DNA from: Prolixibacteraceae bacterium
GTDB taxonomy: Bacteria; Bacteroidota; Bacteroidia; Bacteroidales; Prolixibacteraceae
Length of the DNA stretch: 64,000 bases
Reading direction: 5' to 3'
Assembly (NCBI GenBank): GCA_009773765.1
Contig: WTWZ01000001.1
Span: 1 to 64,000, forward strand
Part shown: positions 1 to 64,000 of the stretch, piece after piece
Numbering within the stretch: position 1 is the first letter of the stretch
Layout: every line of letters begins with the position of its first letter
The notes under the pieces: model-generated
What the model was told of the DNA's origin: nothing
The model's input: the letters and a program-made list of their open reading frames with translations, nothing else
Database searches by the model: none
Made by a program: the position numbers and the translations under genes

Positions 1-1
1 T

Positions 2-895
2 TTTGGTAAAAGAGTAGATATTATTTTTGAAGACAGGTTTAAGGAAAAACTAATTGTTGAACTAAAGAAAGACAATCTGACAAGGGATGCATTAAGCCAG
101 GTTCTGGAATATGAAGGATATATTCTTTCTGAAAAAGACCCCACTGCCCGCGTAATGTTAATTGCAAACAGGATTCCACTAAATTTAAAAAAAGCAATTG
201 AACATCATGGCATTGAATATAAAGAACTTACAGTAAGTTTTTTAATGGAATTTCTTGAAAAGAAAGGTGATAGTCTTACTCACAATAGTGAATTTGTGAA
301 AACTTTAAATAATGTGATTATTCAAAATAATTCTGAATTGGAATTTATTGAAGTAACGGGAGATGAATTATATCAATCCGTAAAGTTTTTTCGAAAAAGA
401 ATTGAAAATGAATTAAATTATACGGGAAGTAAAGAATTACATTTTCCGGGTGGTGAAAATTGTAAGGGTGAAAGCTTTGAAATTCAGACAATTTACGGCC
501 TATTATCAATTACAGTTGTAACCGAAGAAAATAAATTTAACAGATATGTACAATTTGTCACCTTGGATCAACCTAAAAACAGTAATAGTTCAGATATTGA
601 AATAAATATTCCAAAATTTCCTAATAGTCGGGTAGCAACTTTAATTGCCAAAAGAAACGAAAAAAGAATCTTATGTAATCGTGGTAAATGCACTGTTTAT
701 ATGAAAGCATTAAAAAAATCAGAAGTATTAAATCATTTTGAATCACTACACGGAAATATTGTCCATATCAAAGAAAATGGTAAAAATACACCTGTAATTA
801 AGTTTGCGGAACTTGATTCAAATTCGCTTTTTGAACAAATTGCATTGTTTGTGTTTCAAATGAAATCCTTTAAAGAAAAATATAGGATTGTATAA
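2..895 (+). CDS. NucS/DUF91-like PD-(D/E)XK nuclease, 5' end outside window
   Basis: The frame is open from base 2, so the gene begins left of the window; the first ATG, at 155, is internal. The visible N-terminal part reads KRVDIIFED, then IVELKK, then LSQVLEYEGY. This is the Asp...Glu-x-Lys core of PD-(D/E)XK nucleases, and its layout is close to the C-terminal nuclease domain of endonuclease NucS (DUF91). The next segment (VMLIANRIPLNLKKAIEHHGIEYKEL) also follows that fold. The last ~200 residues match nothing I recognise and may be a target- or partner-binding extension. The gene is richer in A+T than the metabolic genes downstream, which would fit transfer. The family call is by motif and the substrate is unknown. 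Confidence 0.7.
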   Translation, partial: FGKRVDIIFEDRFKEKLIVELKKDNLTRDALSQVLEYEGYILSEKDPTARVMLIANRIPLNLKKAIEHHGIEYKELTVSFLMEFLEKKGDSLTHNSEFVKTLNNVIIQNNSELEFIEVTGDELYQSVKFFRKRIENELNYTGSKELHFPGGENCKGESFEIQTIYGLLSITVVTEENKFNRYVQFVTLDQPKNSNSSDIEINIPKFPNSRVATLIAKRNEKRILCNRGKCTVYMKALKKSEVLNHFESLHGNIVHIKENGKNTPVIKFAELDSNSLFEQIALFVFQMKSFKEKYRIV

Positions 896-899
896 CTTT

Positions 900-1679
900 T
901 TATTGTAACCAGCTGATTTTCTTTACCAATACATTATGAATTTCCGGTCTGGCAATCACCAGATGAGAATGCGTACCATCCCATGGTTTTCCATGCCAGT
1001 CGGTAAAAATGCACCCAGCTTCCTGCGTTATAACGATGCCGGCTGCAAAATCCCAGAGTTCGTCGCCTGAGCAGATAAAACCGTCAACCGAACCGCTTGC
1101 GATGTAACAGAGTTCTAACGCAGTTGTACCCAGTTTTAGTGTATTGAAATCAGATGCCAGCAGTCTGCTGAGTTCCTTGAATTTTGCACGGTCAACTTCG
1201 GGATAACCGTGGTTTAAAAACAGCATTGGAATATATTCAGTATCGAATTTCGGGTGGATTATTCTTTCTCCATTACAAAAAGCGCCGCCACCTTTTACAG
1301 CATAATATTCCTTATTATTAACCACATCGATAATTACACCAACGAGCGACTCATTTCCTTCCATTAACCCCACCGAAACCGCAAAAAGTGGAATGGTCCG
1401 TGCAAAATTGTTGGTCCCGTCGAGCGGATCGACCACCCAAACAGGGCCACTGTTTTTTTGCAAACTGCCACTTTCTTCGCTTAAAATTGCATAATCAGAT
1501 TCGGCAGAAAGAATATCGAGAATTGCTTTTTCGGCAGCTAAATCGGTGGCAGTAACCAGACCTTTTGCATTGCCTTTTACATGCGAACCCTTTGATTTTC
1601 CAAAATTCCCAAGAACAACTTTGGCACCCCCACGGGCAGCTTTCTGGGCTATTTCCAAATCTTTCGAGAAATCAATCAT
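900..1679 (-). CDS. Inositol monophosphatase-family phosphatase
   Basis: This 259-residue Mg2+-dependent phosphatase belongs to the SuhB/IMPase/CysQ superfamily. All metal ligands are visible: Glu68-Glu69 (LSEESG), Asp84, Asp87 and the Gly-Thr of WVVDPLDGTNN (81-91), and Asp210 of LWDFAAG. I chose the ATG at 1679 because the reading frame extends 21 codons further upstream into sequence unlike the family. The stop lies 4 bases beyond the nuclease gene, which converges on it. It is the last gene of the minus-strand run of dehydrogenase, aldolase/SDR and PHP phosphoesterase genes, so a sugar- or polyol-phosphate substrate is plausible. Inositol 1-phosphate, fructose 1,6-bisphosphate or PAP cannot be told apart by sequence. 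Confidence 0.87.
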   Translation of the reverse strand: MIDFSKDLEIAQKAARGGAKVVLGNFGKSKGSHVKGNAKGLVTATDLAAEKAILDILSAESDYAILSEESGSLQKNSGPVWVVDPLDGTNNFARTIPLFAVSVGLMEGNESLVGVIIDVVNNKEYYAVKGGGAFCNGERIIHPKFDTEYIPMLFLNHGYPEVDRAKFKELSRLLASDFNTLKLGTTALELCYIASGSVDGFICSGDELWDFAAGIVITQEAGCIFTDWHGKPWDGTHSHLVIARPEIHNVLVKKISWLQ

Positions 1680-1777
1680 AAATTTCAAGATATTTTTTGA
1701 TTTTTTCCTTTGGATTTTGTAACACAGTTCGACTACGCTCACTGTGACTGCCGGATTAAAGCTCCTTGTTTCTTTCT

Positions 1778-1806
1778 CCTCCCCACATGGGGAGGTCGGG
1801 TGGGGC
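1778..1806. repeat. Dispersed G/C hairpin (CTCCCC...GGGGAG type)
   Basis: An 8-bp perfect stem, CCTCCCCA/TGGGGAGG around CA, is followed by tcgggtggggc. It lies between the dehydrogenase stop and the phosphatase start. A related copy is at 5218-5247. Hairpins of this make-up are common as dispersed intergenic repeats in Bacteroidota; a role in termination or mRNA stability is only inferred. Confidence 0.6.
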
Positions 1807-1811
1807 TTCTT

Positions 1812-3086
1812 TTAAATTTCCGGCGCATTTTTCAACAGATATTCCTCTGCTTCCACGTTCCATAAACCTTTGGTTTTTGCAACGAGTTTCGCCAGTTCAG
1901 CATAAAACTTATCGGTTTTGCCAAGTTCTGAAAAATCGGAAATGGCAACCAGCGGAAGGTTTTTGTGCGTGTAAATCAGTTTTTTCCCTCCCGGAATATT
2001 GGGAAGATTTAAAGTTGTATCAATCACCGAGTTAAGTCCGCCAATGTGGGTTACCAGTCCTGCGGGATCGAGGCCTTTGCTCATGCAATCGAGCGCTTCC
2101 ACCATATCGTCGTTGTTTCCGCCCGAAGTTCCCACAATGTGTGTGTAGGCATAATGCACGTTGTAAAAGTTCAGTTTTGCCGAAAACTCGGGATTTGATG
2201 GGCCCGCAAAAAAGTTGAGGCAACCGTCGTGTGCGAGAATAGCATCGCCTTGTTCAATAACCGACGTAACCGGGGCAAATACAAAAACATCATCGTAGCC
2301 TGTTCCACCTGAAACTTCCTTTAACACTTCAACCGGTTTTGCGATATTTCCTGTATTCAGGTAAATCAGTTCGATTCTGTTTTCTTTTGCCCACGCTACC
2401 GGAAATATTTCGGCAGCCCGGTCGAGGCGATCCTGTGCAATATCAGTAACCACAAGCAAAGCCGGTTTTCTGTCTTCGCGGCTGACCACGTAATTAATGG
2501 CAGCCAGTCCCATCGGACCAACTCCGGCAAGAATTGCCATTTTTCCACCCTGTACAATTTCCATTTGGTGAATGTACGAACCCGGTTTGGTGTGGTAGTT
2601 GGCGTGCATTGCGCCAATCACGCAACTCAGCGGTTCGGCCAGCGAAGCGGGGTAAAATCCCGGGCCATTGTAAACCAGCAGGCAATCCTGCACAAGCACG
2701 TCTTTGGGTATGATTACATAAGTAGAATCGCCGCCAATGTGCTGGTAAGCGTAACCCGGAGCGCTCAACACCCCTAACGGCGCATCTTTATAATAAATAG
2801 CAGGCTGAATGGAATATTTTTGCCCTGCTTTGAATTTGTGCTGCCATTTTGCGCCAACTTCAACGATTTCACCGGAAAACTCGTGCCCGATGATAATTGG
2901 ATTTTCAGCAACATTGTTGGGAATCCGTTTGTGGTCGGTTCCCTGGTGAGCCGCTTTGTAACTCGACATACATATACTGTCGCTGACAACGCTTGCCAGA
3001 ATTTCATCCTCTTTTATCTTCGGAAGTTCAAACTCCTCCAGCCGCAAATCTTCTTTGCCGTATAACCTGATTGCTTTTGTCTTCAT
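1812..3086 (-). CDS. Zinc-binding alcohol dehydrogenase, L-sorbose-1-phosphate reductase-like
   Basis: This is a 424-residue medium-chain dehydrogenase. The N-terminal GroES-like domain shows the catalytic zinc ligands Cys39 (SDSICMSSY) and His68-Glu69 (IIIGHEFSG). A Rossmann dinucleotide site follows at about residue 190 (LAGVGPMGLAA). Overall length and the layout with a long central insertion resemble the SorE (L-sorbose 1-phosphate reductase) group rather than simple ethanol dehydrogenases. The ATG at 3086 gives the family's usual MKTKAIRLYG start; an upstream extension of nine codons is unlikely. It follows the aldolase/SDR gene after a 79-base gap filled by a repeat. Expected reaction: NAD(P)-linked reduction or oxidation of a keto-sugar phosphate or polyol phosphate; the substrate is inferred from neighbours only. 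Confidence 0.82.
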   Translation of the reverse strand: MKTKAIRLYGKEDLRLEEFELPKIKEDEILASVVSDSICMSSYKAAHQGTDHKRIPNNVAENPIIIGHEFSGEIVEVGAKWQHKFKAGQKYSIQPAIYYKDAPLGVLSAPGYAYQHIGGDSTYVIIPKDVLVQDCLLVYNGPGFYPASLAEPLSCVIGAMHANYHTKPGSYIHQMEIVQGGKMAILAGVGPMGLAAINYVVSREDRKPALLVVTDIAQDRLDRAAEIFPVAWAKENRIELIYLNTGNIAKPVEVLKEVSGGTGYDDVFVFAPVTSVIEQGDAILAHDGCLNFFAGPSNPEFSAKLNFYNVHYAYTHIVGTSGGNNDDMVEALDCMSKGLDPAGLVTHIGGLNSVIDTTLNLPNIPGGKKLIYTHKNLPLVAISDFSELGKTDKFYAELAKLVAKTKGLWNVEAEEYLLKNAPEI

Positions 3087-3098
3087 ATTTCTATATTT

Positions 3099-3156
3099 AA
3101 CACGAAGACACAAGGATACGAAGAAAGTAAATTTGTGTCTTTGTGACTTTGTGTTT
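3099..3156. repeat. Imperfect inverted repeat of CACAAAGACACGAAG type
   Basis: Two arms of about 25 bases (aacacgaagacacaagg... and its approximate reverse complement ending ...gactttgtgttt) fill nearly all of the gap between the dehydrogenase start and the aldolase/SDR stop. A shorter one-armed copy lies at 5172-5205. Arms differ at several positions, some of which would still pair as G-U in RNA. Confidence 0.6.
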
Positions 3157-3165
3157 AAATCACTT

Positions 3166-5142
3166 TCAATTCAACATCTCCTGCCCGCCAGTTACAGGCA
3201 CTGCCTGTCCGGTTTCGTATTCCTGTTCGATGACATAGAAAATTGCCTTTGCCACATCTTCGGCTGTGCAACCGCGGCCTGCCGGAACCTGCGCTTCATA
3301 AAACGCTTTTACATCGGCAATGGTTTTGGCGCCGGGTACTTTTCCTGCTTTCAGGTACTGCACAAACAAACCGTTTTCGGGGTCGCTCCACAACGGGCCG
3401 TCGAAAAAGTTGCCCGGACAAATGCTGTTTACTTTAATATTGAATGGCATCAGTTCCAGCGCAAACGACTGAGTTAAACCAATTCCGCCAAATTTTCCGC
3501 CGGCATAAGCAAAATTTTTGTTGCTTCCTTTCAAACCCGATTTTGAATTGATTTGAATGATATCCATGTAATATCCGGGTTTGTATTTGTGCTGAATTTT
3601 CATCACTTTTTGCGCATATTTCGAGCAAAGGAAGTAGCCGGTGTAATTTATTTTTGTCATCAGTTCGAAAGTGGCTGCATCCATTTCATCGAGACTTCCG
3701 GCACGGAGGATTCCTGCATTTGAAATCATTACATCCAGTCCGCCAAACTGTAAAACTGTTTCGTTCATCAGGTTTTCAACTGATTCGGCATCGCCAACAT
3801 TCACTTTTATAAAGGAAGCCTTGTTTTTTGTACCTTTTGAATTGAGTTGTCCGGCAAATTCGTTTCCCTTGTCTTCGTTTAAATCGGCTACCACAATATT
3901 TGCCCCTTCGTTATGAAGGATTTCGGCAATCCCGGCGCCAAAACCCTGGGCAGCGCCGGTAACCACAACTATTTTATTTTCAAGCCGTCCCTTCGGTTTT
4001 CCACCTAACGACACTTTTTTGCGGTAGTTTTCAACTTCCCAGTTTTCGATAAAGTCAGCCTGTTCCTTCGTAAGGGGATGAGGCCCGCCAAAATTTTCGG
4101 AGAGTACGCCTATTTGACAAAAATCGTTGACAATATCTTTCAGATAAGCAACTGAAACCGGGGAATCTTCAGCAACAATAACTCCTTCGTCCTGAATAAA
4201 AATCACTTTCGGAACAGCTCCTTTGCGGTTTTTAAAGTCAGTTATTTTTAATCTGACCTCTTCAATTATTGCATCTTTCGAACTGCTGTTTTCGATGAAT
4301 AGGAATTCCGACATGCAATAAACCATCTGATCAGGATTAAACGGGCGGGCAATCCCTTTTTCAAATATTTCCTTATCGGTTATGAAATTTGAAATCCATG
4401 AACTGTTGAACGAAACTGCCACTTTAAGTTTTTCTCCGGAAAGGAGCATTCGGACAGCCGGCAATATTTCGACCAGTTTCCCGGATATCGGAATTTGCTT
4501 TTCCTCCGGAAAAACTGCGAATGCGTTTTGGAGTTTGGTTTTAACCTCGGAATAAATCTGATGAATTTCCTCAACCGTATCAGCCGCCACAAAAATGCCG
4601 TGATTCTGAATCAAAACAACATTTGGGTTGCGGTTGAATTTTGAATTGAACTCCTCAATTTTTTCAGCAATAATTTTGAAAAGGATGTAGCCGGGATCGG
4701 AATAGGGCACATACAAAACTTTTTCGCCAAAAATTTCCAGCGACTTTTGCTGTGCCAGGTTACTGCACATCAGTCCGTTAACCAATGTCATGTGGGTGTG
4801 TACCACAAACCGGTAGTTAAAAAGGTTGTGCAGTGATGTTTCTACCGATGGGCGCAAACCCGAAGCAGGATCAACCCGGGCGCTTAAAAGCGCATTTTTT
4901 ACCTGTTCCTCGCGAAATGTCGAATCGTCAGAAAACTGCTGATTTGGTATGTCGTTTAATTTCGCGCGGTCGAGAACGCAAAAACCACTTTCATCAATGT
5001 TGCCGAGGTTTATGCCACTTGCTTTTATCCAGAGGTGATCCTCATCTTTAAACGACGTGTTTCCGCCGCCGGCAATTACGAACTCTTTTCGCTGACCATA
5101 CCAGCGCGAAACTTCAATTAAATCTTTTATTTCCGGTTTCAT
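3166..5142 (-). CDS. Bifunctional class II aldolase / short-chain dehydrogenase
   Basis: This is a 658-residue fusion. Residues 1-230 form a class II (zinc) aldolase: catalytic Glu101 (RPSVETSLH), zinc ligands His115 and His117 (VVHTHMTLVNG) and His181 (QNHGIFVAAD). Residues 388-658 form a short-chain dehydrogenase: VTGAAQGFGAG (395-404), NAG (475-477), catalytic Ser535, and Tyr546-xxx-Lys550 (YAGGK). The architecture is that of B. subtilis YuxG/RhaEW, a rhamnulose-1-phosphate aldolase joined to a lactaldehyde dehydrogenase. No rhamnose isomerase, kinase or transporter gene lies nearby, so rhamnose as the substrate is unproven. The fusion would cleave a ketose 1-phosphate and oxidise or reduce the released aldehyde. 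The gene sits between the PHP phosphoesterase and Zn-dehydrogenase genes on the same strand. Confidence 0.87.
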   Translation of the reverse strand: MKPEIKDLIEVSRWYGQRKEFVIAGGGNTSFKDEDHLWIKASGINLGNIDESGFCVLDRAKLNDIPNQQFSDDSTFREEQVKNALLSARVDPASGLRPSVETSLHNLFNYRFVVHTHMTLVNGLMCSNLAQQKSLEIFGEKVLYVPYSDPGYILFKIIAEKIEEFNSKFNRNPNVVLIQNHGIFVAADTVEEIHQIYSEVKTKLQNAFAVFPEEKQIPISGKLVEILPAVRMLLSGEKLKVAVSFNSSWISNFITDKEIFEKGIARPFNPDQMVYCMSEFLFIENSSSKDAIIEEVRLKITDFKNRKGAVPKVIFIQDEGVIVAEDSPVSVAYLKDIVNDFCQIGVLSENFGGPHPLTKEQADFIENWEVENYRKKVSLGGKPKGRLENKIVVVTGAAQGFGAGIAEILHNEGANIVVADLNEDKGNEFAGQLNSKGTKNKASFIKVNVGDAESVENLMNETVLQFGGLDVMISNAGILRAGSLDEMDAATFELMTKINYTGYFLCSKYAQKVMKIQHKYKPGYYMDIIQINSKSGLKGSNKNFAYAGGKFGGIGLTQSFALELMPFNIKVNSICPGNFFDGPLWSDPENGLFVQYLKAGKVPGAKTIADVKAFYEAQVPAGRGCTAEDVAKAIFYVIEQEYETGQAVPVTGGQEMLN

Positions 5143-5171
5143 TGTTTTTATAAAATTTTAATTTAAAAATG

Positions 5172-5205
5172 CCACGAAGGCACAAAGACACGAAGAATCA
5201 CTAAG
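5172..5205. repeat. CACGAAGGCACAAAGACACGAAG-type dispersed repeat
   Basis: The sequence ccacgaaggcacaaagacac and its continuation cgaagaatcactaag lies in the gap upstream of the aldolase/SDR gene. It is the same family as the inverted repeat at 3099-3156. This low-complexity repeat type is widespread between genes in Bacteroidota. Confidence 0.55.
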
Positions 5206-5217
5206 TTTTTCTCCGGT

Positions 5218-5247
5218 TCTCCCCTTTTGGGGCAGTTAGAGGGGGCT
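5218..5247. repeat. CTCCCC/GGGGAG hairpin overlapping a stop codon
   Basis: The hairpin CCCC-TTTT-GGGG with flanking tct and cagttagagggggct is related to the copy at 1778-1806. It overlaps the 3' end of the PHP gene and supplies its last codons (Ser-Pro-Leu) and TAA stop, so the repeat landed inside or at the edge of the coding region. Confidence 0.6.
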
Positions 5248-6477
5248 GATAAATTTGGTTATTACTGCTTTTCCCAGTTCAATAAAATATTCCTTTTCTT
5301 CGGTTTTGGCTTTTTTGCCACTCAAATATCCTTCTTTTCCGTTGGCAATTAGATACTGATGTGCGGCAATTATTGCGGAACCTTCGTAATTTATTTGTTT
5401 CAGTTCATCATCCAAATCAACACTACCGCGACAACTGAGTTTTATCGGGTCGAGCTGTGGGGTATTATGTTCGCTCCCGAACATAATTACAAAACCATTT
5501 TGGTTGAAATACTTCACAAAGTCTTTAAAAATATTGAAATCGTTTCTTCCCGGAATTAATTCGATACTGCTTACATTCTTACTTTTCAAGGTTTCCAAAA
5601 GAACAACTTTATCGGCTTCATAATCGGTAAAATTTCCGTTCCCAAAGTCGAGAAGTACCGGATAACAAGGAATTCCGCCCGCATCGATAATAATTTCCAT
5701 CACTTCTTCCAACGAAAGGAATGCTTTTGGGTCTTCAGGCACAAATGCTGCACCACCTGCTTTTAAAAGGTTTCCACGGATTTCGTTTTCAAGTCCGGCA
5801 ACGTTATCCATTTTAGATTTTGGTTCTTTCCCCGAAAATATTTTTGTGAATAAATCTTTTCTTTCTGACTCGCTTTTTGCTTTATCAAAAACTGCAATGC
5901 GAATGGCTTGCGCAATGTGCCTTTCACGGAAAAGGTTTTTTGCCAAACGCTTTTGCACCTCAAAAGCATCGAAATTAATATCGACTGCGTTTTCAGCCAA
6001 AAAGGCATTGAGCTTTGCCACCATTTCGAAAGTTTGGTGATTGCTTTCAACCTGCAAATCCTTCACTTTTTTAAACGACGCATCACCCATTTTTGCCGGT
6101 TGGCGCAATCCTTTCCCACTGAAATAAGTGCGTCCCGGATTGCTGGGGTCGTTAACACGAATTCCTGCTGCCTGCAAATTGTTTTGCAATGCCATAAATT
6201 CGATATTAAATAGCGGGAAGATTTTGTTTTTTACTGCCAGTTCGGCAAACTCATCGTAACCGTCGGTGGTGTAAAAATCGTTGATTCCCAATACCGAAAC
6301 ACCTTCGGCTTTTGCCAGTTGAAATGCCTGTCCGATGCTTTCGAAAGCGCTGAAAGAGTGCGGGGTATGGATGTGCCCGTTAATATTGGGAATTGTTTTT
6401 CCCTGTTGATTCTCATTCCATTTCATTAGTTCCCCTGAATCGGGAAATGAAGAAAATATACTTTTGTTTGTTGCCAT
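5236..6477 (-). CDS. PHP-domain metal-dependent phosphoesterase-like protein
   Basis: This 413-residue protein has an N-terminal PHP signature, GHIHTPHSFSAF, with likely metal ligands His35, His37 and His40. Further acidic and His positions lie in NIEFMAL and GSEHNTP, as in the PHP superfamily of trinuclear-metal phosphoesterases. The start at 6477 gives MATNKSIF; an upstream in-frame ATG would read through repeat-like intergenic DNA. No polymerase domain is present. It is the first gene of the minus-strand set with aldolase/SDR, Zn-dehydrogenase and IMPase-like genes, so it may act on a sugar phosphate of the same route. The extreme C-terminus (ISPL) is encoded by a dispersed hairpin repeat. 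Family call is firm; substrate is unknown. Confidence 0.75.
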   Translation of the reverse strand: MATNKSIFSSFPDSGELMKWNENQQGKTIPNINGHIHTPHSFSAFESIGQAFQLAKAEGVSVLGINDFYTTDGYDEFAELAVKNKIFPLFNIEFMALQNNLQAAGIRVNDPSNPGRTYFSGKGLRQPAKMGDASFKKVKDLQVESNHQTFEMVAKLNAFLAENAVDINFDAFEVQKRLAKNLFRERHIAQAIRIAVFDKAKSESERKDLFTKIFSGKEPKSKMDNVAGLENEIRGNLLKAGGAAFVPEDPKAFLSLEEVMEIIIDAGGIPCYPVLLDFGNGNFTDYEADKVVLLETLKSKNVSSIELIPGRNDFNIFKDFVKYFNQNGFVIMFGSEHNTPQLDPIKLSCRGSVDLDDELKQINYEGSAIIAAHQYLIANGKEGYLSGKKAKTEEKEYFIELGKAVITKFISPL

Positions 6478-6559
6478 TTTTTTTATCCGATTATTCGGAT
6501 GCAAATTACACAAAGAGATTGAAAATGGCTGTCCTTTGGTATCCTGTTTTTTGTCGGGA

Positions 6560-6581
6560 CACGGACTTTCCAAAGTCCATG
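6560..6581 (-). repeat. Palindrome family A, copy 1
   Basis: Read on the minus strand: ATGGACTTT-GG-AAAGTCCGT followed by GTCCCGACA. All nine stem positions pair if one U-G is allowed in RNA. The consensus is shared with copies at 14266-14287 and 18081-18100. It lies upstream of the PHP gene. Confidence 0.65.
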
Positions 6582-6617
6582 AAGTTTTGTTTGATTCATC
6601 TTTTCCTAAGTAGTGAA

Positions 6618-6646
6618 GGATGGCATCTTTTCAAAAGATGCCATCC
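6618..6646. repeat. Perfect 14-bp-stem palindrome
   Basis: GGATGGCATCTTTT and AAAAGATGCCATCC flank a single C. It is the longest uninterrupted stem in the early part of the window, 37 bases from family A copy 1. It lies between the divergent PHP and DUF423 genes, so it is not a terminator for either; related to family A by its T-run/A-run centre or an independent element. Confidence 0.7.
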
Positions 6647-6721
6647 CTTTTAGATTGAAACACTGAAAACAACCTGTTCTGTTTGGTGTTTTAGTACCTG
6701 GACTTTAAAAATATCAAAATA

Positions 6722-7102
6722 ATGAGCAAATCAATTTTAATGACCTCCTCAATTCTGCTGGCAGCAGCGGTTGCAATCGGCGCTTTTGGGGCACACGGGT
6801 TAAAATCGCATTTTTCAGCAGAGATGATGCAGATTTACAAAACAGGAGTGGAATATCATTTTTATCATGCGCTCGGGTTGATGCTAATTGGAGTGGTTGC
6901 AATTTCTTTTCCTTCGAAATTGCTCAAATGGTCAGCCGTTTTTCTGGCTGCCGGAATTTTACTTTTTTCAGGCAGTTTGTATGTTTTGTCAATAACCGGA
7001 ATCAAATGGCTGGGTGCAGTTACCCCGGCCGGAGGCATCAGTTTTATTGTGGGCTGGGTGCTTTTGTTAGTAGTTGTTTTAAAAGATTTTACGGTAAAAT
7101 AA
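6722..7102 (+). CDS. DUF423 family small inner-membrane protein
   Basis: The 126-residue protein has about four predicted membrane helices. The start MSKSILMTSSILLAAAVAIG, followed by AFGAHGLKSHF, and the conserved YKTGVEYHFYHALGL segment are typical of DUF423 (YgdD-like) proteins, which have no established function. The length is normal for the family. It is a monocistronic gene between the PHP gene (opposite strand) and the M23 peptidase gene. Confidence 0.85.
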   Translation: MSKSILMTSSILLAAAVAIGAFGAHGLKSHFSAEMMQIYKTGVEYHFYHALGLMLIGVVAISFPSKLLKWSAVFLAAGILLFSGSLYVLSITGIKWLGAVTPAGGISFIVGWVLLLVVVLKDFTVK

Positions 7103-7144
7103 AAGCAGTATTTTTTTGTTAATGATTATCAAACAAGATGTTAT

Positions 7145-7165
7145 CATGATTCAAATCATGTTTTT
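7145..7165 (+). terminator. Weak candidate terminator after DUF423 gene
   Basis: CATGATT/AATCATG inverted repeat with a 2-base centre is followed directly by TTTTT. The stem is short and A+T-rich, so the call is tentative. Confidence 0.35.
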
Positions 7166-7253
7166 GACAGTCATTTTTATCTTTAAATTTCTTACTATTG
7201 CACCGTTTTTTTTGAAAAAGTTTTGTATTTTGTGAACCCGAAATATATAAGAT

Positions 7254-8072
7254 ATGATAAAAACGATAATATTTATTTCATTGTCACTTTTGTTTTTGCT
7301 GAATATGGCACAGGCCCAATACATCAATGTCGATTCATTGCATGTACTCCAGGGTAGCCCTCTGCCGGTTTCCATTGCCGAACTTGATTCAATTGAAATG
7401 ATTTCACCTGAGGTTTTACCGGAATATTTTACAGGTGGATTTATCACATCTGGCTATCTTCTTTCGCAATTTTCGTTGCCGGCAAAAGGGAAAGTCATCA
7501 GCAGGTTTGGGCCGCGTTCGGGAAGAATGCATACAGGTACTGATATTAAACTGAACAAGGGCGACACCATTTATGCTGCTTTCGACGGACAGGTTACCAT
7601 GTCGAAATACTATTACGGTTATGGAAACCTGGTGGTAATAGACCATGGGCACAACATTGAAACCTATTATTCACACCTCTCGAAATGCCTGGTTAATACA
7701 AGCAGGTTTGTGAGAATGGGCGATCCCATAGGTTTGGCCGGGGCTACAGGAAGAGCTACAACCACACATCTTCATTTCGAAGTAAGGGAAAATAACAAAC
7801 CTTACGATGCAGAACTGGTTTTCGATTTTGAAAACGGGAAAACAAGGGACGAAGTGGCTAATATGGAAAATCTTGCATCGCTTCATAATGAATTAAAACC
7901 AAAAGGTTATTCGGTAAACCAGCCCGTTTCTCAAAAATATGTGGTTCGTTCAGGCGATTCGCTGTACAAAATTGCTCGTTATACCAAAACCACCATCCAG
8001 GTGCTTTGCAGGTTAAATAACCTGACGGAAAAATCGATATTACAGATTGGGCAGGTATTGCATATTTACTAA
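7254..8072 (+). CDS. M23 (LytM) metallopeptidase with C-terminal LysM
   Basis: This 272-residue secreted protein has an N-terminal hydrophobic signal (IIFISLSLLFLLNMAQAQ), an M23 peptidase domain at about 80-185, and a C-terminal LysM repeat (YVVRSGDSLYKIARYT...LQIGQVLHIY). The zinc site is complete: HTGTD supplies His and Asp, and HLHFE supplies the active-site His pair. It should act on peptidoglycan cross-links in the periplasm, with LysM holding it to glycan. Its stop overlaps the 3' end of mfd by 4 bases in convergent orientation. Because the active-site residues are present, a true hydrolase is more likely than an EnvC-like activator. Confidence 0.88.
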   Translation: MIKTIIFISLSLLFLLNMAQAQYINVDSLHVLQGSPLPVSIAELDSIEMISPEVLPEYFTGGFITSGYLLSQFSLPAKGKVISRFGPRSGRMHTGTDIKLNKGDTIYAAFDGQVTMSKYYYGYGNLVVIDHGHNIETYYSHLSKCLVNTSRFVRMGDPIGLAGATGRATTTHLHFEVRENNKPYDAELVFDFENGKTRDEVANMENLASLHNELKPKGYSVNQPVSQKYVVRSGDSLYKIARYTKTTIQVLCRLNNLTEKSILQIGQVLHIY

Positions 8073-11000
8073 TTGTTTTTTACAAACTGGATGATTTCTT
8101 TCAGCATGTAACCGGCTGTTTCAACATTGAAAACATTCGGAAAGGCGAGTGTTAATTTATGATTTGTTTCTTTTAATTTTCCATTTCCGGTTTTTTGAAT
8201 GTACTGCACAATTTTGAGAAAATCAGCCGATTGGTAAAATTTCGATTGCTGGTCGGAAACAAAATAGCAAATCATATTTTTATTTTTGAGTATGATTTTT
8301 TCCATTCCCAGTTCGATTGCTTTCCAGCGCAAACGCACAACTTCGAGCAGTTCCACACTTTCCTGCGGCATCTTTCCGAACCTGTCGATCAGGCCGGTTT
8401 TAAACAGGTCCAGTTGATCTACGTTTTCGAGGTTGTCCAGTTCGCGGTATAGCAACATTCGTTCTGAAGTTCCGCTGATATAATCATCCGGGAAAAGCAG
8501 TTCCATGTCGGTATCAATCTGGCAGTCGTTTACATAGTTTAGTTTCAGGAAAGCCTGCGTTTGTTTCTGGCCTTCCTCGTCGAACAATCCGGCAAATTCT
8601 TCCTGTTTCAGTTCCTGAACAGCTTCGTTCAAAATGCGGTGGTATGTTTCGAACCCAATATCGGCAATAAAACCGCTTTGCTCGGCCCCCATCATATTTC
8701 CGGCGCCGCGAATGTCGAGGTCCTGCATGGAAATGCTAAAGCCGCTTCCCAAATCCGAAAACTCTTCGATGGCTTTTAAACGGCGGCGGGCATCGGCATT
8801 TACAGTTGCAAGCGGCGGCGTAATCAGATAGCAGAATGCTTTTTTATTGGAGCGTCCTACCCTTCCGCGCAACTGGTGCAAATCGCTTAACCCAAAATTT
8901 TCGGCGTGGTTTATAATAATGGTGTTGGCGTTTGGAATATCGAGCCCCGATTCGATAATTGTGGTGGCAATCAATACATCGAAGTAGCCATTGATAAAGT
9001 CGAGCATTATTTTTTCCAGTTTGTGCCCATCCATCTGTCCATGGCCCACTCCGGTTTTAACCCCCGGAACAATCCGTTTAATGGCGGCTTCCACTTCGTA
9101 TATATTTTGTACGCGGTTGTGGATAAAGAAAACCTGGCCGTTTCGATCAACTTCGTAAGTAATTGCCTCGCGTATCAACTGTTCGTTAAAGCCATGCACT
9201 TCGGTGGTTATTGGAATGCGGTTGGGTGGCGGTGTTTGAATAATAGACAAATCGCGGGCGCCCATTAGCGAAAATTGCAAAGTGCGCGGAATTGGGGTCG
9301 CAGTGAGTGTTAATGTATCCACATTTATTTTGAACTGCTTCAGCTTTTCTTTTACCGAAACGCCAAACTTCTGTTCCTCGTCAATAATCAGCAACCCCAG
9401 GTTTTTAAACTTTACATCCTGGCTCACCAACCGGTGTGTGCCGATGATGACATCGATTTTTCCATTAACAAGATCTTTTAACGTTTCTTTCGCTTCTGCC
9501 GGAGATTTTAACCTGCTTACATATTCAATCCTGACCGGGAAATTCTCCAGCCGATCAGAGAATGTTTTAAAATGCTGGAGCGCCAAAATGGTGGTCGGCA
9601 CCAGAACCGCCACCTGTTTGCTGTCGGCAACTGCTTTAAAAGCTGCCCTGATTGCTATTTCAGTTTTTCCAAAACCCACATCGCCACAAACCAGCCGGTC
9701 CATCGGAATGGGTTTTTCCATGTCCTGCTTCACGGCAATTGTGGCTTTTTCCTGATCGGGCGTGTCTTCGTAAATAAACGATGCTTCAAGTTCGGTTTGT
9801 AAATACGTGTCGGGCGAAAATGCAAATCCTTCTTCGCTCCTTCTTCGGGCGTATAATGCAATCAATTCTTTGGCAATATCCTTAACTTTTGCCTTGGTGC
9901 GGCTTTTCAGTTTTTGCCATGCGCCGCTGCCCAGTTTGTTAATGTTGGGTTCAGTTCCTTCTTTTCCCTTAAATTTCGAAATGCGGTGCAGCGAATGGAT
10001 GCTTACCAGCAGCGAATCGTTGTCCTTGTAAACCAGTCGGATTGCTTCCTGCATTTTTCCGTTTACCTCTGTTTTTACAAGACCGGCAAATTTCCCGATT
10101 CCGTGGTCGATGTGTACCACATAATCGCCCTGGTGCAGCATATTTAGTTCTTTCAACGAAAGGGCTTCGCGTTCAGCTTTTCGGGTTTTCAGCTTAAAAC
10201 GGTGGTAACGCTCAAAAATCTGGTGGTCGGTGTAGCAGCAAATTTTCAGGGCGTGGTCGATAAAACCTTCGTGCAAAACAAAGTTGACCGGGTTAAACTT
10301 TACATTTACTTTGGTATCGTTGAAAATGGATTGTAAACGTTCTATTTGTTTTTCCTGGTTCGAGAGAATAAAAATTTCGTACCCGTTTTTACTGTATTCC
10401 GAAAGATTTTCGCCAAGCAATTCAAAATTTTTGTTTAAAACGGGTTGTTTTGAATTGGAAAATTCAAGACCGGCAGTAGTTTCAAAAGCCAGATCGGTAC
10501 CCAATTCAAAAACTGTATTTTTCTGTATTTGTGATTTTAAAACCTGCCCTGAAACAATTTCTTCATGGCTTTGCCCTTCATTTGACTTAGTCAGTATCGT
10601 TTGCCGGTGAATATCGTTAACATGGTCGAAAAACTGGTTCAGGTTGTTGCCAAACCAAACGCTTTCGGTTTGGAAGAATTCGGCAAACGATACAAAGGCG
10701 CCCGCAATATTTCTGTTTTGAATATTGGGTACAATGGTTATATTGTCGAGTGAGCCTTTGGAAATCTGGTTTTCGATATTAAAACTTCGGATTGATTCAA
10801 CCTCATCGCCAAAAAAGTCGAGCCGGTAAGGATCTTCGTTCGAAAACGAAAATACATCGACAATGCTTCCACGAACCGAAAACTGGCCTGGTTCATAAAC
10901 ATACTCAACCCTTTCAAAACCATATTCATACAAAAACTCGTTGATAAAGTCGGTCGAAATTTTATCGCCTTTTTTAACCCAGAGTGTGTTGGTTTTTAAT

Positions 11001-11431
11001 CCCGGTTGTGAGATCACAGTTTCAACCAGCGCCTCCGGATAGGATACGATTATGTATGGTTTTTCGTTTAATGAAATTTTATTCAGCACTTCGGTGCGCT
11101 GAACAATATTTTCCTGTTCGGTTTGCCCGTATTGTACCGAACGTTTGTACGAAGATGGGAAAAACAGTGTGTTTTCAGTGAAGCCGAGATTATTTAAATC
11201 GTCGTAAAAATAGGCTGCTTCCTCCCTGTCGTTCAGCAGAATAGTAAAACTTTTTGTGGATTTTTGAAAAAGGTTGGCAAGTAATATGGTTTTCGAAGAG
11301 CCAATAAGTCCGCGCAGGTGAATTTTTTCACCCGGGGGGGTATTCAACATTTCAACAATTTTTTTGAAATTTTTATGCCCCTGAAAGTATTTTAGAAACT
11401 GCCCCGTTTGCAAGTTCTGAATTTTTGGCAA
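8069..11431 (-). CDS. mfd: Transcription-repair coupling factor Mfd
   Basis: The ~1120-residue DNA translocase removes stalled RNA polymerase and recruits UvrA. Visible parts in order: degenerate UvrB-like N-terminal module, CarD-like RNA-polymerase-interaction domain (LHQGDYVVHIDHGIGKFAGL, ~residue 430), RecG-like helicase motor with Walker A GDVGFGKTEIAIRAAF, DEEQ box (LLIIDEEQKFG), TATPIPRTLQ and QLRGRVGRS, and a C-terminal TRCF domain. No ATG occurs before residue 28. The given start is a TTG and overlaps a TATCTTTG promoter-like box at 11436-11429 (minus strand), so the real start may be the TTG at 11413 (residue 7). The 3' end overlaps the M23 gene by 4 bases. Confidence 0.95.
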   Translation of the reverse strand: MPKIQNLQTGQFLKYFQGHKNFKKIVEMLNTPPGEKIHLRGLIGSSKTILLANLFQKSTKSFTILLNDREEAAYFYDDLNNLGFTENTLFFPSSYKRSVQYGQTEQENIVQRTEVLNKISLNEKPYIIVSYPEALVETVISQPGLKTNTLWVKKGDKISTDFINEFLYEYGFERVEYVYEPGQFSVRGSIVDVFSFSNEDPYRLDFFGDEVESIRSFNIENQISKGSLDNITIVPNIQNRNIAGAFVSFAEFFQTESVWFGNNLNQFFDHVNDIHRQTILTKSNEGQSHEEIVSGQVLKSQIQKNTVFELGTDLAFETTAGLEFSNSKQPVLNKNFELLGENLSEYSKNGYEIFILSNQEKQIERLQSIFNDTKVNVKFNPVNFVLHEGFIDHALKICCYTDHQIFERYHRFKLKTRKAEREALSLKELNMLHQGDYVVHIDHGIGKFAGLVKTEVNGKMQEAIRLVYKDNDSLLVSIHSLHRISKFKGKEGTEPNINKLGSGAWQKLKSRTKAKVKDIAKELIALYARRRSEEGFAFSPDTYLQTELEASFIYEDTPDQEKATIAVKQDMEKPIPMDRLVCGDVGFGKTEIAIRAAFKAVADSKQVAVLVPTTILALQHFKTFSDRLENFPVRIEYVSRLKSPAEAKETLKDLVNGKIDVIIGTHRLVSQDVKFKNLGLLIIDEEQKFGVSVKEKLKQFKINVDTLTLTATPIPRTLQFSLMGARDLSIIQTPPPNRIPITTEVHGFNEQLIREAITYEVDRNGQVFFIHNRVQNIYEVEAAIKRIVPGVKTGVGHGQMDGHKLEKIMLDFINGYFDVLIATTIIESGLDIPNANTIIINHAENFGLSDLHQLRGRVGRSNKKAFCYLITPPLATVNADARRRLKAIEEFSDLGSGFSISMQDLDIRGAGNMMGAEQSGFIADIGFETYHRILNEAVQELKQEEFAGLFDEEGQKQTQAFLKLNYVNDCQIDTDMELLFPDDYISGTSERMLLYRELDNLENVDQLDLFKTGLIDRFGKMPQESVELLEVVRLRWKAIELGMEKIILKNKNMICYFVSDQQSKFYQSADFLKIVQYIQKTGNGKLKETNHKLTLAFPNVFNVETAGYMLKEIIQFVKNN

Positions 11432-11473
11432 AGATATGGGTTTTTGCGGTTTTTAAATTCTGATAAACGGAAT

Positions 11474-11496
11474 AAAAAAGGGGCAAAATCTGCCCC
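11474..11496 (-). terminator. Rho-independent terminator
   Basis: On the minus strand GGGGCA-GATTT-TGCCCC is followed by TTTTTT. It lies just after the stop of the small secreted protein gene and ends the peroxiredoxin/small protein operon before mfd. Confidence 0.85.
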
Positions 11497-11526
11497 TGAA
11501 ATATTGTATTGAGTTAAGTTTTAAAA

Positions 11527-11910
11527 TTACTTTTTGTTTCCATTCATCTGATAAACCATCTTTAAGTTACCTGATTTTGTAAGAACTGCGAAATCATCAA
11601 CCAAAATCTCATCCTCTCCGTCATTATTAAAATCTCCTTTTGCAGTAACTCTGAAGAATGCAAACGGATTGGCCAATTCCATAATCGGATTATCGGGTTC
11701 AACCTTAAATGTAACAATTCTTGTCAGATTCCCGGAGGGTGTTATTTTGATAATTTCAACTCCGGTTAAAAAATATTCTGCCCCACCTGAGACTTTAAGT
11801 GTTAATTCGAAGTTTTCAGTTATTTTTTTCTCAGCCTGGGCTACTACAGTATTCGAACTTAAAACACTGCTTACAAAAACCAAAAGAAAAACTGTTCTAA
11901 ATGTTTTCAT
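11527..11910 (-). CDS. Small secreted protein with Ca-loop-like motif
   Basis: This is a 127-residue protein of unknown role. The start at 11910 gives a signal peptide (MKTFRTVFLLVFVSSVLSS, followed by NTVVAQA); the 16 upstream codons look non-coding. Near the C-terminus DFNNDGEDEILVDDF resembles an FG-GAP/VCBS or EF-hand-like DxNxDG loop, so calcium binding is possible. It follows the peroxiredoxin gene by 44 bases on the same strand and shares its terminator, suggesting cotranscription. No catalytic family recognised. Confidence 0.65.
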   Translation of the reverse strand: MKTFRTVFLLVFVSSVLSSNTVVAQAEKKITENFELTLKVSGGAEYFLTGVEIIKITPSGNLTRIVTFKVEPDNPIMELANPFAFFRVTAKGDFNNDGEDEILVDDFAVLTKSGNLKMVYQMNGNKK

Positions 11911-11954
11911 TTTTAAAAATTTTAGTTTTGGGCTTGTAAACCAATGTAAAAGTA

Positions 11955-12524
11955 TCAAATCTTTTTAATGAAACTTAACACCTCTTCGGTATCTTTTTCA
12001 ACATTCACCTGTTCATTTTTGTATGCAATTTTCCCGTTTTTATCGATTATAAAGGTCCAGCGGCTTGCAGAAACACCCCGAACAAGGTCATAACTATGCC
12101 CGTCAACCTCTTTTGTTATTTTACCGCCATCGCGTAACGGAACTCCAAATGATTTGGCAATTTCGCCCGATTCGTCAGATAACAGTGTAAAATTTAGGTT
12201 TTCAGCTTTCTTGAAGAGTTTTAATCCTTCAACATTATCGCCGCTAACACCAACCACAATTGCATCGGCTGATGATATTTCGGTTTGTAAATCGCGATAG
12301 GCACAGGCTTGTTTTGTGCAACCGCCAGTCATTGCTGCCGGATAAAAGTAAACCACAATGTATTTTTTGCCGATGTAATTATTTACATCCCAGGTTTTTC
12401 CGTTGTCGGCCAAGGTTTTAAACAGTGGGGCTTTATCGCCAACATTCATTACATTCTGATTTTGGGCAAACGATAAAACCGATATTGCCATTAACAGTAC
12501 TGAAGAAAAAATTAGTCGTTTCAT
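11955..12524 (-). CDS. Exported BCP/PrxQ-type peroxiredoxin
   Basis: This 189-residue thiol peroxidase has an N-terminal signal peptide (LIFSSVLLMAISVLSFAQ) that predicts export to the periplasm, unusual for the mostly cytosolic BCP group. The active site is YPAAMTGGCTKQAC: the PxxxTxxC signature with peroxidatic Cys69 and a Cys five residues later (Cys74), as in PrxQ proteins that form an intramolecular disulphide. The AhpC/TSA fold continues through GVSGDN and RWTFIIDKNGKI. It probably reduces peroxides using a periplasmic thioredoxin-like partner. First gene of a two-gene unit, divergent from the amidase gene. Confidence 0.87.
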   Translation of the reverse strand: MKRLIFSSVLLMAISVLSFAQNQNVMNVGDKAPLFKTLADNGKTWDVNNYIGKKYIVVYFYPAAMTGGCTKQACAYRDLQTEISSADAIVVGVSGDNVEGLKLFKKAENLNFTLLSDESGEIAKSFGVPLRDGGKITKEVDGHSYDLVRGVSASRWTFIIDKNGKIAYKNEQVNVEKDTEEVLSFIKKI

Positions 12525-12607
12525 TTTTTATATTTTAGTTTTTACTGTTAAACAAGATTTTTAGAGAAATGTTTCTTTATCTTCATGGCAAATCAAAAAA
12601 AAATAAA

Positions 12608-14212
12608 ATGAAACGCCGTACATTCTTCAAAACCACCGCATTAAGCGGTTCTGTGGTTGCACTTACAGGGATTTCTGCCTGCGCGCAACAATCGCAAACT
12701 TTGCCTGCAAAACCCGATTTCGCCGATTTCGATCTGAACGAAATAACCATTGATGAGTTACAGCAAAAAATGGGTTCAGGAGAATTAACCTCCGAATCCA
12801 TTTGTCAAAAATATCTTGACCGCATTGCACTGGTTGACCCGGTTTTAAGATCGGTAATTGAAATTAATCCCGATACACTGGAAATTGCAAAAAAGCTCGA
12901 TGAAGAAAGAAAAGCCGGAAAGGTTCGCGGACCCATGCACGGTATTCCTGTTTTAATTAAGGATAACATCGACACATTCGATAAAATGCAAACCACTGCT
13001 GGATCGCTGGCGCTGGCAGGGAACATTGCTGAAATTGATGCTTTTATAGTAAAAAGACTGCGCGACGCCGGAGCTGTTTTACTTGGGAAAACCAACCTGA
13101 GCGAGTGGGCTAATTTTCGTTCAACCACTTCGTCAAGCGGTTGGAGTGGCCGGGGCGGACAGGTGCGAAATCCGTTTTGCCTCGACAGAAACCCCTGTGG
13201 CTCAAGTTCAGGCACGGGTGCTGCTGTGGCTGCCAATCTTTGTGCCATTGGAATTGGCACCGAAACAAACGGTTCCATTGTCTGTCCTTCGGGAATTAAC
13301 GGCATTGTTGGTATTAAACCCACGCTTGGAATGTGGAGCCGGCGGGGAATTATTCCAATAGCACACAGCCAGGATACGGCAGGCCCCATGGCGCGTACCG
13401 TGAAAGATGCTGCCATTTTACTGGGCGCGCTTGCCGCTTTCGACCCCACCGACGCCGAAACTCACATTGAAAGGAAAGATCATTTCAGCGATTACACGCA
13501 GTTTTTGGATGAAAACGGATTGAAAGGAATGCGAATCGGGATTGCCTCTGAAATGATTGGTTTTAATGCCAAAGTGGATGAGATTTTTAAGCAAGCTGTT
13601 GAAATTATGAAAGCCAGTGGCGCTGAAATTATTGAAGATTTGAAATTTGAAAACTACCGGAAATGGGGAGATTCTTCATACGAAGTTTTGTTATACGAAT
13701 TCAAAGCCGGTTTAAATAAATATTTACAGGAACACGCTGCCGCACCTGTGAAAAGTTTAGGTGAAATTATTGAATTCAACAAAAAAAATGCTGCCCGTGA
13801 AATGCCCTGGTTTGCCCAGGAGATTTTTGAACAGGCGCAATCCAAAGGCGATTTATCATCTCCTGAATATTTAAAAGCGTTGGCAGATTCGAAACGGTTT
13901 GCCGGTAAGGAAGGAATTGATGCTGTTATGGAAAAACACAATCTGGATGCTGTAATAGCTCAAACCAACGGGCCGGCATGGACTATTGATTGGGTAAATG
14001 GCGACCATTTCAGTGGAGGAAGTTCATCGCCGGCAGCTATTTCGGGCTACCCGAATATTACAGTGCCCATGGGAACTGTTCATGGTTTGCCTGTTGGAAT
14101 CTCGTTTTTTGGCCGTGCCTGGAGCGAACCTAAGTTACTCAAAATAGCATACGCTTTTGAACAGGCAACAAAACACCGCAAAGCACCGGGATTTTTGGAA
14201 ACACTTGCCTGA
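12608..14212 (+). CDS. Amidase-signature family lipoprotein
   Basis: The 534-residue amidase has the Ser-cisSer-Lys triad: Lys118 (IPVLIKDNID), the cis-Ser in CGSSSGTGAA (~199-200), and nucleophile Ser223 (ETNGSIVCPSG). The start at 12608 gives MKRRTFFKTTALSG, a twin-arginine (Tat) motif, then GISAC with a lipobox Cys25. It should therefore be folded in the cytoplasm, exported by Tat and tethered by lipid. Substrate is not predictable; peptide amides or small carboxamides are usual for exported members. It is divergent from the peroxiredoxin gene with an 83-base shared upstream region. Confidence 0.86.
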   Translation: MKRRTFFKTTALSGSVVALTGISACAQQSQTLPAKPDFADFDLNEITIDELQQKMGSGELTSESICQKYLDRIALVDPVLRSVIEINPDTLEIAKKLDEERKAGKVRGPMHGIPVLIKDNIDTFDKMQTTAGSLALAGNIAEIDAFIVKRLRDAGAVLLGKTNLSEWANFRSTTSSSGWSGRGGQVRNPFCLDRNPCGSSSGTGAAVAANLCAIGIGTETNGSIVCPSGINGIVGIKPTLGMWSRRGIIPIAHSQDTAGPMARTVKDAAILLGALAAFDPTDAETHIERKDHFSDYTQFLDENGLKGMRIGIASEMIGFNAKVDEIFKQAVEIMKASGAEIIEDLKFENYRKWGDSSYEVLLYEFKAGLNKYLQEHAAAPVKSLGEIIEFNKKNAAREMPWFAQEIFEQAQSKGDLSSPEYLKALADSKRFAGKEGIDAVMEKHNLDAVIAQTNGPAWTIDWVNGDHFSGGSSSPAAISGYPNITVPMGTVHGLPVGISFFGRAWSEPKLLKIAYAFEQATKHRKAPGFLETLA

Positions 14213-14218
14213 TTAGGA

Positions 14219-14287
14219 CTTTGAGTTTCCCAACTCAAAGTTTTGCTTTCATTAAGTTTGAAAAACATGGACTTTGGAAAGTCCATG
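14219..14287. repeat. Palindrome family A, paired copies
   Basis: The first hairpin, 14219-14240: CTTTGAGTT/AACTCAAAG with a TCCC loop, 7 bases after the amidase stop. The second, 14266-14287: CATGGACTTT/AAAGTCCATG around GG, a perfect 10-bp stem. The pair resembles REP-type twin hairpins. No T-run follows either. Confidence 0.7.
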
Positions 14288-14357
14288 TCCTGTGAAAAGC
14301 CACGCAACCAAAAATCTCAATATTTTCGTCCTTATAAAGATTTTAGACTGCTTCACC

Positions 14358-14911
14358 GTGAAAACTATTTCTTACTTTTTTGTTCTCGTGTTTTTAACTT
14401 CCTGCCTGGGTGACATTGAAAGTTACAAGAATAATCTGAAATCAGACATTGAAATATACATTGTAAAAGAAGGCCAACTCAATGTTTATGATGCGGATGT
14501 TGACCTGAACTCGCTGAAACTTGAAACTCAGCCCTGGGTTAAAAACAGCGAAATCGAATTGTATGACTGGTCATCACATACGTTTTTTTAAATACCGAAA
14601 AGGAAAAAGAGAAATATTCAGGACGGCATTTTGTTGTGGTTTCGGGCAATGAACGATTATTTATTGGGGTGTTTTTCCCGATGTTAATGTCATCAATCCC
14701 GCAGATGCCATCAATTATTGCTGAAAACGGTATTTTAAATTAAACCCGGGAGAGAAAATGATAAGAGAAGTCGAACTTTCCAATTTCCATTCCATCCCGT
14801 TGGGCAAAGTAAAATGCTCATTTTCATTTCCGGGTTCGATATTAAAATCGGGGGAATGGAAAAATATGGCTTGGTGATTATTATAATGAAAAGGAATTGG
14901 TGATTGAATAA
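14358..14911 (+). pseudogene. Lipoprotein gene broken by about three frameshifts
   Basis: A GTG at 14358 opens VKTISYFFVLVFLTSCLGD, a lipoprotein signal with lipobox Cys. The frame stops at 14591 after YDWSSHTFF. Sense continues in the next frame across a T7 run (about 14583-14589): LNTEKEKEKYSGRHFVVVSG, then IGVFFPM. A second shift near 14731 leads to KLNPGEKMIREVELSNFHSI, then GKVKCSFSFPGS. A third near the A-run 14860-14864 leads to WLGDYYNEKELVIE and a TAA at 14909. Protein-like composition across all four segments indicates a decaying gene of about 185 codons rather than chance frames. The family is not recognised. Each shift is at or beside a homopolymer run, so sequencing error must be excluded. 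Confidence 0.72.
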
Positions 14912-14918
14912 TCCGGGA

Positions 14919-14970
14919 GCCGGGCATTCCAAAGCCCGGCATTAATCTGCGACTTTGGAAAGTTAAAGTT
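14919..14970. repeat. Palindrome family A, degenerate pair
   Basis: 14919-14940: GCCGGGC/GCCCGGC around ATTCCAAA, one mismatch from a longer stem and with a G/C-rich outer arm. 14951-14970: gactttggaaagttaaagtt, a half-decayed copy that opens the conserved leader of the receptor gene. Confidence 0.6.
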
Positions 14971-15045
14971 TAGCAATTCATCCCCAAATATTAACAGTTC
15001 AGTAACCTTATTTTTTTCAAGAGCCCACTTCGCTTCAACTTTGAG
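14951..15045 (+). promoter_or_regulatory. Upstream region shared with the TPR gene at 18223
   Basis: Ordered blocks match those at 18081-18180: a CTTTGGAAAG palindrome remnant, TTCATCCC, AACAGTTC(A/G)GT-AC, and CAACTTTGA. The distance from AACAGTTC (14993) to CAACTTTG (15036) is 43 bases in both regions. CAACTTTG differs by one base from the TAnnTTTG -7 element of Bacteroidota and lies 55 bases before the receptor ATG. This suggests a common promoter and regulator or a duplicated leader; no clear -33 TTG is seen. Confidence 0.5.
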
Positions 15046-15090
15046 TTGTCAAAAGTTCACTAACAGAATTTATTTTGAAAACTCAAAGCC

Positions 15091-17223
15091 ATGAAAACAA
15101 TTCTAACAATAATTCTTTCAGTTTCGTTTTTTACAATGCAGGCTCAAAACCGCATCAGCGGGAAAGCCGTCACAGAAAAAGGCGAACCACTACCCGGAGT
15201 GAATATTTTTATCGAAAATACATACGACGGCGCCAGTTCAGATGCTGATGGTAATTTCAGTTTTACCACGTCCGAAACAGGTTTGAAAACATTGAAAGCC
15301 ACTTTTATCGGATTTAAACCCTGGCAAAAAGAACTGAACATCACCGAAAACATTCAGGTTGAAATTGAACTGAAAGAAAGTGTAAACACGCTTAATTCCG
15401 TGACCATCACTGCCGGAAGTTTTGCCGCTGCCGACGAAAGCCGCGCCTCGAAAATGGAACCGCTCGATATTTATACAACCGCCAGCGCCAATGCCGATGT
15501 AATGGCAGCCGTGCGTACCATGCCCGGCACGCAGGCCGCTGCCGACGACGGCCGGCTGATGGTGCGCGGCGGCGATGTTTACGAAACAAAAACTTACATC
15601 GACGGGCTGATTGCGGCAAAACCATATTATTCGAAAACCCCTGATATTGCAACCCGAGGCAGGTTCGCCCCTTCGCTTTTCAATGGGGTAATGTTTAACA
15701 CTGGCGGCTACTCTGCTGAATACGGACAAGCGCTTTCGTCGGTTTTAATTTTGAACTCGAACGATTTGGCAGAAGAAGATGTTACCGGAATTTCGATTAT
15801 GACGATAGGCGCCGAAGCAAGCACTGCGCAGCGAATGAAGAATTCATCGGTGGGTTTAACAGGCAGTTACACCAACCTGATTTGGTACGACAATCTTTTT
15901 AACAGTTCGGTGGATTGGGAAAAGCCGGTTGAAGCGGTGAACGGAACCGCAGTTTACCGCTACAAAACCAAATCGAACGGGATGTTTAAAGGCTATTTTA
16001 CTGCCGATTATGGCAATTTATCTTACAATATTCCAACCGCAACAGAAAAACAGCAGATGTTAATTACAAACCGTGGATTGACCACTTACTCAAACTTTTT
16101 GTTCCGCGACTGTTTCTCAGAGAAATCGTGTTACAAAATCGGAGTTTCGGTTACCACTGAGAACAATAAACTTGGATTATACACTGTTTCACTGAATACC
16201 ATTGAACTCAATGTGGAAACCCGTTTCACAGTCGTTCATGATGTTTCGGAAGAAGTAAAAATTACCTGGGGCGCTAACGAAACTTTCAACCGGTTTAATG
16301 AAGATTATATTTTATACCAGGGTCAAACTTACTCAACTGATTTTGCAGATCATCTGTTTGGCGGATTTTTTGAAAGCGAAATCAAATTCACAAAAAACCT
16401 TGCAATTCGCCCCGGGTTGCGGTCTGAATATTCATCGGTTATCAACAAATGGAACCTGGCTCCCCGCTTTGCAGTTGCATTGAAAACCGGAAAAGAAGCT
16501 CAAATTTCGGGTACTTGGGGATTGTATCATCAAACTCCTCAATCTGAATACCTGAAGCTCTACACCAATCTTGATTTTGAAAAAGCAATGCACTGCATTT
16601 TAAGTTACCAGTATGGAAAAGTATCAGAAAGATTGTTTCGTGCCGAAGCTTACTATAAAACCTACAATGATTTAATTACATGGCAAACAGGAGATTTCGG
16701 ACTGCCAACCAGCCTGAAAAACGATGGGGGCGGTTACGCCGGTGGAATCGATATTTTCTGGCGCGACAGGAAAAGCATCAGCGGTTTCGATTACTGGGTA
16801 ACTTATTCCTATATCGACACAAAACGCAAATACCAAAACTTTCCTGAACAGGCAACTCCCGGTTTTATTTCTGATCACACTTTTTCGGTGGTTGGGAAAT
16901 ACTGGCTTCATAAAATAAATACACTTGCAGGCGCTTCATTTACTGCTGCAAGTGGCCGGCCATATAACGATCCAAATTCTTCAGGTTTTATGAAAGAAAA
17001 ATTAAAAGCATACATCGATCTTAGCCTCAATCTCAGTCACATTTTTTATATAGGCAACCAGTATTCGGTATTATATTGCTCGGTAAACAATGTACTTGGA
17101 AACGATAATGTGCTAAGTTACCGCCCCGCCGGAATTGCCGATGCACAGGGAAATTATTCGCTTATTCCTGTAAAAAGAGATTTGAAAAGGTTTGTATTTA
17201 TTGGGTTGTTTTTGAATTTTTAG
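15091..17223 (+). CDS. TonB-dependent outer-membrane receptor with CarboxypepD_reg-like domain
   Basis: A 710-residue outer-membrane protein. It has a signal peptide (MKTILTIILSVSFFTMQAQ), a carboxypeptidase-regulatory-like beta-sandwich (~20-105; KGEPLPGVNIFIENTYDG), a plug domain (~110-220; AAVRTMPGTQAAADDGRLMV) and a beta-barrel ending in aromatic FIGLFLNF. The length is shorter than SusC proteins (~1000) and no SusD follows, so it is a non-Sus receptor; ligand unknown. Its upstream region matches that of the TPR-protein gene at 18223, suggesting that the two were once neighbours or are co-regulated, possibly by the LytS/LytTR pair downstream. Confidence 0.85.
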   Translation: MKTILTIILSVSFFTMQAQNRISGKAVTEKGEPLPGVNIFIENTYDGASSDADGNFSFTTSETGLKTLKATFIGFKPWQKELNITENIQVEIELKESVNTLNSVTITAGSFAAADESRASKMEPLDIYTTASANADVMAAVRTMPGTQAAADDGRLMVRGGDVYETKTYIDGLIAAKPYYSKTPDIATRGRFAPSLFNGVMFNTGGYSAEYGQALSSVLILNSNDLAEEDVTGISIMTIGAEASTAQRMKNSSVGLTGSYTNLIWYDNLFNSSVDWEKPVEAVNGTAVYRYKTKSNGMFKGYFTADYGNLSYNIPTATEKQQMLITNRGLTTYSNFLFRDCFSEKSCYKIGVSVTTENNKLGLYTVSLNTIELNVETRFTVVHDVSEEVKITWGANETFNRFNEDYILYQGQTYSTDFADHLFGGFFESEIKFTKNLAIRPGLRSEYSSVINKWNLAPRFAVALKTGKEAQISGTWGLYHQTPQSEYLKLYTNLDFEKAMHCILSYQYGKVSERLFRAEAYYKTYNDLITWQTGDFGLPTSLKNDGGGYAGGIDIFWRDRKSISGFDYWVTYSYIDTKRKYQNFPEQATPGFISDHTFSVVGKYWLHKINTLAGASFTAASGRPYNDPNSSGFMKEKLKAYIDLSLNLSHIFYIGNQYSVLYCSVNNVLGNDNVLSYRPAGIADAQGNYSLIPVKRDLKRFVFIGLFLNF

Positions 17224-17226
17224 GGA

Positions 17227-17248
17227 CTTTGACTTTCCAAAGTCAAAG
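17227..17248. repeat. Palindrome family A copy after receptor gene
   Basis: CTTTGACTTT/AAAGTCAAAG around CC, a perfect 10-bp stem that begins four bases after the receptor stop codon. No T-run follows, but as a strong stem it could protect the mRNA 3' end. Confidence 0.7.
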
Positions 17249-17268
17249 ATTCACCGAATAAATACTCA

Positions 17269-17610
17269 TTATTTAGACTGAATTAGCGGCTTAATTTGTT
17301 CGTTAAGTTTTGAAATGTCATTTTCAACAATTTGCCAAATAAGATCGACATTAATCCCAAAATAATGATGAGCTATTATATTCCTTAATCCATAGATTTT
17401 CTCCCAGTTTATTTGGTCATGCCGCTGTTTGAATTCATCTGATAATTTACCCACTTCTTCACCCAACACAATAAAGTTCATCATTGTTGCATCGAAATCC
17501 CGGTCGTTTTCATAAAAATCCTCAGCATTTAAATAATCAGAACTGTACTTTATTATTTTCTTTAAAGTTTCCTGAATTGAAAGTAGCAAATAGTAATCTT
17601 TGTTAAGCAT
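17269..17610 (-). CDS. hepT: HepT-like (DUF86) RNase toxin
   Basis: 113 residues, mostly helical, with the HEPN active motif R-x4-H-x-Y: Arg76, His81, Tyr83 in RNIIAHHYFG. In characterised systems HepT is an RNase that is silenced when the MntA partner attaches AMP to the motif's Tyr. The start at 17610 overlaps the end of the mntA-like gene by 8 bases, the usual translational coupling of these pairs with the antitoxin first. A+T-rich, as expected of a mobile toxin-antitoxin cassette placed between the receptor and TPR genes. Confidence 0.88.
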   Translation of the reverse strand: MLNKDYYLLLSIQETLKKIIKYSSDYLNAEDFYENDRDFDATMMNFIVLGEEVGKLSDEFKQRHDQINWEKIYGLRNIIAHHYFGINVDLIWQIVENDISKLNEQIKPLIQSK

Positions 17611-17902
17611 ATATCGCTTCTTTAAGAATCAGTGGCTTGAAAATAGGTTTAATCCATTTTTTGGAACAAATATCGATTTCCCTGTTAAAATGGTTTTTTA
17701 AATATTCCTTTAATTCAAATTCAAGACTAAACAAATCCGGGGCATCTTTCTCGAATTGCACTAAAATATCAATGTCACTATTCTCTGTTTGTTCATTGCG
17801 GGCAAAAGAACCAAACAATCCAATTTCGGTACAATGAAATTTTTTCAGTAAAAAAGATTTATTTTCTTTTAAAAATATTAATATTTCTCCTGTTGAAAGC
17901 AT
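17603..17902 (-). CDS. mntA: MntA-like nucleotidyltransferase antitoxin
   Basis: 99 residues. The minimal nucleotidyltransferase signature GS-x10-D-x-D is intact: Gly31-Ser32 then Asp43 and Asp45 (GSFARNEQTENSDIDILV), with a third acidic residue in REIDICS. In HepT/MntA systems it transfers AMP to the HepT toxin. Transcribed ahead of the toxin gene and overlapping it by 8 bases. Upstream sequence shows no clear operator. Confidence 0.88.
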   Translation of the reverse strand: MLSTGEILIFLKENKSFLLKKFHCTEIGLFGSFARNEQTENSDIDILVQFEKDAPDLFSLEFELKEYLKNHFNREIDICSKKWIKPIFKPLILKEAIYA

Positions 17903-17991
17903 AGTAAAAGTTTCTCTTGTTGTGGTAAAAATATTAAGAAAAATCGAAACAACTTTGAATGTGGATTAAAAAACTACTGTTCATAAATTCC

Positions 17992-18100
17992 TGGACTTAT
18001 GAAAGTCCAAATCTCGGGATTGGTGGGATTTTGACTTTCCTAAGTCAAAGTTTCTCAATTATATTTCCATTTGAAAAATCATGGATTTGGGAAAGTCCGT
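17992..18100. repeat. Palindrome family A, three copies in tandem
   Basis: 17992-18009: TGGACTT/AAGTCCA. 18030-18049: TTTGACTT/AAGTCAAA. 18081-18100: ATGGATTT..AAAGTCCGT, which pairs completely as RNA using two U-G pairs. They occupy much of the 320-base gene-free stretch between mntA and the TPR gene; the rest of that stretch is the leader described at 18081-18180. Confidence 0.65.
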
Positions 18101-18180
18101 GTCCCCAACATTTCATCCCATTAAATCAACAGTTCGGTTACTAAAAATTTTAAACTAATTTTTTCTGAAGCAACTTTGAA
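18081..18180 (+). promoter_or_regulatory. Upstream region shared with the receptor gene at 15091
   Basis: Contains the same ordered blocks as 14951-15045: palindrome, TTCATCCC, AACAGTTCGGT-AC (from 18128), and CAACTTTGA (from 18171), with an identical 43-base spacing between the last two and 52 bases from CAACTTTG to the ATG. Conserved blocks separated by diverged filler suggest selection on binding or promoter sites rather than a recent copy. Confidence 0.5.
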
Positions 18181-18222
18181 TCAGTTTATCAAATTAAAAT
18201 GTACTATTAAAAACCTACTGCT

Positions 18223-18867
18223 ATGAAAACAATTATTTCAATCGCCGTTTTAACCCTTGCAATTTCAGTACAAAGTTTTTCTTCCAGTTATGAAGAAGCA
18301 ATGGCGGCAAATCTTCAAAAAATCAGCAACTTAAAAACGGTTGCAGAGTTTACCGCGCTTGCCAGCCAGTTTGAACGCATTGCCAACGCTGAACCTGGTA
18401 AATGGCATCCGCGTTATTATGCAGCTTATTGTTATTTAAATCCTGTAACCAATATCGAAATGAGTGTTGACGACAAACATAAATTGCTTGACCTTGCTCA
18501 GGCTCAGATGGATATTTTACTGAAATCTTTTCAATCCGAATCTGAAATTTACGCATTACAATCACTAATTTACCAGATGCGCATTACCGACATGTCAAAA
18601 GGTTTTAAATACACAAGTATGTCGTTCGATGCTTTGGAACAGGCAGAAAAATTAAATTCCAACAATCCACGGGTTTATTATTTGCGGGGCACCAACACCT
18701 TCCACATGCCCAAAGCTTTTGGTGGCGGAAAAGAAAAGGCAAAAGCATTATTTGAGAAAGCTGCCGGTTTATTTGAAAACCAGAAGCAGGAAAACACATT
18801 TGAACCTGCCTGGGGAAGCGACCACAATAAACAAATGCTGGCGTTGTGCGATATAGCTGACGAGTGA
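18223..18867 (+). CDS. Secreted TPR-like helical protein
   Basis: 214 residues with a signal peptide (MKTIISIAVLTLAISVQSFS) and paired amphipathic helices such as ALEQAEKLNSNNPRVYYLRG and AKALFEKAAGLFE, which look like TPR units. No catalytic motif. It lies directly upstream of the LytS/LytTR genes on the same strand (71-base gap) and shares a leader with the TonB-dependent receptor at 15091. A periplasmic partner or sensor component is a fair guess; function not recognised. Confidence 0.65.
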   Translation: MKTIISIAVLTLAISVQSFSSSYEEAMAANLQKISNLKTVAEFTALASQFERIANAEPGKWHPRYYAAYCYLNPVTNIEMSVDDKHKLLDLAQAQMDILLKSFQSESEIYALQSLIYQMRITDMSKGFKYTSMSFDALEQAEKLNSNNPRVYYLRGTNTFHMPKAFGGGKEKAKALFEKAAGLFENQKQENTFEPAWGSDHNKQMLALCDIADE

Positions 18868-18938
18868 AAACAAAAGTTGTTGTTTCCCAATCAATGCTTT
18901 ATTTTTAACAAGTCTTTTCTCTTGAAAAACTTTCAACA

Positions 18939-19973
18939 ATGAATAAAAAAAGAATAACCGGGTTTCTCTGGGCTGCTTTTATCTCTATCATGATAGGAAT
19001 TGTAACGCAGACAATGTTTTCAGGAAGGCTGCCACAATCATTACAATCCTACCTTTGGAATATGGGATACTCTCTTTCGCTCGGATTGCCCCTGTTTGCA
19101 AATGGCTGGTTGTTCGAACGGTTTGCCTGCAGGTATATCGACTGGATAAAACATCCGGTGAGGAGCATCTTCCGTGCGCTTTCAATGCATCTTGTTTATA
19201 CAACCATTGTTATTTTTACTGTAAACTGGTTTTGGTTAATTGTAGTTAGAAACCTCGACTGGTCTGCGTTTCTCGCCAGTAAAATTACTTATCTTGTACA
19301 ATATATCATTTTTATTATTGTCGCATCAATTATTTATGCGGTCTCCTTTTTTAAATCATGGCGCAACGAGGTCCAGCAATCGGAAATGATAAAACGAGAA
19401 GCGCTTTCGCTGCAATACAAGGTGTTGCAAAACCAGGTAAACCCGCATTTTTTGTTTAACAGTTTGAATGTGTTGGGTAGTTTAATCGATTTGGATATTT
19501 CGAAAGCAAAAATTTTTACCCACGAACTTTCACTGTTTTACCGCGATTTGCTGATGTTTAAAGACCGCGATATTATTTCCCTGAAAGAGGAAATCGAATT
19601 TGTGAAACGTTACATTTACCTTCAGCAAATCCGTTTTGGCGAAGCTTTGCAGGTTGAAATTATCGCCAACGAAAAAATTGAAGGGAAGGTAATTCCCCTG
19701 TCGTTACAGGCTTTGGTTGAAAATGCAATCAAACACAACGAGATTTCACAGGCCAATCCGCTCAATATTGTAATAGCTGTTTCTGATGATTATGAACTGA
19801 TTGTGGAAAACAACCTCCAGCCCAAAACTCTATTGGAAGAAACCAGCAAAACAGGTTTGCAAAACCTGGGCGAGCGTTACCATTTTTTAACCGGGAAAGA
19901 GATGGTAATTACAAAAAACAACCATTATTTCAGGGTAAGTTTGCCATTAATCCAACCCAATGAGAAACAATGA
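18939..19973 (+). CDS. LytS/YehU-type sensor histidine kinase
   Basis: 344 residues. Four predicted membrane helices fill residues ~8-146, followed by a His_kinase (PF06580) domain: phospho-acceptor His170 in NPHFLFNSLN, N-box VENAIKHNE, and the ATP-lid GLQNLGERYHF. No separate extracellular sensor domain is visible, so a signal in or at the membrane is likely. The stop overlaps the response-regulator start (ATGA, 19970-19973), the typical pairing with LytTR regulators. Confidence 0.9.
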   Translation: MNKKRITGFLWAAFISIMIGIVTQTMFSGRLPQSLQSYLWNMGYSLSLGLPLFANGWLFERFACRYIDWIKHPVRSIFRALSMHLVYTTIVIFTVNWFWLIVVRNLDWSAFLASKITYLVQYIIFIIVASIIYAVSFFKSWRNEVQQSEMIKREALSLQYKVLQNQVNPHFLFNSLNVLGSLIDLDISKAKIFTHELSLFYRDLLMFKDRDIISLKEEIEFVKRYIYLQQIRFGEALQVEIIANEKIEGKVIPLSLQALVENAIKHNEISQANPLNIVIAVSDDYELIVENNLQPKTLLEETSKTGLQNLGERYHFLTGKEMVITKNNHYFRVSLPLIQPNEKQ

Positions 19974-20737
19974 AAATACTGATTGTTGAAGACGAACCTC
20001 TGGCTGCAGCACAACTGGCTGCAAACATTGCCGCATTAAAACCAGAGGCGCAAATTGTAGCGGTTTGCGATACGGTAAAAAGCGCGGTAAACTGGCTGAA
20101 AAATAATCCGGCGCCTGATCTTTCGTTTTTCGACATCCAATTGGGCGACGGGTTGAGTTTCGAGATTTTCGAAAAAGCAGATTTCAGGCAACCGGTTATT
20201 TTTATCACCGCTTTCAACCAGTATGCCATTCAGTCTTTTAAGGTAAACAGCATAGATTACATGTTAAAACCCATCGACAGGAACGATTTGGAAAGGGCGC
20301 TGACAAAATACGAAAACCTCACTCAGCCAAAAACTTCGGGAATCACAACGCAGGCGCTTGAAGAAATCATTGCATCGCTAAAAAAGAAAAACTACAAGGA
20401 ACGGTTTCTGGTAAAAGTGGGCACTCACCTGCGGGTTGTTGAGACAAAAGATGTTCTTTATTTCTACAGCCTGCAAAAAGGCACCTATCTGAAGTTAAAC
20501 GACGGGAAAGATTACTTGCTCGACAACAGTCTTGAACAGGTTGAAGAATTGGTTGATCCATCTGCTTTTTTCAGGATAAACCGGAAATATTTGGTTTCGT
20601 TAAAAAGTATTTCCGATGTTATAACTTACAGCAATTCGCGGTTAAAGCTGAAAGTTCAAAATCCGGTTGACAATGAATTTTTAGTTGCGCGTGAAAAAGT
20701 AAAAGAATTTAAGGAGTGGCTGGAAGGGAAGGGTTAG
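19970..20737 (+). CDS. LytTR-family response regulator
   Basis: 255 residues. Receiver domain 1-120 with acidic pocket (VEDEP), phospho-acceptor Asp55 (FFDIQLGDG) and the conserved Lys (MLKPID). A LytTR DNA-binding domain follows at ~145-250 (VETKDVLYFYSLQKGTYLKL; FFRINRKYLVSL). Cotranscribed with the kinase by a 4-base overlap. LytTR proteins bind paired direct repeats; the shared leaders at 14951 and 18081 are natural target candidates, untested. Confidence 0.92.
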   Translation: MKILIVEDEPLAAAQLAANIAALKPEAQIVAVCDTVKSAVNWLKNNPAPDLSFFDIQLGDGLSFEIFEKADFRQPVIFITAFNQYAIQSFKVNSIDYMLKPIDRNDLERALTKYENLTQPKTSGITTQALEEIIASLKKKNYKERFLVKVGTHLRVVETKDVLYFYSLQKGTYLKLNDGKDYLLDNSLEQVEELVDPSAFFRINRKYLVSLKSISDVITYSNSRLKLKVQNPVDNEFLVAREKVKEFKEWLEGKG

Positions 20738-20820
20738 TTTAAAGTTTGCCTGAAATCAGGTAAAATCAAAAACTTATTTTACAAAAATTAAATTCTATCC
20801 GCTTTTTATCAGCGTTTTAG

Positions 20821-20828
20821 TATTTTTG
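20821..20828 (+). promoter_or_regulatory. -7 promoter element TATTTTTG
   Basis: Matches TAnnTTTG exactly, 31 bases before the DUF1080 gene start. No TTG is seen at the expected -33 distance. Confidence 0.4.
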
Positions 20829-20858
20829 TGTCAATAAAAACTTATAAATCATTTAAAT

Positions 20859-21578
20859 ATGAAAATGATTCCCTACCTGGTAATTTTAACTTTATTTGTC
20901 ACTATATTGTCATGCAGCCAGGGAAATCAGAATGAAGTTGTATTCTTGTCCAATAAAGAAATTAAACAGGGCTGGGAATTACTTTTTGACGGGAAGTCAT
21001 TCGAAAAATGGAAAGCCTTCAATGGCGGCGAAGTTACCGGCTGGAAAATTGTTGGCAACGAGATGCACAATTCGGGAACAGGTTCTGATCATGGGGGCGA
21101 TATCATTACAAAAAAGCAATATGAAAATTTTGAGTTGTACCTTGAATGGAAAGTTGCGCCACAAAGTAATTCAGGTGTTTTCATTCATGTCCAGGAAGGA
21201 CTAACCGATGCCATTTACGAATCAGGACCTGAGTACCAGTTAATCGACGACAAAGGCTGGCCAGGGAAACTGGAAGACTGGCAACGTAGCGGGGCCAATT
21301 ACGCAATGCACCCCCCAAAGAATGCACGGGTAAAACCAATTGATGAATGGAATACCACACACATTGTTGTTAAAAATCCGCGGGTTGAACACTTGTTAAA
21401 TGGCAAAGAAGTGGTTGAATACGATCTATGGGGCGATGAATGGAAAGCCCTTAAAGCATCAGGGAAATGGGCTGGTGCACCACATTATGGCGAAGCAAAA
21501 TCGGGGCACATCGGGTTGCAGGACCACGGGGGATTAACCATGATCAGGAATATAAAAATCAGGGAAATAAAAGAATGA
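20859..21578 (+). CDS. DUF1080 (3-keto-disaccharide hydrolase-like) lipoprotein
   Basis: 239 residues with a lipoprotein signal ending TILSC (Cys19). The DUF1080 concanavalin-like fold shows its usual landmarks: LFDGKSFEKWKAFNGG, GGDIITKKQYENFELYLEWK, NSGVFIHV and GHIGLQDHGG at the C-terminus. Several members of this family hydrolyse 3-keto-glycosides; others are uncharacterised. No glycoside oxidase is nearby, so the activity is unproven. The gene overlaps the CPBP protease gene by 4 bases (ATGA), so the two are translated together. Confidence 0.85.
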   Translation: MKMIPYLVILTLFVTILSCSQGNQNEVVFLSNKEIKQGWELLFDGKSFEKWKAFNGGEVTGWKIVGNEMHNSGTGSDHGGDIITKKQYENFELYLEWKVAPQSNSGVFIHVQEGLTDAIYESGPEYQLIDDKGWPGKLEDWQRSGANYAMHPPKNARVKPIDEWNTTHIVVKNPRVEHLLNGKEVVEYDLWGDEWKALKASGKWAGAPHYGEAKSGHIGLQDHGGLTMIRNIKIREIKE

Positions 21579-22534
21579 AGGCTTTTACTGCATTCAGGGA
21601 CATGAAACACTTATCGCAACTGATGTTTTCGATATTTGTTGTTATTGCAAGTTTTCTGGCTTTCATGGTTTTATCGCTGGTAATTGCCATTCCTCTTTTT
21701 GGGCTCGATTCAATGTTGAGCATCCCCACAATCGATGAACTTAATAATCCGGAAAGTATAAGGATTTTAAAATATTTCCAGGTTGTTCAGTCAATCGGGA
21801 TTTTTGTTGTTCCCCCTTTTGTTTTGGGTTGGTTGTTTCATGGTAATTGTGCCCAATACCTGTGTTTAGACAAACGGGTGAATTTTCCGTCTGTATTTTT
21901 GGTTTTGCTGCTCAGTTTTGCTGCTTCTCCATTTGTAAATTTTATCGCTGGGCTGAATGAAAAAATGCTGTTCCCCGAGTGGCTCTCAGAAGTGGAAAAC
22001 TGGATGAGAAACGCCGAGGATAAAGCTGCTGAAATAACGGGAGCATTTTTAAAAGTAGAAACTATTGGGGGCCTGGCCTTTAATATTTTTATGATTGCCT
22101 TTTTACCCGCTATTGGCGAGGAGTTGCTGTTCAGGGGGGTTATCCAGCGCATTTTTACCAACTGGACACGCAACTATCATTGGGGAATCTGGATTTCAGC
22201 GTTGCTTTTCAGTGCGCTGCACCTGCAGTTTTATGGATTTATTCCCCGCATGTTTTTAGGGGTTTTGTTTGGTTATTTGCTGATATGGAGCGGCTCAATG
22301 TGGTTGCCGATTATTGCACATTTCATCAATAACGGCGTTGCAGTAGTGGCCATATATTTGATTGATAAAGAGTTATTAAATCCTGAAATAGAAGAAATAG
22401 GCTCAACCTCTGATAGTTTTTATATGGCAGTTATCAGCCTCGTACTGATTATTATTTTTTTGACGATGATAAAACGACAAAACAGTACAATTAATCCTGA
22501 ATTTACAAACTCTGACATAACCCATAACCCATAA
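21575..22534 (+). CDS. CPBP family intramembrane metalloprotease
   Basis: 319-residue membrane protein with about eight helices. The CPBP (CAAX protease/ABI) motifs are all present: EELLFRGVIQR (EExxxR), FSALHLQFYG (FxxxH), and AHFINNGVA (HxxxN). The start at 21575 overlaps the DUF1080 stop (ATGA). Roles of bacterial members vary (peptide maturation, immunity); with a lipoprotein partner, an envelope role is plausible. The last codons (HNP, TAA) lie in a 30-base perfect palindrome. Confidence 0.88.
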   Translation: MKAFTAFRDMKHLSQLMFSIFVVIASFLAFMVLSLVIAIPLFGLDSMLSIPTIDELNNPESIRILKYFQVVQSIGIFVVPPFVLGWLFHGNCAQYLCLDKRVNFPSVFLVLLLSFAASPFVNFIAGLNEKMLFPEWLSEVENWMRNAEDKAAEITGAFLKVETIGGLAFNIFMIAFLPAIGEELLFRGVIQRIFTNWTRNYHWGIWISALLFSALHLQFYGFIPRMFLGVLFGYLLIWSGSMWLPIIAHFINNGVAVVAIYLIDKELLNPEIEEIGSTSDSFYMAVISLVLIIIFLTMIKRQNSTINPEFTNSDITHNP

Positions 22535-22552
22535 GCATGCTTATGGGTTATG
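22523..22552. other. 30-base perfect palindrome at a convergent gene junction
   Basis: Arms CATAACCCATAAGCA and TGCTTATGGGTTATG meet without a spacer. It covers the stop of the CPBP gene and the last codon and stop of the convergent gene ending at 22548. A direct ATAACCC repeat sits just before it. It lacks T-runs, but could end or insulate transcription in both directions. Confidence 0.65.
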
Positions 22553-23282
22553 CAAAATCAAAAAGCAAATCGCGCTGAAGTTCTTTATCTGTTAACTTTC
22601 TCTTTTCTTTTCTGCGGAAGATATACACAATACCGTAATCCTGGGCAATCTGACGTTTATGTTTTGGATTGTCGGTATTAATTCCTTCTTCAATTTCTGT
22701 CCACAACTGACTGATAAAATCGTTGGTTGATTTACGCAGTCCCTGCATTATATTGTAGGTACGGGTTGTATTCTTTTTCAGGTTTTGCTGAAAAACTGCT
22801 GCATCTTTAAACTCTTCAACTTTAATCCGGACTAATGCAATTGAAGGATTGTAAATAGCGCTACCTCCTTTTTGAATGCGTTTTTGCTCGCCTTCAACAA
22901 CTTTGCTTCCCCAATACAGAATCTCTTCTTCAGTGTTTAACGGTGGGACTTTCCCTTCAAATTCCTCTAATCCATAGAATTTAATTCCACCATTTATTTC
23001 GCCCCGTTCTGAAGTGAGATACAAAACCTGGATAAAATGCGAAACATACATCCGGGCCCTTTCCATAGCAGTTTTATATTCATGATACTTTTCAGACTGA
23101 ACCTGAATGTTCATTTCGTAATGCTTAAGCGTATTCTCGAATTTACTTTTAACGGTTTGCAACTCTTCTATTGCTCTTTCCGAAATTGCAACTTTCCCGT
23201 TTTTAAAGGCAACTTTTTCGAGTGCAGCTTCGAGCGCCCTTGTTCGGGCTTTATCTGTTGTTGGTAAACGACGGTACGGCAT
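22548..23282 (-). CDS. Conserved protein of unknown function, helical
   Basis: 244 residues, no signal peptide or membrane helix. The N-terminal half is rich in long charged helices (EELQTVKSKFENTLKHYEM...), probably coiled coil. The middle is a mixed region (LNTEEEILYWGSKVVEGEQ), and the C-terminal part is basic (YIFRRKEKRKLTDKELQRD). I do not recognise a family. The gene is isolated: convergent with the CPBP gene and divergent from the ATPase gene. Confidence 0.6.
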   Translation of the reverse strand: MPYRRLPTTDKARTRALEAALEKVAFKNGKVAISERAIEELQTVKSKFENTLKHYEMNIQVQSEKYHEYKTAMERARMYVSHFIQVLYLTSERGEINGGIKFYGLEEFEGKVPPLNTEEEILYWGSKVVEGEQKRIQKGGSAIYNPSIALVRIKVEEFKDAAVFQQNLKKNTTRTYNIMQGLRKSTNDFISQLWTEIEEGINTDNPKHKRQIAQDYGIVYIFRRKEKRKLTDKELQRDLLFDFA

Positions 23283-23382
23283 AATTTTAAAACTGTTTCG
23301 TGCGAAGTTATGAATTCCGAAAGATGATTTTATTTATTCGCCGATGAACTTATTCACAATCTGTTGTCAATTATTTTTATGT

Positions 23383-23478
23383 AAAAAAGCCTCCCTAGTA
23401 ATGAGAAGGCTTTTTCTGCAAATATTCTGAATCAAAACTTTATTCGCCAAACCTTGCAACCAGGAACTCTATGGTTCA
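23383..23478. repeat. Remnant copy of sdhB 3' end and its terminator
   Basis: This 96-base segment matches 24775-24867 at roughly four positions in five by eye. It includes the hairpin AAAAAGCCT/AGGCTTTTT and, on the minus strand, codons equivalent to the sdhB terminus (LVARFGE and stop, against LVARFSE). There is no coding sequence before it, so it is a detached tail. With the real sdhB end it brackets the ATPase gene. The rest of the gene-free stretch 23283-23585 shows nothing else I can support. Confidence 0.75.
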
Positions 23479-23585
23479 ATTTTGAAATGTTTATTTAAAA
23501 ATGCTTTTACAAAAAAGCAAAAAACAGTAAATTTGCTTTTTTAAAATATCATTATTGATAAATATTGCTTAACTTGCAAAGCATT

Positions 23586-24776
23586 ATGGAAAGATTAATA
23601 GAAAAACATCATCAAATTATCAGAGATACTCCCGACAATTTTATTAGAAGTTTTATTGGTTCAATTCATTGGGCGGAACGATTGATTGGAATTAAGGGTG
23701 CAAAAGGCGTTGGAAAAACCACACTTCTTTTGCAACATATCAAAAATAACCTACATAACGAAAAAGCGATTTATTTAACACTTGACGATCCCTTTTTTTA
23801 TGGAAATAAAGTATCTGATACGGTAGAGGCATTCATAAAAAAGGGATTTACCCATTTTTTTCTTGACGAAGTTCATAAATATGCGGGTTGGTCGGGAGAG
23901 ATAAAAAACTTGCATGACACTTACCGAAAAATAAATATTGTTTTTACCGGTTCGTCTGTATTGCACCTTATTGAAGGAGCTGCAGATCTAAGTCGTCGTG
24001 CAATGGTTTATGATTTGCCCGGTTTGTCATTTCGTGAGTATCTTGAATTTACTACTGGAAATTCATTCCCCTCGTTTTCCTTAGAAGAAATTTTAACGGG
24101 ACATGAACAAATTGCTCAGGAAATAACAAAGAAAATTCATCCTTATGAATTCTTTAGCGATTATCTGCAAAAAGGTTATTATCCTTTTTTTATAGAAACA
24201 CCAAAAACTTATAATTTTCGTGTTGAAGCTGCCATCAATCAATCGTTGGAAAGTGATTTGCCACTTATAAAAAATATTACACCGGATATTGTAATTAAAC
24301 TAAAACAAATTCTGGGAGTAATTGCGCAGTCTGCTCCTTTTAAACCCAATATTCAAAAAATAAGCGAAAGGGTTGGCGTGTCGAGAAATTCCCTGGTAAT
24401 TTATATTCGATATCTTGAAGAAGCTAAAATAATTAAACAGTTATATACGGATGTTTTAGGAATAGGCTCTTTACAAAAGCCTCAAAAAATTTATTTTGAA
24501 AATCCCAATTTAATTTATTCGCTATCTTCACTTTCTTCTCAAATTGGAACAGTTCGCGAAACTTTTGTTTTAAACCAACTTGTAAAATCCAATGTTGTTA
24601 CCTATCCGAAAAGAGGAGATTTTTATGTGAACGAAAAATTTACTTTCGAAGTGGGTGGACAAAACAAATCGAAGGAGCAGATTTCAGGGATAGAAAATTC
24701 TTTTATTATATCAGATAACCTTGAAATTGGATTTGGAGAAAAAATCCCAATATGGTTAATGGGTTTTTTATATTAA
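23586..24776 (+). CDS. AAA+ ATPase with DUF4143-type C-terminus
   Basis: 396 residues. N-terminal AAA_14 module: Walker A GAKGVGKTT (38-46), Walker B FFLDEVHKY (Asp94-Glu95), sensor TGSSVLHL. The C-terminal part (ISERVGVSRNSLVIYIRYLE, then YFENPNLIYSL) is the winged-helix plus nuclease-like region of the DUF4143 group. These ATPases are common, often multicopy and poorly understood. I chose the ATG at 23586 over an upstream alternative. Gene is A+T-rich and flanked on both sides by copies of the sdhB terminus; its own stop overlaps the second copy, so it looks like an inserted cassette. Confidence 0.82.
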   Translation: MERLIEKHHQIIRDTPDNFIRSFIGSIHWAERLIGIKGAKGVGKTTLLLQHIKNNLHNEKAIYLTLDDPFFYGNKVSDTVEAFIKKGFTHFFLDEVHKYAGWSGEIKNLHDTYRKINIVFTGSSVLHLIEGAADLSRRAMVYDLPGLSFREYLEFTTGNSFPSFSLEEILTGHEQIAQEITKKIHPYEFFSDYLQKGYYPFFIETPKTYNFRVEAAINQSLESDLPLIKNITPDIVIKLKQILGVIAQSAPFKPNIQKISERVGVSRNSLVIYIRYLEEAKIIKQLYTDVLGIGSLQKPQKIYFENPNLIYSLSSLSSQIGTVRETFVLNQLVKSNVVTYPKRGDFYVNEKFTFEVGGQNKSKEQISGIENSFIISDNLEIGFGEKIPIWLMGFLY

Positions 24777-24806
24777 AAAGCCTCCCCAATAATGAGAAGG
24801 CTTTTT
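24775..24806. terminator. Bidirectional terminator between ATPase and sdhB
   Basis: AAAAAGCCT/AGGCTTTTT stem with a 14-base loop gives a T-run on either strand, ending the convergent ATPase and sdhCAB transcripts. The same hairpin occurs at 23384-23415. Confidence 0.85.
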
Positions 24807-24828
24807 GAAAATATTCTGTTTCAAAATT

Positions 24829-25590
24829 TTATTCGCTAAACCTGGCAACCAGATATTCCCGGTTCATGCGGGCTATATTCAGAATTGAAATGCTTTTTGG
24901 GCATTCAGCTTCGCAGGCGCCGGTGTTGGTGCATCCTCCAAAGCCAAGTTCATCCATTTTTGCAACCATGTTACGGGCGCGTTTTTTAGCTTCAACCCTG
25001 CCTTGCGGCAGTTTGGCCAAATGCGAAACTTTTGCCGAAACAAACAACATTGCCGACGAGTTTTTACATGCTGCAACACAAGCGCCACAGCCAATACAAG
25101 CTGCCGCATCCATGGATTCCTCAGCATCTTCATAAGCAATTGAAATCGCATTACCGTCAGGCACACCTCCTGTGTTTACCGAAATAAAACCACCTGCCTG
25201 CAGAATTTTTTCAAATGCCGAACGATCGACAATCAAATCTTTAATTACCGGGAAAGCCCTTGCACGCCAAGGTTCAACGGTAATGGTTTCGCCCTCGTTA
25301 AACTTGCGCATGTGCAACTGGCAAGTCGTAACTTCCGTGTCTGGCCCATGCGGACGGCCATTGATAAATAAACTGCAGGTTCCGCAAATCCCTTCGCGAC
25401 AATCGTGATCGAATGCAATCGGATCAACACCTTTTTCAATTAGTTCATTGTTCAGGATATCCATCATTTCGAGGAAAGATGAACCTTGCGAAATATTTTC
25501 GATGGTGTAGGTTTCAAATTTTCCCTTTTCTGAAGCCCTGTTTTGTCTCCAGACTTTTATATTTAGTTTTTTCAGAATCTTATCAGCCAT
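24829..25590 (-). CDS. sdhB: Succinate dehydrogenase/fumarate reductase iron-sulfur subunit
   Basis: 253 residues, complex II electron-transfer subunit on the cytoplasmic face of the inner membrane. The plant-ferredoxin-type 2Fe-2S ligands are in [16 protein letters not shown] and the distal VTTC. The C-terminal ferredoxin module has [13 protein letters not shown] and [15 protein letters not shown] for the 4Fe-4S and 3Fe-4S centres. Last gene of the sdhC-sdhA-sdhB unit. It is separated from sdhA by 457 bases that carry an inserted four-helix-bundle gene. Its last codons and terminator are duplicated at 23383-23478. Confidence 0.95.
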
Positions 25591-25629
25591 TTTTTTAGAT
25601 TTTAGATATTTAGATATGAGTATTGAGAT

Positions 25630-25992
25630 TTAGCTTTGAGATTTTATAAGTGATTGTTTAAGTCCAAAGATCATTTTTTGGATTTCATTCAATTTAGCAT
25701 CAAAAAACTCAAATTCTTCCTTAGAATAAAAATCCAAATCAAAAGAAAGTATTACCAAAGTTTCCAATTCAAATGCACTTCCATTTGCAATATCCAAAAA
25801 ACGATTTAATTCATTATCGCTATTTCTTCCGCAACCTTCCGCAATATTTGTTGGAATTGACACTGCACTTCTTCTCATTTGAGAAGTAATACCAAAAAGT
25901 TCTTCTTTTGGGAATTTGTGAGTTGACTTATATATTTCTTTTACCAGCTCTCTCCCTTTTTGCCAAACTTTCAATTCTTTAAACTGATGCAT
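25630..25992 (-). CDS. Four-helix-bundle protein (23S rRNA IVS-type family)
   Basis: 120 residues, all helical, with the family's hallmarks: FKELKVWQKGRELVKEIYKS, RRSAVSIPTNIAEGCGR and FLDIANGSAFELET. The family (TIGR02436) was first seen in intervening sequences of 23S rRNA and is scattered between genes in Bacteroidota; its role is unknown. Here it sits inside the sdh operon in the same orientation. Both flanks carry low-complexity repeats (tctaaatatctaaaatct on the sdhB side; tactctgtacttgatactc on the sdhA side), which are typical of its insertions. Confidence 0.87.
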   Translation of the reverse strand: MHQFKELKVWQKGRELVKEIYKSTHKFPKEELFGITSQMRRSAVSIPTNIAEGCGRNSDNELNRFLDIANGSAFELETLVILSFDLDFYSKEEFEFFDAKLNEIQKMIFGLKQSLIKSQS

Positions 25993-26047
25993 CTTTTTAA
26001 ACTTATAATTTTTTTTCTTTTACGCAATACTCTGTACTTGATACTCA

Positions 26048-27988
26048 CTACTTGTAGCTCCTTTGCGAAAGTTTGATATTTTCAAATTTCAATTCCTCTT
26101 TATGCAGCACCGGCTCTTTGTTCTCTCCTTTGTACTCCCAGCATGAAACATAAGTAAAAAGTTCGTCGTTACGTTTTGCTTCGCCCTCCTCGGTAGCCGA
26201 TTCTTCGCGGAAATGTCCGCCGCACGATTCGTTTCTGTCCAGTGCATCGCGCGCCATCAATTCTCCAATATCGAAGAAATCGGCAACACGTCCTGCTTTT
26301 TCCAGTTCGGGATTCAGGTTATTCATTTCACCAGTAACTTTCACATTTTTCCAGAAATCTTCACGTATTTCCTGAATCAGTTTAATTGCCTTTTTCAATC
26401 CTTCGGCATCGCGGCTCATTCCCACATAATCCCACATAACCTGTCCCAGTTTTTTGTAAAAATAATCAACCGGTTTTGAACCCTTAATATTGAAAAGTTT
26501 TTCAATTCTTTCTGTTACTGCTTTTTCAGCTTCTTCAAACTCAGGCGCATTAACGTTTGTTTTTGGCACCATAATTTCATCAGCCAGATAATCGCCAATG
26601 GTATATGGAAGGATGAAATACCCGTCGGCCAAACCCTGCATCAAGGCTGAAGCGCCAAGCCGGTTTGCCCCGTGGTCGGAGAAATTTGATTCGCCGATTG
26701 AATACAATCCGTGGATTGTGGTCATCAGGTTATAATCAACCCAGGTTCCGCCCATTGCATAATGAATGGCCGGATAAATCATCATCGGTTCTTTATACGG
26801 ATCGACATCGGTAATTTTTTCATACATCTGAAACAGGTTTCCGTAGCGGGCTTCAATTACTTTTTTACCAAGTCGGTCAATTGAATATTTAAAATCAAGG
26901 AAAACAGCCTTGCCTTCGCCATTTACGCCAAAACCTGCATCGCATCGCTCTTTTGCCGCCCGCGAAGCAATATCTCTCGGAACCAGGTTCCCGTAAGATG
27001 GATATCTTCTTTCGAGATAAAAGTCGCGGTCTTCATCCTTTATATCGTTGGGGCCAATTTCGCCTTTTTGCAATTTTACAGCGTCTTCTTTTTTCTTCGG
27101 GACCCAAACGCGGCCATCGTTTCTCAGTGATTCGGACATCAATGTAAGTTTCGATTGCTGGTCTCCATGCACCGGGATGCAAGTAGGGTGGATTTGTACA
27201 AAACAGGGATTAGCCATAAACGCGCCTTTTTTGTAACACTGCCATGCTGCCGATCCGTTACTCCCCATTGCCATTGTTGAAAGGAAGAACACATTTCCAT
27301 AGCCGCCGGTAGCAACAACAACGGCGTGTGCCCCAAAACGTTTAATTTTCCCGGTAACCAAATCGCGGGCTATAATTCCGCGGGCTTTGCCATTAATTAC
27401 CACTACATCAAGCATTTCATGGCGGCTGTACATTTCAACATTTCCCATCGAAATCTGTCGGTTTAATGCCTGGTAAGCGCCAATCAGCAATTGCTGCCCG
27501 GTTTGTCCGCGGGCATAAAAAGTACGGCTAACCAATACGCCTCCAAACGAACGGTTCGAAAGCAAACCACCATATTCACGGCCAAAAGGCACACCCTGTG
27601 CCACGCACTGGTCAATAATATTTGGCGATACTTCGGCCAAACGATAAACATTGGCTTCGCGCGAACGGTAATCGCCACCTTTTATCGTATCGTAAAACAA
27701 CCTGTAAACCGAGTCGTTATCGTTTTGATAGTTTTTTGCAGCGTTTATTCCGCCCTGTGCGGCAATGGAATGTGCGCGGCGCGGACTGTCCTGATAACAA
27801 AATGCCTTAACATTGTAGCCCAGTTCGGCCAGTGAGGCAGCAGCCGAAGCCCCACCTAATCCGGTCCCTACCACAATAATTTCGAGTTTTCGTTTGTTGG
27901 CCGGACTTACAACTTTAATGGCGCCTTTGTGATTGCCCCATTTCTCGGCCAATGGGCCTTCCGGTATTTTTGAATTTAATATACTCAT
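26048..27988 (-). CDS. sdhA: Succinate dehydrogenase/fumarate reductase flavoprotein subunit
   Basis: 646-residue catalytic subunit of complex II. FAD-binding [18 protein letters not shown] at the N-terminus; [15 protein letters not shown] contains the flavin-linked His segment; the active-site region [20 protein letters not shown] and catalytic Arg ([11 protein letters not shown]) are present. The ATG at 27988 is preferred over a TTG two codons earlier. Follows sdhC by 21 bases. The three-subunit layout with one large membrane anchor is that of the Bacteroidota/Wolinella-type quinone-linked fumarate reductase/succinate dehydrogenase. Confidence 0.95.
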
Positions 27989-28009
27989 AACCAATTCCTT
28001 TTTTAATTT

Positions 28010-28690
28010 TTAAAACTTAATGAGGAAATAAAGCGGAATTACGGTAAAGCCCACTGAAATAATCACTGCATAAACAGTTGAAAGAAATTGTAACCGCTTT
28101 AACCAGTTTTTGTTGCTCAGCCCCAGGGTTTGAAATGCCGACCAAAACCCGTGCGACAGGTGAAAACCAAGTAAAATTCCGCCAATAATATAGAAAATAC
28201 AATAAAGTAAACTTCCTTTAAATAAATCTGATACCAGGGTGTAGGCATCCTCCATTTCAACCCCGCCAATATTTACTGTACCCATTGTATGTGGATTGAA
28301 CCTCATAACCCAAAAAAAGTTGATGATATGGATGATTAAAAAAACCAGGACCAATGAACCCAAAACCAGCATGTTTCGCGAAGCCCATGAACTTGAACCG
28401 GCAGGTTTCCGTTGGTTGAATTTAACTGGCCGTGCACTCCAGTTTTGATATTCCAGAAAAAATGACCAGATGATGTGAATCATGAAACCCAGCCCTAACA
28501 ACGGTTCCATAATTTTAACCAACGGATTGGTAGCCATAAAATGTGCCCCATTGTTAAACAGTTCACCGCTGTCGTCGAATATTAACAGCAAGTTAACCAA
28601 AAGATGTACGGCAATAAACATTACCAAAAACAGCCCTGTGATACTCATCAGGAATTTTCGCCCTATTGATGATGTTAAGAAATTACTCAT
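28010..28690 (-). CDS. sdhC: Succinate dehydrogenase/fumarate reductase cytochrome b subunit
   Basis: 226 residues, five predicted membrane helices, with His residues on helices for two b-type haems (FIAVHLLVNLLL; FMIHIIWSFF; FLIIHIINFFW; GFHLSHGFWSAF). Single-anchor dihaem type (TIGR02046). The ATG at 28690 gives MSNFLTSSIGRK; an upstream in-frame extension is not family-like. First gene of the operon, with a TACTTTTG -7 box 42 bases upstream. Confidence 0.92.
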   Translation of the reverse strand: MSNFLTSSIGRKFLMSITGLFLVMFIAVHLLVNLLLIFDDSGELFNNGAHFMATNPLVKIMEPLLGLGFMIHIIWSFFLEYQNWSARPVKFNQRKPAGSSSWASRNMLVLGSLVLVFLIIHIINFFWVMRFNPHTMGTVNIGGVEMEDAYTLVSDLFKGSLLYCIFYIIGGILLGFHLSHGFWSAFQTLGLSNKNWLKRLQFLSTVYAVIISVGFTVIPLYFLIKF

Positions 28691-28731
28691 AGAAATTCTG
28701 TTTATTTGTTTTGATTCGAAATTTAATGCTA

Positions 28732-28739
28732 CAAAAGTA
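28732..28739 (-). promoter_or_regulatory. -7 element TACTTTTG upstream of sdhC
   Basis: Exact TAnnTTTG match on the minus strand, 42 bases before the sdhC ATG; no TTG at the usual -33 spacing. Confidence 0.45.
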
Positions 28740-28826
28740 GATGAACAGCAGAATATTCCCATCTGCCAGGCGCCGAAATTAGCTAATTTAAATTCGTTCT
28801 AATAAATTATTCCTTCAATTTTAACA

Positions 28827-29726
28827 TTAAGCCAACTTCTTGAAAGCCATATTCCACTCCCTTAAAGTAAACTTGTCGCTAATGGCAACCAGTTCCGTAG
28901 GATGAAAATGATTTTCAATCTCAATAATATCAATTGTGGTTAAAGTGCATTGAACTGCAGCGGTTTTTCCCTCCTTCAGGTTCACAAAACCTTTTATCCG
29001 GTAAGCCTTTGGTGCCCATTCATTTAAAAACAGTTCCAAAGAAATCCGGGTCATTTTACGCCCGCTTTTTATTACCATCGAATTCACATCGGGCCGCGGC
29101 AGGGCTTTCAGTTCGCCAAAATAGAATTTGCTGACGGCAGAATTGCCCAATTCAAAATCTATATCGCAAAAAGTAGTTTCCATGGTTTCGGCAAACGGAT
29201 TTGTTTTTTTTATTTCAGCCCGAATAGCCTCAGTTCCGGTTTCAATTAAATCGGTTTTATTAATCACCACCAAATCGGCCATCCGGAGCTGGTGAAAAAC
29301 ACGCTGCTTCATTAATCCCACTTTTGCAAAGTTTTGTGCATCAACAATACACCAGTTCGATGCCAGGTAAATCTTTTCGGCCAGCGAACCGGCTGAAATC
29401 ACTTCTGCAATTGATGTTGTATCAGCAAGGCCCGAGGCTTCTATAATTAAAATTTCGGGTTTAGATTCATCAATAAATTTTTCGAGCGCGCGTATAAAAT
29501 CGCCAAGTAAACAAACACAAAACGCTGAGCCATTACTGATTTCGAGCAGTTTAAAATCTTTGTCAGATTTTTTCAATTCTGCGCCATCGATATTTGAAGA
29601 TGCAAATTCGTTTTGAACAATTCCAATTTTAATTTCTGAAGAATACTTATCAATAATTCGTTTCAGAAAAGTGGTTTTGCCGCTTCCCAGAAAACCGGAG
29701 ATGATATGGAATGGTATTTTTCGCAT
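28827..29726 (-). CDS. CobW/COG0523 family GTPase, variant metal motif
   Basis: 299 residues. GTPase motifs: P-loop GFLGSGKTT (11-19), EASGLADT, and NKTD. A CobW C-terminal domain follows. COG0523 proteins deliver metals (Zn, Co, Ni) to client enzymes and normally carry C-x-C-C after switch I; here the matching stretch is NGSAFCVCLLGDF, with Cys70 and Cys72 but Leu73 in place of the third Cys. It could still bind metal through two Cys. No His-rich tail. Isolated gene on the same strand as sdhCAB; no metal-uptake gene or Zur site next to it. Confidence 0.83.
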   Translation of the reverse strand: MRKIPFHIISGFLGSGKTTFLKRIIDKYSSEIKIGIVQNEFASSNIDGAELKKSDKDFKLLEISNGSAFCVCLLGDFIRALEKFIDESKPEILIIEASGLADTTSIAEVISAGSLAEKIYLASNWCIVDAQNFAKVGLMKQRVFHQLRMADLVVINKTDLIETGTEAIRAEIKKTNPFAETMETTFCDIDFELGNSAVSKFYFGELKALPRPDVNSMVIKSGRKMTRISLELFLNEWAPKAYRIKGFVNLKEGKTAAVQCTLTTIDIIEIENHFHPTELVAISDKFTLREWNMAFKKLA

Positions 29727-30107
29727 TACAGAATGCCCTATTTCACACTAAATTTTTTAACCGTTCTTTTCGGGTATAAAAATAAATTATTTTCCCTTAC
29801 TGATTCAAAAATATACCGCGGCATTTAAATACATTCAGGCCTTAAGCACCGGGCGGTACAATCGCATTTTTTGAACACAGTTTTGCAAGTCCGTTCCTAA
29901 ATTTCTGATGGTACTGTAATCCAGGTAGTTTAATTGAGCCGAAAACCGGTCGGCCAAAAGAAACCCAAACCGGTGTTCTGTGGACAATTCCTTTCAATGC
30001 CATAAATTCTTCACTTTCATGTATGAATGTTACATGGTTAATATCAAACATAGAAAGAAATGATTTTCACATAGAGTGGAATTATCCAATTAAACCAACC
30101 ATAAAAT
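29727..30107. other. Gene-poor stretch with one doubtful short frame
   Basis: Between the CobW and Nudix genes the only open frame is minus-strand 29842-30051 (69 codons, MFDINHVTFIHESEEFMALK...). It has no recognisable motif, signal or membrane helix. It could be a small protein or a decayed gene. No strong hairpin or promoter pair is visible. Confidence 0.3.
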
Positions 30108-30716
30108 TTATCTCACAAGGATATCTTTCAACTCAGACAAAATCATGGCGGTCGCCCCCCAGATAATTTCATCTTCAAACCTGAAACACGGTACTTTTAA
30201 CGTGCCGGTTAAAGTTTCCAGTTCAACTTCTTCAAAAGAGTTTGTTGTCAGTTTCAATGGAAACGAAATCGTTTTTTCCACCTCGTTTTCATTAATTACA
30301 AATTCAGGTTTTTTATCGAGCCAGCCAACAAACGGATGAATCTGAAACCGGCTTACCTGTACATAAATTTCAGAAAGCGAACCGAGAATTACAATCTGGT
30401 CGCTTGTAATCCCAATCTCTTCCCAGGTTTCGCGCAATGCGGTTTCAAGCGCGGTTTCACCCTTTTCAATTCTTCCTCCCGGCAGTGCAATTTGCCCGGC
30501 ATGATGTTTCATGCGCGCAGGCCGCTTAATTAAACAGGCATTAAGTTCATTGTTTTCAATAAAAAGCAGGAGCAAAACACTGCTGTGTTTTATTCGCGAA
30601 AGCTCATCAGGTTGAGCTGAAAGCTCCCGGTTTGGCGGTAGCATTTTCCGGTGCGAAATCTGTCCAGGTAAAGTCTGCGACAATGCTTTTTTAATATTTC
30701 CGACATCAATTAACAT
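30108..30716 (-). CDS. Nudix hydrolase, probable CoA pyrophosphatase
   Basis: 202 residues. The Nudix box is complete: GGRIEKGETALETALRETWE followed by EIGI, fitting G-x5-E-x7-R-E-x2-E-E-x-G. The preceding LIKRPARMKHHAGQIALPGG matches the NuCoA extension (LLTxRxx..HxGQxxFPGG type) that marks CoA diphosphatases (NudL/YeaB). It would cleave CoA to 3',5'-ADP and phosphopantetheine. Downstream of the FtsX/UPF0104 gene pair on the same strand. Confidence 0.85.
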   Translation of the reverse strand: MLIDVGNIKKALSQTLPGQISHRKMLPPNRELSAQPDELSRIKHSSVLLLLFIENNELNACLIKRPARMKHHAGQIALPGGRIEKGETALETALRETWEEIGITSDQIVILGSLSEIYVQVSRFQIHPFVGWLDKKPEFVINENEVEKTISFPLKLTTNSFEEVELETLTGTLKVPCFRFEDEIIWGATAMILSELKDILVR

Positions 30717-30767
30717 GAAATAAAATTAAAACATGAAAAATGATAAACAGACAGTTTTTCTTTTAGT

Positions 30768-32021
30768 TTAGTCAAAACGGATAGATTTATCAGGCGAAAT
30801 CTTACTAACGAGATAGCTTGGAATTACAAGCATTAGCGTTGTAACCAGCAAACAACCCATGTTAAGCAGCAGAATATGCGTAATATTGAAGTTTACAGGG
30901 ACAACATCGACATAATAAGTTGCCGGATTTAGTTTGATTATATGAAATGTTTTTTGAATCAGAATTATCGAAATTCCAATTACATTTCCCCACAACATGC
31001 CCCGGCTGGTAAGAAAAACCGAGAGGTAAAGAAATACTCTTCTGATGCTCCGGTTGGGGCTGCCCAATGATTTTAAAACGCCAATCATGGTGCTTCGTTC
31101 CAATATCAGGACCAGTAACGCCGAAATCATATTAAATCCGGCAACCATTACCATCAGAAAAAGAATTACCCAAACATTCATGTCGAGAATTGATAACCAG
31201 TCGAATATTTGCGGATATTGCCTTGTTATGCTTTCGGTGCGGAGAATTGCACTGTTCTCATTGCTGTAATTAATCACAAGGTTTCTCACATCGCGCTCGA
31301 TCAAGTCAATTTTACTGAAATCGGAAACGAGAATTTCAAAGCCGCTTATTTCATCGGGCTGCCAGTCGTTTAACCGTTGTATCTGTTTTATATCGCCTAT
31401 AATAAAAAGGTTGTCGAATTCTTCGAGACTTGTGCTGTAAATTCCGCTCACTTTAAGCTGAAGCATCCGGGGCGTGACTTCGTTTTCGTTTATAAAATAT
31501 AGTACGGCCGATTCGCCGGTCCTTAATTTTAATAACCGCGAAATATTATCCGACAGTAAAATTTCGTTTACCCGGTTGGTATCGTTCAATTTTGGAATCA
31601 CGCCGTCAATAAGGTTTTTTTCAAAAAACGACCAGTCGTAACCGGGCCCAACTCCCTTCAGCACAATTCCCTGGATTGATTCATCGGTTTTTATCATTCC
31701 TGGTTTTGTGGCAAAAACCTGAACCAATTCCACACCGTTAATATTTTTAAGTTCACAGGCAAAAGGCTGGTTTTTTGAGATTGGTGGATTTTCATAGGAG
31801 TTTCTCGATTCGAAATTGATTATTTGTATGTGCGAACCAAACCCGATTACTTTATTTCTGATTTCGGTTTTGAACCCGGTAATTACAGCTACCGAAACAA
31901 TCATTACCGCCAGGCCAAGCGCAATTCCGAAAAGTGCTATCCGGATAATTTTTTTCGATAAAAACTGCTGGTTCGATTTATCAAAAAATAACCTTTTCGA
32001 AATAAAAAGCTCAGTATTCAT
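30768..32021 (-). CDS. FtsX/LolE-type ABC transporter permease
   Basis: 417 residues with one N-terminal and three C-terminal membrane helices around a large extracytoplasmic domain, the LolC/LolE/FtsX arrangement. The opening FISKRLFFDKSNQQFLSKKI and the VAGFNMISALLVLILERS segment are LolE-like. Such permeases extract lipoproteins or drive mechanotransmission but need an ABC ATPase; none is encoded in the neighbourhood. Start overlaps the end of the upstream UPF0104 gene by 4 bases. Confidence 0.83.
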   Translation of the reverse strand: MNTELFISKRLFFDKSNQQFLSKKIIRIALFGIALGLAVMIVSVAVITGFKTEIRNKVIGFGSHIQIINFESRNSYENPPISKNQPFACELKNINGVELVQVFATKPGMIKTDESIQGIVLKGVGPGYDWSFFEKNLIDGVIPKLNDTNRVNEILLSDNISRLLKLRTGESAVLYFINENEVTPRMLQLKVSGIYSTSLEEFDNLFIIGDIKQIQRLNDWQPDEISGFEILVSDFSKIDLIERDVRNLVINYSNENSAILRTESITRQYPQIFDWLSILDMNVWVILFLMVMVAGFNMISALLVLILERSTMIGVLKSLGSPNRSIRRVFLYLSVFLTSRGMLWGNVIGISIILIQKTFHIIKLNPATYYVDVVPVNFNITHILLLNMGCLLVTTLMLVIPSYLVSKISPDKSIRFD

Positions 32022-33019
32022 TTTGTTTCAGCAACATCGTTCCTTCGGTTCATAAATGGCAATATCAGCATCGAAATCAATCCAATTGCTATAATCATTA
32101 CTGTCATCGAAGTGTGTGCCACAAAAGCAAAAATCACCCCGTTTTCGTATGCCACACCATATAATCTTAACCCTTCAATGGCCATAAAGTGCCATGCCCC
32201 GATTCCTCCCTGCACGGGGGCAGCCATCCCGAAACTTGCAAATACAAATGTGGTTAACCCTGCAAACGGGTTTAACCCGCTTGTAAATTCGAAGGCGAAA
32301 AATATGGCGTAAAGCATCAGGTAATAACAAAACCAGATAAAAACCGAATGAAACCAAAACCAGCTTTTTTGTTTTATCGAACGGATTGAAATAAACCCTA
32401 CTTTAAAATTATGCAGTATCACACCTATTTTTTTGAACATAGTTGATTGCTTAAAGGTATTTCGGAACATAAAAACCAGAATTGCCAAAACAACAACTGC
32501 AACAATAAGGTAAGGCGACGCAAAAACGCTTGTGAGTTTTTCCTTGATTTCGGGGTTGCGCTGCAGGAAACTGAGCATTTGCCCAAACTGCGAAAATATA
32601 ACAAGGAGCAACAGCAACAATAACGAAATTACATCAATCAGACGCTCGGCAATAACAGTCCCAAACAATTTTGTAAACGAAATTTTTTCGTACCTCGCAA
32701 GCACACCGCACCTCGAAATTTCACCCATACGCGGAAATGCAATGTTCATAAGGTAACCAATCATTACCGCCATAAAAGTATTGCCGAACCGGGGTTTATG
32801 CCCTATTGGCTCAATCATTAAACCCCAGCGCAAAGTCCGGCTGATGTGGCTGATTAACCCGATAAAAAGTGAAACAACAATCCAAAAATAGTTAACTTCA
32901 TTTTTCAGTACCGATTTAATCCGTGCAATATCCTGATCTTTATAAATAAGCCAGAAAATAAATATCCCCAGGGCAAAGAATATCAGAAATTTTAAAATTT
33001 TAACGACAGTTTTTTTCAA
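32018..33019 (-). CDS. LPG-synthase-type (UPF0104) integral membrane protein
   Basis: 333 residues with seven or eight predicted helices. The pattern SHISRTLRWGLMIEPIGHKP, then IGYLMNIAFPRMGEISRCGV, and the later GGIGAWHFMAIEGLRLYG is typical of the flippase domain of lysylphosphatidylglycerol synthases (PF03706) without the synthase part. Likely handles a lipid or lipid-linked substrate. The frame is limited upstream by a stop; the likely start is TTG at 33019. Translationally coupled (ATGA) to the FtsX/LolE-type permease. Confidence 0.83.
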   Translation of the reverse strand: MKKTVVKILKFLIFFALGIFIFWLIYKDQDIARIKSVLKNEVNYFWIVVSLFIGLISHISRTLRWGLMIEPIGHKPRFGNTFMAVMIGYLMNIAFPRMGEISRCGVLARYEKISFTKLFGTVIAERLIDVISLLLLLLLVIFSQFGQMLSFLQRNPEIKEKLTSVFASPYLIVAVVVLAILVFMFRNTFKQSTMFKKIGVILHNFKVGFISIRSIKQKSWFWFHSVFIWFCYYLMLYAIFFAFEFTSGLNPFAGLTTFVFASFGMAAPVQGGIGAWHFMAIEGLRLYGVAYENGVIFAFVAHTSMTVMIIAIGLISMLILPFMNRRNDVAETK

Positions 33020-33206
33020 GCGGCATCAATTTTAATGCTGTATTTTATGAACTTCAATTACATATCTTTAAATTATTACTACTTTCGGGACACGAAATTA
33101 AAAGTTGTTTTCAGCAGTTTTACAGCGGTCAAAAGTATAAATTTGTTTTGTTAATTTTATCAAAAAGCAACTTAGTAATCAAGAGAAATGGACGAGGCGG
33201 AGAGTA

Positions 33207-33971
33207 ATGAGTTTTGTAAAACCAAAAAAAAATCTTGGTCAGCATTTTTTAACCGATCAGAATATTGCCCGGAAAATTGTTGACAGCCTGGGGCCTGGTG
33301 TTCCCGATGTTTTGGAAATTGGCCCCGGAATGGGCATGCTTACACAATATTTGCTTAATCGCCCGGATATCAATCTTTCTGTTGTTGAAATCGACAACGA
33401 AGCGGTAGCCTGCCTTCATCAAAATTTTCCTCAGTTAAAACAGGTTTGGCCTGAAGATTTTTTGAAATCAGATATTGCTGAAAAATTCGAAGGTAATTTC
33501 AGGATCATCGGCAATTTTCCGTACAATATTTCTTCTCAGATATTCTTTAAGGTTTTGTCCCTTCGAAACCGGATTCCTGAAGTTGTGGGAATGGTTCAGA
33601 AAGAAGTTGCCGAACGGATTGCCTCGAAACATGGAAATAAAACCTATGGAATATTAAGTGTTATACTTCAGGCTTTTTACGAAATTGAATATCTATTTAC
33701 CGTTCCGGGGCATGTTTTTTTGCCGCCCCCAAAAGTGAAATCGGCTGTTATCAGGTTAAAACGAAACAACACAAGCAGGTTGCCCTGTAACGAAATTTTA
33801 TTTGTTGGAGTGGTAAAAGCCGCCTTTAATCACCGACGGAAAATGCTCCGGAATTCTCTAAAGGAAATTTGCGAAAATGTACCTGAAAAATATGCTGATA
33901 AACGTCCCGAACAACTTTCGGTTAGCGATTTTATTGATTTAACAGCTTCAGTCGAAAACCTCAAAAAATAA
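33207..33971 (+). CDS. rsmA: 16S rRNA dimethyladenosine transferase KsgA/RsmA
   Basis: 254 residues. Methylates the two adjacent adenines of the 3' terminal helix of 16S rRNA. KKNLGQHFLTDQNIARKIV is the family start; SAM site EIGPGMGMLT; catalytic motif NFPYNIS (variant of NLPYN). C-terminal helical domain complete (AAFNHRRKMLRNSLKE). Followed 8 bases later by mgtE, a common arrangement in this phylum. Confidence 0.95.
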   Translation: MSFVKPKKNLGQHFLTDQNIARKIVDSLGPGVPDVLEIGPGMGMLTQYLLNRPDINLSVVEIDNEAVACLHQNFPQLKQVWPEDFLKSDIAEKFEGNFRIIGNFPYNISSQIFFKVLSLRNRIPEVVGMVQKEVAERIASKHGNKTYGILSVILQAFYEIEYLFTVPGHVFLPPPKVKSAVIRLKRNNTSRLPCNEILFVGVVKAAFNHRRKMLRNSLKEICENVPEKYADKRPEQLSVSDFIDLTASVENLKK

Positions 33972-33979
33972 ATGAAATT

Positions 33980-35338
33980 ATGCAGTTTGAGATTACACGT
34001 GAATATGTTGAGCAACTCAAAAAACTGATTGAGGATAAAAACACAAAAGAGGTTGAAACTTTGATGGAACCTCTGCACCCGGCAGATATTGCCGAGATAA
34101 TGGAAGGTTTAAACATCGATCAGGCCAGATATATTATATTGTTGCTTGATGGTGAAACGGCATCCGACGTATTGGTGGAAATTCCGGAAAATGACAGAAA
34201 AAGGCTTTTAAAAGAACTGCCGCCCGATTTTATTGCCAGCAAGTTAATCGAATTCATGGATTCGGACGATGCCGCCGATGTTGTGGCCGACCTTGATGAA
34301 GACCGGAAAAAGGAAGTTTTAAATGAAATTGAAGATTTTGAACAGGCTGGCGATATTGTTGATTTGTTGGAATATGAGGAAGATACTGCCGGGGGCATTA
34401 TGGCAAAGGAACTGGTGAAAGTGAACGAGAACTGGACTGTTGCAACCTGTTTAAAGGAGATTAGCAGACAAGCTGAAGAAGTTGGCGAGATTTATTATAT
34501 ATATGTAATTGATGATACGGAAAAGCTAAAAGGTGTGCTTTCGTTAAAAAAACTAATTACAACCAATACAAATACCAAAATATCAAATGTTTACAATGCC
34601 GAGATAAAAATGGTCAACACCAATGTACGTAAGGAAGAAATTGCCGAGATAATGGATAAATACAACCTGGTCGCCATTCCGGTGGTTGATGAAATTGGCC
34701 GCCTGAAAGGACGGATTACTTTCGACGACGTTATCGATTTTATTCGCGAAGAAGCCGAAAAAGACTACCAGATGGTTTCGGGGTTAACCGGTGATGTTGA
34801 GCCAGGTGATAAGGTTTTTACACTGATGAGGGCAAGGCTTCCGTGGTTGTTGATCGGTTTGTTTGGGGGTGTTTTGGGTTCTCTGGTTTTGGGTTCGCAC
34901 GAAAATCAGTTAAGCAAAGCAACAGAGCTTGCATTTTTTATCCCTCTTATTGCTGCAACCGCCGGCAATGTTGGGGTCCAATCTTCTGCTATTGTTGTGC
35001 AGAGCATCGCCAGCGGGGTAAAGGAATTTGAAACCATTGGAAAACGGCTGCTTAAAGAATTAATGGTTGCAATGGCTACTGCAACTATTTTTGCAGTCCT
35101 TATTTTTGCCTATAATTTTTTCAGTTCAGGAAATATGGACCTGACTTTTTCAGTATCCATTTCGTTATTTATCGTAATCATTTTTGCATCGATTTTTGGC
35201 ACTGTTGTCCCACTTTTTTTAAACCGTGTTAAAATAGACCCGGCGCTGGCAACAGGTCCGTTTATAACCACAAGCAACGATATTATCGGATTATCGATTT
35301 ATTTGCTGATTGCAAGGATGTTTTTTGGGATACTTTAA
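33980..35338 (+). CDS. mgtE: MgtE magnesium transporter
   Basis: 452 residues. N-terminal acidic MgtE_N domain (PLHPADIAEIMEGLN; PPDFIASKLIEFMDSDDAAD), a CBS pair at ~130-255, and five C-terminal membrane helices with the pore segments (LAFFIPLIAATAGNVGVQSS; LATGPFITTSNDIIGLSIYL). The cytosolic domains gate the channel by Mg2+ level. Its last base is shared with the next ATG (TAATG), so the four genes to 37662 may be cotranscribed. Confidence 0.95.
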   Translation: MQFEITREYVEQLKKLIEDKNTKEVETLMEPLHPADIAEIMEGLNIDQARYIILLLDGETASDVLVEIPENDRKRLLKELPPDFIASKLIEFMDSDDAADVVADLDEDRKKEVLNEIEDFEQAGDIVDLLEYEEDTAGGIMAKELVKVNENWTVATCLKEISRQAEEVGEIYYIYVIDDTEKLKGVLSLKKLITTNTNTKISNVYNAEIKMVNTNVRKEEIAEIMDKYNLVAIPVVDEIGRLKGRITFDDVIDFIREEAEKDYQMVSGLTGDVEPGDKVFTLMRARLPWLLIGLFGGVLGSLVLGSHENQLSKATELAFFIPLIAATAGNVGVQSSAIVVQSIASGVKEFETIGKRLLKELMVAMATATIFAVLIFAYNFFSSGNMDLTFSVSISLFIVIIFASIFGTVVPLFLNRVKIDPALATGPFITTSNDIIGLSIYLLIARMFFGIL

Positions 35339-35817
35339 TGCAGATAAAAGTGAAATTTAAAAAAATAGTAATTGGAAGAAAAGATATCGCAAATTTCGAA
35401 ATACTTGATTTGTTCGGAATAGTGGTTAAAATTGACTCGGGAGCATATACTTCGAGTTTTCATTGTCATAAAATCGAAAAAATTAAGAAGGACGGTGTTG
35501 AACATATCAAATGTAATTTTCTCGATCCCACCCATTCAAAATATCATGAAAAAGAGTTTTGTTTCGAAAAATTTAAAATGCGGACCATAAAAAGTTCAAA
35601 TGGCCTGGTTGAAGAACGTGTTTCTATAAATACCGAAATCACAATTTTTCAAAAAAAATACCCCATCGAACTTACCCTTACCGAAAGAATAGAAATGAAG
35701 CACCCGGTACTACTGGGGCGAAAATTTATTTCAAAAAGGTTTTTGATTGATACGTCGCGAAAAAACCTTTCATTTAACGGGAAATTAATTGAAATCAGGA
35801 AGATTCAGAAAACATGA
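35338..35817 (+). CDS. RimB-like retropepsin-type putative protease (COG4067)
   Basis: 159 residues. The [12 protein letters not shown] segment carries the Asp-Ser/Thr-Gly-Ala signature of retropepsin-like folds, and HPVLLGRKF is the second family landmark. Often annotated as an ATP-dependent zinc protease. In several bacteria this family is encoded beside RimK and affects RimK-dependent glutamylation. Here it overlaps mgtE by 1 base and rimK by 4 (ATGA). Activity unproven for this subgroup. Confidence 0.78.
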
Positions 35818-36686
35818 AGATTGCAGTATTGTCAAGAAACTCAAATTTATATTCGACCAGGCGGATTGTGGAAGCGGGACAGGAACGTAACCATGAAATG
35901 CTGGTTGTCGATCACACAAAATGCGATCTGATCATTGAGAAAAAGAATCCGGTTATAATTTATAAGGGGGCTAAACTCAAAGATGTGGATGCGGTAATTC
36001 CACGAATTGGCGCTTCGGTAACATTTTATGGTACTGCGGTTGTCCGCCAGTTCGAAATGATGAAGGTCTTTTCTGCCATCGAATCGCAGGCCTTAATACG
36101 TTCGCGCGACAAATTGCGTTGTTTACAGATTTTATCGCGTGCCGGGCTTGGTTTGCCCAAGACAGTTTTTACAAATTATTCAAAAAATGTTAAAGAAATT
36201 ATCAGGGGAGCCGGAGGCACACCGGTAGTTATTAAACTACTCGAAGGCACCCAGGGTTTAGGCGTTGTACTGGCAGAAACCGACAATGCGGCCGAGTCGG
36301 TAATCGATGCATTTAACGGGTTAAAGATTCGCGTGATTGTGCAGGAGTTTATAAAAGAAGCCCAAGGTTCCGATATCCGTGCTTTTGTGGTTGATGGGAT
36401 AGTGGTTGGCGCAATGAAACGTACAGCTAAAAAGGGTGAGTTTCGCTCAAACCTGCACCGCGGCGGAACAGCCGAACTGATTCAGCTCAGCGAAGAAGAG
36501 GAAAATGCCGCCTTAAAAGCAGCAAAAGCAATGGGCCTTGGGGTTTGTGGCGTCGATTTATTGCAGTCCAAAAATGGCCCGTTGATTATCGAAGTAAATT
36601 CTTCGCCAGGTTTGGAAGGTATCGAATCAGCTACTGGCAAGAATATTGCTAAAAGTATTATTCGTTTTGTTGAACGGCATGCATAA
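35814..36686 (+). CDS. rimK: RimK-family ATP-grasp glutamate ligase
   Basis: 290 residues. ATP-grasp features are intact: [20 protein letters not shown] (phosphate loop), [18 protein letters not shown], and the Mg-binding [12 protein letters not shown]. RimK adds glutamates to the C-terminus of ribosomal protein S6 in E. coli; relatives ligate glutamate to small molecules. It overlaps the COG4067 gene (4 bases) and lies just before an AstE-like hydrolase gene, suggesting a make-and-trim set. Confidence 0.9.
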
Positions 36687-36696
36687 AATTAAGAAC

Positions 36697-37662
36697 ATGA
36701 AGGTTCACCGAAGGAAAATTGTCATTCTTGGCGAGCAAATTAATTCCGGTCAAAAGCGGATTTTAAACCTCGATATTGCCCGTCTCCATACCCACACGAA
36801 AGTTGAAATTCCGGTTATCGTTGAGCGCGCCCGCGAAGATGGCCCGGTTTTGCTGTTAAATGCGGGGATTCATGGGGATGAATTGAACGGCGTTGAAATT
36901 GTCCGCGAATTATTGGCTAAAAAATATACAAAACCCGAAAAAGGTATGGTCATCAGTATTCCTACCTTAAATGTTTTTGGGTTTTTAAACCAAACACGTG
37001 AATTTCCCGATGGAAAAGATTTAAACCGTTCATTTCCAGGTTCAAAAAATGGTTCGATGGCAAGTATTTTTGCTTATCATATAATGAAAGAAATCGTACC
37101 ACACATCGATTATTGCATCGATTTTCATACCGGGGGGGCACAACGGTTTAATACATCGCAAATCCGGATTTCAAAAAAGGATAGCAATTTGCTTGAACTT
37201 GCAAAAGTATTTAACCCGCGTTTTATTGTATTTGCCAGCGAACGCGATAAATCGTTTCGGCAGGCAGCAACTGCCCTGGGTAAAAAAGTACTTCTTTTTG
37301 AGGGGGGTAAATCGCTCGATTTTAAACAACGGGTTACTCAGCGCGGGGTAAACGGAACTCTCCGGGTTATGCACCATTTGGGAATGCGTGATTTTTCGGG
37401 GGAGCTGGAAAATGTCAAAAGTAACGGTATCATAGAAATTTACAAGTCAGCATGGTTGCGTGCAAAAAATAGTGGTTTGTACCGTTTTTTTGTAAAAGAT
37501 GGTTCGAAAGTGGAAAAAGGCGATGTGATTGGCTCCATCTCCGATCCGTACGGTAGGTTCGAATACAAAATCAGAATCCCGCAAAGTGGTTACATTATCG
37601 GGTTAAACCATGCGCCAATAGTTTATAAGGGAGATGCCATAGTTCATTTGGGGTTTGAATAA
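36697..37662 (+). CDS. Succinylglutamate desuccinylase/aspartoacylase-family hydrolase
   Basis: 321 residues. Zinc-carboxypeptidase-like (M14/AstE) fold: zinc ligands in GIHGDELNGVE (His-x-x-Glu) and DFHTGG, with a candidate catalytic Glu in LLFEGGKSLDF. The C-terminal ~80 residues form a beta-rich domain (GSKVEKGDVIGSISDPYGRF). ATG at 36697 follows the rimK stop by 10 bases; an ATG at 36679 overlapping rimK is also possible. No arginine-succinyltransferase genes are nearby, so AST-pathway function is unlikely; removal of an acyl or aminoacyl group linked to glutamate is a better guess. Confidence 0.85.
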   Translation: MKVHRRKIVILGEQINSGQKRILNLDIARLHTHTKVEIPVIVERAREDGPVLLLNAGIHGDELNGVEIVRELLAKKYTKPEKGMVISIPTLNVFGFLNQTREFPDGKDLNRSFPGSKNGSMASIFAYHIMKEIVPHIDYCIDFHTGGAQRFNTSQIRISKKDSNLLELAKVFNPRFIVFASERDKSFRQAATALGKKVLLFEGGKSLDFKQRVTQRGVNGTLRVMHHLGMRDFSGELENVKSNGIIEIYKSAWLRAKNSGLYRFFVKDGSKVEKGDVIGSISDPYGRFEYKIRIPQSGYIIGLNHAPIVYKGDAIVHLGFE

Positions 37663-37695
37663 ACCAGGTTATTATAATCAACAAACAAAAGATTT

Positions 37696-38949
37696 TTATA
37701 TCGAATTTATAGCCGCTACCGGGTCAAGTCCCGCTGCAGACCGGGCTGGCATAAAACCGGCAATAAAACCGATTACGCTCGAAATCATCAGTCCGGTAAT
37801 AATATTACCCAATGTAAGCACAATTTCGAAATCGCTTACGTACCTTACAATTATAGTTCCAGTAAAAATTAACAATAATCCGAGTATCCCTCCAATAACC
37901 GAAAGCACAATTGCTTCGAAAATAAACTGGAGCAAAATAAAATACCGTTTTGCCCCAAGCGATTTTTGAATACCAATAATCTTTGTACGTTCCTTAACCG
38001 AAACAAACATGATATTGGCAATTCCAAAACCACCTACGAGTATAGAAAATCCGCCAATTATCCAGCCGGCCATATTGAAAACCACAAAAAACTGGTCGAA
38101 CTGGTTGGCAACCAAACTAACTTCATTGAGGGCAAAATCATTCTCTTCCATTGGTTTTAACCGGCGTAAATTCCGCATTATCCCTTCCAGTTCGGCTATA
38201 AATTTGTCATTATCAACGTTTGGTTTTGCTTTCACGCAAATGGTCTGCCCCCTGTCGCGGTTTCTGACATCAATCAGATTAAAAGCTTTAACTGCAGAAA
38301 CGTGGATATTATTATCCATAGAGTTTCCAAATGCATCCTGGCCTTTCTTTTCGTAAACTCCAATAATTAAAAACTTTGTTCCCTGAAGTTTAACCGTTCG
38401 GCTAACCGGATCCAAGCCGGGAAACAGTTTCTCAGCAATTTCGGCCCCAATAACTGTTACAGGCGCACCCGATCGCATTTCATTTTCGGTAAAATATCTT
38501 CCACGTTCAACTTTTAAATTCCATACATCAATCAGTCCGTATGTTGTGGCCATTACAGTTACATTATCCATCTTGTCGCTCCCTGCCTGCGCTGTTCTCG
38601 AAAAGCCAAAAAGAAATGCGGCGTTTCCCACGGTTTTTCCCCTTTTCAATAATTCTTCAACTTCCTCAAATTCGGGTACCGGCCGGTTTAAATATCTCCA
38701 CCACGGATATTCGCTTTCTCCTTCAGGCGGCATCCAGGGCCATTTCTGGATGTAAACCATATTGCTCCCCAAACCTTCGAGGCTATCCCTGATAAATCTT
38801 TCAAGCGAATCGATGACCGTAAAAACCGAAATGATTGCAAAAATACCAATGGTAATGCCAAGTAAGGAAAGAAATGTTCGTAATTTATTTACTTTAAGCG
38901 AGTTAAATGCAAATGTAAAACTCTCGAGTATTAATCTTATCAGCAGCAT
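37696..38949 (-). CDS. MacB-like FtsX-family permease (no ATPase domain)
   Basis: 417 residues: MacB_PCD periplasmic domain between helix 1 (KLRTFLSLLGITIGIFAIIS) and three C-terminal helices (GFGIANIMFVSVKERTKIIG; SVIGFIAGFMPARSAAGLDP). It lacks the N-terminal nucleotide-binding domain of full MacB and no ATPase gene adjoins it. It stands alone between the AstE-like gene (convergent) and purH (divergent). Confidence 0.87.
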   Translation of the reverse strand: MLLIRLILESFTFAFNSLKVNKLRTFLSLLGITIGIFAIISVFTVIDSLERFIRDSLEGLGSNMVYIQKWPWMPPEGESEYPWWRYLNRPVPEFEEVEELLKRGKTVGNAAFLFGFSRTAQAGSDKMDNVTVMATTYGLIDVWNLKVERGRYFTENEMRSGAPVTVIGAEIAEKLFPGLDPVSRTVKLQGTKFLIIGVYEKKGQDAFGNSMDNNIHVSAVKAFNLIDVRNRDRGQTICVKAKPNVDNDKFIAELEGIMRNLRRLKPMEENDFALNEVSLVANQFDQFFVVFNMAGWIIGGFSILVGGFGIANIMFVSVKERTKIIGIQKSLGAKRYFILLQFIFEAIVLSVIGGILGLLLIFTGTIIVRYVSDFEIVLTLGNIITGLMISSVIGFIAGFMPARSAAGLDPVAAINSI

Positions 38950-39101
38950 TTTCGTAAATCAAATTAGTGGGTAAAGTTAAAATTTGTTTTATTTTGTTTT
39001 GTAAAACCCCATTTAAAAAACAGGACTTAACCGCTTTTACTTATTAGTGTATGTTTTTTTAAAATGATTACATATCAATTTTTTATTCAGATTTGGACTG
39101 T

Positions 39102-39121
39102 TATTTCTTCGCGAAGAAATA
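39102..39121. promoter_or_regulatory. 20-base perfect palindrome upstream of purH
   Basis: TATTTCTTCG and CGAAGAAATA abut exactly, 75 bases before the purH ATG and about 43 bases before the -7 box. Position and symmetry suit a dimeric regulator; no known purine regulator site of this sequence is familiar to me in this phylum. Confidence 0.45.
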
Positions 39122-39163
39122 TTTGAAACCATTATTTTTATGCAAAAACTACATTGATTTTTT

Positions 39164-39171
39164 TATCTTTG
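39164..39171 (+). promoter_or_regulatory. -7 element TATCTTTG upstream of purH
   Basis: Exact TAnnTTTG match, 25 bases before the ATG; no good TTG at -33. Confidence 0.45.
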
Positions 39172-39196
39172 CCATCTAAAATTGAAAAGGGAATAA

Positions 39197-40789
39197 ATGG
39201 CTGATACTAAAAAAATTAAGACAGCGCTGGTTTCTGTGTATCACAAAGAAAACCTCGACAGAATAATTCACAAACTGAACGATCTGAATGTTAAAATTTT
39301 AAGTACAGGGGGAACAAAAAGTTTTATCGAATCACTAGGCATTAATGTGGCATCTGTTGAGAGTTTAACCGGTTATCCTTCTATTTTGGGAGGACGTGTT
39401 AAAACCTTGCACCCGAAAGTTTTTGGCGGAATTTTGTCACGTCGGGAAAACCAGGGCGATTTAAGCCAGTTAACTGAATACAACATTCCTGAAATTGATC
39501 TGGTTATTGTGGATCTTTACCCGTTTGAAGAGACCGTTGCCTCGGGCGCTGATGAACAGGATATTATCGAAAAAATTGATATTGGCGGAATTTCACTGAT
39601 TCGTGCTGCTGCAAAAAATTTTAAAGATGTTGTGATTGTCCCTTCTCAAAACGAATATTTGCCACTGCTTGATTTACTGAATGAAAAACAGGGCAGTTTT
39701 TCTGTTGAAGATTGCAGGTGGTTTGCCCGAAAGGCATTTTCAGTTTCATCGCATTATGACGCTGCAATTTTTAATTACTTTAACGGTGGTGTTGACGAAA
39801 GTACCGAAAGAATTAGTTTGAACAGCGGTTCAGTTTTGCGTTACGGCGAAAATCCTCATCAAAAGGCAACTTTCTTTAAATTTAAAAACTCACCACAGGA
39901 AATTTCACTGGCCGAAGCGCGTGTTATTCAGGGGAAAGCGCTTTCGTACAACAACATGTTAGACGCCGATGCGGCCTGGAAATCGGCCAGCGACGCATAT
40001 CATTCAGTTGGTCACATAGAAAATAAAGTTGCAGTTTCGGTAATTAAACACCTTAATCCGTGCGGATTGGCAGTTACAGGAAATATCCTTGAATCGCTTG
40101 AACTGGCCTGGGAAGGCGACCCAATAAGCGCTTTTGGCAGTATCATTTGTTTTACCGGCACAGTAACTAAAGAGGTTGCCGAATGGTTTAGCAGCAAATT
40201 CGTCGAAATTGTTATTGCCACAAAATTTACCAACGAAGCGCTTAAAGTTTTTAGCAGTAAGAAAAATTTACGGTTACTCGAAACTCCCGTGAAAAGTGAA
40301 ATTACCGGGGAAAAATTATACCGCTCAATAAGTGGCGGAATGTTGGTTCAGGAAGAAGATGAAGGACTTGATCTTCAGTTTGAAACGGTAACTGAAAAAG
40401 CATTTAATGCCGGAAAAATGAAACTTGCCAAATTTGGGATTACTGCCTGCAAACACCTCAAAAGTAATGCAATTGCAGTGGTAACCGAAAATGCAAACGG
40501 TTCGTTTTGGTTAACCGGCGCCGGAATGGGGCAACCCAACCGTTTGGATAGTTTGCGCCATTTAACAATGCCCCGGTTTAATTTGAAAAAAGGGTTGGAA
40601 ATTGAAAATTCGGTACTAATCTCCGACGCATTTTTCCCATTCCGCGACAGCATTGAAGCTGCCAACGAATACGGGGTAAAATACATAGTTGAACCGGGTG
40701 GAAGTATCCGCGACAACGATGTAATTGAAGCCTGCAATGAATTTGAGATTGCAATGGCATTCACAGGGAGAAGACACTTTAAACATTAA
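39197..40789 (+). CDS. purH: Bifunctional AICAR transformylase/IMP cyclohydrolase
   Basis: 530 residues, last two steps of IMP synthesis. N-terminal MGS-like cyclohydrolase domain (ILSTGGTKSFIESLG; GGRVKTLHPKVFGGIL) and C-terminal AICARFT domain (RYGENPHQKATF; catalytic VIKHLNPCG; EPGGSIRDNDVI). It lies 41 bases upstream of mreB, an arrangement seen in many Bacteroidota. A 20-base palindrome upstream may regulate it. Confidence 0.96.
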   Translation: MADTKKIKTALVSVYHKENLDRIIHKLNDLNVKILSTGGTKSFIESLGINVASVESLTGYPSILGGRVKTLHPKVFGGILSRRENQGDLSQLTEYNIPEIDLVIVDLYPFEETVASGADEQDIIEKIDIGGISLIRAAAKNFKDVVIVPSQNEYLPLLDLLNEKQGSFSVEDCRWFARKAFSVSSHYDAAIFNYFNGGVDESTERISLNSGSVLRYGENPHQKATFFKFKNSPQEISLAEARVIQGKALSYNNMLDADAAWKSASDAYHSVGHIENKVAVSVIKHLNPCGLAVTGNILESLELAWEGDPISAFGSIICFTGTVTKEVAEWFSSKFVEIVIATKFTNEALKVFSSKKNLRLLETPVKSEITGEKLYRSISGGMLVQEEDEGLDLQFETVTEKAFNAGKMKLAKFGITACKHLKSNAIAVVTENANGSFWLTGAGMGQPNRLDSLRHLTMPRFNLKKGLEIENSVLISDAFFPFRDSIEAANEYGVKYIVEPGGSIRDNDVIEACNEFEIAMAFTGRRHFKH

Positions 40790-40830
40790 AAACTGAGCAT
40801 CTTTTTAAAGATCAGATAATTAGAATACAG

Positions 40831-41853
40831 ATGGGACTATTTTCATTTTTAACGCAGGAGATTGCAATTGACCTGGGGACGGCAAACACGATTATCATCT
40901 ACAATGATAAAATAGTGGTTGATGAACCATCGATTGTTGCCATTGATCTGAAAACGGAAAAATTGGTGGCAATTGGCGAAAAAGCCAGGCAAATGCAGGG
41001 GAAGACACATGCAAACCTCAAAACAATAAGGCCCTTGCGCGATGGCGTGATTGCCGATTTTAATGCAGCAGAACAAATGATCAGGGGGATGATAAAAATG
41101 ATAAACCCCAAACCACGGTTATTTTCGCCTTCATTAAAAATGGTAATTTGCATACCATCGGGTAGCACAGAGGTTGAAATCCGCGCGGTGCGCGACTCAG
41201 CGGAACATGCCGGAGGCAGGGAGGTTTACATGATTTATGAACCACTTGCCGCGGCCATCGGGATTGGGCTCGATGTGGAAGCGCCCGAAGGCAATATGGT
41301 GGTTGACATTGGCGGAGGCACAACAGAAATTGCTGTAATTTCGCTGGGTGGAATTGTGACCAACAAATCCATCCGCATTGCCGGCGACGACTTAACTGCC
41401 GATATTATGGAATACATGCGCCACCAGCACAATATTAAAATTGGCGAACGTACTGCTGAAGAAATTAAAATCCATGTGGGTTCGGCGCTTTCCCAACTGA
41501 AAGATCCACCCCCTGATTACGTGGTCCAGGGGCCAAACCAAATGACTGCTTTGCCTATTGAAGTGCCGGTATCGTACCAGGAGATTGCACACTGCCTCGA
41601 AAAATCGATTTCAAAAATTGAAACGGCAGTGTTGAGCGCACTGGAGCAAACACCGCCCGAACTGTACGCTGATATTGTGGTAAAGGGAATCTGGCTGGCC
41701 GGTGGCGGCGCCTTGTTAAAAGGGTTGGACAAAAGGTTGACCGACAAAATCGGGATTACGTTCCAAATTGCCGAAGATCCTTTAAGGGCAGTTGTTCGTG
41801 GAACCGGAATTGCACTTAAAAACGTTGATAATTTCTCATTCCTGATCAGATAA
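40831..41853 (+). CDS. mreB: Rod-shape-determining actin homologue MreB
   Basis: 340 residues. Actin-fold ATPase: phosphate 1 (IAIDLGTANTIIIY), phosphate 2 (VVDIGGGTTEIAVISLGG) and adenosine (IWLAGGGALLKGLDKRL) motifs present. Forms membrane-bound filaments that steer lateral wall synthesis. First of five consecutive elongasome genes with MreC, MreD, PBP2 and RodA. Confidence 0.97.
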   Translation: MGLFSFLTQEIAIDLGTANTIIIYNDKIVVDEPSIVAIDLKTEKLVAIGEKARQMQGKTHANLKTIRPLRDGVIADFNAAEQMIRGMIKMINPKPRLFSPSLKMVICIPSGSTEVEIRAVRDSAEHAGGREVYMIYEPLAAAIGIGLDVEAPEGNMVVDIGGGTTEIAVISLGGIVTNKSIRIAGDDLTADIMEYMRHQHNIKIGERTAEEIKIHVGSALSQLKDPPPDYVVQGPNQMTALPIEVPVSYQEIAHCLEKSISKIETAVLSALEQTPPELYADIVVKGIWLAGGGALLKGLDKRLTDKIGITFQIAEDPLRAVVRGTGIALKNVDNFSFLIR

Positions 41854-41881
41854 TTGATTAGGATTTTTTCTCTTATAAACA

Positions 41882-42727
41882 ATGAGAGGCCTGATTCGGT
41901 ATTTATTGAAGAATTATGCGTTCCTTCTTTTTTTATTATTAGAAGTATTTTCGTTTATACTTATTTTTAATTTCAACAGCTACCAGAAAGCACAATACCT
42001 CAACTCATCCAACAAGGTTACCGGAACAGTTTACAATACATACAATGCTATAAGGCACTATTTCAGCCTGGCTTCAGTTAATCGTAAACTTGCAGGCGAA
42101 AATGCAATGCTTAAATCGCTTATCAGCGATTTGCCTTATGTTAAGGTTACACCATATTCGGTTATAATGAAAGCCGAAGTTACCGATTCGGTATATCGTT
42201 TTGTTTCAGCGCGCGTCATTAACAACTCGGTTGATAAGCAAAACAATTACATTACTTTGAATAAAGGACGGAAGCACGGGATTAAACCTGATCAGGGTAT
42301 CATAAATTCTGATGGAATAGTTGGGGTAATTACAACTGTTTCCGAATCGTATTCGCTGGGTTTTTCGGTGCTTAACCAACGTTGGGGCGCTTCAGCCAAA
42401 TTAAAAAAGAGCGGTACTTTCGGGCCGCTTTCCTGGGATGGTAAAGATAGCAGGTTCGCCAGCCTAACAGGAATTCCGTTTCATGTTGAACTGGCAACCG
42501 GGGATACGGTTGTAACAAGCAGCTACTCATCGGCATTTCCCGAAGGAATTATGATTGGGACAGTGCATTCTCTTGAAAAACCTGCCGGTGAAAATTATTA
42601 CAGTATTGACGTAATGCTATCGGTAAATTTCAGGGCACTTTCTTATGTGGAAGTAGTTGAAAACTTAAAAAGGAACGAAATAAAAGCGCTGGAAAGCAAA
42701 AAAGAAGATGATCCGGATAATCAGTAA
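41882..42727 (+). CDS. mreC: Rod-shape-determining protein MreC
   Basis: 281 residues: one N-terminal membrane helix (FLLFLLLEVFSFILIFNF), a short coiled segment, and the periplasmic beta-barrel domain (GRKHGIKPDQGIINSDGIVG; FPEGIMIGTVHSLEKP). Bridges MreB to PBP2. Overlaps mreD by 20 bases. Confidence 0.95.
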   Translation: MRGLIRYLLKNYAFLLFLLLEVFSFILIFNFNSYQKAQYLNSSNKVTGTVYNTYNAIRHYFSLASVNRKLAGENAMLKSLISDLPYVKVTPYSVIMKAEVTDSVYRFVSARVINNSVDKQNNYITLNKGRKHGIKPDQGIINSDGIVGVITTVSESYSLGFSVLNQRWGASAKLKKSGTFGPLSWDGKDSRFASLTGIPFHVELATGDTVVTSSYSSAFPEGIMIGTVHSLEKPAGENYYSIDVMLSVNFRALSYVEVVENLKRNEIKALESKKEDDPDNQ

Positions 42728-43214
42728 ATATGTGCTAATGTTTATTTCCCTGGTTTTGGCCCAGGTATTGATATTTAACCAGATACAGTTTAGCGGATTT
42801 TTTAACCCGTATGTTTATTTATTATTTATCATTTTACTTCCATTGAGCTCCCCCCGTTATCTGGTACTGATTCTGGCTTTTTTATTGGGTTTTATAATCG
42901 ATATTTTTTCGAACAGTTTGGGGGTACATTCAGCGGCCACGGTATTTGCCGCTTATGCCAGGCCGCTGGTTATCCGCATAATTTCGAACCGCGAAGACGA
43001 TAAAAGCGACTATCCAGGGTTACATCAGAATAAATTAGCCTGGTTTGTTAATTATGTGGTAATCATGGTTTTATTGCACCATTTTGTACTTTTCTACCTC
43101 GAGGTTTATACATTTGCCAATTTCCTTAACACACTCTACAGGGTAATACTTAGTTCGTTATTTTCAATTATTATTATAGTTTTAAGTCAGTTTTTGGTTT
43201 TTAAAGATTTATAA
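42708..43214 (+). CDS. mreD: Rod-shape-determining protein MreD
   Basis: 168-residue membrane protein with five or six helices (YVYLLFIILLPLSSPRYLVL; FLLGFIIDIFSNSLGVHSAA). Identified by topology and position between mreC and the PBP2 gene, as MreD sequences are weakly conserved. Confidence 0.9.
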   Translation: MIRIISKYVLMFISLVLAQVLIFNQIQFSGFFNPYVYLLFIILLPLSSPRYLVLILAFLLGFIIDIFSNSLGVHSAATVFAAYARPLVIRIISNREDDKSDYPGLHQNKLAWFVNYVVIMVLLHHFVLFYLEVYTFANFLNTLYRVILSSLFSIIIIVLSQFLVFKDL

Positions 43215-43221
43215 ATTTAAC

Positions 43222-45036
43222 GTGGACATTTATTCGAAGCGAAAATACCTTGTAATTACCATTTTTATTGTTGCAGGCTTGGTTTTTATATTAAGGTTGT
43301 TCAGCCTGCAGGTGCTTGATTCAAAATACAAAGTTTCGGCAACAAATAATGTATTGCGCGAAAATGTCCAGTTTCCGGCCCGGGGTTTAATTTACGATCG
43401 CAATGGTACGTTAATGGTATTTAATAAACCGGCTTATGATTTGCTGGTAACTCCCCGCGAAGTTGAAAAATTTGACACCGTTGCCTTTTGCAAGTTACTG
43501 GAAATATCGAAGGAAGATCTTATTGCGGGTATTCAAAAGGCAAAAGATTATTCATCATTCAAACCATCGATTTTAATTAAGCAGATACCACCCGAAAGTT
43601 TTGCATATCTTCAGGAGCAATTATACAAATTCAAAGGCTTTCACACACAGTCGAGAACATTACGCGAGTATTTCCATCCTTCTGCAGCACATGTTTTAGG
43701 ATACGTTAGCGAAGTTAATGATGCTGATATCGAAAGAGATATTTATTATAAATCAGGCGATTACATAGGCGCCAGCGGAATTGAAAGAACATACGAAAAA
43801 CAGCTTCGCGGAATAAAGGGGGTTAAAAAACAGTTGGTAGATGTCCATAACCGGATAAAAGGCAGTTATCTTGACGGGACGGAAGATATTCCGGCTGAAA
43901 TTGGCAACAACATTATAACCACGCTCGATGCTGATTTACAGCGCTACGCCGAGGAACTGTTTGTGAATAAAAAGGGCGCAATGGTTGCCATTGAACCGGA
44001 AACCGGTGAAGTTCTGGCAATGGTAAGTGCGCCAACATACGATCCCGGTTTATTGGTGGGCCGAATACGGGGGGCCAATTATAACATACTTTCCGAAGAC
44101 CCGCTCAAACCCCTTTTTAACCGGGCAATTCAGGCAAAATACCCTCCGGGGTCCACTTTTAAAATTATCAATACGTTAATTGGCCTTGAAACCGGGTCCA
44201 TAAATACAAATACCCGGTTTGCGTGCAATGGAAAGGCATCAACCCCGATACGTTGCACACACAGCCATGTTTCGCCCGGAAATGTAGTTGATGCCATTCG
44301 TGAATCATGCAATCCATTTTTATGGAATACATTTCGTTCGATTATTTACAAATTTAAATCAGTTGCCGAAGGTTTTAACATGTGGCGCAGTTACGTTGAA
44401 AGTTTTGGGATTGGGCGGATCCTCAGCACCGATTTTCCGAACGCACTGGCCGGAGATTTACCAACCGAAGAAATGTACAGCAAATTGTACGGTAAAGGCC
44501 GATGGAACCCTCTTACCATTCGTTCTCTTGCAATCGGGCAGGGAGAACTGGGAGCTACACCCTTACAAATGGCCAATGTTGCAGCAGTTGTTGCCAACCG
44601 GGGTTATTATTATCCGCCGCACCTTGTAAGGGAAATCAGGAACGACACCGTTCCTGCCGATTTCAGAAAGAAAGTTTATACGAAAATTTCCCCGGAAAAT
44701 TTTGAGCCAATTATTACGGGCATGGAACAGTTACTAAAAGGAACCCTTTCATATACATCGGCAGTGCCGGGAGTTGTAATGTGCGGGAAAACAGGCACTG
44801 TTCAGAACAACCAGGGTTCCGACCATTCGGTATTTACAGCTTTTGCGCCAAAGGATAATCCTAAAATTGCCATTTTTGTTTATGTTGAAAATGGCGTTTG
44901 GGGTTCGCGGTATGCAGCCCCAATGGCCGGTTTAATGGTTGAAAAATATTTAAACGACACCATTTCGGCCCAAAAGAAAGCAATTGAACAAAGAATGATA
45001 GAGGCCAATTTATTAAACCCTAACCAGCCGGACTAA
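43222..45036 (+). CDS. mrdA: Penicillin-binding protein 2 (transpeptidase)
   Basis: 604 residues. One N-terminal helix, dimerisation domain (ARGLIYDRNGTLMVFNKPAY), and transpeptidase domain with the three catalytic motifs: PPGSTFK (Ser-x-x-Lys), RESCNP (Ser-x-Asn) and CGKTGT (Lys-Thr-Gly). Start codon is GTG at 43222. Cross-links lateral wall peptidoglycan with RodA, whose gene starts 1 base after its stop. Confidence 0.95.
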   Translation: MDIYSKRKYLVITIFIVAGLVFILRLFSLQVLDSKYKVSATNNVLRENVQFPARGLIYDRNGTLMVFNKPAYDLLVTPREVEKFDTVAFCKLLEISKEDLIAGIQKAKDYSSFKPSILIKQIPPESFAYLQEQLYKFKGFHTQSRTLREYFHPSAAHVLGYVSEVNDADIERDIYYKSGDYIGASGIERTYEKQLRGIKGVKKQLVDVHNRIKGSYLDGTEDIPAEIGNNIITTLDADLQRYAEELFVNKKGAMVAIEPETGEVLAMVSAPTYDPGLLVGRIRGANYNILSEDPLKPLFNRAIQAKYPPGSTFKIINTLIGLETGSINTNTRFACNGKASTPIRCTHSHVSPGNVVDAIRESCNPFLWNTFRSIIYKFKSVAEGFNMWRSYVESFGIGRILSTDFPNALAGDLPTEEMYSKLYGKGRWNPLTIRSLAIGQGELGATPLQMANVAAVVANRGYYYPPHLVREIRNDTVPADFRKKVYTKISPENFEPIITGMEQLLKGTLSYTSAVPGVVMCGKTGTVQNNQGSDHSVFTAFAPKDNPKIAIFVYVENGVWGSRYAAPMAGLMVEKYLNDTISAQKKAIEQRMIEANLLNPNQPD

Positions 45037-45037
45037 A

Positions 45038-46459
45038 ATGCCAAAAAGAAACAGCCTTTGGGCAAATATCGATTGGATTACTGTTATCCTTTTCCTTGTC
45101 CTGGTTTTGCTTGGATGGGTTAACATTTATGCAGCGGTGTTTAACCCGGAGCACCAGAGCATTCTTGATACTTCGCAACGATATGGAAAACAGTTAATCT
45201 GGATTGGACTGGCATTGGTTATCGGGTTTTTTATTCTCCTAATCGAATCGAACTTTTACGTATTTTTTGCCTATATCATTTACGGGGTGGTTGTTCTGCT
45301 TCTGATTTTGGTGCTTTTTATTGGCTCCGAAATTAATGGCCAAAAAGCCTGGTTTATGTTTGGCCCTGTTGGTTTTCAACCCTCCGAGTTTTGCAAGTTT
45401 GCCACAGGCCTTGCACTGGCAGGTTACATGAATTCGCATGGGTTTAAACTTAAGCAGTTAAAGTCAACCGCTATTGTTTCGGCTATAATCCTTGCGCCTT
45501 TTATTCTTATAATTCTTCAAAATGATACCGGTTCAGCATTGGTTTATTTTTCGTTTGTGCTTGTTTTATACCGCGAAGGCCTTTCGGGTATTGTTCTGTT
45601 TTTTGGTACTTTGCTCATCATACTTTTTGTGTTTGCCCTGATAATTTCGAACCTCACTTTATCGCTGGTTCTTTTAGGCGCTGTACTGATTGTATTTTAT
45701 GTGGTTAATCCAAAACTGAAGCAGTATTTAAAAATACCTGTAATTTATATATTGTCCATATCGTTGTTTTTATTTGCAAATCTTATTGTTGGTTCAGGAT
45801 ACGATATCTCTGACGCAATTACTGCTGGCTCGGTTTTAGGCACTTTGGTAATTTTTGGAATTAGTTACTTTAAGAAACAGAACAATTATTTAACAATTGC
45901 CCTCATTTTTCTGGGGTCGGTGTTGTTTACCATTTCGGTTGATTACGCATTCAATAATATTTTGGGCAACCATCAGCAAGCCCGTATTAATGAACTGCTT
46001 GGTATCGAGTCTGATCCGTTGGGTGCCGGGTACAATGTTAATCAAAGTAAAATAGCCATAGGTTCAGGCGGTTTTTTGGGAAAAGGATTTTTGGAAGGGA
46101 CACAAACCAAATTTAATTTTGTGCCTGAACAAAGCACCGATTTTATTTTCTGTACCGTGGGCGAGGAGTGGGGATTTGTGGGTTCGTTTGTTGTAATTGC
46201 GCTTTTTATACTTTTGTTCTATCGTCTGGTTTGGCTTGCCGAGCGGCAACGTTCAGGGTTCTCCCGGGTTTACGGTTATTCTGTGGCGGCAATTCTCTTT
46301 TTTCATTTTTTTGTGAATATCGGAATGACCATCGGAATTATGCCGGTTATCGGAATTCCGCTTCCGTTTTTCAGTTACGGAGGGTCGTCATTATGGGCGT
46401 TTACCATTTTGCTTTTCGTTTTTATCCGGCTCGATGCCAGCCGTTACGAAAAATTTTGA
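45038..46459 (+). CDS. rodA: Peptidoglycan polymerase RodA (SEDS family)
   Basis: 473 residues. SEDS polymerase with conserved landmarks QPSEFCKFATGLALAGYM, FVPEQSTDFIFCTVGEEWGF (catalytic-region Asp and Glu) and IPLPFFSYGGSSLWA. It is about 100 residues longer than E. coli RodA, with an extra mid-protein helical insert (IVLFFGTLLIILFVFALIIS and following), as in other members of the phylum. Partner of PBP2. Confidence 0.95.
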   Translation: MPKRNSLWANIDWITVILFLVLVLLGWVNIYAAVFNPEHQSILDTSQRYGKQLIWIGLALVIGFFILLIESNFYVFFAYIIYGVVVLLLILVLFIGSEINGQKAWFMFGPVGFQPSEFCKFATGLALAGYMNSHGFKLKQLKSTAIVSAIILAPFILIILQNDTGSALVYFSFVLVLYREGLSGIVLFFGTLLIILFVFALIISNLTLSLVLLGAVLIVFYVVNPKLKQYLKIPVIYILSISLFLFANLIVGSGYDISDAITAGSVLGTLVIFGISYFKKQNNYLTIALIFLGSVLFTISVDYAFNNILGNHQQARINELLGIESDPLGAGYNVNQSKIAIGSGGFLGKGFLEGTQTKFNFVPEQSTDFIFCTVGEEWGFVGSFVVIALFILLFYRLVWLAERQRSGFSRVYGYSVAAILFFHFFVNIGMTIGIMPVIGIPLPFFSYGGSSLWAFTILLFVFIRLDASRYEKF

Positions 46460-46470
46460 CTTGAATTGTT

Positions 46471-47082
46471 TCAAAATGCCGCAAAATCCGGATTTTTTAA
46501 TTCCATTCCATGTTTTCCATTTACGTAGCGAATCATGTCGAACATAAATATTTTAAAATTATCATCAAAAAACTGGTAATTGGCCTCAATTGTCTGCAAC
46601 ACAAAGTCGGCTTTGGCGGGAAGCGAAGAATATTGGCTCATTATTTTAAGGGACTCCACAATCCCGGTAACCGAGGAATACGATTCCAGCCTACGGTTTT
46701 GAATGATAAACGGCAGAAAACCCTGCACCATGACTGGCAGATATCTGAAATTCTTTAAAAGTACTGAATGAGAACGTTTTGCAAAGGTTCGTAATGTAAA
46801 TTCAGAATACAAATCCCAGTTTTTTGCCAGAAAATGGTCGTACAAAAAATCGATAATAATACCAGAGTAAAGTCCGAATTCAGGTCTGAAATAAGTTTTG
46901 GCCAACTTGAACCTTGGATGGTTATCTGTGAAAAAATCAATCTGGCGGTGCATAGTAATCCCCTTTCTCATGCTATCCGGAAACCGGTTCAAATCCTTTC
47001 CTTTCACATAATCGCCAATAAAGTTTCCAACCATGGTTTGTTCGTCATCGCCCGATAAAAACAGATGTGCCAGATAATTCAT
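46471..47082 (-). CDS. AcpH/DUF479-family acyl-carrier-protein phosphodiesterase-like protein
   Basis: 203 residues from the ATG at 47082. The sequence MNYLAHLFLSG...MVGNFIGDYVKG, GITMHRQIDFFTDNHP and IIIDFLYDHFLAKNW carries the His/Asp positions of an HD-like metal site typical of AcpH, which removes the phosphopantetheine arm from holo-ACP. Many DUF479 members are uncharacterised, so ACP as substrate is likely but not certain. Convergent with rodA (11-base gap). Confidence 0.83.
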   Translation of the reverse strand: MNYLAHLFLSGDDEQTMVGNFIGDYVKGKDLNRFPDSMRKGITMHRQIDFFTDNHPRFKLAKTYFRPEFGLYSGIIIDFLYDHFLAKNWDLYSEFTLRTFAKRSHSVLLKNFRYLPVMVQGFLPFIIQNRRLESYSSVTGIVESLKIMSQYSSLPAKADFVLQTIEANYQFFDDNFKIFMFDMIRYVNGKHGMELKNPDFAAF

Positions 47083-47163
47083 CGTAATCAGTTTTAGAAA
47101 TGAACGGTTAAAAATCAATTTTGGTTTCAACTGTTTTTTTAATTTTTTTCATCTCTGTTAATC

Positions 47164-47193
47164 TTGAACGGGTATTAATATTTTTTATTTTTG
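47164..47193 (+). promoter_or_regulatory. Promoter of the PfkB-family gene
   Basis: TTG (47164-47166), 19-base spacer, TATTTTTG (47186-47193): a full match to the phylum's -33/-7 pattern, 20 bases before the ATG. Confidence 0.75.
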
Positions 47194-47213
47194 CCTTTCA
47201 GAAACCGGCTTAA

Positions 47214-48128
47214 ATGAATAAAAGAATAGTTGCATTTGGCGAAGTGGTTTGGGATATCCTGCCCAACGGGAAAGTACTTGGCGGAACACCTTTGAACCTG
47301 GCGTACAGGTGCAATTCGTTCAGCGAACAAGGATTTTTGCTCTCGCGGGTTGGCGACGACGATTTGGGCAACGAGGCAATTGAAAAGCTAAAAGAGTTGG
47401 GGATATCCGACGATAATGTACAATCAGATACCGAATTCCCAACAGGCACTGTCCATATCAGTTTCGAAGATAATTACGACGCGCGGTATATTGTTACCCC
47501 CGATGTAGCGTTCGATCATATCGAGTTTTCGGCCGAGGCGCTAAAACTGGTGCGTAATGCCGATTGTTTGTTTTACGGTTTGTTGCCCCAGCGATTTGGC
47601 ATTTCGAAAAACACGCTGCGCGAGCTGATAAAGGAATCGCCCGGCTCACTTCATTTTTTCGATTTAAAGCTTTTTGAACATTTCTTTAATGCACGGGTGG
47701 TTGAAAATCTTTTGGAAAGCTCGGACATAGTGAGGATAAAAGAAAAAGAGATTTCATTTTTGAGCAGGGAACTGGGTTTGAAGGGTGAAACCCTGAACGG
47801 GTTTAGCGAAGAGCTTTCGGGAAAATTTAAAATCGACCTGATTTTGGTAACCCGCGGACAAAACGGTGTTTTTGCCTTTCATAAAAAAAAGGGGGCTTTT
47901 TTCGACCCGGGGTACAGTATTGAAATTGTGGATAATATTGGTTCAGGAATGGCATTTTCAGCCGGTTTTCTACATTATTACCTAAACGGAAAACCCATTC
48001 AGCAGGCGCTTAATTTCGGGAATGCCGCCGGGGCGCTCAACACAACCAAACGCGGCGCTACAGCATTTTTCAATAAAAAAGATGTTGCCAGCTTCATGAA
48101 AAACACCCCCAAAAACAATCTGGTATAA
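47214..48128 (+). CDS. PfkB/ribokinase-family protein lacking catalytic Asp
   Basis: 304 residues with the ribokinase fold: GEVVWDILPNGKVLGGTPLN (substrate lid and glycine pair), FYGLLPQRFG, and LVTRGQNGVFAF. The anion-hole/catalytic motif, normally D-T-x-G-A-G-D, reads D-N-I-G-S-G-M-A-F-S-A-G (from residue 240), so the catalytic base Asp is Met246. The ATG codon (47949-47951) differs from GAT/GAC by more than one change, and the frame is intact. Annotation as fructokinase would therefore be unsafe; a pseudokinase or binding/regulatory protein is more likely. Transcribed alone from the promoter at 47164. Confidence 0.8.
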   Translation: MNKRIVAFGEVVWDILPNGKVLGGTPLNLAYRCNSFSEQGFLLSRVGDDDLGNEAIEKLKELGISDDNVQSDTEFPTGTVHISFEDNYDARYIVTPDVAFDHIEFSAEALKLVRNADCLFYGLLPQRFGISKNTLRELIKESPGSLHFFDLKLFEHFFNARVVENLLESSDIVRIKEKEISFLSRELGLKGETLNGFSEELSGKFKIDLILVTRGQNGVFAFHKKKGAFFDPGYSIEIVDNIGSGMAFSAGFLHYYLNGKPIQQALNFGNAAGALNTTKRGATAFFNKKDVASFMKNTPKNNLV

Positions 48129-48217
48129 AAAAGTTTTCAAATAAAAAATACTTTTAAACATCTGTAACCGGGTAACCATATTCGCTGATTTTCTGTTTAC
48201 ATAAATAAAACTTAGTC

Positions 48218-49141
48218 ATGAAACGGACAACACAGGAAATAACAGGTTTACTTATCGGCAGGTTATGGGAGCAATACATCAAAAAAATTCCGTATGCAAA
48301 ACAATATGCCGATATGGTAGCCGAAAAGGGTGGCAAAGTAGTAATCGACCACTTTGCTTTTCGGACTTTTAATGCACACACGGGCGAACAACCTGAAGGA
48401 ATACGGGCGTTAAGGCATATATTAAATTTTCTGGGATATAAACCGGTTTCAAAATACAGCTTCCCAAAAAAGAGGTTGAATGCTGTTCATTTTGAACATC
48501 CGGATGAAAGTTTCCCCAGGATTTTTGTCAGCCAGCTCGAATTGGCAGAGTTGCCCGAATGGGCTCAGAATGCCATCAATAAAACAGTGAAAAATACAAC
48601 CTATTTAATTACAGATAAAAGCATAGAGTTATTAGGGGCACTGGAACAAAACGGAGCTTTGCCTTCTGAAGCGGCGGAATACCTGGTGGATGATCTCGTT
48701 CAATATTTCCGTCGGCCATGGAATATACCGTTAAAGGAAGATGTTTTGAAACTGAATGATATTTCGCAATACGGCGCCTGGGTTTTGCTGCACGGAAATT
48801 CGGCCAGCCATTTTGCTGTGCTGGTTAATTATCAGGAAGTGCGGGAATGGCCTGATTTGGAAACTACCAGCAATGCGCTTGCCGGGGCAGGAGTGCCAAT
48901 GGAAGGGCATATTGAGGGCGAAAAAGGGGGTCGGCTTCAGCAAGCAGCCACACTTGCTGCAAAAAAAGAGGTTAAGGCAAAGGGTGAAACAGGCATTGAA
49001 AACATGATGTGGACTTATGCCTATTTTGAATTAACACAGCGCGGTTATATAGAGGAAAACGGCACAAAAAAACTGTTCAACGGATTCGTGGGCGGGCAGG
49101 CCAACCATTTTTTCGATATGACGCGTACCCGCGATAATTAA
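48218..49141 (+). CDS. DUF1338 family protein (2-oxoadipate dioxygenase/decarboxylase-like)
   Basis: 307 residues. VVIDHFAFRTFNAHTGEQPE holds the conserved His and Arg of the DUF1338 active site; GHIEGEKGGRLQQAATLAA is another landmark. Characterised member HglS converts 2-oxoadipate to 2-hydroxyglutarate in lysine breakdown, using Fe(II). Other D-lysine genes are not visible here. It follows the PfkB-like gene on the same strand after 89 bases. Confidence 0.83.
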   Translation: MKRTTQEITGLLIGRLWEQYIKKIPYAKQYADMVAEKGGKVVIDHFAFRTFNAHTGEQPEGIRALRHILNFLGYKPVSKYSFPKKRLNAVHFEHPDESFPRIFVSQLELAELPEWAQNAINKTVKNTTYLITDKSIELLGALEQNGALPSEAAEYLVDDLVQYFRRPWNIPLKEDVLKLNDISQYGAWVLLHGNSASHFAVLVNYQEVREWPDLETTSNALAGAGVPMEGHIEGEKGGRLQQAATLAAKKEVKAKGETGIENMMWTYAYFELTQRGYIEENGTKKLFNGFVGGQANHFFDMTRTRDN

Positions 49142-49234
49142 TACACCTGCGGAACTTTAAAATTAATATAAACAGAACTGAATTACAGCATAAAAAGACA
49201 ATGAAGTTTTTGAAATAACCTGCCCAGGTAAATA

Positions 49235-50467
49235 TTAAACCAAAATATAGGCTCCAAATAAAGTATCCTCTGTTGCACAGGTTAAGGCTAAAAATCCTGA
49301 TGCTATTTTGTTTTTGGCTATTTTTAACGGGTATTCCTTTTCCATCTTTTGTTTGAATGTATAAAATGAAACCCCCGGTTGGTAAAAAGTCCTGAACATC
49401 GCTTTTGTGCCGATTTTTAGCAGCTTTTCAAGTTGCAGCGAAAGCATGCCCATGGTGTGCCTTACATTGATTTCGAGGCATGGGTTTATCCGAAGTTTGC
49501 CCTTTTCATCTGCATAAATAATTGTATCAACGCCAAAAACGCCCTCATAAAAAATGGCCATCTTACTGTTTTCGATGGTTTTCATAAGCGGTTCACGAAT
49601 TTCGCGCCCTGCAGTATTTACAAATTCAACAATTTCGTTTTCAGTATTTAAAGGCAATCCGTTGATGTAATTTCCTTCATATTGCCCTTTTTTGCTGGTG
49701 CAGAAATTACTGAACCCTAAAAACCCAACTTTCCCTTTTTTCAATTCAAACAAAAAAGCGAGATCGAGTACTTTGTTTAAATAAGGTTCAGCAATGGCGT
49801 ATCCCTGATCTTTTACTATTCCCATTACTTTTTCCCAAACTTTTGGATGTACCGGTGTTTTTGTGATGGGTTGTAATCCGCGTCCCGAGCTGCTCCACGG
49901 GGCTTTCACCATAATTTTTTCCCACTGCCGGATTGCATTTTCAAAATCGGTTTGGTTTTGACAAATTTTTGGCATATGGTCAGGTGGTAACAGGTAACCG
50001 GCATTTATTGCAGTACGTACATTATTTAAAATGCCGATGGCAAACTTTCGCGAACTTATTTCGCGGTGTTCCGGTTTCCATTGAAAAACCGGAGATTGCC
50101 GGAATCCAGGAGAACAGGATTGCTTCAAAGGAAACAGCAATTGATGAGCCGCAGGGCTCCAACCCCAGGGGATCAACATATTTTTCGGAAGTTGTAAAAA
50201 TTGCTTGTTGCCAATTGCATCATTTTTTAAAATAAATCCTGGTATTTCCACATTAATGCACTGCATCGACTGAATAAATTCTTCGTCTGGCATTTTTTCA
50301 ACAAGCACAAAATCATTCTTTCCGGCAAAAAACAACGGTAATGCTGATAAATCGGCTTCCATTTTCTGTAATAACCTGTTTGGTTGCCAGTTTGGGCTTC
50401 CGTTGGCAATTGCATAATCGCAGGTTGGGTTATATAAATAAATATTGTGAAGAAGATTTTCTGTCAT
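49235..50467 (-). CDS. Uncharacterised ATP-grasp-like protein
   Basis: 410 residues, no signal or membrane helix. No close family recognised, but the central part has ATP-grasp traits: IMVKAPWSSSGRGLQPI (Lys strand plus Gly-rich phosphate loop, ~185-201), YAIAEPYLNKVLDLAFLFEL, and CLEINVRHTMGML (Glu-x-Asn metal ligand position). The N-terminus (YLYNPTCDYAIANGSPNWQP) is distinctive. It may ligate a carboxylate to an amine; substrate unknown. Convergent with the DUF1338 gene. Confidence 0.6.
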   Translation of the reverse strand: MTENLLHNIYLYNPTCDYAIANGSPNWQPNRLLQKMEADLSALPLFFAGKNDFVLVEKMPDEEFIQSMQCINVEIPGFILKNDAIGNKQFLQLPKNMLIPWGWSPAAHQLLFPLKQSCSPGFRQSPVFQWKPEHREISSRKFAIGILNNVRTAINAGYLLPPDHMPKICQNQTDFENAIRQWEKIMVKAPWSSSGRGLQPITKTPVHPKVWEKVMGIVKDQGYAIAEPYLNKVLDLAFLFELKKGKVGFLGFSNFCTSKKGQYEGNYINGLPLNTENEIVEFVNTAGREIREPLMKTIENSKMAIFYEGVFGVDTIIYADEKGKLRINPCLEINVRHTMGMLSLQLEKLLKIGTKAMFRTFYQPGVSFYTFKQKMEKEYPLKIAKNKIASGFLALTCATEDTLFGAYILV

Positions 50468-50631
50468 TTAACATGGTTTAATGTACCTTTTTATAATTGA
50501 ATGAAAAGAAAGTATAAATAAAATGACAAAATAAGTCATTTTTAATGAGTTGATTGTTAAGTGGGCACGACACTAAATTATTAACGATTATTAACTAAAA
50601 CATCATGCTTTAACCAAAATTTTAATTTTTT

Positions 50632-50661
50632 TTGGAAATTGAATATAAAAAATTACTTTAG
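50632..50661 (+). promoter_or_regulatory. Promoter of the susC/susD-like operon
   Basis: TTG (50632-50634), 19-base spacer, TACTTTAG (one mismatch to TAnnTTTG, 50654-50661). Leaves a leader of roughly 95 bases. The rest of the 290-base gap is A+T-rich; an AAAATGAC/GTCATTTT hairpin at 50520-50542 is the only other structure. Confidence 0.6.
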
Positions 50662-50759
50662 CGGTTGGGTGATTTGGTTTTTGGAGTAACAACAATCCGG
50701 TCCAAATCGAAAGAGTAGATTTAAAAATTTGTTTAATTCTAATTATCAAAAAAAATTCT

Positions 50760-53700
50760 ATGAAAAAACTAACGCTGTTTTTGATTTGCATTCTAATCGC
50801 AGGGATGCAATTTGCAAATGCTCAGACAAAGAGCATTACAGGTGCGGTAACCAGTAAGGAGGACGGTACTTCAATACCTGGCGTCTCCGTAATGGTGAAG
50901 GGAACTACATTAGGGACTGTAACAAATTTGGATGGCAGGTACGAATTAACTGTTCCTGCAGATGCCAAAACGCTTGTTTTCAGTTTCATCGGGATGAAAA
51001 ATCTGGAAGTTGAAATCGGGAACCAGACCAACATCAACGTTACAATGGAAACCGATGTTTTCTCGGTTGACGAAGTTGTGGTTGTAGGCTACGGCGTCCA
51101 GCAGAAAAGGGAAGTATCAGGCTCTATTTCTTCCATAAAGGGGGATGCGCTTAAAACCATTCCTGTTCAGACTTTCGATCAGGCTTTACAAGGTAAAGCG
51201 GCTGGTGTTCAAATTACTATTCCTAACGGAGTTCTCGGTAACCCTCCGGTTATCAGGGTTCGAGGGTACAATTCAATTTCGGGCAGTTCATCGCCTTTGG
51301 TAGTTATTGATGGTGTGCCCGTATTTACAGGCGATATGTCGAGAACCGCTGCTGCAATGAATGTTCTTGGTGATTTAAACCCGACAGATATTGCTTCAAT
51401 CGATGTATTAAAAGATGCCTCAGCCACAGCTATCTATGGTTCAAGAGCTGCCAACGGAGTTATATTGATAACCACCAAAAAAGGGGTTATAGGCGCAGTG
51501 AAGGTAACTTATGACGGATCATTCGGCTATACGCAACCGTACAGGGTTTTTGATGTTATGAACGCAGAACAGTTTGTAGCACATAAAAATCTTGCCAGAA
51601 CAAATGTGGGCAATATTGATATGACTAACCCTGCTAATCTTTACAGAATTAGCCTTGATGCCAATGGCAATCCTATTGACACAAAATGGTCTGACCTTAT
51701 TTACCAAACCGGATTTCAGCATAACCATGCATTTTCGTTTTCTGGCGCAAATGCTACAACAAGTTATTTTCTATCAATTGGTTATTCTGAAAACGAAGGT
51801 ATTGTTAGGACAAATACCTTCGAAAGGAAAAACACCAGATTGAATTTGGAACACAAACTGAACAAATGGATAACGCTGGGAGTAAACTTTGGATATACCA
51901 ACAGTTTTACCAATGCCCCGCAAACAGGTTCGCTGGCAGGTGCGTTGTTTGCTACTGCGGGTGCCGGCAGGTTGGCATTTGTAACATCGCCAATCGTTGG
52001 GCCTTACCTGAATGATGGGACATACAATATCGATGCAACAAGCGGGTTCATCGGCACACTTGGCAATCCTGCCTCTGTAGGATTTTTTAACCCCGAGTTC
52101 CTGTTCGACAATAATTACAACAATGCGCAAAGCGACAGGATTATAAGCACTTTGTTTGCTAATTTTGAGATTATAAAAAATCTCATTTTCCGTACCTCAT
52201 TTGGTATAGATAACAATTCAATGGAGTCAAAAATTTTCTGGCATCCACTGCATGGCGATGGAAGGACCACCGGAGGTGAAGCTTATAACTACTTCGACAG
52301 GCGAAATCGCTGGAACTGGACAAATACGTTGAATTACAATCTTACGCTTATGGAAAAACTTAATTTGCAGGCTTTGGTTGGTTCAGAAGAACAATACACG
52401 CTATTTGACGGTTGGTCTGGGAGAAGGACCGGGCAATCCGACCCTTTCTTTACTTCATATCAGGGGAGTTATACAACACCCCAGCAACCACCTGTATTAA
52501 TGCAGACAGAGAACTATTTCAACTCACTTTTCGGACGTATTAATATAAATTTCGATAAAAAATACTTCATTGAAGCAAGCGCCAGGCGCGATGGTTTTTC
52601 AGGGCTGGCCTACGGAAAGAAATATGGTAATTTTGGCGGAGCTTCAGTAATGTGGGCATTGTCGCAAGAAGGATTTATTAAAAATAGTGGAATTGCTGAA
52701 TATATTTCTGACCTTAGGCTCAAAGCCAGTTATGGGCGCGTGGGCAACATTTCGGCAGTAGGTGACTTCAGTTCATTGTTCCTTTACTCCGCTGGTGTTT
52801 ATAATACAGCCCCGACTTTATTTTTCAACCAGGCCGGCAATACCGATTTGGAATGGGAAACCAGCAACAAAATTGATGCAGGAATTTCATTCGGACTGCT
52901 CAAGGACAGAATTCAGGTGGATGCGAGTTACTATCACAACGACATAAACGGCCTGGTACTGAATGTTCCGCAGGCGCCATCTAAAGGTATTCCCGGAAAT
53001 ATTATCCCTGCCAACGTTGGTTCAATGTTCAATAAGGGTCTTGAATTTGCTTTGACCAGTTATAACATTTCTAAAAAGGATTTTAACTGGAGCACCACAT
53101 TAAATATTACAACCCTGAAAAATGAGGTTACAGAGCTTGCTCCGGGTGTTCAATTTCTAATTGGGACGTCCCAGTTGGAAGTAACCAACCGTACATTGGT
53201 TGGACAACCTATTGGAATGATTTGGGGGGTTCAAACGGCTGGTGTTGACCCGGCAACAGGACGAAGGATTTTCTTAAGAAAAAATATTGACCCTGTAACA
53301 AAGGCTGAAACTTTTTCAAAGGTTTATTACAACCATCAGCCCGCTGCGCAAGCCCCCACAACCAGTGGTTGGAGAAACGAAGATGGTACTCCTTCAAGGG
53401 GTGTAAACATTACTGATGACGGGATTGCACTTGGAAGTCCTATTCCAAAGATTTATGGAGGTATAGACAATAATTTCTCGTATAAAAACTGGGATGCCAA
53501 TATCGGTTTAACATATGCCCTTGATTTCTATGTTTATAACGGATCGAAAGCAGGTTTGAGGGATCAGCGTAACTGGAACAATTCAGTGGAAGTTTATGAA
53601 AAAGCATGGAAGAATCCGGGTGATATAACCGACATAGCAAGACCAGTCTGGGGCGACAACGTGTCAAATGGTTCTTCAATGGTACAGCAGCAAAACGTAG

Positions 53701-53951
53701 AAAAAGGTGATTACCTAAAAATCAGAAACCTTAGCCTTGGCTACACATTGAAAAACCAACTCTTAAGCAAGGGGGGAATAAGCAGTTTGCGTTTATATGC
53801 ACAGGCTTTTAATGCCTATGTGTTTACCAAATATACTGGTTCTGATCCTGAGGTTTCATCAAACGGCGATGCCAACCTTACACCAGGTGTTGACAGGAAT
53901 ACTGTTCCTCAGGCAAGAACAATTTCATTTGGAGTTAATGTAACTTTCTAA
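50760..53951 (+). CDS. SusC-like TonB-linked outer-membrane transporter
   Basis: 1063 residues. Signal peptide (MKKLTLFLICILIAGMQFAN), CarboxypepD_reg-like domain (ITGAVTSKEDGTSIPGVSVM), TonB box region (DEVVVVGYGVQQKREVSGS), plug (GSRAANGVILITTKKG; RVRGYNSISGSSSPLVVIDG) and a 22-strand-type barrel ending ISFGVNVTF. Imports oligosaccharides, peptides or other large nutrients with the SusD partner encoded next. No glycosidase, peptidase, ECF sigma/anti-sigma or hybrid sensor gene is adjacent, so the substrate cannot be inferred. Confidence 0.95.
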   Translation: MKKLTLFLICILIAGMQFANAQTKSITGAVTSKEDGTSIPGVSVMVKGTTLGTVTNLDGRYELTVPADAKTLVFSFIGMKNLEVEIGNQTNINVTMETDVFSVDEVVVVGYGVQQKREVSGSISSIKGDALKTIPVQTFDQALQGKAAGVQITIPNGVLGNPPVIRVRGYNSISGSSSPLVVIDGVPVFTGDMSRTAAAMNVLGDLNPTDIASIDVLKDASATAIYGSRAANGVILITTKKGVIGAVKVTYDGSFGYTQPYRVFDVMNAEQFVAHKNLARTNVGNIDMTNPANLYRISLDANGNPIDTKWSDLIYQTGFQHNHAFSFSGANATTSYFLSIGYSENEGIVRTNTFERKNTRLNLEHKLNKWITLGVNFGYTNSFTNAPQTGSLAGALFATAGAGRLAFVTSPIVGPYLNDGTYNIDATSGFIGTLGNPASVGFFNPEFLFDNNYNNAQSDRIISTLFANFEIIKNLIFRTSFGIDNNSMESKIFWHPLHGDGRTTGGEAYNYFDRRNRWNWTNTLNYNLTLMEKLNLQALVGSEEQYTLFDGWSGRRTGQSDPFFTSYQGSYTTPQQPPVLMQTENYFNSLFGRININFDKKYFIEASARRDGFSGLAYGKKYGNFGGASVMWALSQEGFIKNSGIAEYISDLRLKASYGRVGNISAVGDFSSLFLYSAGVYNTAPTLFFNQAGNTDLEWETSNKIDAGISFGLLKDRIQVDASYYHNDINGLVLNVPQAPSKGIPGNIIPANVGSMFNKGLEFALTSYNISKKDFNWSTTLNITTLKNEVTELAPGVQFLIGTSQLEVTNRTLVGQPIGMIWGVQTAGVDPATGRRIFLRKNIDPVTKAETFSKVYYNHQPAAQAPTTSGWRNEDGTPSRGVNITDDGIALGSPIPKIYGGIDNNFSYKNWDANIGLTYALDFYVYNGSKAGLRDQRNWNNSVEVYEKAWKNPGDITDIARPVWGDNVSNGSSMVQQQNVEKGDYLKIRNLSLGYTLKNQLLSKGGISSLRLYAQAFNAYVFTKYTGSDPEVSSNGDANLTPGVDRNTVPQARTISFGVNVTF

Positions 53952-53974
53952 GAATGTATTTAAATTATAATAAT

Positions 53975-55480
53975 ATGAAAAATATAGCTAAATATTTACT
54001 ACTTGTATTCCTTTCATTAGCGACAATAACTTCATGCTATACGGAATATCTTGATCCTGTTCCTGAAACATCTATTTCAGATTTGGTGGCTTTTGACACC
54101 AGGGACAGAATTCTTCAGCAGGTAACTGGTTTGTATGAGCCCTTTAAAAATGGGATATATCTTGGTGGAAGATATCAGGTCTATAATGATATTCGTGGAG
54201 ACCACTTCCTGAATTTGCGCGAAAATGGGGTTACAGGTTTAGAAACCTGGAAACTAAATACAGCGGAATCAACCAATGAGGTGATTAACCTTTGGACTCA
54301 GGTTTATTCTAGCATAAACAGGATTAATGTTTTACTGGATGGACTGGAAGTAAATAAAGCCGAAATTGTGCCAGCCTTACTTTCTCAAGCTGAATTTGAT
54401 GCCGCCAAAGGCGAAGCCCTAGCTTTGCGCGGCATAGCTTATTTTCACCTTTCGGTGCTTTATGCCAGGCCGTATAATCAGGCCAAAACAAAACCAAACA
54501 CCGTGCCCGGCCTTGTTTTACGGCTTACTCCGCAGCGTTCAGCAGCTGATAATGAAAAAGCGCGTTCTTCAGTTGAGGAAACATTTACCCAAATAGTTGC
54601 CGACCTGGTTGCCGCCGAAGCGCTGTTGCCGGCTGCTGCCCCAACCGTTGCAGCAACAAGGATTACACGTATGAACAAAATTACAGTAAACGCTTTTTTA
54701 ACCAGGGTTTACCTACATATGAACAATTGGCCTGGAGTTATTGCAGCCGGTAACAAGATTGTTGCATCTTCAAACGCCCCATTTACCGGGCCAGGTGGAG
54801 TACCTGCCCTTGCACCAAATTTTGCTGCAATCTTTGCAGCTCCTTATACCAGTGCCGAAGCAATTTTCTCCATTCCAAACATTGCAACAGAACTCCCCGG
54901 AACGCAAAACCAGCTAGGGCATTATTTTAGCGGAAGATTAAACACCGGGAACCAGGAATACGCGATTTTTGAGGCTGGCCCCCTGTGGAAAAATACTACT
55001 GATTTCCCTGAGACCGATGCCCGCAGGGCCCTTACATTTGTTGCCAACTTTAGTGGGAAACCTTATAGATTTATCGATAAGTACACTCTTTTTCCACACA
55101 CTGACTGGTCGCCAGTTATCAGGTATGCCGAGGTATTATTAAATATTGCCGAAGCAGAAGCCAGAAACGCAAATGCTGTAAATGCAAAGGCAGTTGCTTT
55201 ATTAAATGCTGTTTACAAAAGATCAAATCCAACTGCTGCGGATTATTCGACTACTAGTTTTTCTTCAGTTGATGCATTTGCAAACAGGTTGCTTGATGAA
55301 AGAAGCATGGAGTTTTTGGGTGAGGGTATCAGAAACATGGACATTATGCGCCGTGTGATTGATATTCCTGCTAAAACAGGCGTAAGTTCTTTTCCGCCTT
55401 CCAGTGTTTTCTATATTTGGCCTATTCCTAACAATGAAAGGAATACCAATTCACTTTGCGTTCAAAATACGCCATTTTAA
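53975..55480 (+). CDS. SusD/RagB-family surface lipoprotein
   Basis: 501 residues from the ATG at 53975, 23 bases after the susC-like stop. Lipoprotein signal ends TITSC. SusD landmarks: TPR-rich core (AKGEALALRGIAYFHLSVLY), and the C-terminal LLDERSMEFLGEGIRNMDIM, which is the near-invariant ERR/ER-x-E-F-x-GE-R-x-D motif. Caps the SusC barrel and binds substrate at the cell surface. Confidence 0.94.
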   Translation: MKNIAKYLLLVFLSLATITSCYTEYLDPVPETSISDLVAFDTRDRILQQVTGLYEPFKNGIYLGGRYQVYNDIRGDHFLNLRENGVTGLETWKLNTAESTNEVINLWTQVYSSINRINVLLDGLEVNKAEIVPALLSQAEFDAAKGEALALRGIAYFHLSVLYARPYNQAKTKPNTVPGLVLRLTPQRSAADNEKARSSVEETFTQIVADLVAAEALLPAAAPTVAATRITRMNKITVNAFLTRVYLHMNNWPGVIAAGNKIVASSNAPFTGPGGVPALAPNFAAIFAAPYTSAEAIFSIPNIATELPGTQNQLGHYFSGRLNTGNQEYAIFEAGPLWKNTTDFPETDARRALTFVANFSGKPYRFIDKYTLFPHTDWSPVIRYAEVLLNIAEAEARNANAVNAKAVALLNAVYKRSNPTAADYSTTSFSSVDAFANRLLDERSMEFLGEGIRNMDIMRRVIDIPAKTGVSSFPPSSVFYIWPIPNNERNTNSLCVQNTPF

Positions 55481-55555
55481 TAATGGCCGGTTAAAAGAAA
55501 GGCTGCCAATTTTGGAGGGCACTGAAAAAGTCCATCGGACATGATTGTTAATTTT

Positions 55556-55602
55556 AAAGCAGTAAAATGCAGGATGAAAATCTTGTATTTTACTGCTTTT
55601 TT
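55556..55602 (+). terminator. Rho-independent terminator of the susC/susD operon
   Basis: GCAGTAAAAT/ATTTTACTGC stem (10 bp) with a loop of about 18 bases, followed by TTTTTT. Located 76 bases after the SusD stop. Confidence 0.85.
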
Positions 55603-55713
55603 CATATCTTAATTCCTGAAATAAAGGCACTTAAATGTTAGTGCAACATCAAAAAGATATAGTAAAACTGAAGGAATTATTCTCTGAAAGTACGCTGGTT
55701 TGTCTGCCAACCT

Positions 55714-56967
55714 TTACTTTTTCGCAACTTCCACCTTTTCCGCCGGTAGTTCCAGTAAAACTTCATCTCCTTCTTTCAACCCTTCTTCAACATGTACAAA
55801 CTCTTCGTTTTCAAATCCGGTTTTTATTTCCTGTTTTATTGAACCTTCGGGTGTTTTCAGGTAAACATATTTGGTTCCGTTTTCCTTAAATACCGAAATA
55901 AGCGCAACCGAGATTACGTTTTCAAGGTTGGCCAGAAGAATGTCGTTGTTGCTGTTCATGGCTGGCTTTAAACCTTCGTGGGTATTATCGAGATGAATAA
56001 CAACCTTAAAAACCTTCATATCAAAATCTTTGTGGCTTTCGCCAACCAGTGCAATGGTTTTAATACTCCCCATAATTATAACCCCGGACAGGGCATCGAA
56101 AGTTACCCTGACACTGTCGCCAACTTTAATTTTGGAAATGTCAATCTCTTTCACATAAATTTCGGAGATTACGCCCGACATATCAGGGAGTGTTGCTATT
56201 GGCGGCGCAAATTCGTAAGTCGAAACATTATCGTCTTTGCTGTATTTTTTTCCGTCCCAGCTTTTCCCAAAAATCACGATTCCGTCTTCAGGCGCAGTAA
56301 TGCGGGCTGCTGCCATGGCCTGCTGAAATTTTTCAATCCGTTGCTGGGCCCTTTCCACGTCATCTTCCGAACGACCAACCCTCATTTTCATCCTGTTCTG
56401 TTCAAGTAAATAATCGCGTTGTTTTTTTTCGATGTTGTTCTCCGCTTTTTGATAGGCCATTTGTGCTTTCCGCTGGTAGGCTTCCGATTCGTAAACCGAT
56501 TGTTCGAGGTCTATTTTATTGTATTCCAAATCGAGCATGGCATTTTTTATGTCTTCGCGCATTTGGGTCAATCGTACTGTGCTGTCGATTTTTGCATTGT
56601 TCAAATCGGCCATTTCCCTTTCAAGCTCCTGTTGTTCTTCCCTCATTCCCGAAACTACCTGGCTCGCGTCCAACTGTATGATAAAGTCGCCTTTTTTCAC
56701 ATTTTTCCCATCCTGGGCTAAGTCGATAATTTTCATTTGCCAAAGCCGTAAATCGCGGTCGCCCAATATTTTTGGGGCACGAATTACTGTGGCCACCTGT
56801 CCGTTTATTTCACCTTTGCAGGTCAGAACAGCTTCAAACGGGCCCTTTTTAACCTCATAATATCCGGGGGATTTCACCGATGTCCTGGTAAAATAGACTG
56901 AGGCGAGTATTACTATTGCAATGAATAAACCTCCTCCAGTAAAAATGTATTTTCTATCTGTTGCCAT
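55714..56967 (-). CDS. HlyD/MacA-type periplasmic adaptor (second of operon)
   Basis: 417 residues. N-terminal signal anchor (YIFTGGGLFIAIVILASVYF), lipoyl/barrel segments split by a long coiled coil (QEELEREMADLNNAKID... to ...VERAQQRIEKFQQAMAAARI) and C-terminal KEGDEVLLELPAEKVEVAKK. Joins an inner-membrane pump to the TolC-type channel encoded 3 bases upstream. It is related to, but shorter than, the adaptor at 59884. Last gene of the four-gene efflux operon. Confidence 0.88.
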   Translation of the reverse strand: MATDRKYIFTGGGLFIAIVILASVYFTRTSVKSPGYYEVKKGPFEAVLTCKGEINGQVATVIRAPKILGDRDLRLWQMKIIDLAQDGKNVKKGDFIIQLDASQVVSGMREEQQELEREMADLNNAKIDSTVRLTQMREDIKNAMLDLEYNKIDLEQSVYESEAYQRKAQMAYQKAENNIEKKQRDYLLEQNRMKMRVGRSEDDVERAQQRIEKFQQAMAAARITAPEDGIVIFGKSWDGKKYSKDDNVSTYEFAPPIATLPDMSGVISEIYVKEIDISKIKVGDSVRVTFDALSGVIIMGSIKTIALVGESHKDFDMKVFKVVIHLDNTHEGLKPAMNSNNDILLANLENVISVALISVFKENGTKYVYLKTPEGSIKQEIKTGFENEEFVHVEEGLKEGDEVLLELPAEKVEVAKK

Positions 56968-56970
56968 GGT

Positions 56971-58452
56971 TTATTTTTCAAGGATTTCATCATAATTTAC
57001 AGTAAGCGGCTTATTGTTTTCAAAATCAAAAAGGGTCAGGCTTCGCAACCTGAAATACGAGGACCAGTAATCGCGCAGCCGGTTAAGGTACGAAATCCGG
57101 GCATTTTCCTGGTCGGTGCTGGCGATGTTCAGGTTTACAATGTTGATTTTACCGATGAGGAAACGCTGGAACGAAACGTTGTAGCCCATCCGTGCAACTG
57201 TATCGGCTTTGGCGGCATTCTTCACCTGGCCCGCCTGAAGGTTAAATTCAAGCACACTTTGAACAACATCCATCTCAAAGTCGATGCGTTCCTGTTTAAT
57301 GGTGGCCAGGGCAACTTCGCGGTTCGATTCGGCCATCGAAACACGGCCTTTTGTTCTGCCCCAGTCGGCAATCGGGACATTGACCCCCAGGCTAAACCGC
57401 TGGCTTTTATCGGGTTGCCCGTAAACATCGGTAAATTCATCCGATGAACGGCTCATCCCGTACATGGCAAAAACCGAAGTGTTTAGCCCTGTTTCGGCCT
57501 TCACCCTTTTTACATTTTGGTCTTGCTGCATCATTCGCTGCTGGTGGTTAATCATTTCGGGGTTATTTTCAAGCGCCTGTGCCAGCGCTATATCCGGGTC
57601 GATTTGCAATTCCGGGATTTCAATGGGAACGATACATTCTATTTCCACATTTTTCTCCATTCCCAAAAACGAGTTCAAACTGGCTTGCGCTCTTTTCTCC
57701 TCCAGTTGGGCCATACTTAAAGCCTGCTCTGTATTTAACAGCCTGAGTTCAAGGTTTAATAATTCATCCTGGGTTATGGTTCCCACCTGAAACCTTCCCT
57801 TTCCGATGTTGTAAATTGTATCGGCGTTGGCATAATTGGTTTCGGCAATCCCTTTCTGTATTTGCGCTGTTATTAACTGGAAAAACTGGAAAGTCGATTT
57901 AATACGCAGGTCTTCAATATCCTGAATGAATGTTTTTTTTGCTTTTTCAAATTTAACGGGTTCTATTTTCGACTTCCATTTCAATTCGTTGTAACCGTTC
58001 AGTTCCTGTTGATATCCAATGCTAAATGGAGTTGCTGAAAACGAGGTGTTTTTATCCCCTCCGAGGTTTTTAACCATTCCCAGTTCCGACCGTAAGAAAA
58101 ACTGGCCTCCGGTAAACCCAACATTTTGGGTAGCCGAAACTGCAACATCCGAATCGATGAATTCCCTTAACCGGTATTCATCTTCGTTGGTTTCAAAATT
58201 GTACTCTTTTTTCAGATACCGGTTAAAATCGAGTGGATTTGTACTGAGTGAGATTCCCGGAAGCCGTTCGGCCTGGAAAAACCGGTATTCCCAGTAACTG
58301 GCCAGGTACATGTTTTTATTTCTGAACGCGTCGATGGATTGCTTTGAGGCAATTTGAACCACATCGTCGAGAGTTAGTATTATTTTTTCCTGCGATAATG
58401 CAGTTAATGAAAAACTGCTGGCGGCTATTAAAATGAGAAATAATGATTTCAT
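56971..58452 (-). CDS. TolC-family outer-membrane efflux channel
   Basis: 493 residues. Signal peptide (MKSLFLILIAASSFSLTALS) and the two-fold repeat of long helices and strands typical of TolC (LTLDDVVQIASKQSIDAFRN; TQDELLNLELRLLNTEQALS; FSLGVNVPIADWGRTKGRV). Forms the trimeric outer-membrane duct of the export system. Lies 20 bases after the permease gene and 3 bases before the second adaptor gene. Confidence 0.92.
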   Translation of the reverse strand: MKSLFLILIAASSFSLTALSQEKIILTLDDVVQIASKQSIDAFRNKNMYLASYWEYRFFQAERLPGISLSTNPLDFNRYLKKEYNFETNEDEYRLREFIDSDVAVSATQNVGFTGGQFFLRSELGMVKNLGGDKNTSFSATPFSIGYQQELNGYNELKWKSKIEPVKFEKAKKTFIQDIEDLRIKSTFQFFQLITAQIQKGIAETNYANADTIYNIGKGRFQVGTITQDELLNLELRLLNTEQALSMAQLEEKRAQASLNSFLGMEKNVEIECIVPIEIPELQIDPDIALAQALENNPEMINHQQRMMQQDQNVKRVKAETGLNTSVFAMYGMSRSSDEFTDVYGQPDKSQRFSLGVNVPIADWGRTKGRVSMAESNREVALATIKQERIDFEMDVVQSVLEFNLQAGQVKNAAKADTVARMGYNVSFQRFLIGKINIVNLNIASTDQENARISYLNRLRDYWSSYFRLRSLTLFDFENNKPLTVNYDEILEK

Positions 58453-58472
58453 TTGATTTTGGTTTAATTGGT

Positions 58473-59864
58473 TTAAGCCCGTAATGAAACAACTGGGTCG
58501 TTTTCGGCGGCCTTTTTGGCGGGAAGGTATCCAAATGTGATGCCCACAATAACTGAAACCCCGAAAGCAATAAAAATGCTGAAAAAGGAAACGATGGTTT
58601 TAATATCAAAAACAGCGGTAATCACTTTCGAAAGCACGATTCCCAGTATTATCCCAATAATACCGCCTGTAAGGCTGATTAAAGTCGATTCGGCCAGAAA
58701 CTGGGCGATGATGTCTTTTTGTTTTGCGCCAACGGCCTGGCGCACACCAATTTCGCGGATACGTTCCAATACCGAGGCCAGCATAATGTTCATAATCCCG
58801 ATTCCGCCCACAATGAGCGAAATACCGGCAATAGCGCCCAAAACAACGTTAAAAATATTCTTTGTTTTTTGCTGCTGTTTTAAAAGCAATTCGGGAATGG
58901 TTACTTCAAAATCGTACAATCCTGAATGTCGGCGGAGCAGCATCCGCTTTATGAGGTTGGCCGACTGGCTGAGTTGTTCGGTTTCCTTTACCTGTACAAT
59001 AATTTTATCGAGCTGGTTCAGGTTAGGGTCGGTGTCGATGGCGTTGTCGGGTTGTTCGGCAGGACCGCCAATAATAACTACCATTCCATCGCCCCCTCCG
59101 GCGCGCTGGTTGGCTTTTGCAATTTCGTCGGCTCGAAGCAAAGCCCTGTTTTTAAACCTGAGCAACATGGTTTGAACCGGGATAAATATTTTATTGTCGG
59201 AGCTGCTGATTCCCAGTTCGTCGGATGCCGATGCCGTAAAATCGCGCCGCTCCACAACCCCGACAATTTTAAGCCAAATCTGGCCGCATTTGATGTATTT
59301 TCCTACCGGATCTTCCTGCCTGAAAAACTGGGTTTTAATATTGTCGCCAATAATGCAAACGGGCAGCCCTTTTTCTGTTTGAACTTTGTTAAACCGGTTT
59401 CCTCCTGCCAGTTGCATGTTAAACAGGTCGAAATAACTGTTTTCAATCCCCTCCAAAACTACTGGTTTACTTTTTCCATCGAGCAGGGCCGAATAATTAA
59501 ACGAAATCACCGGGGTAATTCTTTCAACGGTGGGCAATACCTGTTTGATGGCTTCAACATCAAGGAGAGTGAGGCCTTTTGAGAATTTTTTACCGCCGGG
59601 TTTATCATTGCCGTTACTGTTACTGCCGGGCGTGCCACCTTCGTTTACAGTAAAACTGCTGGGCGTAATTACAATGTTGTTTACCCCTACAAGTTTTATT
59701 TGTTCCAGGATTTCCTGTTCGGCGCCGTTGCCAATGGCAAGCATACTGATTACCGCCGCAACGCCAAAAATAATCCCCAGCGCGGTGAGTATCGATTTTA
59801 CGCGGTTGGCAAAAATGGCTTCTACCGCAATATGGAAGTCGTGTAAATATCTTTTTATAAACAT
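58473..59864 (-). CDS. MacB-like ABC permease without ATPase domain
   Basis: 463 residues: helix 1 (VKSILTALGIIFGVAAVISM), a MacB_PCD periplasmic domain with an unusual Gly/Asn/Ser-rich loop (GGTPGSNSNGNDKPGGKK), and three C-terminal helices (GIGIMNIMLASVLERIREIG; VGITFGYLPAKKAAENDPVV). MacB proper carries an N-terminal ATPase; here it is absent and none is encoded in the operon, so a separate MacB/LolD-type ATPase must be supplied from elsewhere. Between the first adaptor and TolC genes. Confidence 0.9.
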   Translation of the reverse strand: MFIKRYLHDFHIAVEAIFANRVKSILTALGIIFGVAAVISMLAIGNGAEQEILEQIKLVGVNNIVITPSSFTVNEGGTPGSNSNGNDKPGGKKFSKGLTLLDVEAIKQVLPTVERITPVISFNYSALLDGKSKPVVLEGIENSYFDLFNMQLAGGNRFNKVQTEKGLPVCIIGDNIKTQFFRQEDPVGKYIKCGQIWLKIVGVVERRDFTASASDELGISSSDNKIFIPVQTMLLRFKNRALLRADEIAKANQRAGGGDGMVVIIGGPAEQPDNAIDTDPNLNQLDKIIVQVKETEQLSQSANLIKRMLLRRHSGLYDFEVTIPELLLKQQQKTKNIFNVVLGAIAGISLIVGGIGIMNIMLASVLERIREIGVRQAVGAKQKDIIAQFLAESTLISLTGGIIGIILGIVLSKVITAVFDIKTIVSFFSIFIAFGVSVIVGITFGYLPAKKAAENDPVVSLRA

Positions 59865-59883
59865 CTTGGTTCGGATTTGAAAG

Positions 59884-61278
59884 TTATCTGCTGATTACAA
59901 CCGCACCTGAAACCTTGGGCATTTGAATACCGGGAGGTAAATCCGGCATTTTCTGTTCCAATTGGCGCTGCTTTTCCTCCTGCTCTTTTTTTGCTTTTTC
60001 TTCAGCTTTTTTGCGCAAAATGTCTTCATAAATTTCCATTCCTGCCATTGCAAAGCTTTCGGCATTTTCAGGCTCTGTAAGGTAAACCGGCTGTCCCTCG
60101 TTCAGCCCTTGCCGCACAATCATATAGTTTTCGTTTTGTTCGCCGGGTTCAATAATTTGTTTGGTTTTCTTTCCATCGGCCAGGTAAACAAACGACATGC
60201 TGTCGTTGCTGAAAACCGATTCGATGGGGATGAAAAGCGTATCCTGAAAAGCATTGGTTTGTATTGTATTACTGGTTGTCATTGCTGGTTTTAGCCCGGG
60301 ATCGGAACCATTTACCTTAATTTTTATTTCGAAAACCTTGGCGTCGCTGTTTGGCATTAACTGTCCCATGTTAGCTACCGAAACCACCTCGCCGGGCAAC
60401 ACTTTGTCGGGAAAAGCATCGATACCAATTTTTACTTTCTGCCCTTTTTGGATTAATGCAATATCTATTTCGTTTATAAAAGTTTTGGTGATTAGGTTAT
60501 CCATATTTGGGAAAGTGGCAATAAACGGGTTCCACTGCGAAACCCGTGAACCGGTTTTTACCGTTCCCCCAAAAGGATATTGGTAGTACGAAATAATTCC
60601 TGCCCTGGGAGAATAAATAATGAGTGAGTTCATTAATTCGTTCAGTGCATCCACCCGCTCGCGCACCTGTTTGTAACTTATAAACCTACGGGCTACCTTG
60701 TTGGTTTCCTGCTGTGTAATTAATTCGTAAGCATTTTTTACCTGTTCGAGCCTGCGTTTTACCTTGTCCAGATCCATCTCCACTTTTCGCTGTATCGAAG
60801 GGGCTTCGTAGGCTGATTCCTGCACAGCAATCTCTTTTTCTTCGAGGTCAAGTTGTGCGTTTACAATAATATCGCGTTGGTTGCTCAGTGTTAAATTCGA
60901 ATCGATTTTGCTGTCTTCGTATTCCGAAAGTGTGCGTTCCAAATCGTCGAGCGCAGCTTTCAGTTGCTCCTGAACAGCCTGGTGATCGAGGGTTGCCACA
61001 TAATCGCCCGAATCGACATAAGTCCCTTCCTCTACAATGTCGGTAATAGTTAACGACGAAATCCGGGTTTGCCGGTCGTTCATTTTTTCAGGAATTAAAA
61101 TATTATCGGAGTTCTCCGATTCCAACTGCCCGGTTGAATAAACCAGGATTTCGAAAGGACCGCGCATTACAGTGGCAGTAATTGCCGTGGTTTCCTTTTT
61201 CTGGCGCGAAAAAATGAAAAATGCTAATAGTAAAATTGTGATTACGGCTGTTGTGATTAGCCAAAGTTTTTTGTTCAT
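59884..61278 (-). CDS. HlyD/MacA-type periplasmic adaptor (first of operon)
   Basis: 464 residues. N-terminal membrane helix (LITTAVITILLLAFFIFS), coiled-coil hairpin (~90-220; LDDLERTLSEYEDSKID... RKVEMDLDKVKRRLEQVKNA), beta-barrel and membrane-proximal domains (QKGQKVKIGIDAFPDKVLPG). A highly charged tail (KKAEEKAKKEQEEKQRQLEQ) and proline-rich end extend beyond the usual adaptor. First gene of the efflux operon (adaptor, permease, TolC, adaptor). Confidence 0.88.
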   Translation of the reverse strand: MNKKLWLITTAVITILLLAFFIFSRQKKETTAITATVMRGPFEILVYSTGQLESENSDNILIPEKMNDRQTRISSLTITDIVEEGTYVDSGDYVATLDHQAVQEQLKAALDDLERTLSEYEDSKIDSNLTLSNQRDIIVNAQLDLEEKEIAVQESAYEAPSIQRKVEMDLDKVKRRLEQVKNAYELITQQETNKVARRFISYKQVRERVDALNELMNSLIIYSPRAGIISYYQYPFGGTVKTGSRVSQWNPFIATFPNMDNLITKTFINEIDIALIQKGQKVKIGIDAFPDKVLPGEVVSVANMGQLMPNSDAKVFEIKIKVNGSDPGLKPAMTTSNTIQTNAFQDTLFIPIESVFSNDSMSFVYLADGKKTKQIIEPGEQNENYMIVRQGLNEGQPVYLTEPENAESFAMAGMEIYEDILRKKAEEKAKKEQEEKQRQLEQKMPDLPPGIQMPKVSGAVVISR

Positions 61279-61374
61279 GGCTTTTAAAATTGGTTGATAA
61301 GATTGGTGCTGTTTAACAAAAATTATGCCTCTATTTTAGAACGAAAAGTTCCGGAAAAAATTTCAGAACTATTG

Positions 61375-64000
<2,626 letters not shown>

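Follow-up and report, generated by a model that had tools for sequence, protein, structure and literature searches.

PDC-S01, in PADLOC an AAA ATPase fused to a PD-(D/E)XK domain, is a candidate phage defence that consists of a single gene. According to the accessible passages of one survey, it is the fourth most common defence across prokaryotes, and validation is still pending for most PDCs (PMC12988326). A similar domain make-up, by description alone, is found in arCOG03166, an AAA+ ATPase that also has an HTH and a RecB nuclease domain; within archaeal dark-matter islands, the available part of that work classes it as a likely defence gene or a plasmid gene of some kind (PMC4158269). The literature on PDC-S01 deals with distribution and domain make-up; in its accessible passages, neither movement nor insertion footprints nor repeats upstream of the gene are mentioned. 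To our knowledge, there is so far no explanation of how single-gene systems of this kind, which bring no transposase or integrase with them, are able to spread.

The elements called CIME and IME carry their cargo between two direct repeats by which a gene end is rebuilt, and no integrase lies inside; each recombinase has one attachment site. Insertion sequences and transposons differ from what is described below, where neither a signal for terminal inverted repeats nor a short target duplication of fixed length is seen; the duplications vary from about 50 to 250 bases. Duplication of a gene fragment beside foreign DNA is also the mark of single-crossover and homology-facilitated illegitimate recombination (PMC3240628, PMC5361080), proposed for the orphan immunity gene arrays at T6SS loci of V. 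cholerae.

The window, i.e., the whole stretch of 64,000 nucleotides of a Prolixibacteraceae bacterium that was analysed here, shares with the CIME the flanking repeats. The iron-sulfur subunit of succinate dehydrogenase/fumarate reductase, sdhB, is encoded on the minus strand at 24829..25590 (NF005746, E 8e-126) and is the host gene. Its true end, with the last codons, 3' UTR and terminator, is the proximal copy at 24765..24852 (minus strand). A distal copy, to which no gene is attached, lies on the same strand at 23374..23463. By repeat scan and alignment the two are direct repeats of 87% identity over 90 aligned columns, and in the sequence each has its terminator hairpin, at 24775..24806 and 23384..23415, respectively. 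A global alignment suggests that the distal copy may extend to about 23507, with fainter similarity to some 35-45 bases farther upstream in sdhB. The original prediction had put the copies at 23383-23478 and 24775-24867, the real gene end being the latter; the positions fit, and so does the assignment. In 184 kb of contig C15, this pair (E = 5e-22) was the only one to pass the filters of the scan (length 40-500 bases, spacing 200-5000, score at least 58 bits, no dispersed repeats). Chance as the origin of flanking repeats was rejected in view of this E value and of a re-pairing of left and right flanks from different ATPases, which gave a repeat in 1 of 1049 pairs.

Between the copies, on the strand opposite to sdhB, family profiles place the AAA_14/DUF4143 ATPase (23586..24776, plus strand, 396 aa), a PDC-S01 of PADLOC. 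Its stop falls at the start of the proximal copy. The overlap that had been claimed is real for the T/A-rich lead-in of this copy, not for the terminator proper, which begins at 24775. Between the distal copy and the start of the ATPase there is an imperfect inverted repeat (23497..23556, arms 23497-23521 and 23532-23556), operator- or iteron-like in appearance. The putative mobile unit would comprise the upstream region and the ATPase, 23464..24776 on the plus strand. Beyond the distal copy follows the next host gene (22548..23282, minus strand), the marker of the order before insertion, whose protein (22551-23282) has no family match in Pfam and NCBIfam. Of the four proteins between 22.5 and 26 kb that were scanned with the same two collections, none matches a recombinase family.

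Two further features of the window may be mentioned. A gene for a four-helix bundle of the 23S IVP family (25630-25992) separates sdhA from sdhB; inspection by eye finds it in some relatives but not in others. At 17269-17902, two short adjacent genes resemble what we take to be a HEPN/nucleotidyltransferase pair.

That the ATPase had arrived by insertion behind sdhB, and that relatives without it would show an empty site, is supported by comparison within the genus. The genus sample comprised 37 genomes including the window's own, many of them drafts and one per species, so that the empty site is one seen between species; 35 had an sdhB match, five relatives with a match were left out, and 30 loci were compared. 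In none of the 29 relatives is PDC-S01 found within about 1.5 kb downstream of sdhB. The window's next gene stands close behind sdhB in 25 of them, and 27 have no second sdhB end. Relative to its relatives, the window carries an insertion, and the end of the host gene is duplicated around it. The 3' UTR common to both window copies has by eye no match in the UTRs of the relatives, including the sister species G022 and G008, and the duplication therefore arose in the window's own lineage. In G022, a similarity of 27 bases to the sdhB end is taken as chance. In this species, sdhB and the downstream gene are probably separated by a further gene (two contigs), which indicates that the spot behind sdhB accepts inserts.

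One relative, G029, has a second sdhB 3' end 58 bases past the stop without any ATPase (L024/L412). In the letter, this is the case of both copies without ATPase that had been named as speaking against the original prediction; in substance it is a different matter. The sdhB tree groups the window's species with G022 and G008 (support 100/98) and puts G029 far off, the G029 copies are only 73% identical, and by eye they share no UTR. A single ancestral event behind both duplications was rejected on these grounds, and we take that of G029 to be a separate event, perhaps an import. Its downstream gene is 83% identical to the window's at the amino acid level, those of G022 and G008 82%, while the G029 sdhB is not as near; that the copy came in together with this downstream gene was considered.

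The ATPase is assigned to its family by PF13173 (AAA_14, E 1e-27 in Pfam) and by six PADLOC models of PDC-S01, the best being PDLC04787 (E 7.6e-28); the six ATPases tested were all named PDC-S01 by such models. The DUF4143 match is weak, 26.8 bits against a cut-off of 28.1 in the protein scan, i.e., just under, and 29 bits in the genome scan, just over. The Walker A motif GAKGVGKT is present. The window type differs from PDC-S01 as commonly described in its atypical nuclease motif: in the C-terminal PD-(D/E)XK-like motif the usual ExK lysine is replaced (FEVGG), and it is also missing in ATPases of the L107-L110 type. A PDB search with the protein returned six chains, in each of which the match covers about 70 residues of the AAA core. 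When a 53-residue piece was searched order-wide, 3 of 149 genomes matched, and no use was made of this result. Some plasmid records contain homologues of PDC-S01 (206 of 72,556 with one type, 26 with the window type); none of four such loci has flanking repeats, two of these records being identical over 8,175 bases.

The same footprint is seen beside other genes, whose names malY, wecB, wzx, LytTR, T9SS and amidohydrolase come from reading translations and are putative. The original prediction had proposed a look at the flanks of other DUF4143 ATPases in the window's genome. The outcome is positive, in that 4 of the 28 loci there are framed by direct repeats, all of which read as gene ends: the window itself and the ends of a LytTR regulator (101 bases), of a malY/patB-like aminotransferase (64) and of an amidohydrolase-like gene (65). 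The nearest homologue of the window ATPase (77% aa) sits in G011 between pieces of the valS end, and a third, intact valS end lies beyond two further ORFs; no ATPase is found in the 400 bases behind the valS of the window's genome. Two ATPases of G020 are framed by copies, the first of the 5' end of wecB and the second of a T9SS-type gene end; with 136 bases at 99% and 83 bases at 94% identity, respectively, they belong to the young cases, as does one of 229 bases at 96%. Together with sdhB, the 3' ends of valS, malY, LytTR, amidohydrolase and T9SS-type genes and the 5' end of wecB make seven target genes, named by reading, and the length of the duplication varies between about 50 and 250 bases. 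At wzx in G020, pieces from either end of the host gene stand behind the ATPase, from which we conclude that this duplication is nearer 1.5 kb.

The malY end is used in G016 too, by a PDC-S01 of another subfamily. Among 30 malY loci, both of those with PDC-S01 downstream carry a second malY end; the remaining 28 yield one 20-base match and one 41-base duplication, the latter in G001. There (L385), the 41 bases of the malY end stand on both sides of an insert of about 560 bases without an evident gene.

More than one cargo can be found at a target. The wecB array (L147, contig C79 of G020, 9209-13658 of the reverse complement) has three partial wecB starts followed by the intact wecB; its cargoes are a PDC-S01 ATPase, a further gene that reads as PIN-like, and a PIN-type toxin module (PF01850 match), and one copy reaches farther into wecB than its partner. 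Since three cargoes share one 5' end with unequal copies, recombination between separately inserted units is needed there. Flanking repeats were seen at 2 of 20 PIN toxin loci, one of them being this array; the footprint, therefore, is not exclusive to PDC-S01. In a scan of 864 kb, 18 repeat pairs passed, of which seven were judged neither tandem paralogues nor repeats within genes; four of these seven have PDC-S01 as cargo. Two other arrangements were noted. At L193 (G000 C99, 11630-12335), the two 3' ends of a 692-residue ORF that flank a short gene measure 86 bases and are 77% identical; we presume this gene to be HigA-like, i.e., a toxin-antitoxin-like cargo with the same footprint. At L078 (G002, 3359-9351), repeats of about 150 bases are spaced between genes, one of which is a PDC-S01 ATPase, and the whole looks like an integron-type cassette array.

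For counting, a direct repeat had to measure at least 50 bases, reach E<=1e-6 and lie, on either side, no more than 500 bases from the ORF; ORFs with less than 350 bases of flank or with repeated C-termini were left out, and control ORFs had at least 200 residues. In the genus sample, flanking repeats occur at 17 of 136 PDC-S01-like genes and at 5 of 802 other ORFs (p 3e-11), a difference of about 20 times. In the sample of named genomes, which covers other taxa (80 loci, with Prolixibacteraceae and Draconibacterium among the relatives included), the counts are 8 of 75 and 0 of 149 (p 1e-4). The Fisher tests behind these p values take genes as independent, and the genomes are related. Under the loosest rule (at least 40 bases, E<=1e-4), the genus counts are 18/136 versus 5/802 and those of the named genomes 8/75 versus 2/149 (p 0.003), the latter contrast being weaker. 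Runs with other, looser settings agree: 19/122 versus 3/234, 3/19 versus 0/38, and 11/79 versus 7/164, where control matches reach at most 50 bases. The footprint thus recurs at about one in eight relatives of the window ATPase, a significant minority, beside quite different and unrelated host genes. This rate is not a census, because ATPase-rich species and retrieved loci are over-represented in the genus sample.

Of course, not every match is a convincing one. Among the 25 counted, some have the look of low-complexity sequence or of repeats that belong to promoters or adjacent genes (L271, L283, L322 and G020_C36 46406). By reading, L271, L283, L322, L128, L132, L360 and one repeat of G020_C36 were set aside as low-complexity, promoter, tRNA-like or adjacent-gene repeats, and they remain in the counts wherever they passed the threshold; their removal would lower the rate and keep the contrast. 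A separate ORF, G000 C33 77462-78052, was likewise set aside, and likewise remains in the counts wherever it passed; its protein resembles what we presume to be a REP-associated transposase, and its flanks contain a palindrome.

As to the limits of the unit, related ATPases in different contexts (80-88% identical nucleotides; L047, L050, L081, L048 and L087) can be aligned over the ORF and no more than about 120 bases ahead of its start and 20 past its stop, and L133 and L134 from about 97 before the start to 17 after the stop. By eye, L047 and L050, which are two of the five units in the first comparison, as well as L133 and L134 look like cassettes in integron-type arrays, and the limits may therefore partly be cassette limits. 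In four insertions (window, L007, L125 and L151), the second copy starts within the last codons of the ATPase. Terminal inverted repeats gave no signal: for 124 PDC-S01 genes, the 150 bases upstream matched the 100 around the stop with a mean of 14.4 bits, as compared with 14.2 for shuffled partners. Within these 150 upstream bases, perfect inverted repeats with arms of at least 10 were detected in 32 of the 124 genes and in 14 of 330 other ORFs; for direct repeats of at least 13, the figures are 41 of 124 and 9 of 330. These upstream repeats resemble operators or iterons; they may be operators or belong to the mobile unit.

That these ATPases were inserted with duplication of the target appears nearly certain. 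Our overall reading, that a compact nomadic unit lands next to genes and duplicates a long target stretch of variable length, is held with somewhat better than even confidence. The unit would consist of the ATPase gene and roughly 50-150 bases of upstream DNA. In the window's lineage, it would have landed just downstream of sdhB and duplicated the last part of this gene with its terminator, which would leave sdhB intact and the distal copy free to decay. The unit may enter a break with two nicks some 50-250 bases apart; fill-in of the single strands would then yield the two copies. A landing would persist only where the host gene is not broken by it, hence the copies would show 3' and, rarely, 5' ends of genes. 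Widely separated nicks, fill-in and selection are the simplest account of a variable length, the lack of a fixed target and a host gene that is mostly whole, and for the widely staggered break itself the chances are about balanced. Several points count against this explanation. Some 87-89% of PDC-S01 genes are without repeat, be it that they are old or that many arrive otherwise. There is neither a signal for terminal inverted repeats nor a fixed duplication length, the wzx case implies a longer duplication, the wecB array needs recombination, PIN loci have repeats as well, and the ExK lysine is missing. In view of this lysine and of the PIN loci, the ATPase may be carried along as a passenger that selection retains, e.g., for phage defence.

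The main rival is single-crossover (Campbell) integration, in which a circle or plasmid that carries the ATPase and a short piece of a host gene end recombines with the resident gene. We regard it as a serious if distinctly less probable explanation. In E. coli, the duplicated part of the target gene measured 109-950 bases in 14 sequenced clones, as given in the accessible part of that study, and this range overlaps with ours (PMC3240628). The arrays with several cargoes at wecB and valS are also easiest to build by recombination between gene fragments, and homologues of PDC-S01 do occur on plasmid records. However, the crossover needs a donor that already has the ATPase at the same gene; no donor with the same neighbour was seen, and the nearest homologue adjoins valS. 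At 53-72 bases, some of the duplications are short for homologous recombination, and the edges of the unit lie close to one gene in many places.

A nomadic unit might, alternatively, move itself: PDC-S01 would then be the mobile element, its ATPase recognising the inverted or iterated repeats upstream of its own gene and inserting the unit via widely spaced nicks with target duplications of 50-250 bases. This idea is rather doubtful, the more so as the absence of the ExK lysine in ATPases of the window type and the L107-L110 type weakens the case for self-driven movement.

Still less probable is a non-autonomous, CIME-like element at gene ends, served by a site-specific recombinase in trans. 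The reconstitution of the gene end, the valS and wecB arrays, which resemble tandem accretion, and the use of the malY end in two species would fit. Integration at the 3' end of one gene, as the original prediction had it, is nevertheless not what the collected loci show: seven targets by reading with both 3' and 5' ends, repeats that are long and variable, a cargo of one gene, no recombinase family among the four proteins scanned around the window's ATPase, no conserved attachment gene and no terminal-inverted-repeat signal. Least probable is a tandem duplication of the host gene end with later decay and an unrelated ATPase, which the larger duplication at wzx and the second sdhB end of G029 might recall and which the original prediction had kept as its alternative, since the repeats track the ATPase, both in the genus-wide contrast and at malY.

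The footprint around DUF4143/COG1373 ATPases or PDC-S01 was found nowhere described in the open-licence literature, as far as its listings and accessible passages allow to judge. It points to a gene insertion with target duplication in variant form, and to a so far undescribed route by which single genes could pass from one bacterial genome to another. PDC-S01 is, in the accessible part of the survey, among the most numerous defence candidates known (PMC12988326). If it did move itself, one of the commonest defence candidates of prokaryotes would be its own vehicle. A landing scar lets arrivals be dated, oriented and counted, it allows empty sites to be found, and it permits to ask whether the protein moves itself. 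Fragments of gene ends near defence and toxin genes can, accordingly, be landing scars instead of ordinary pseudogenes.
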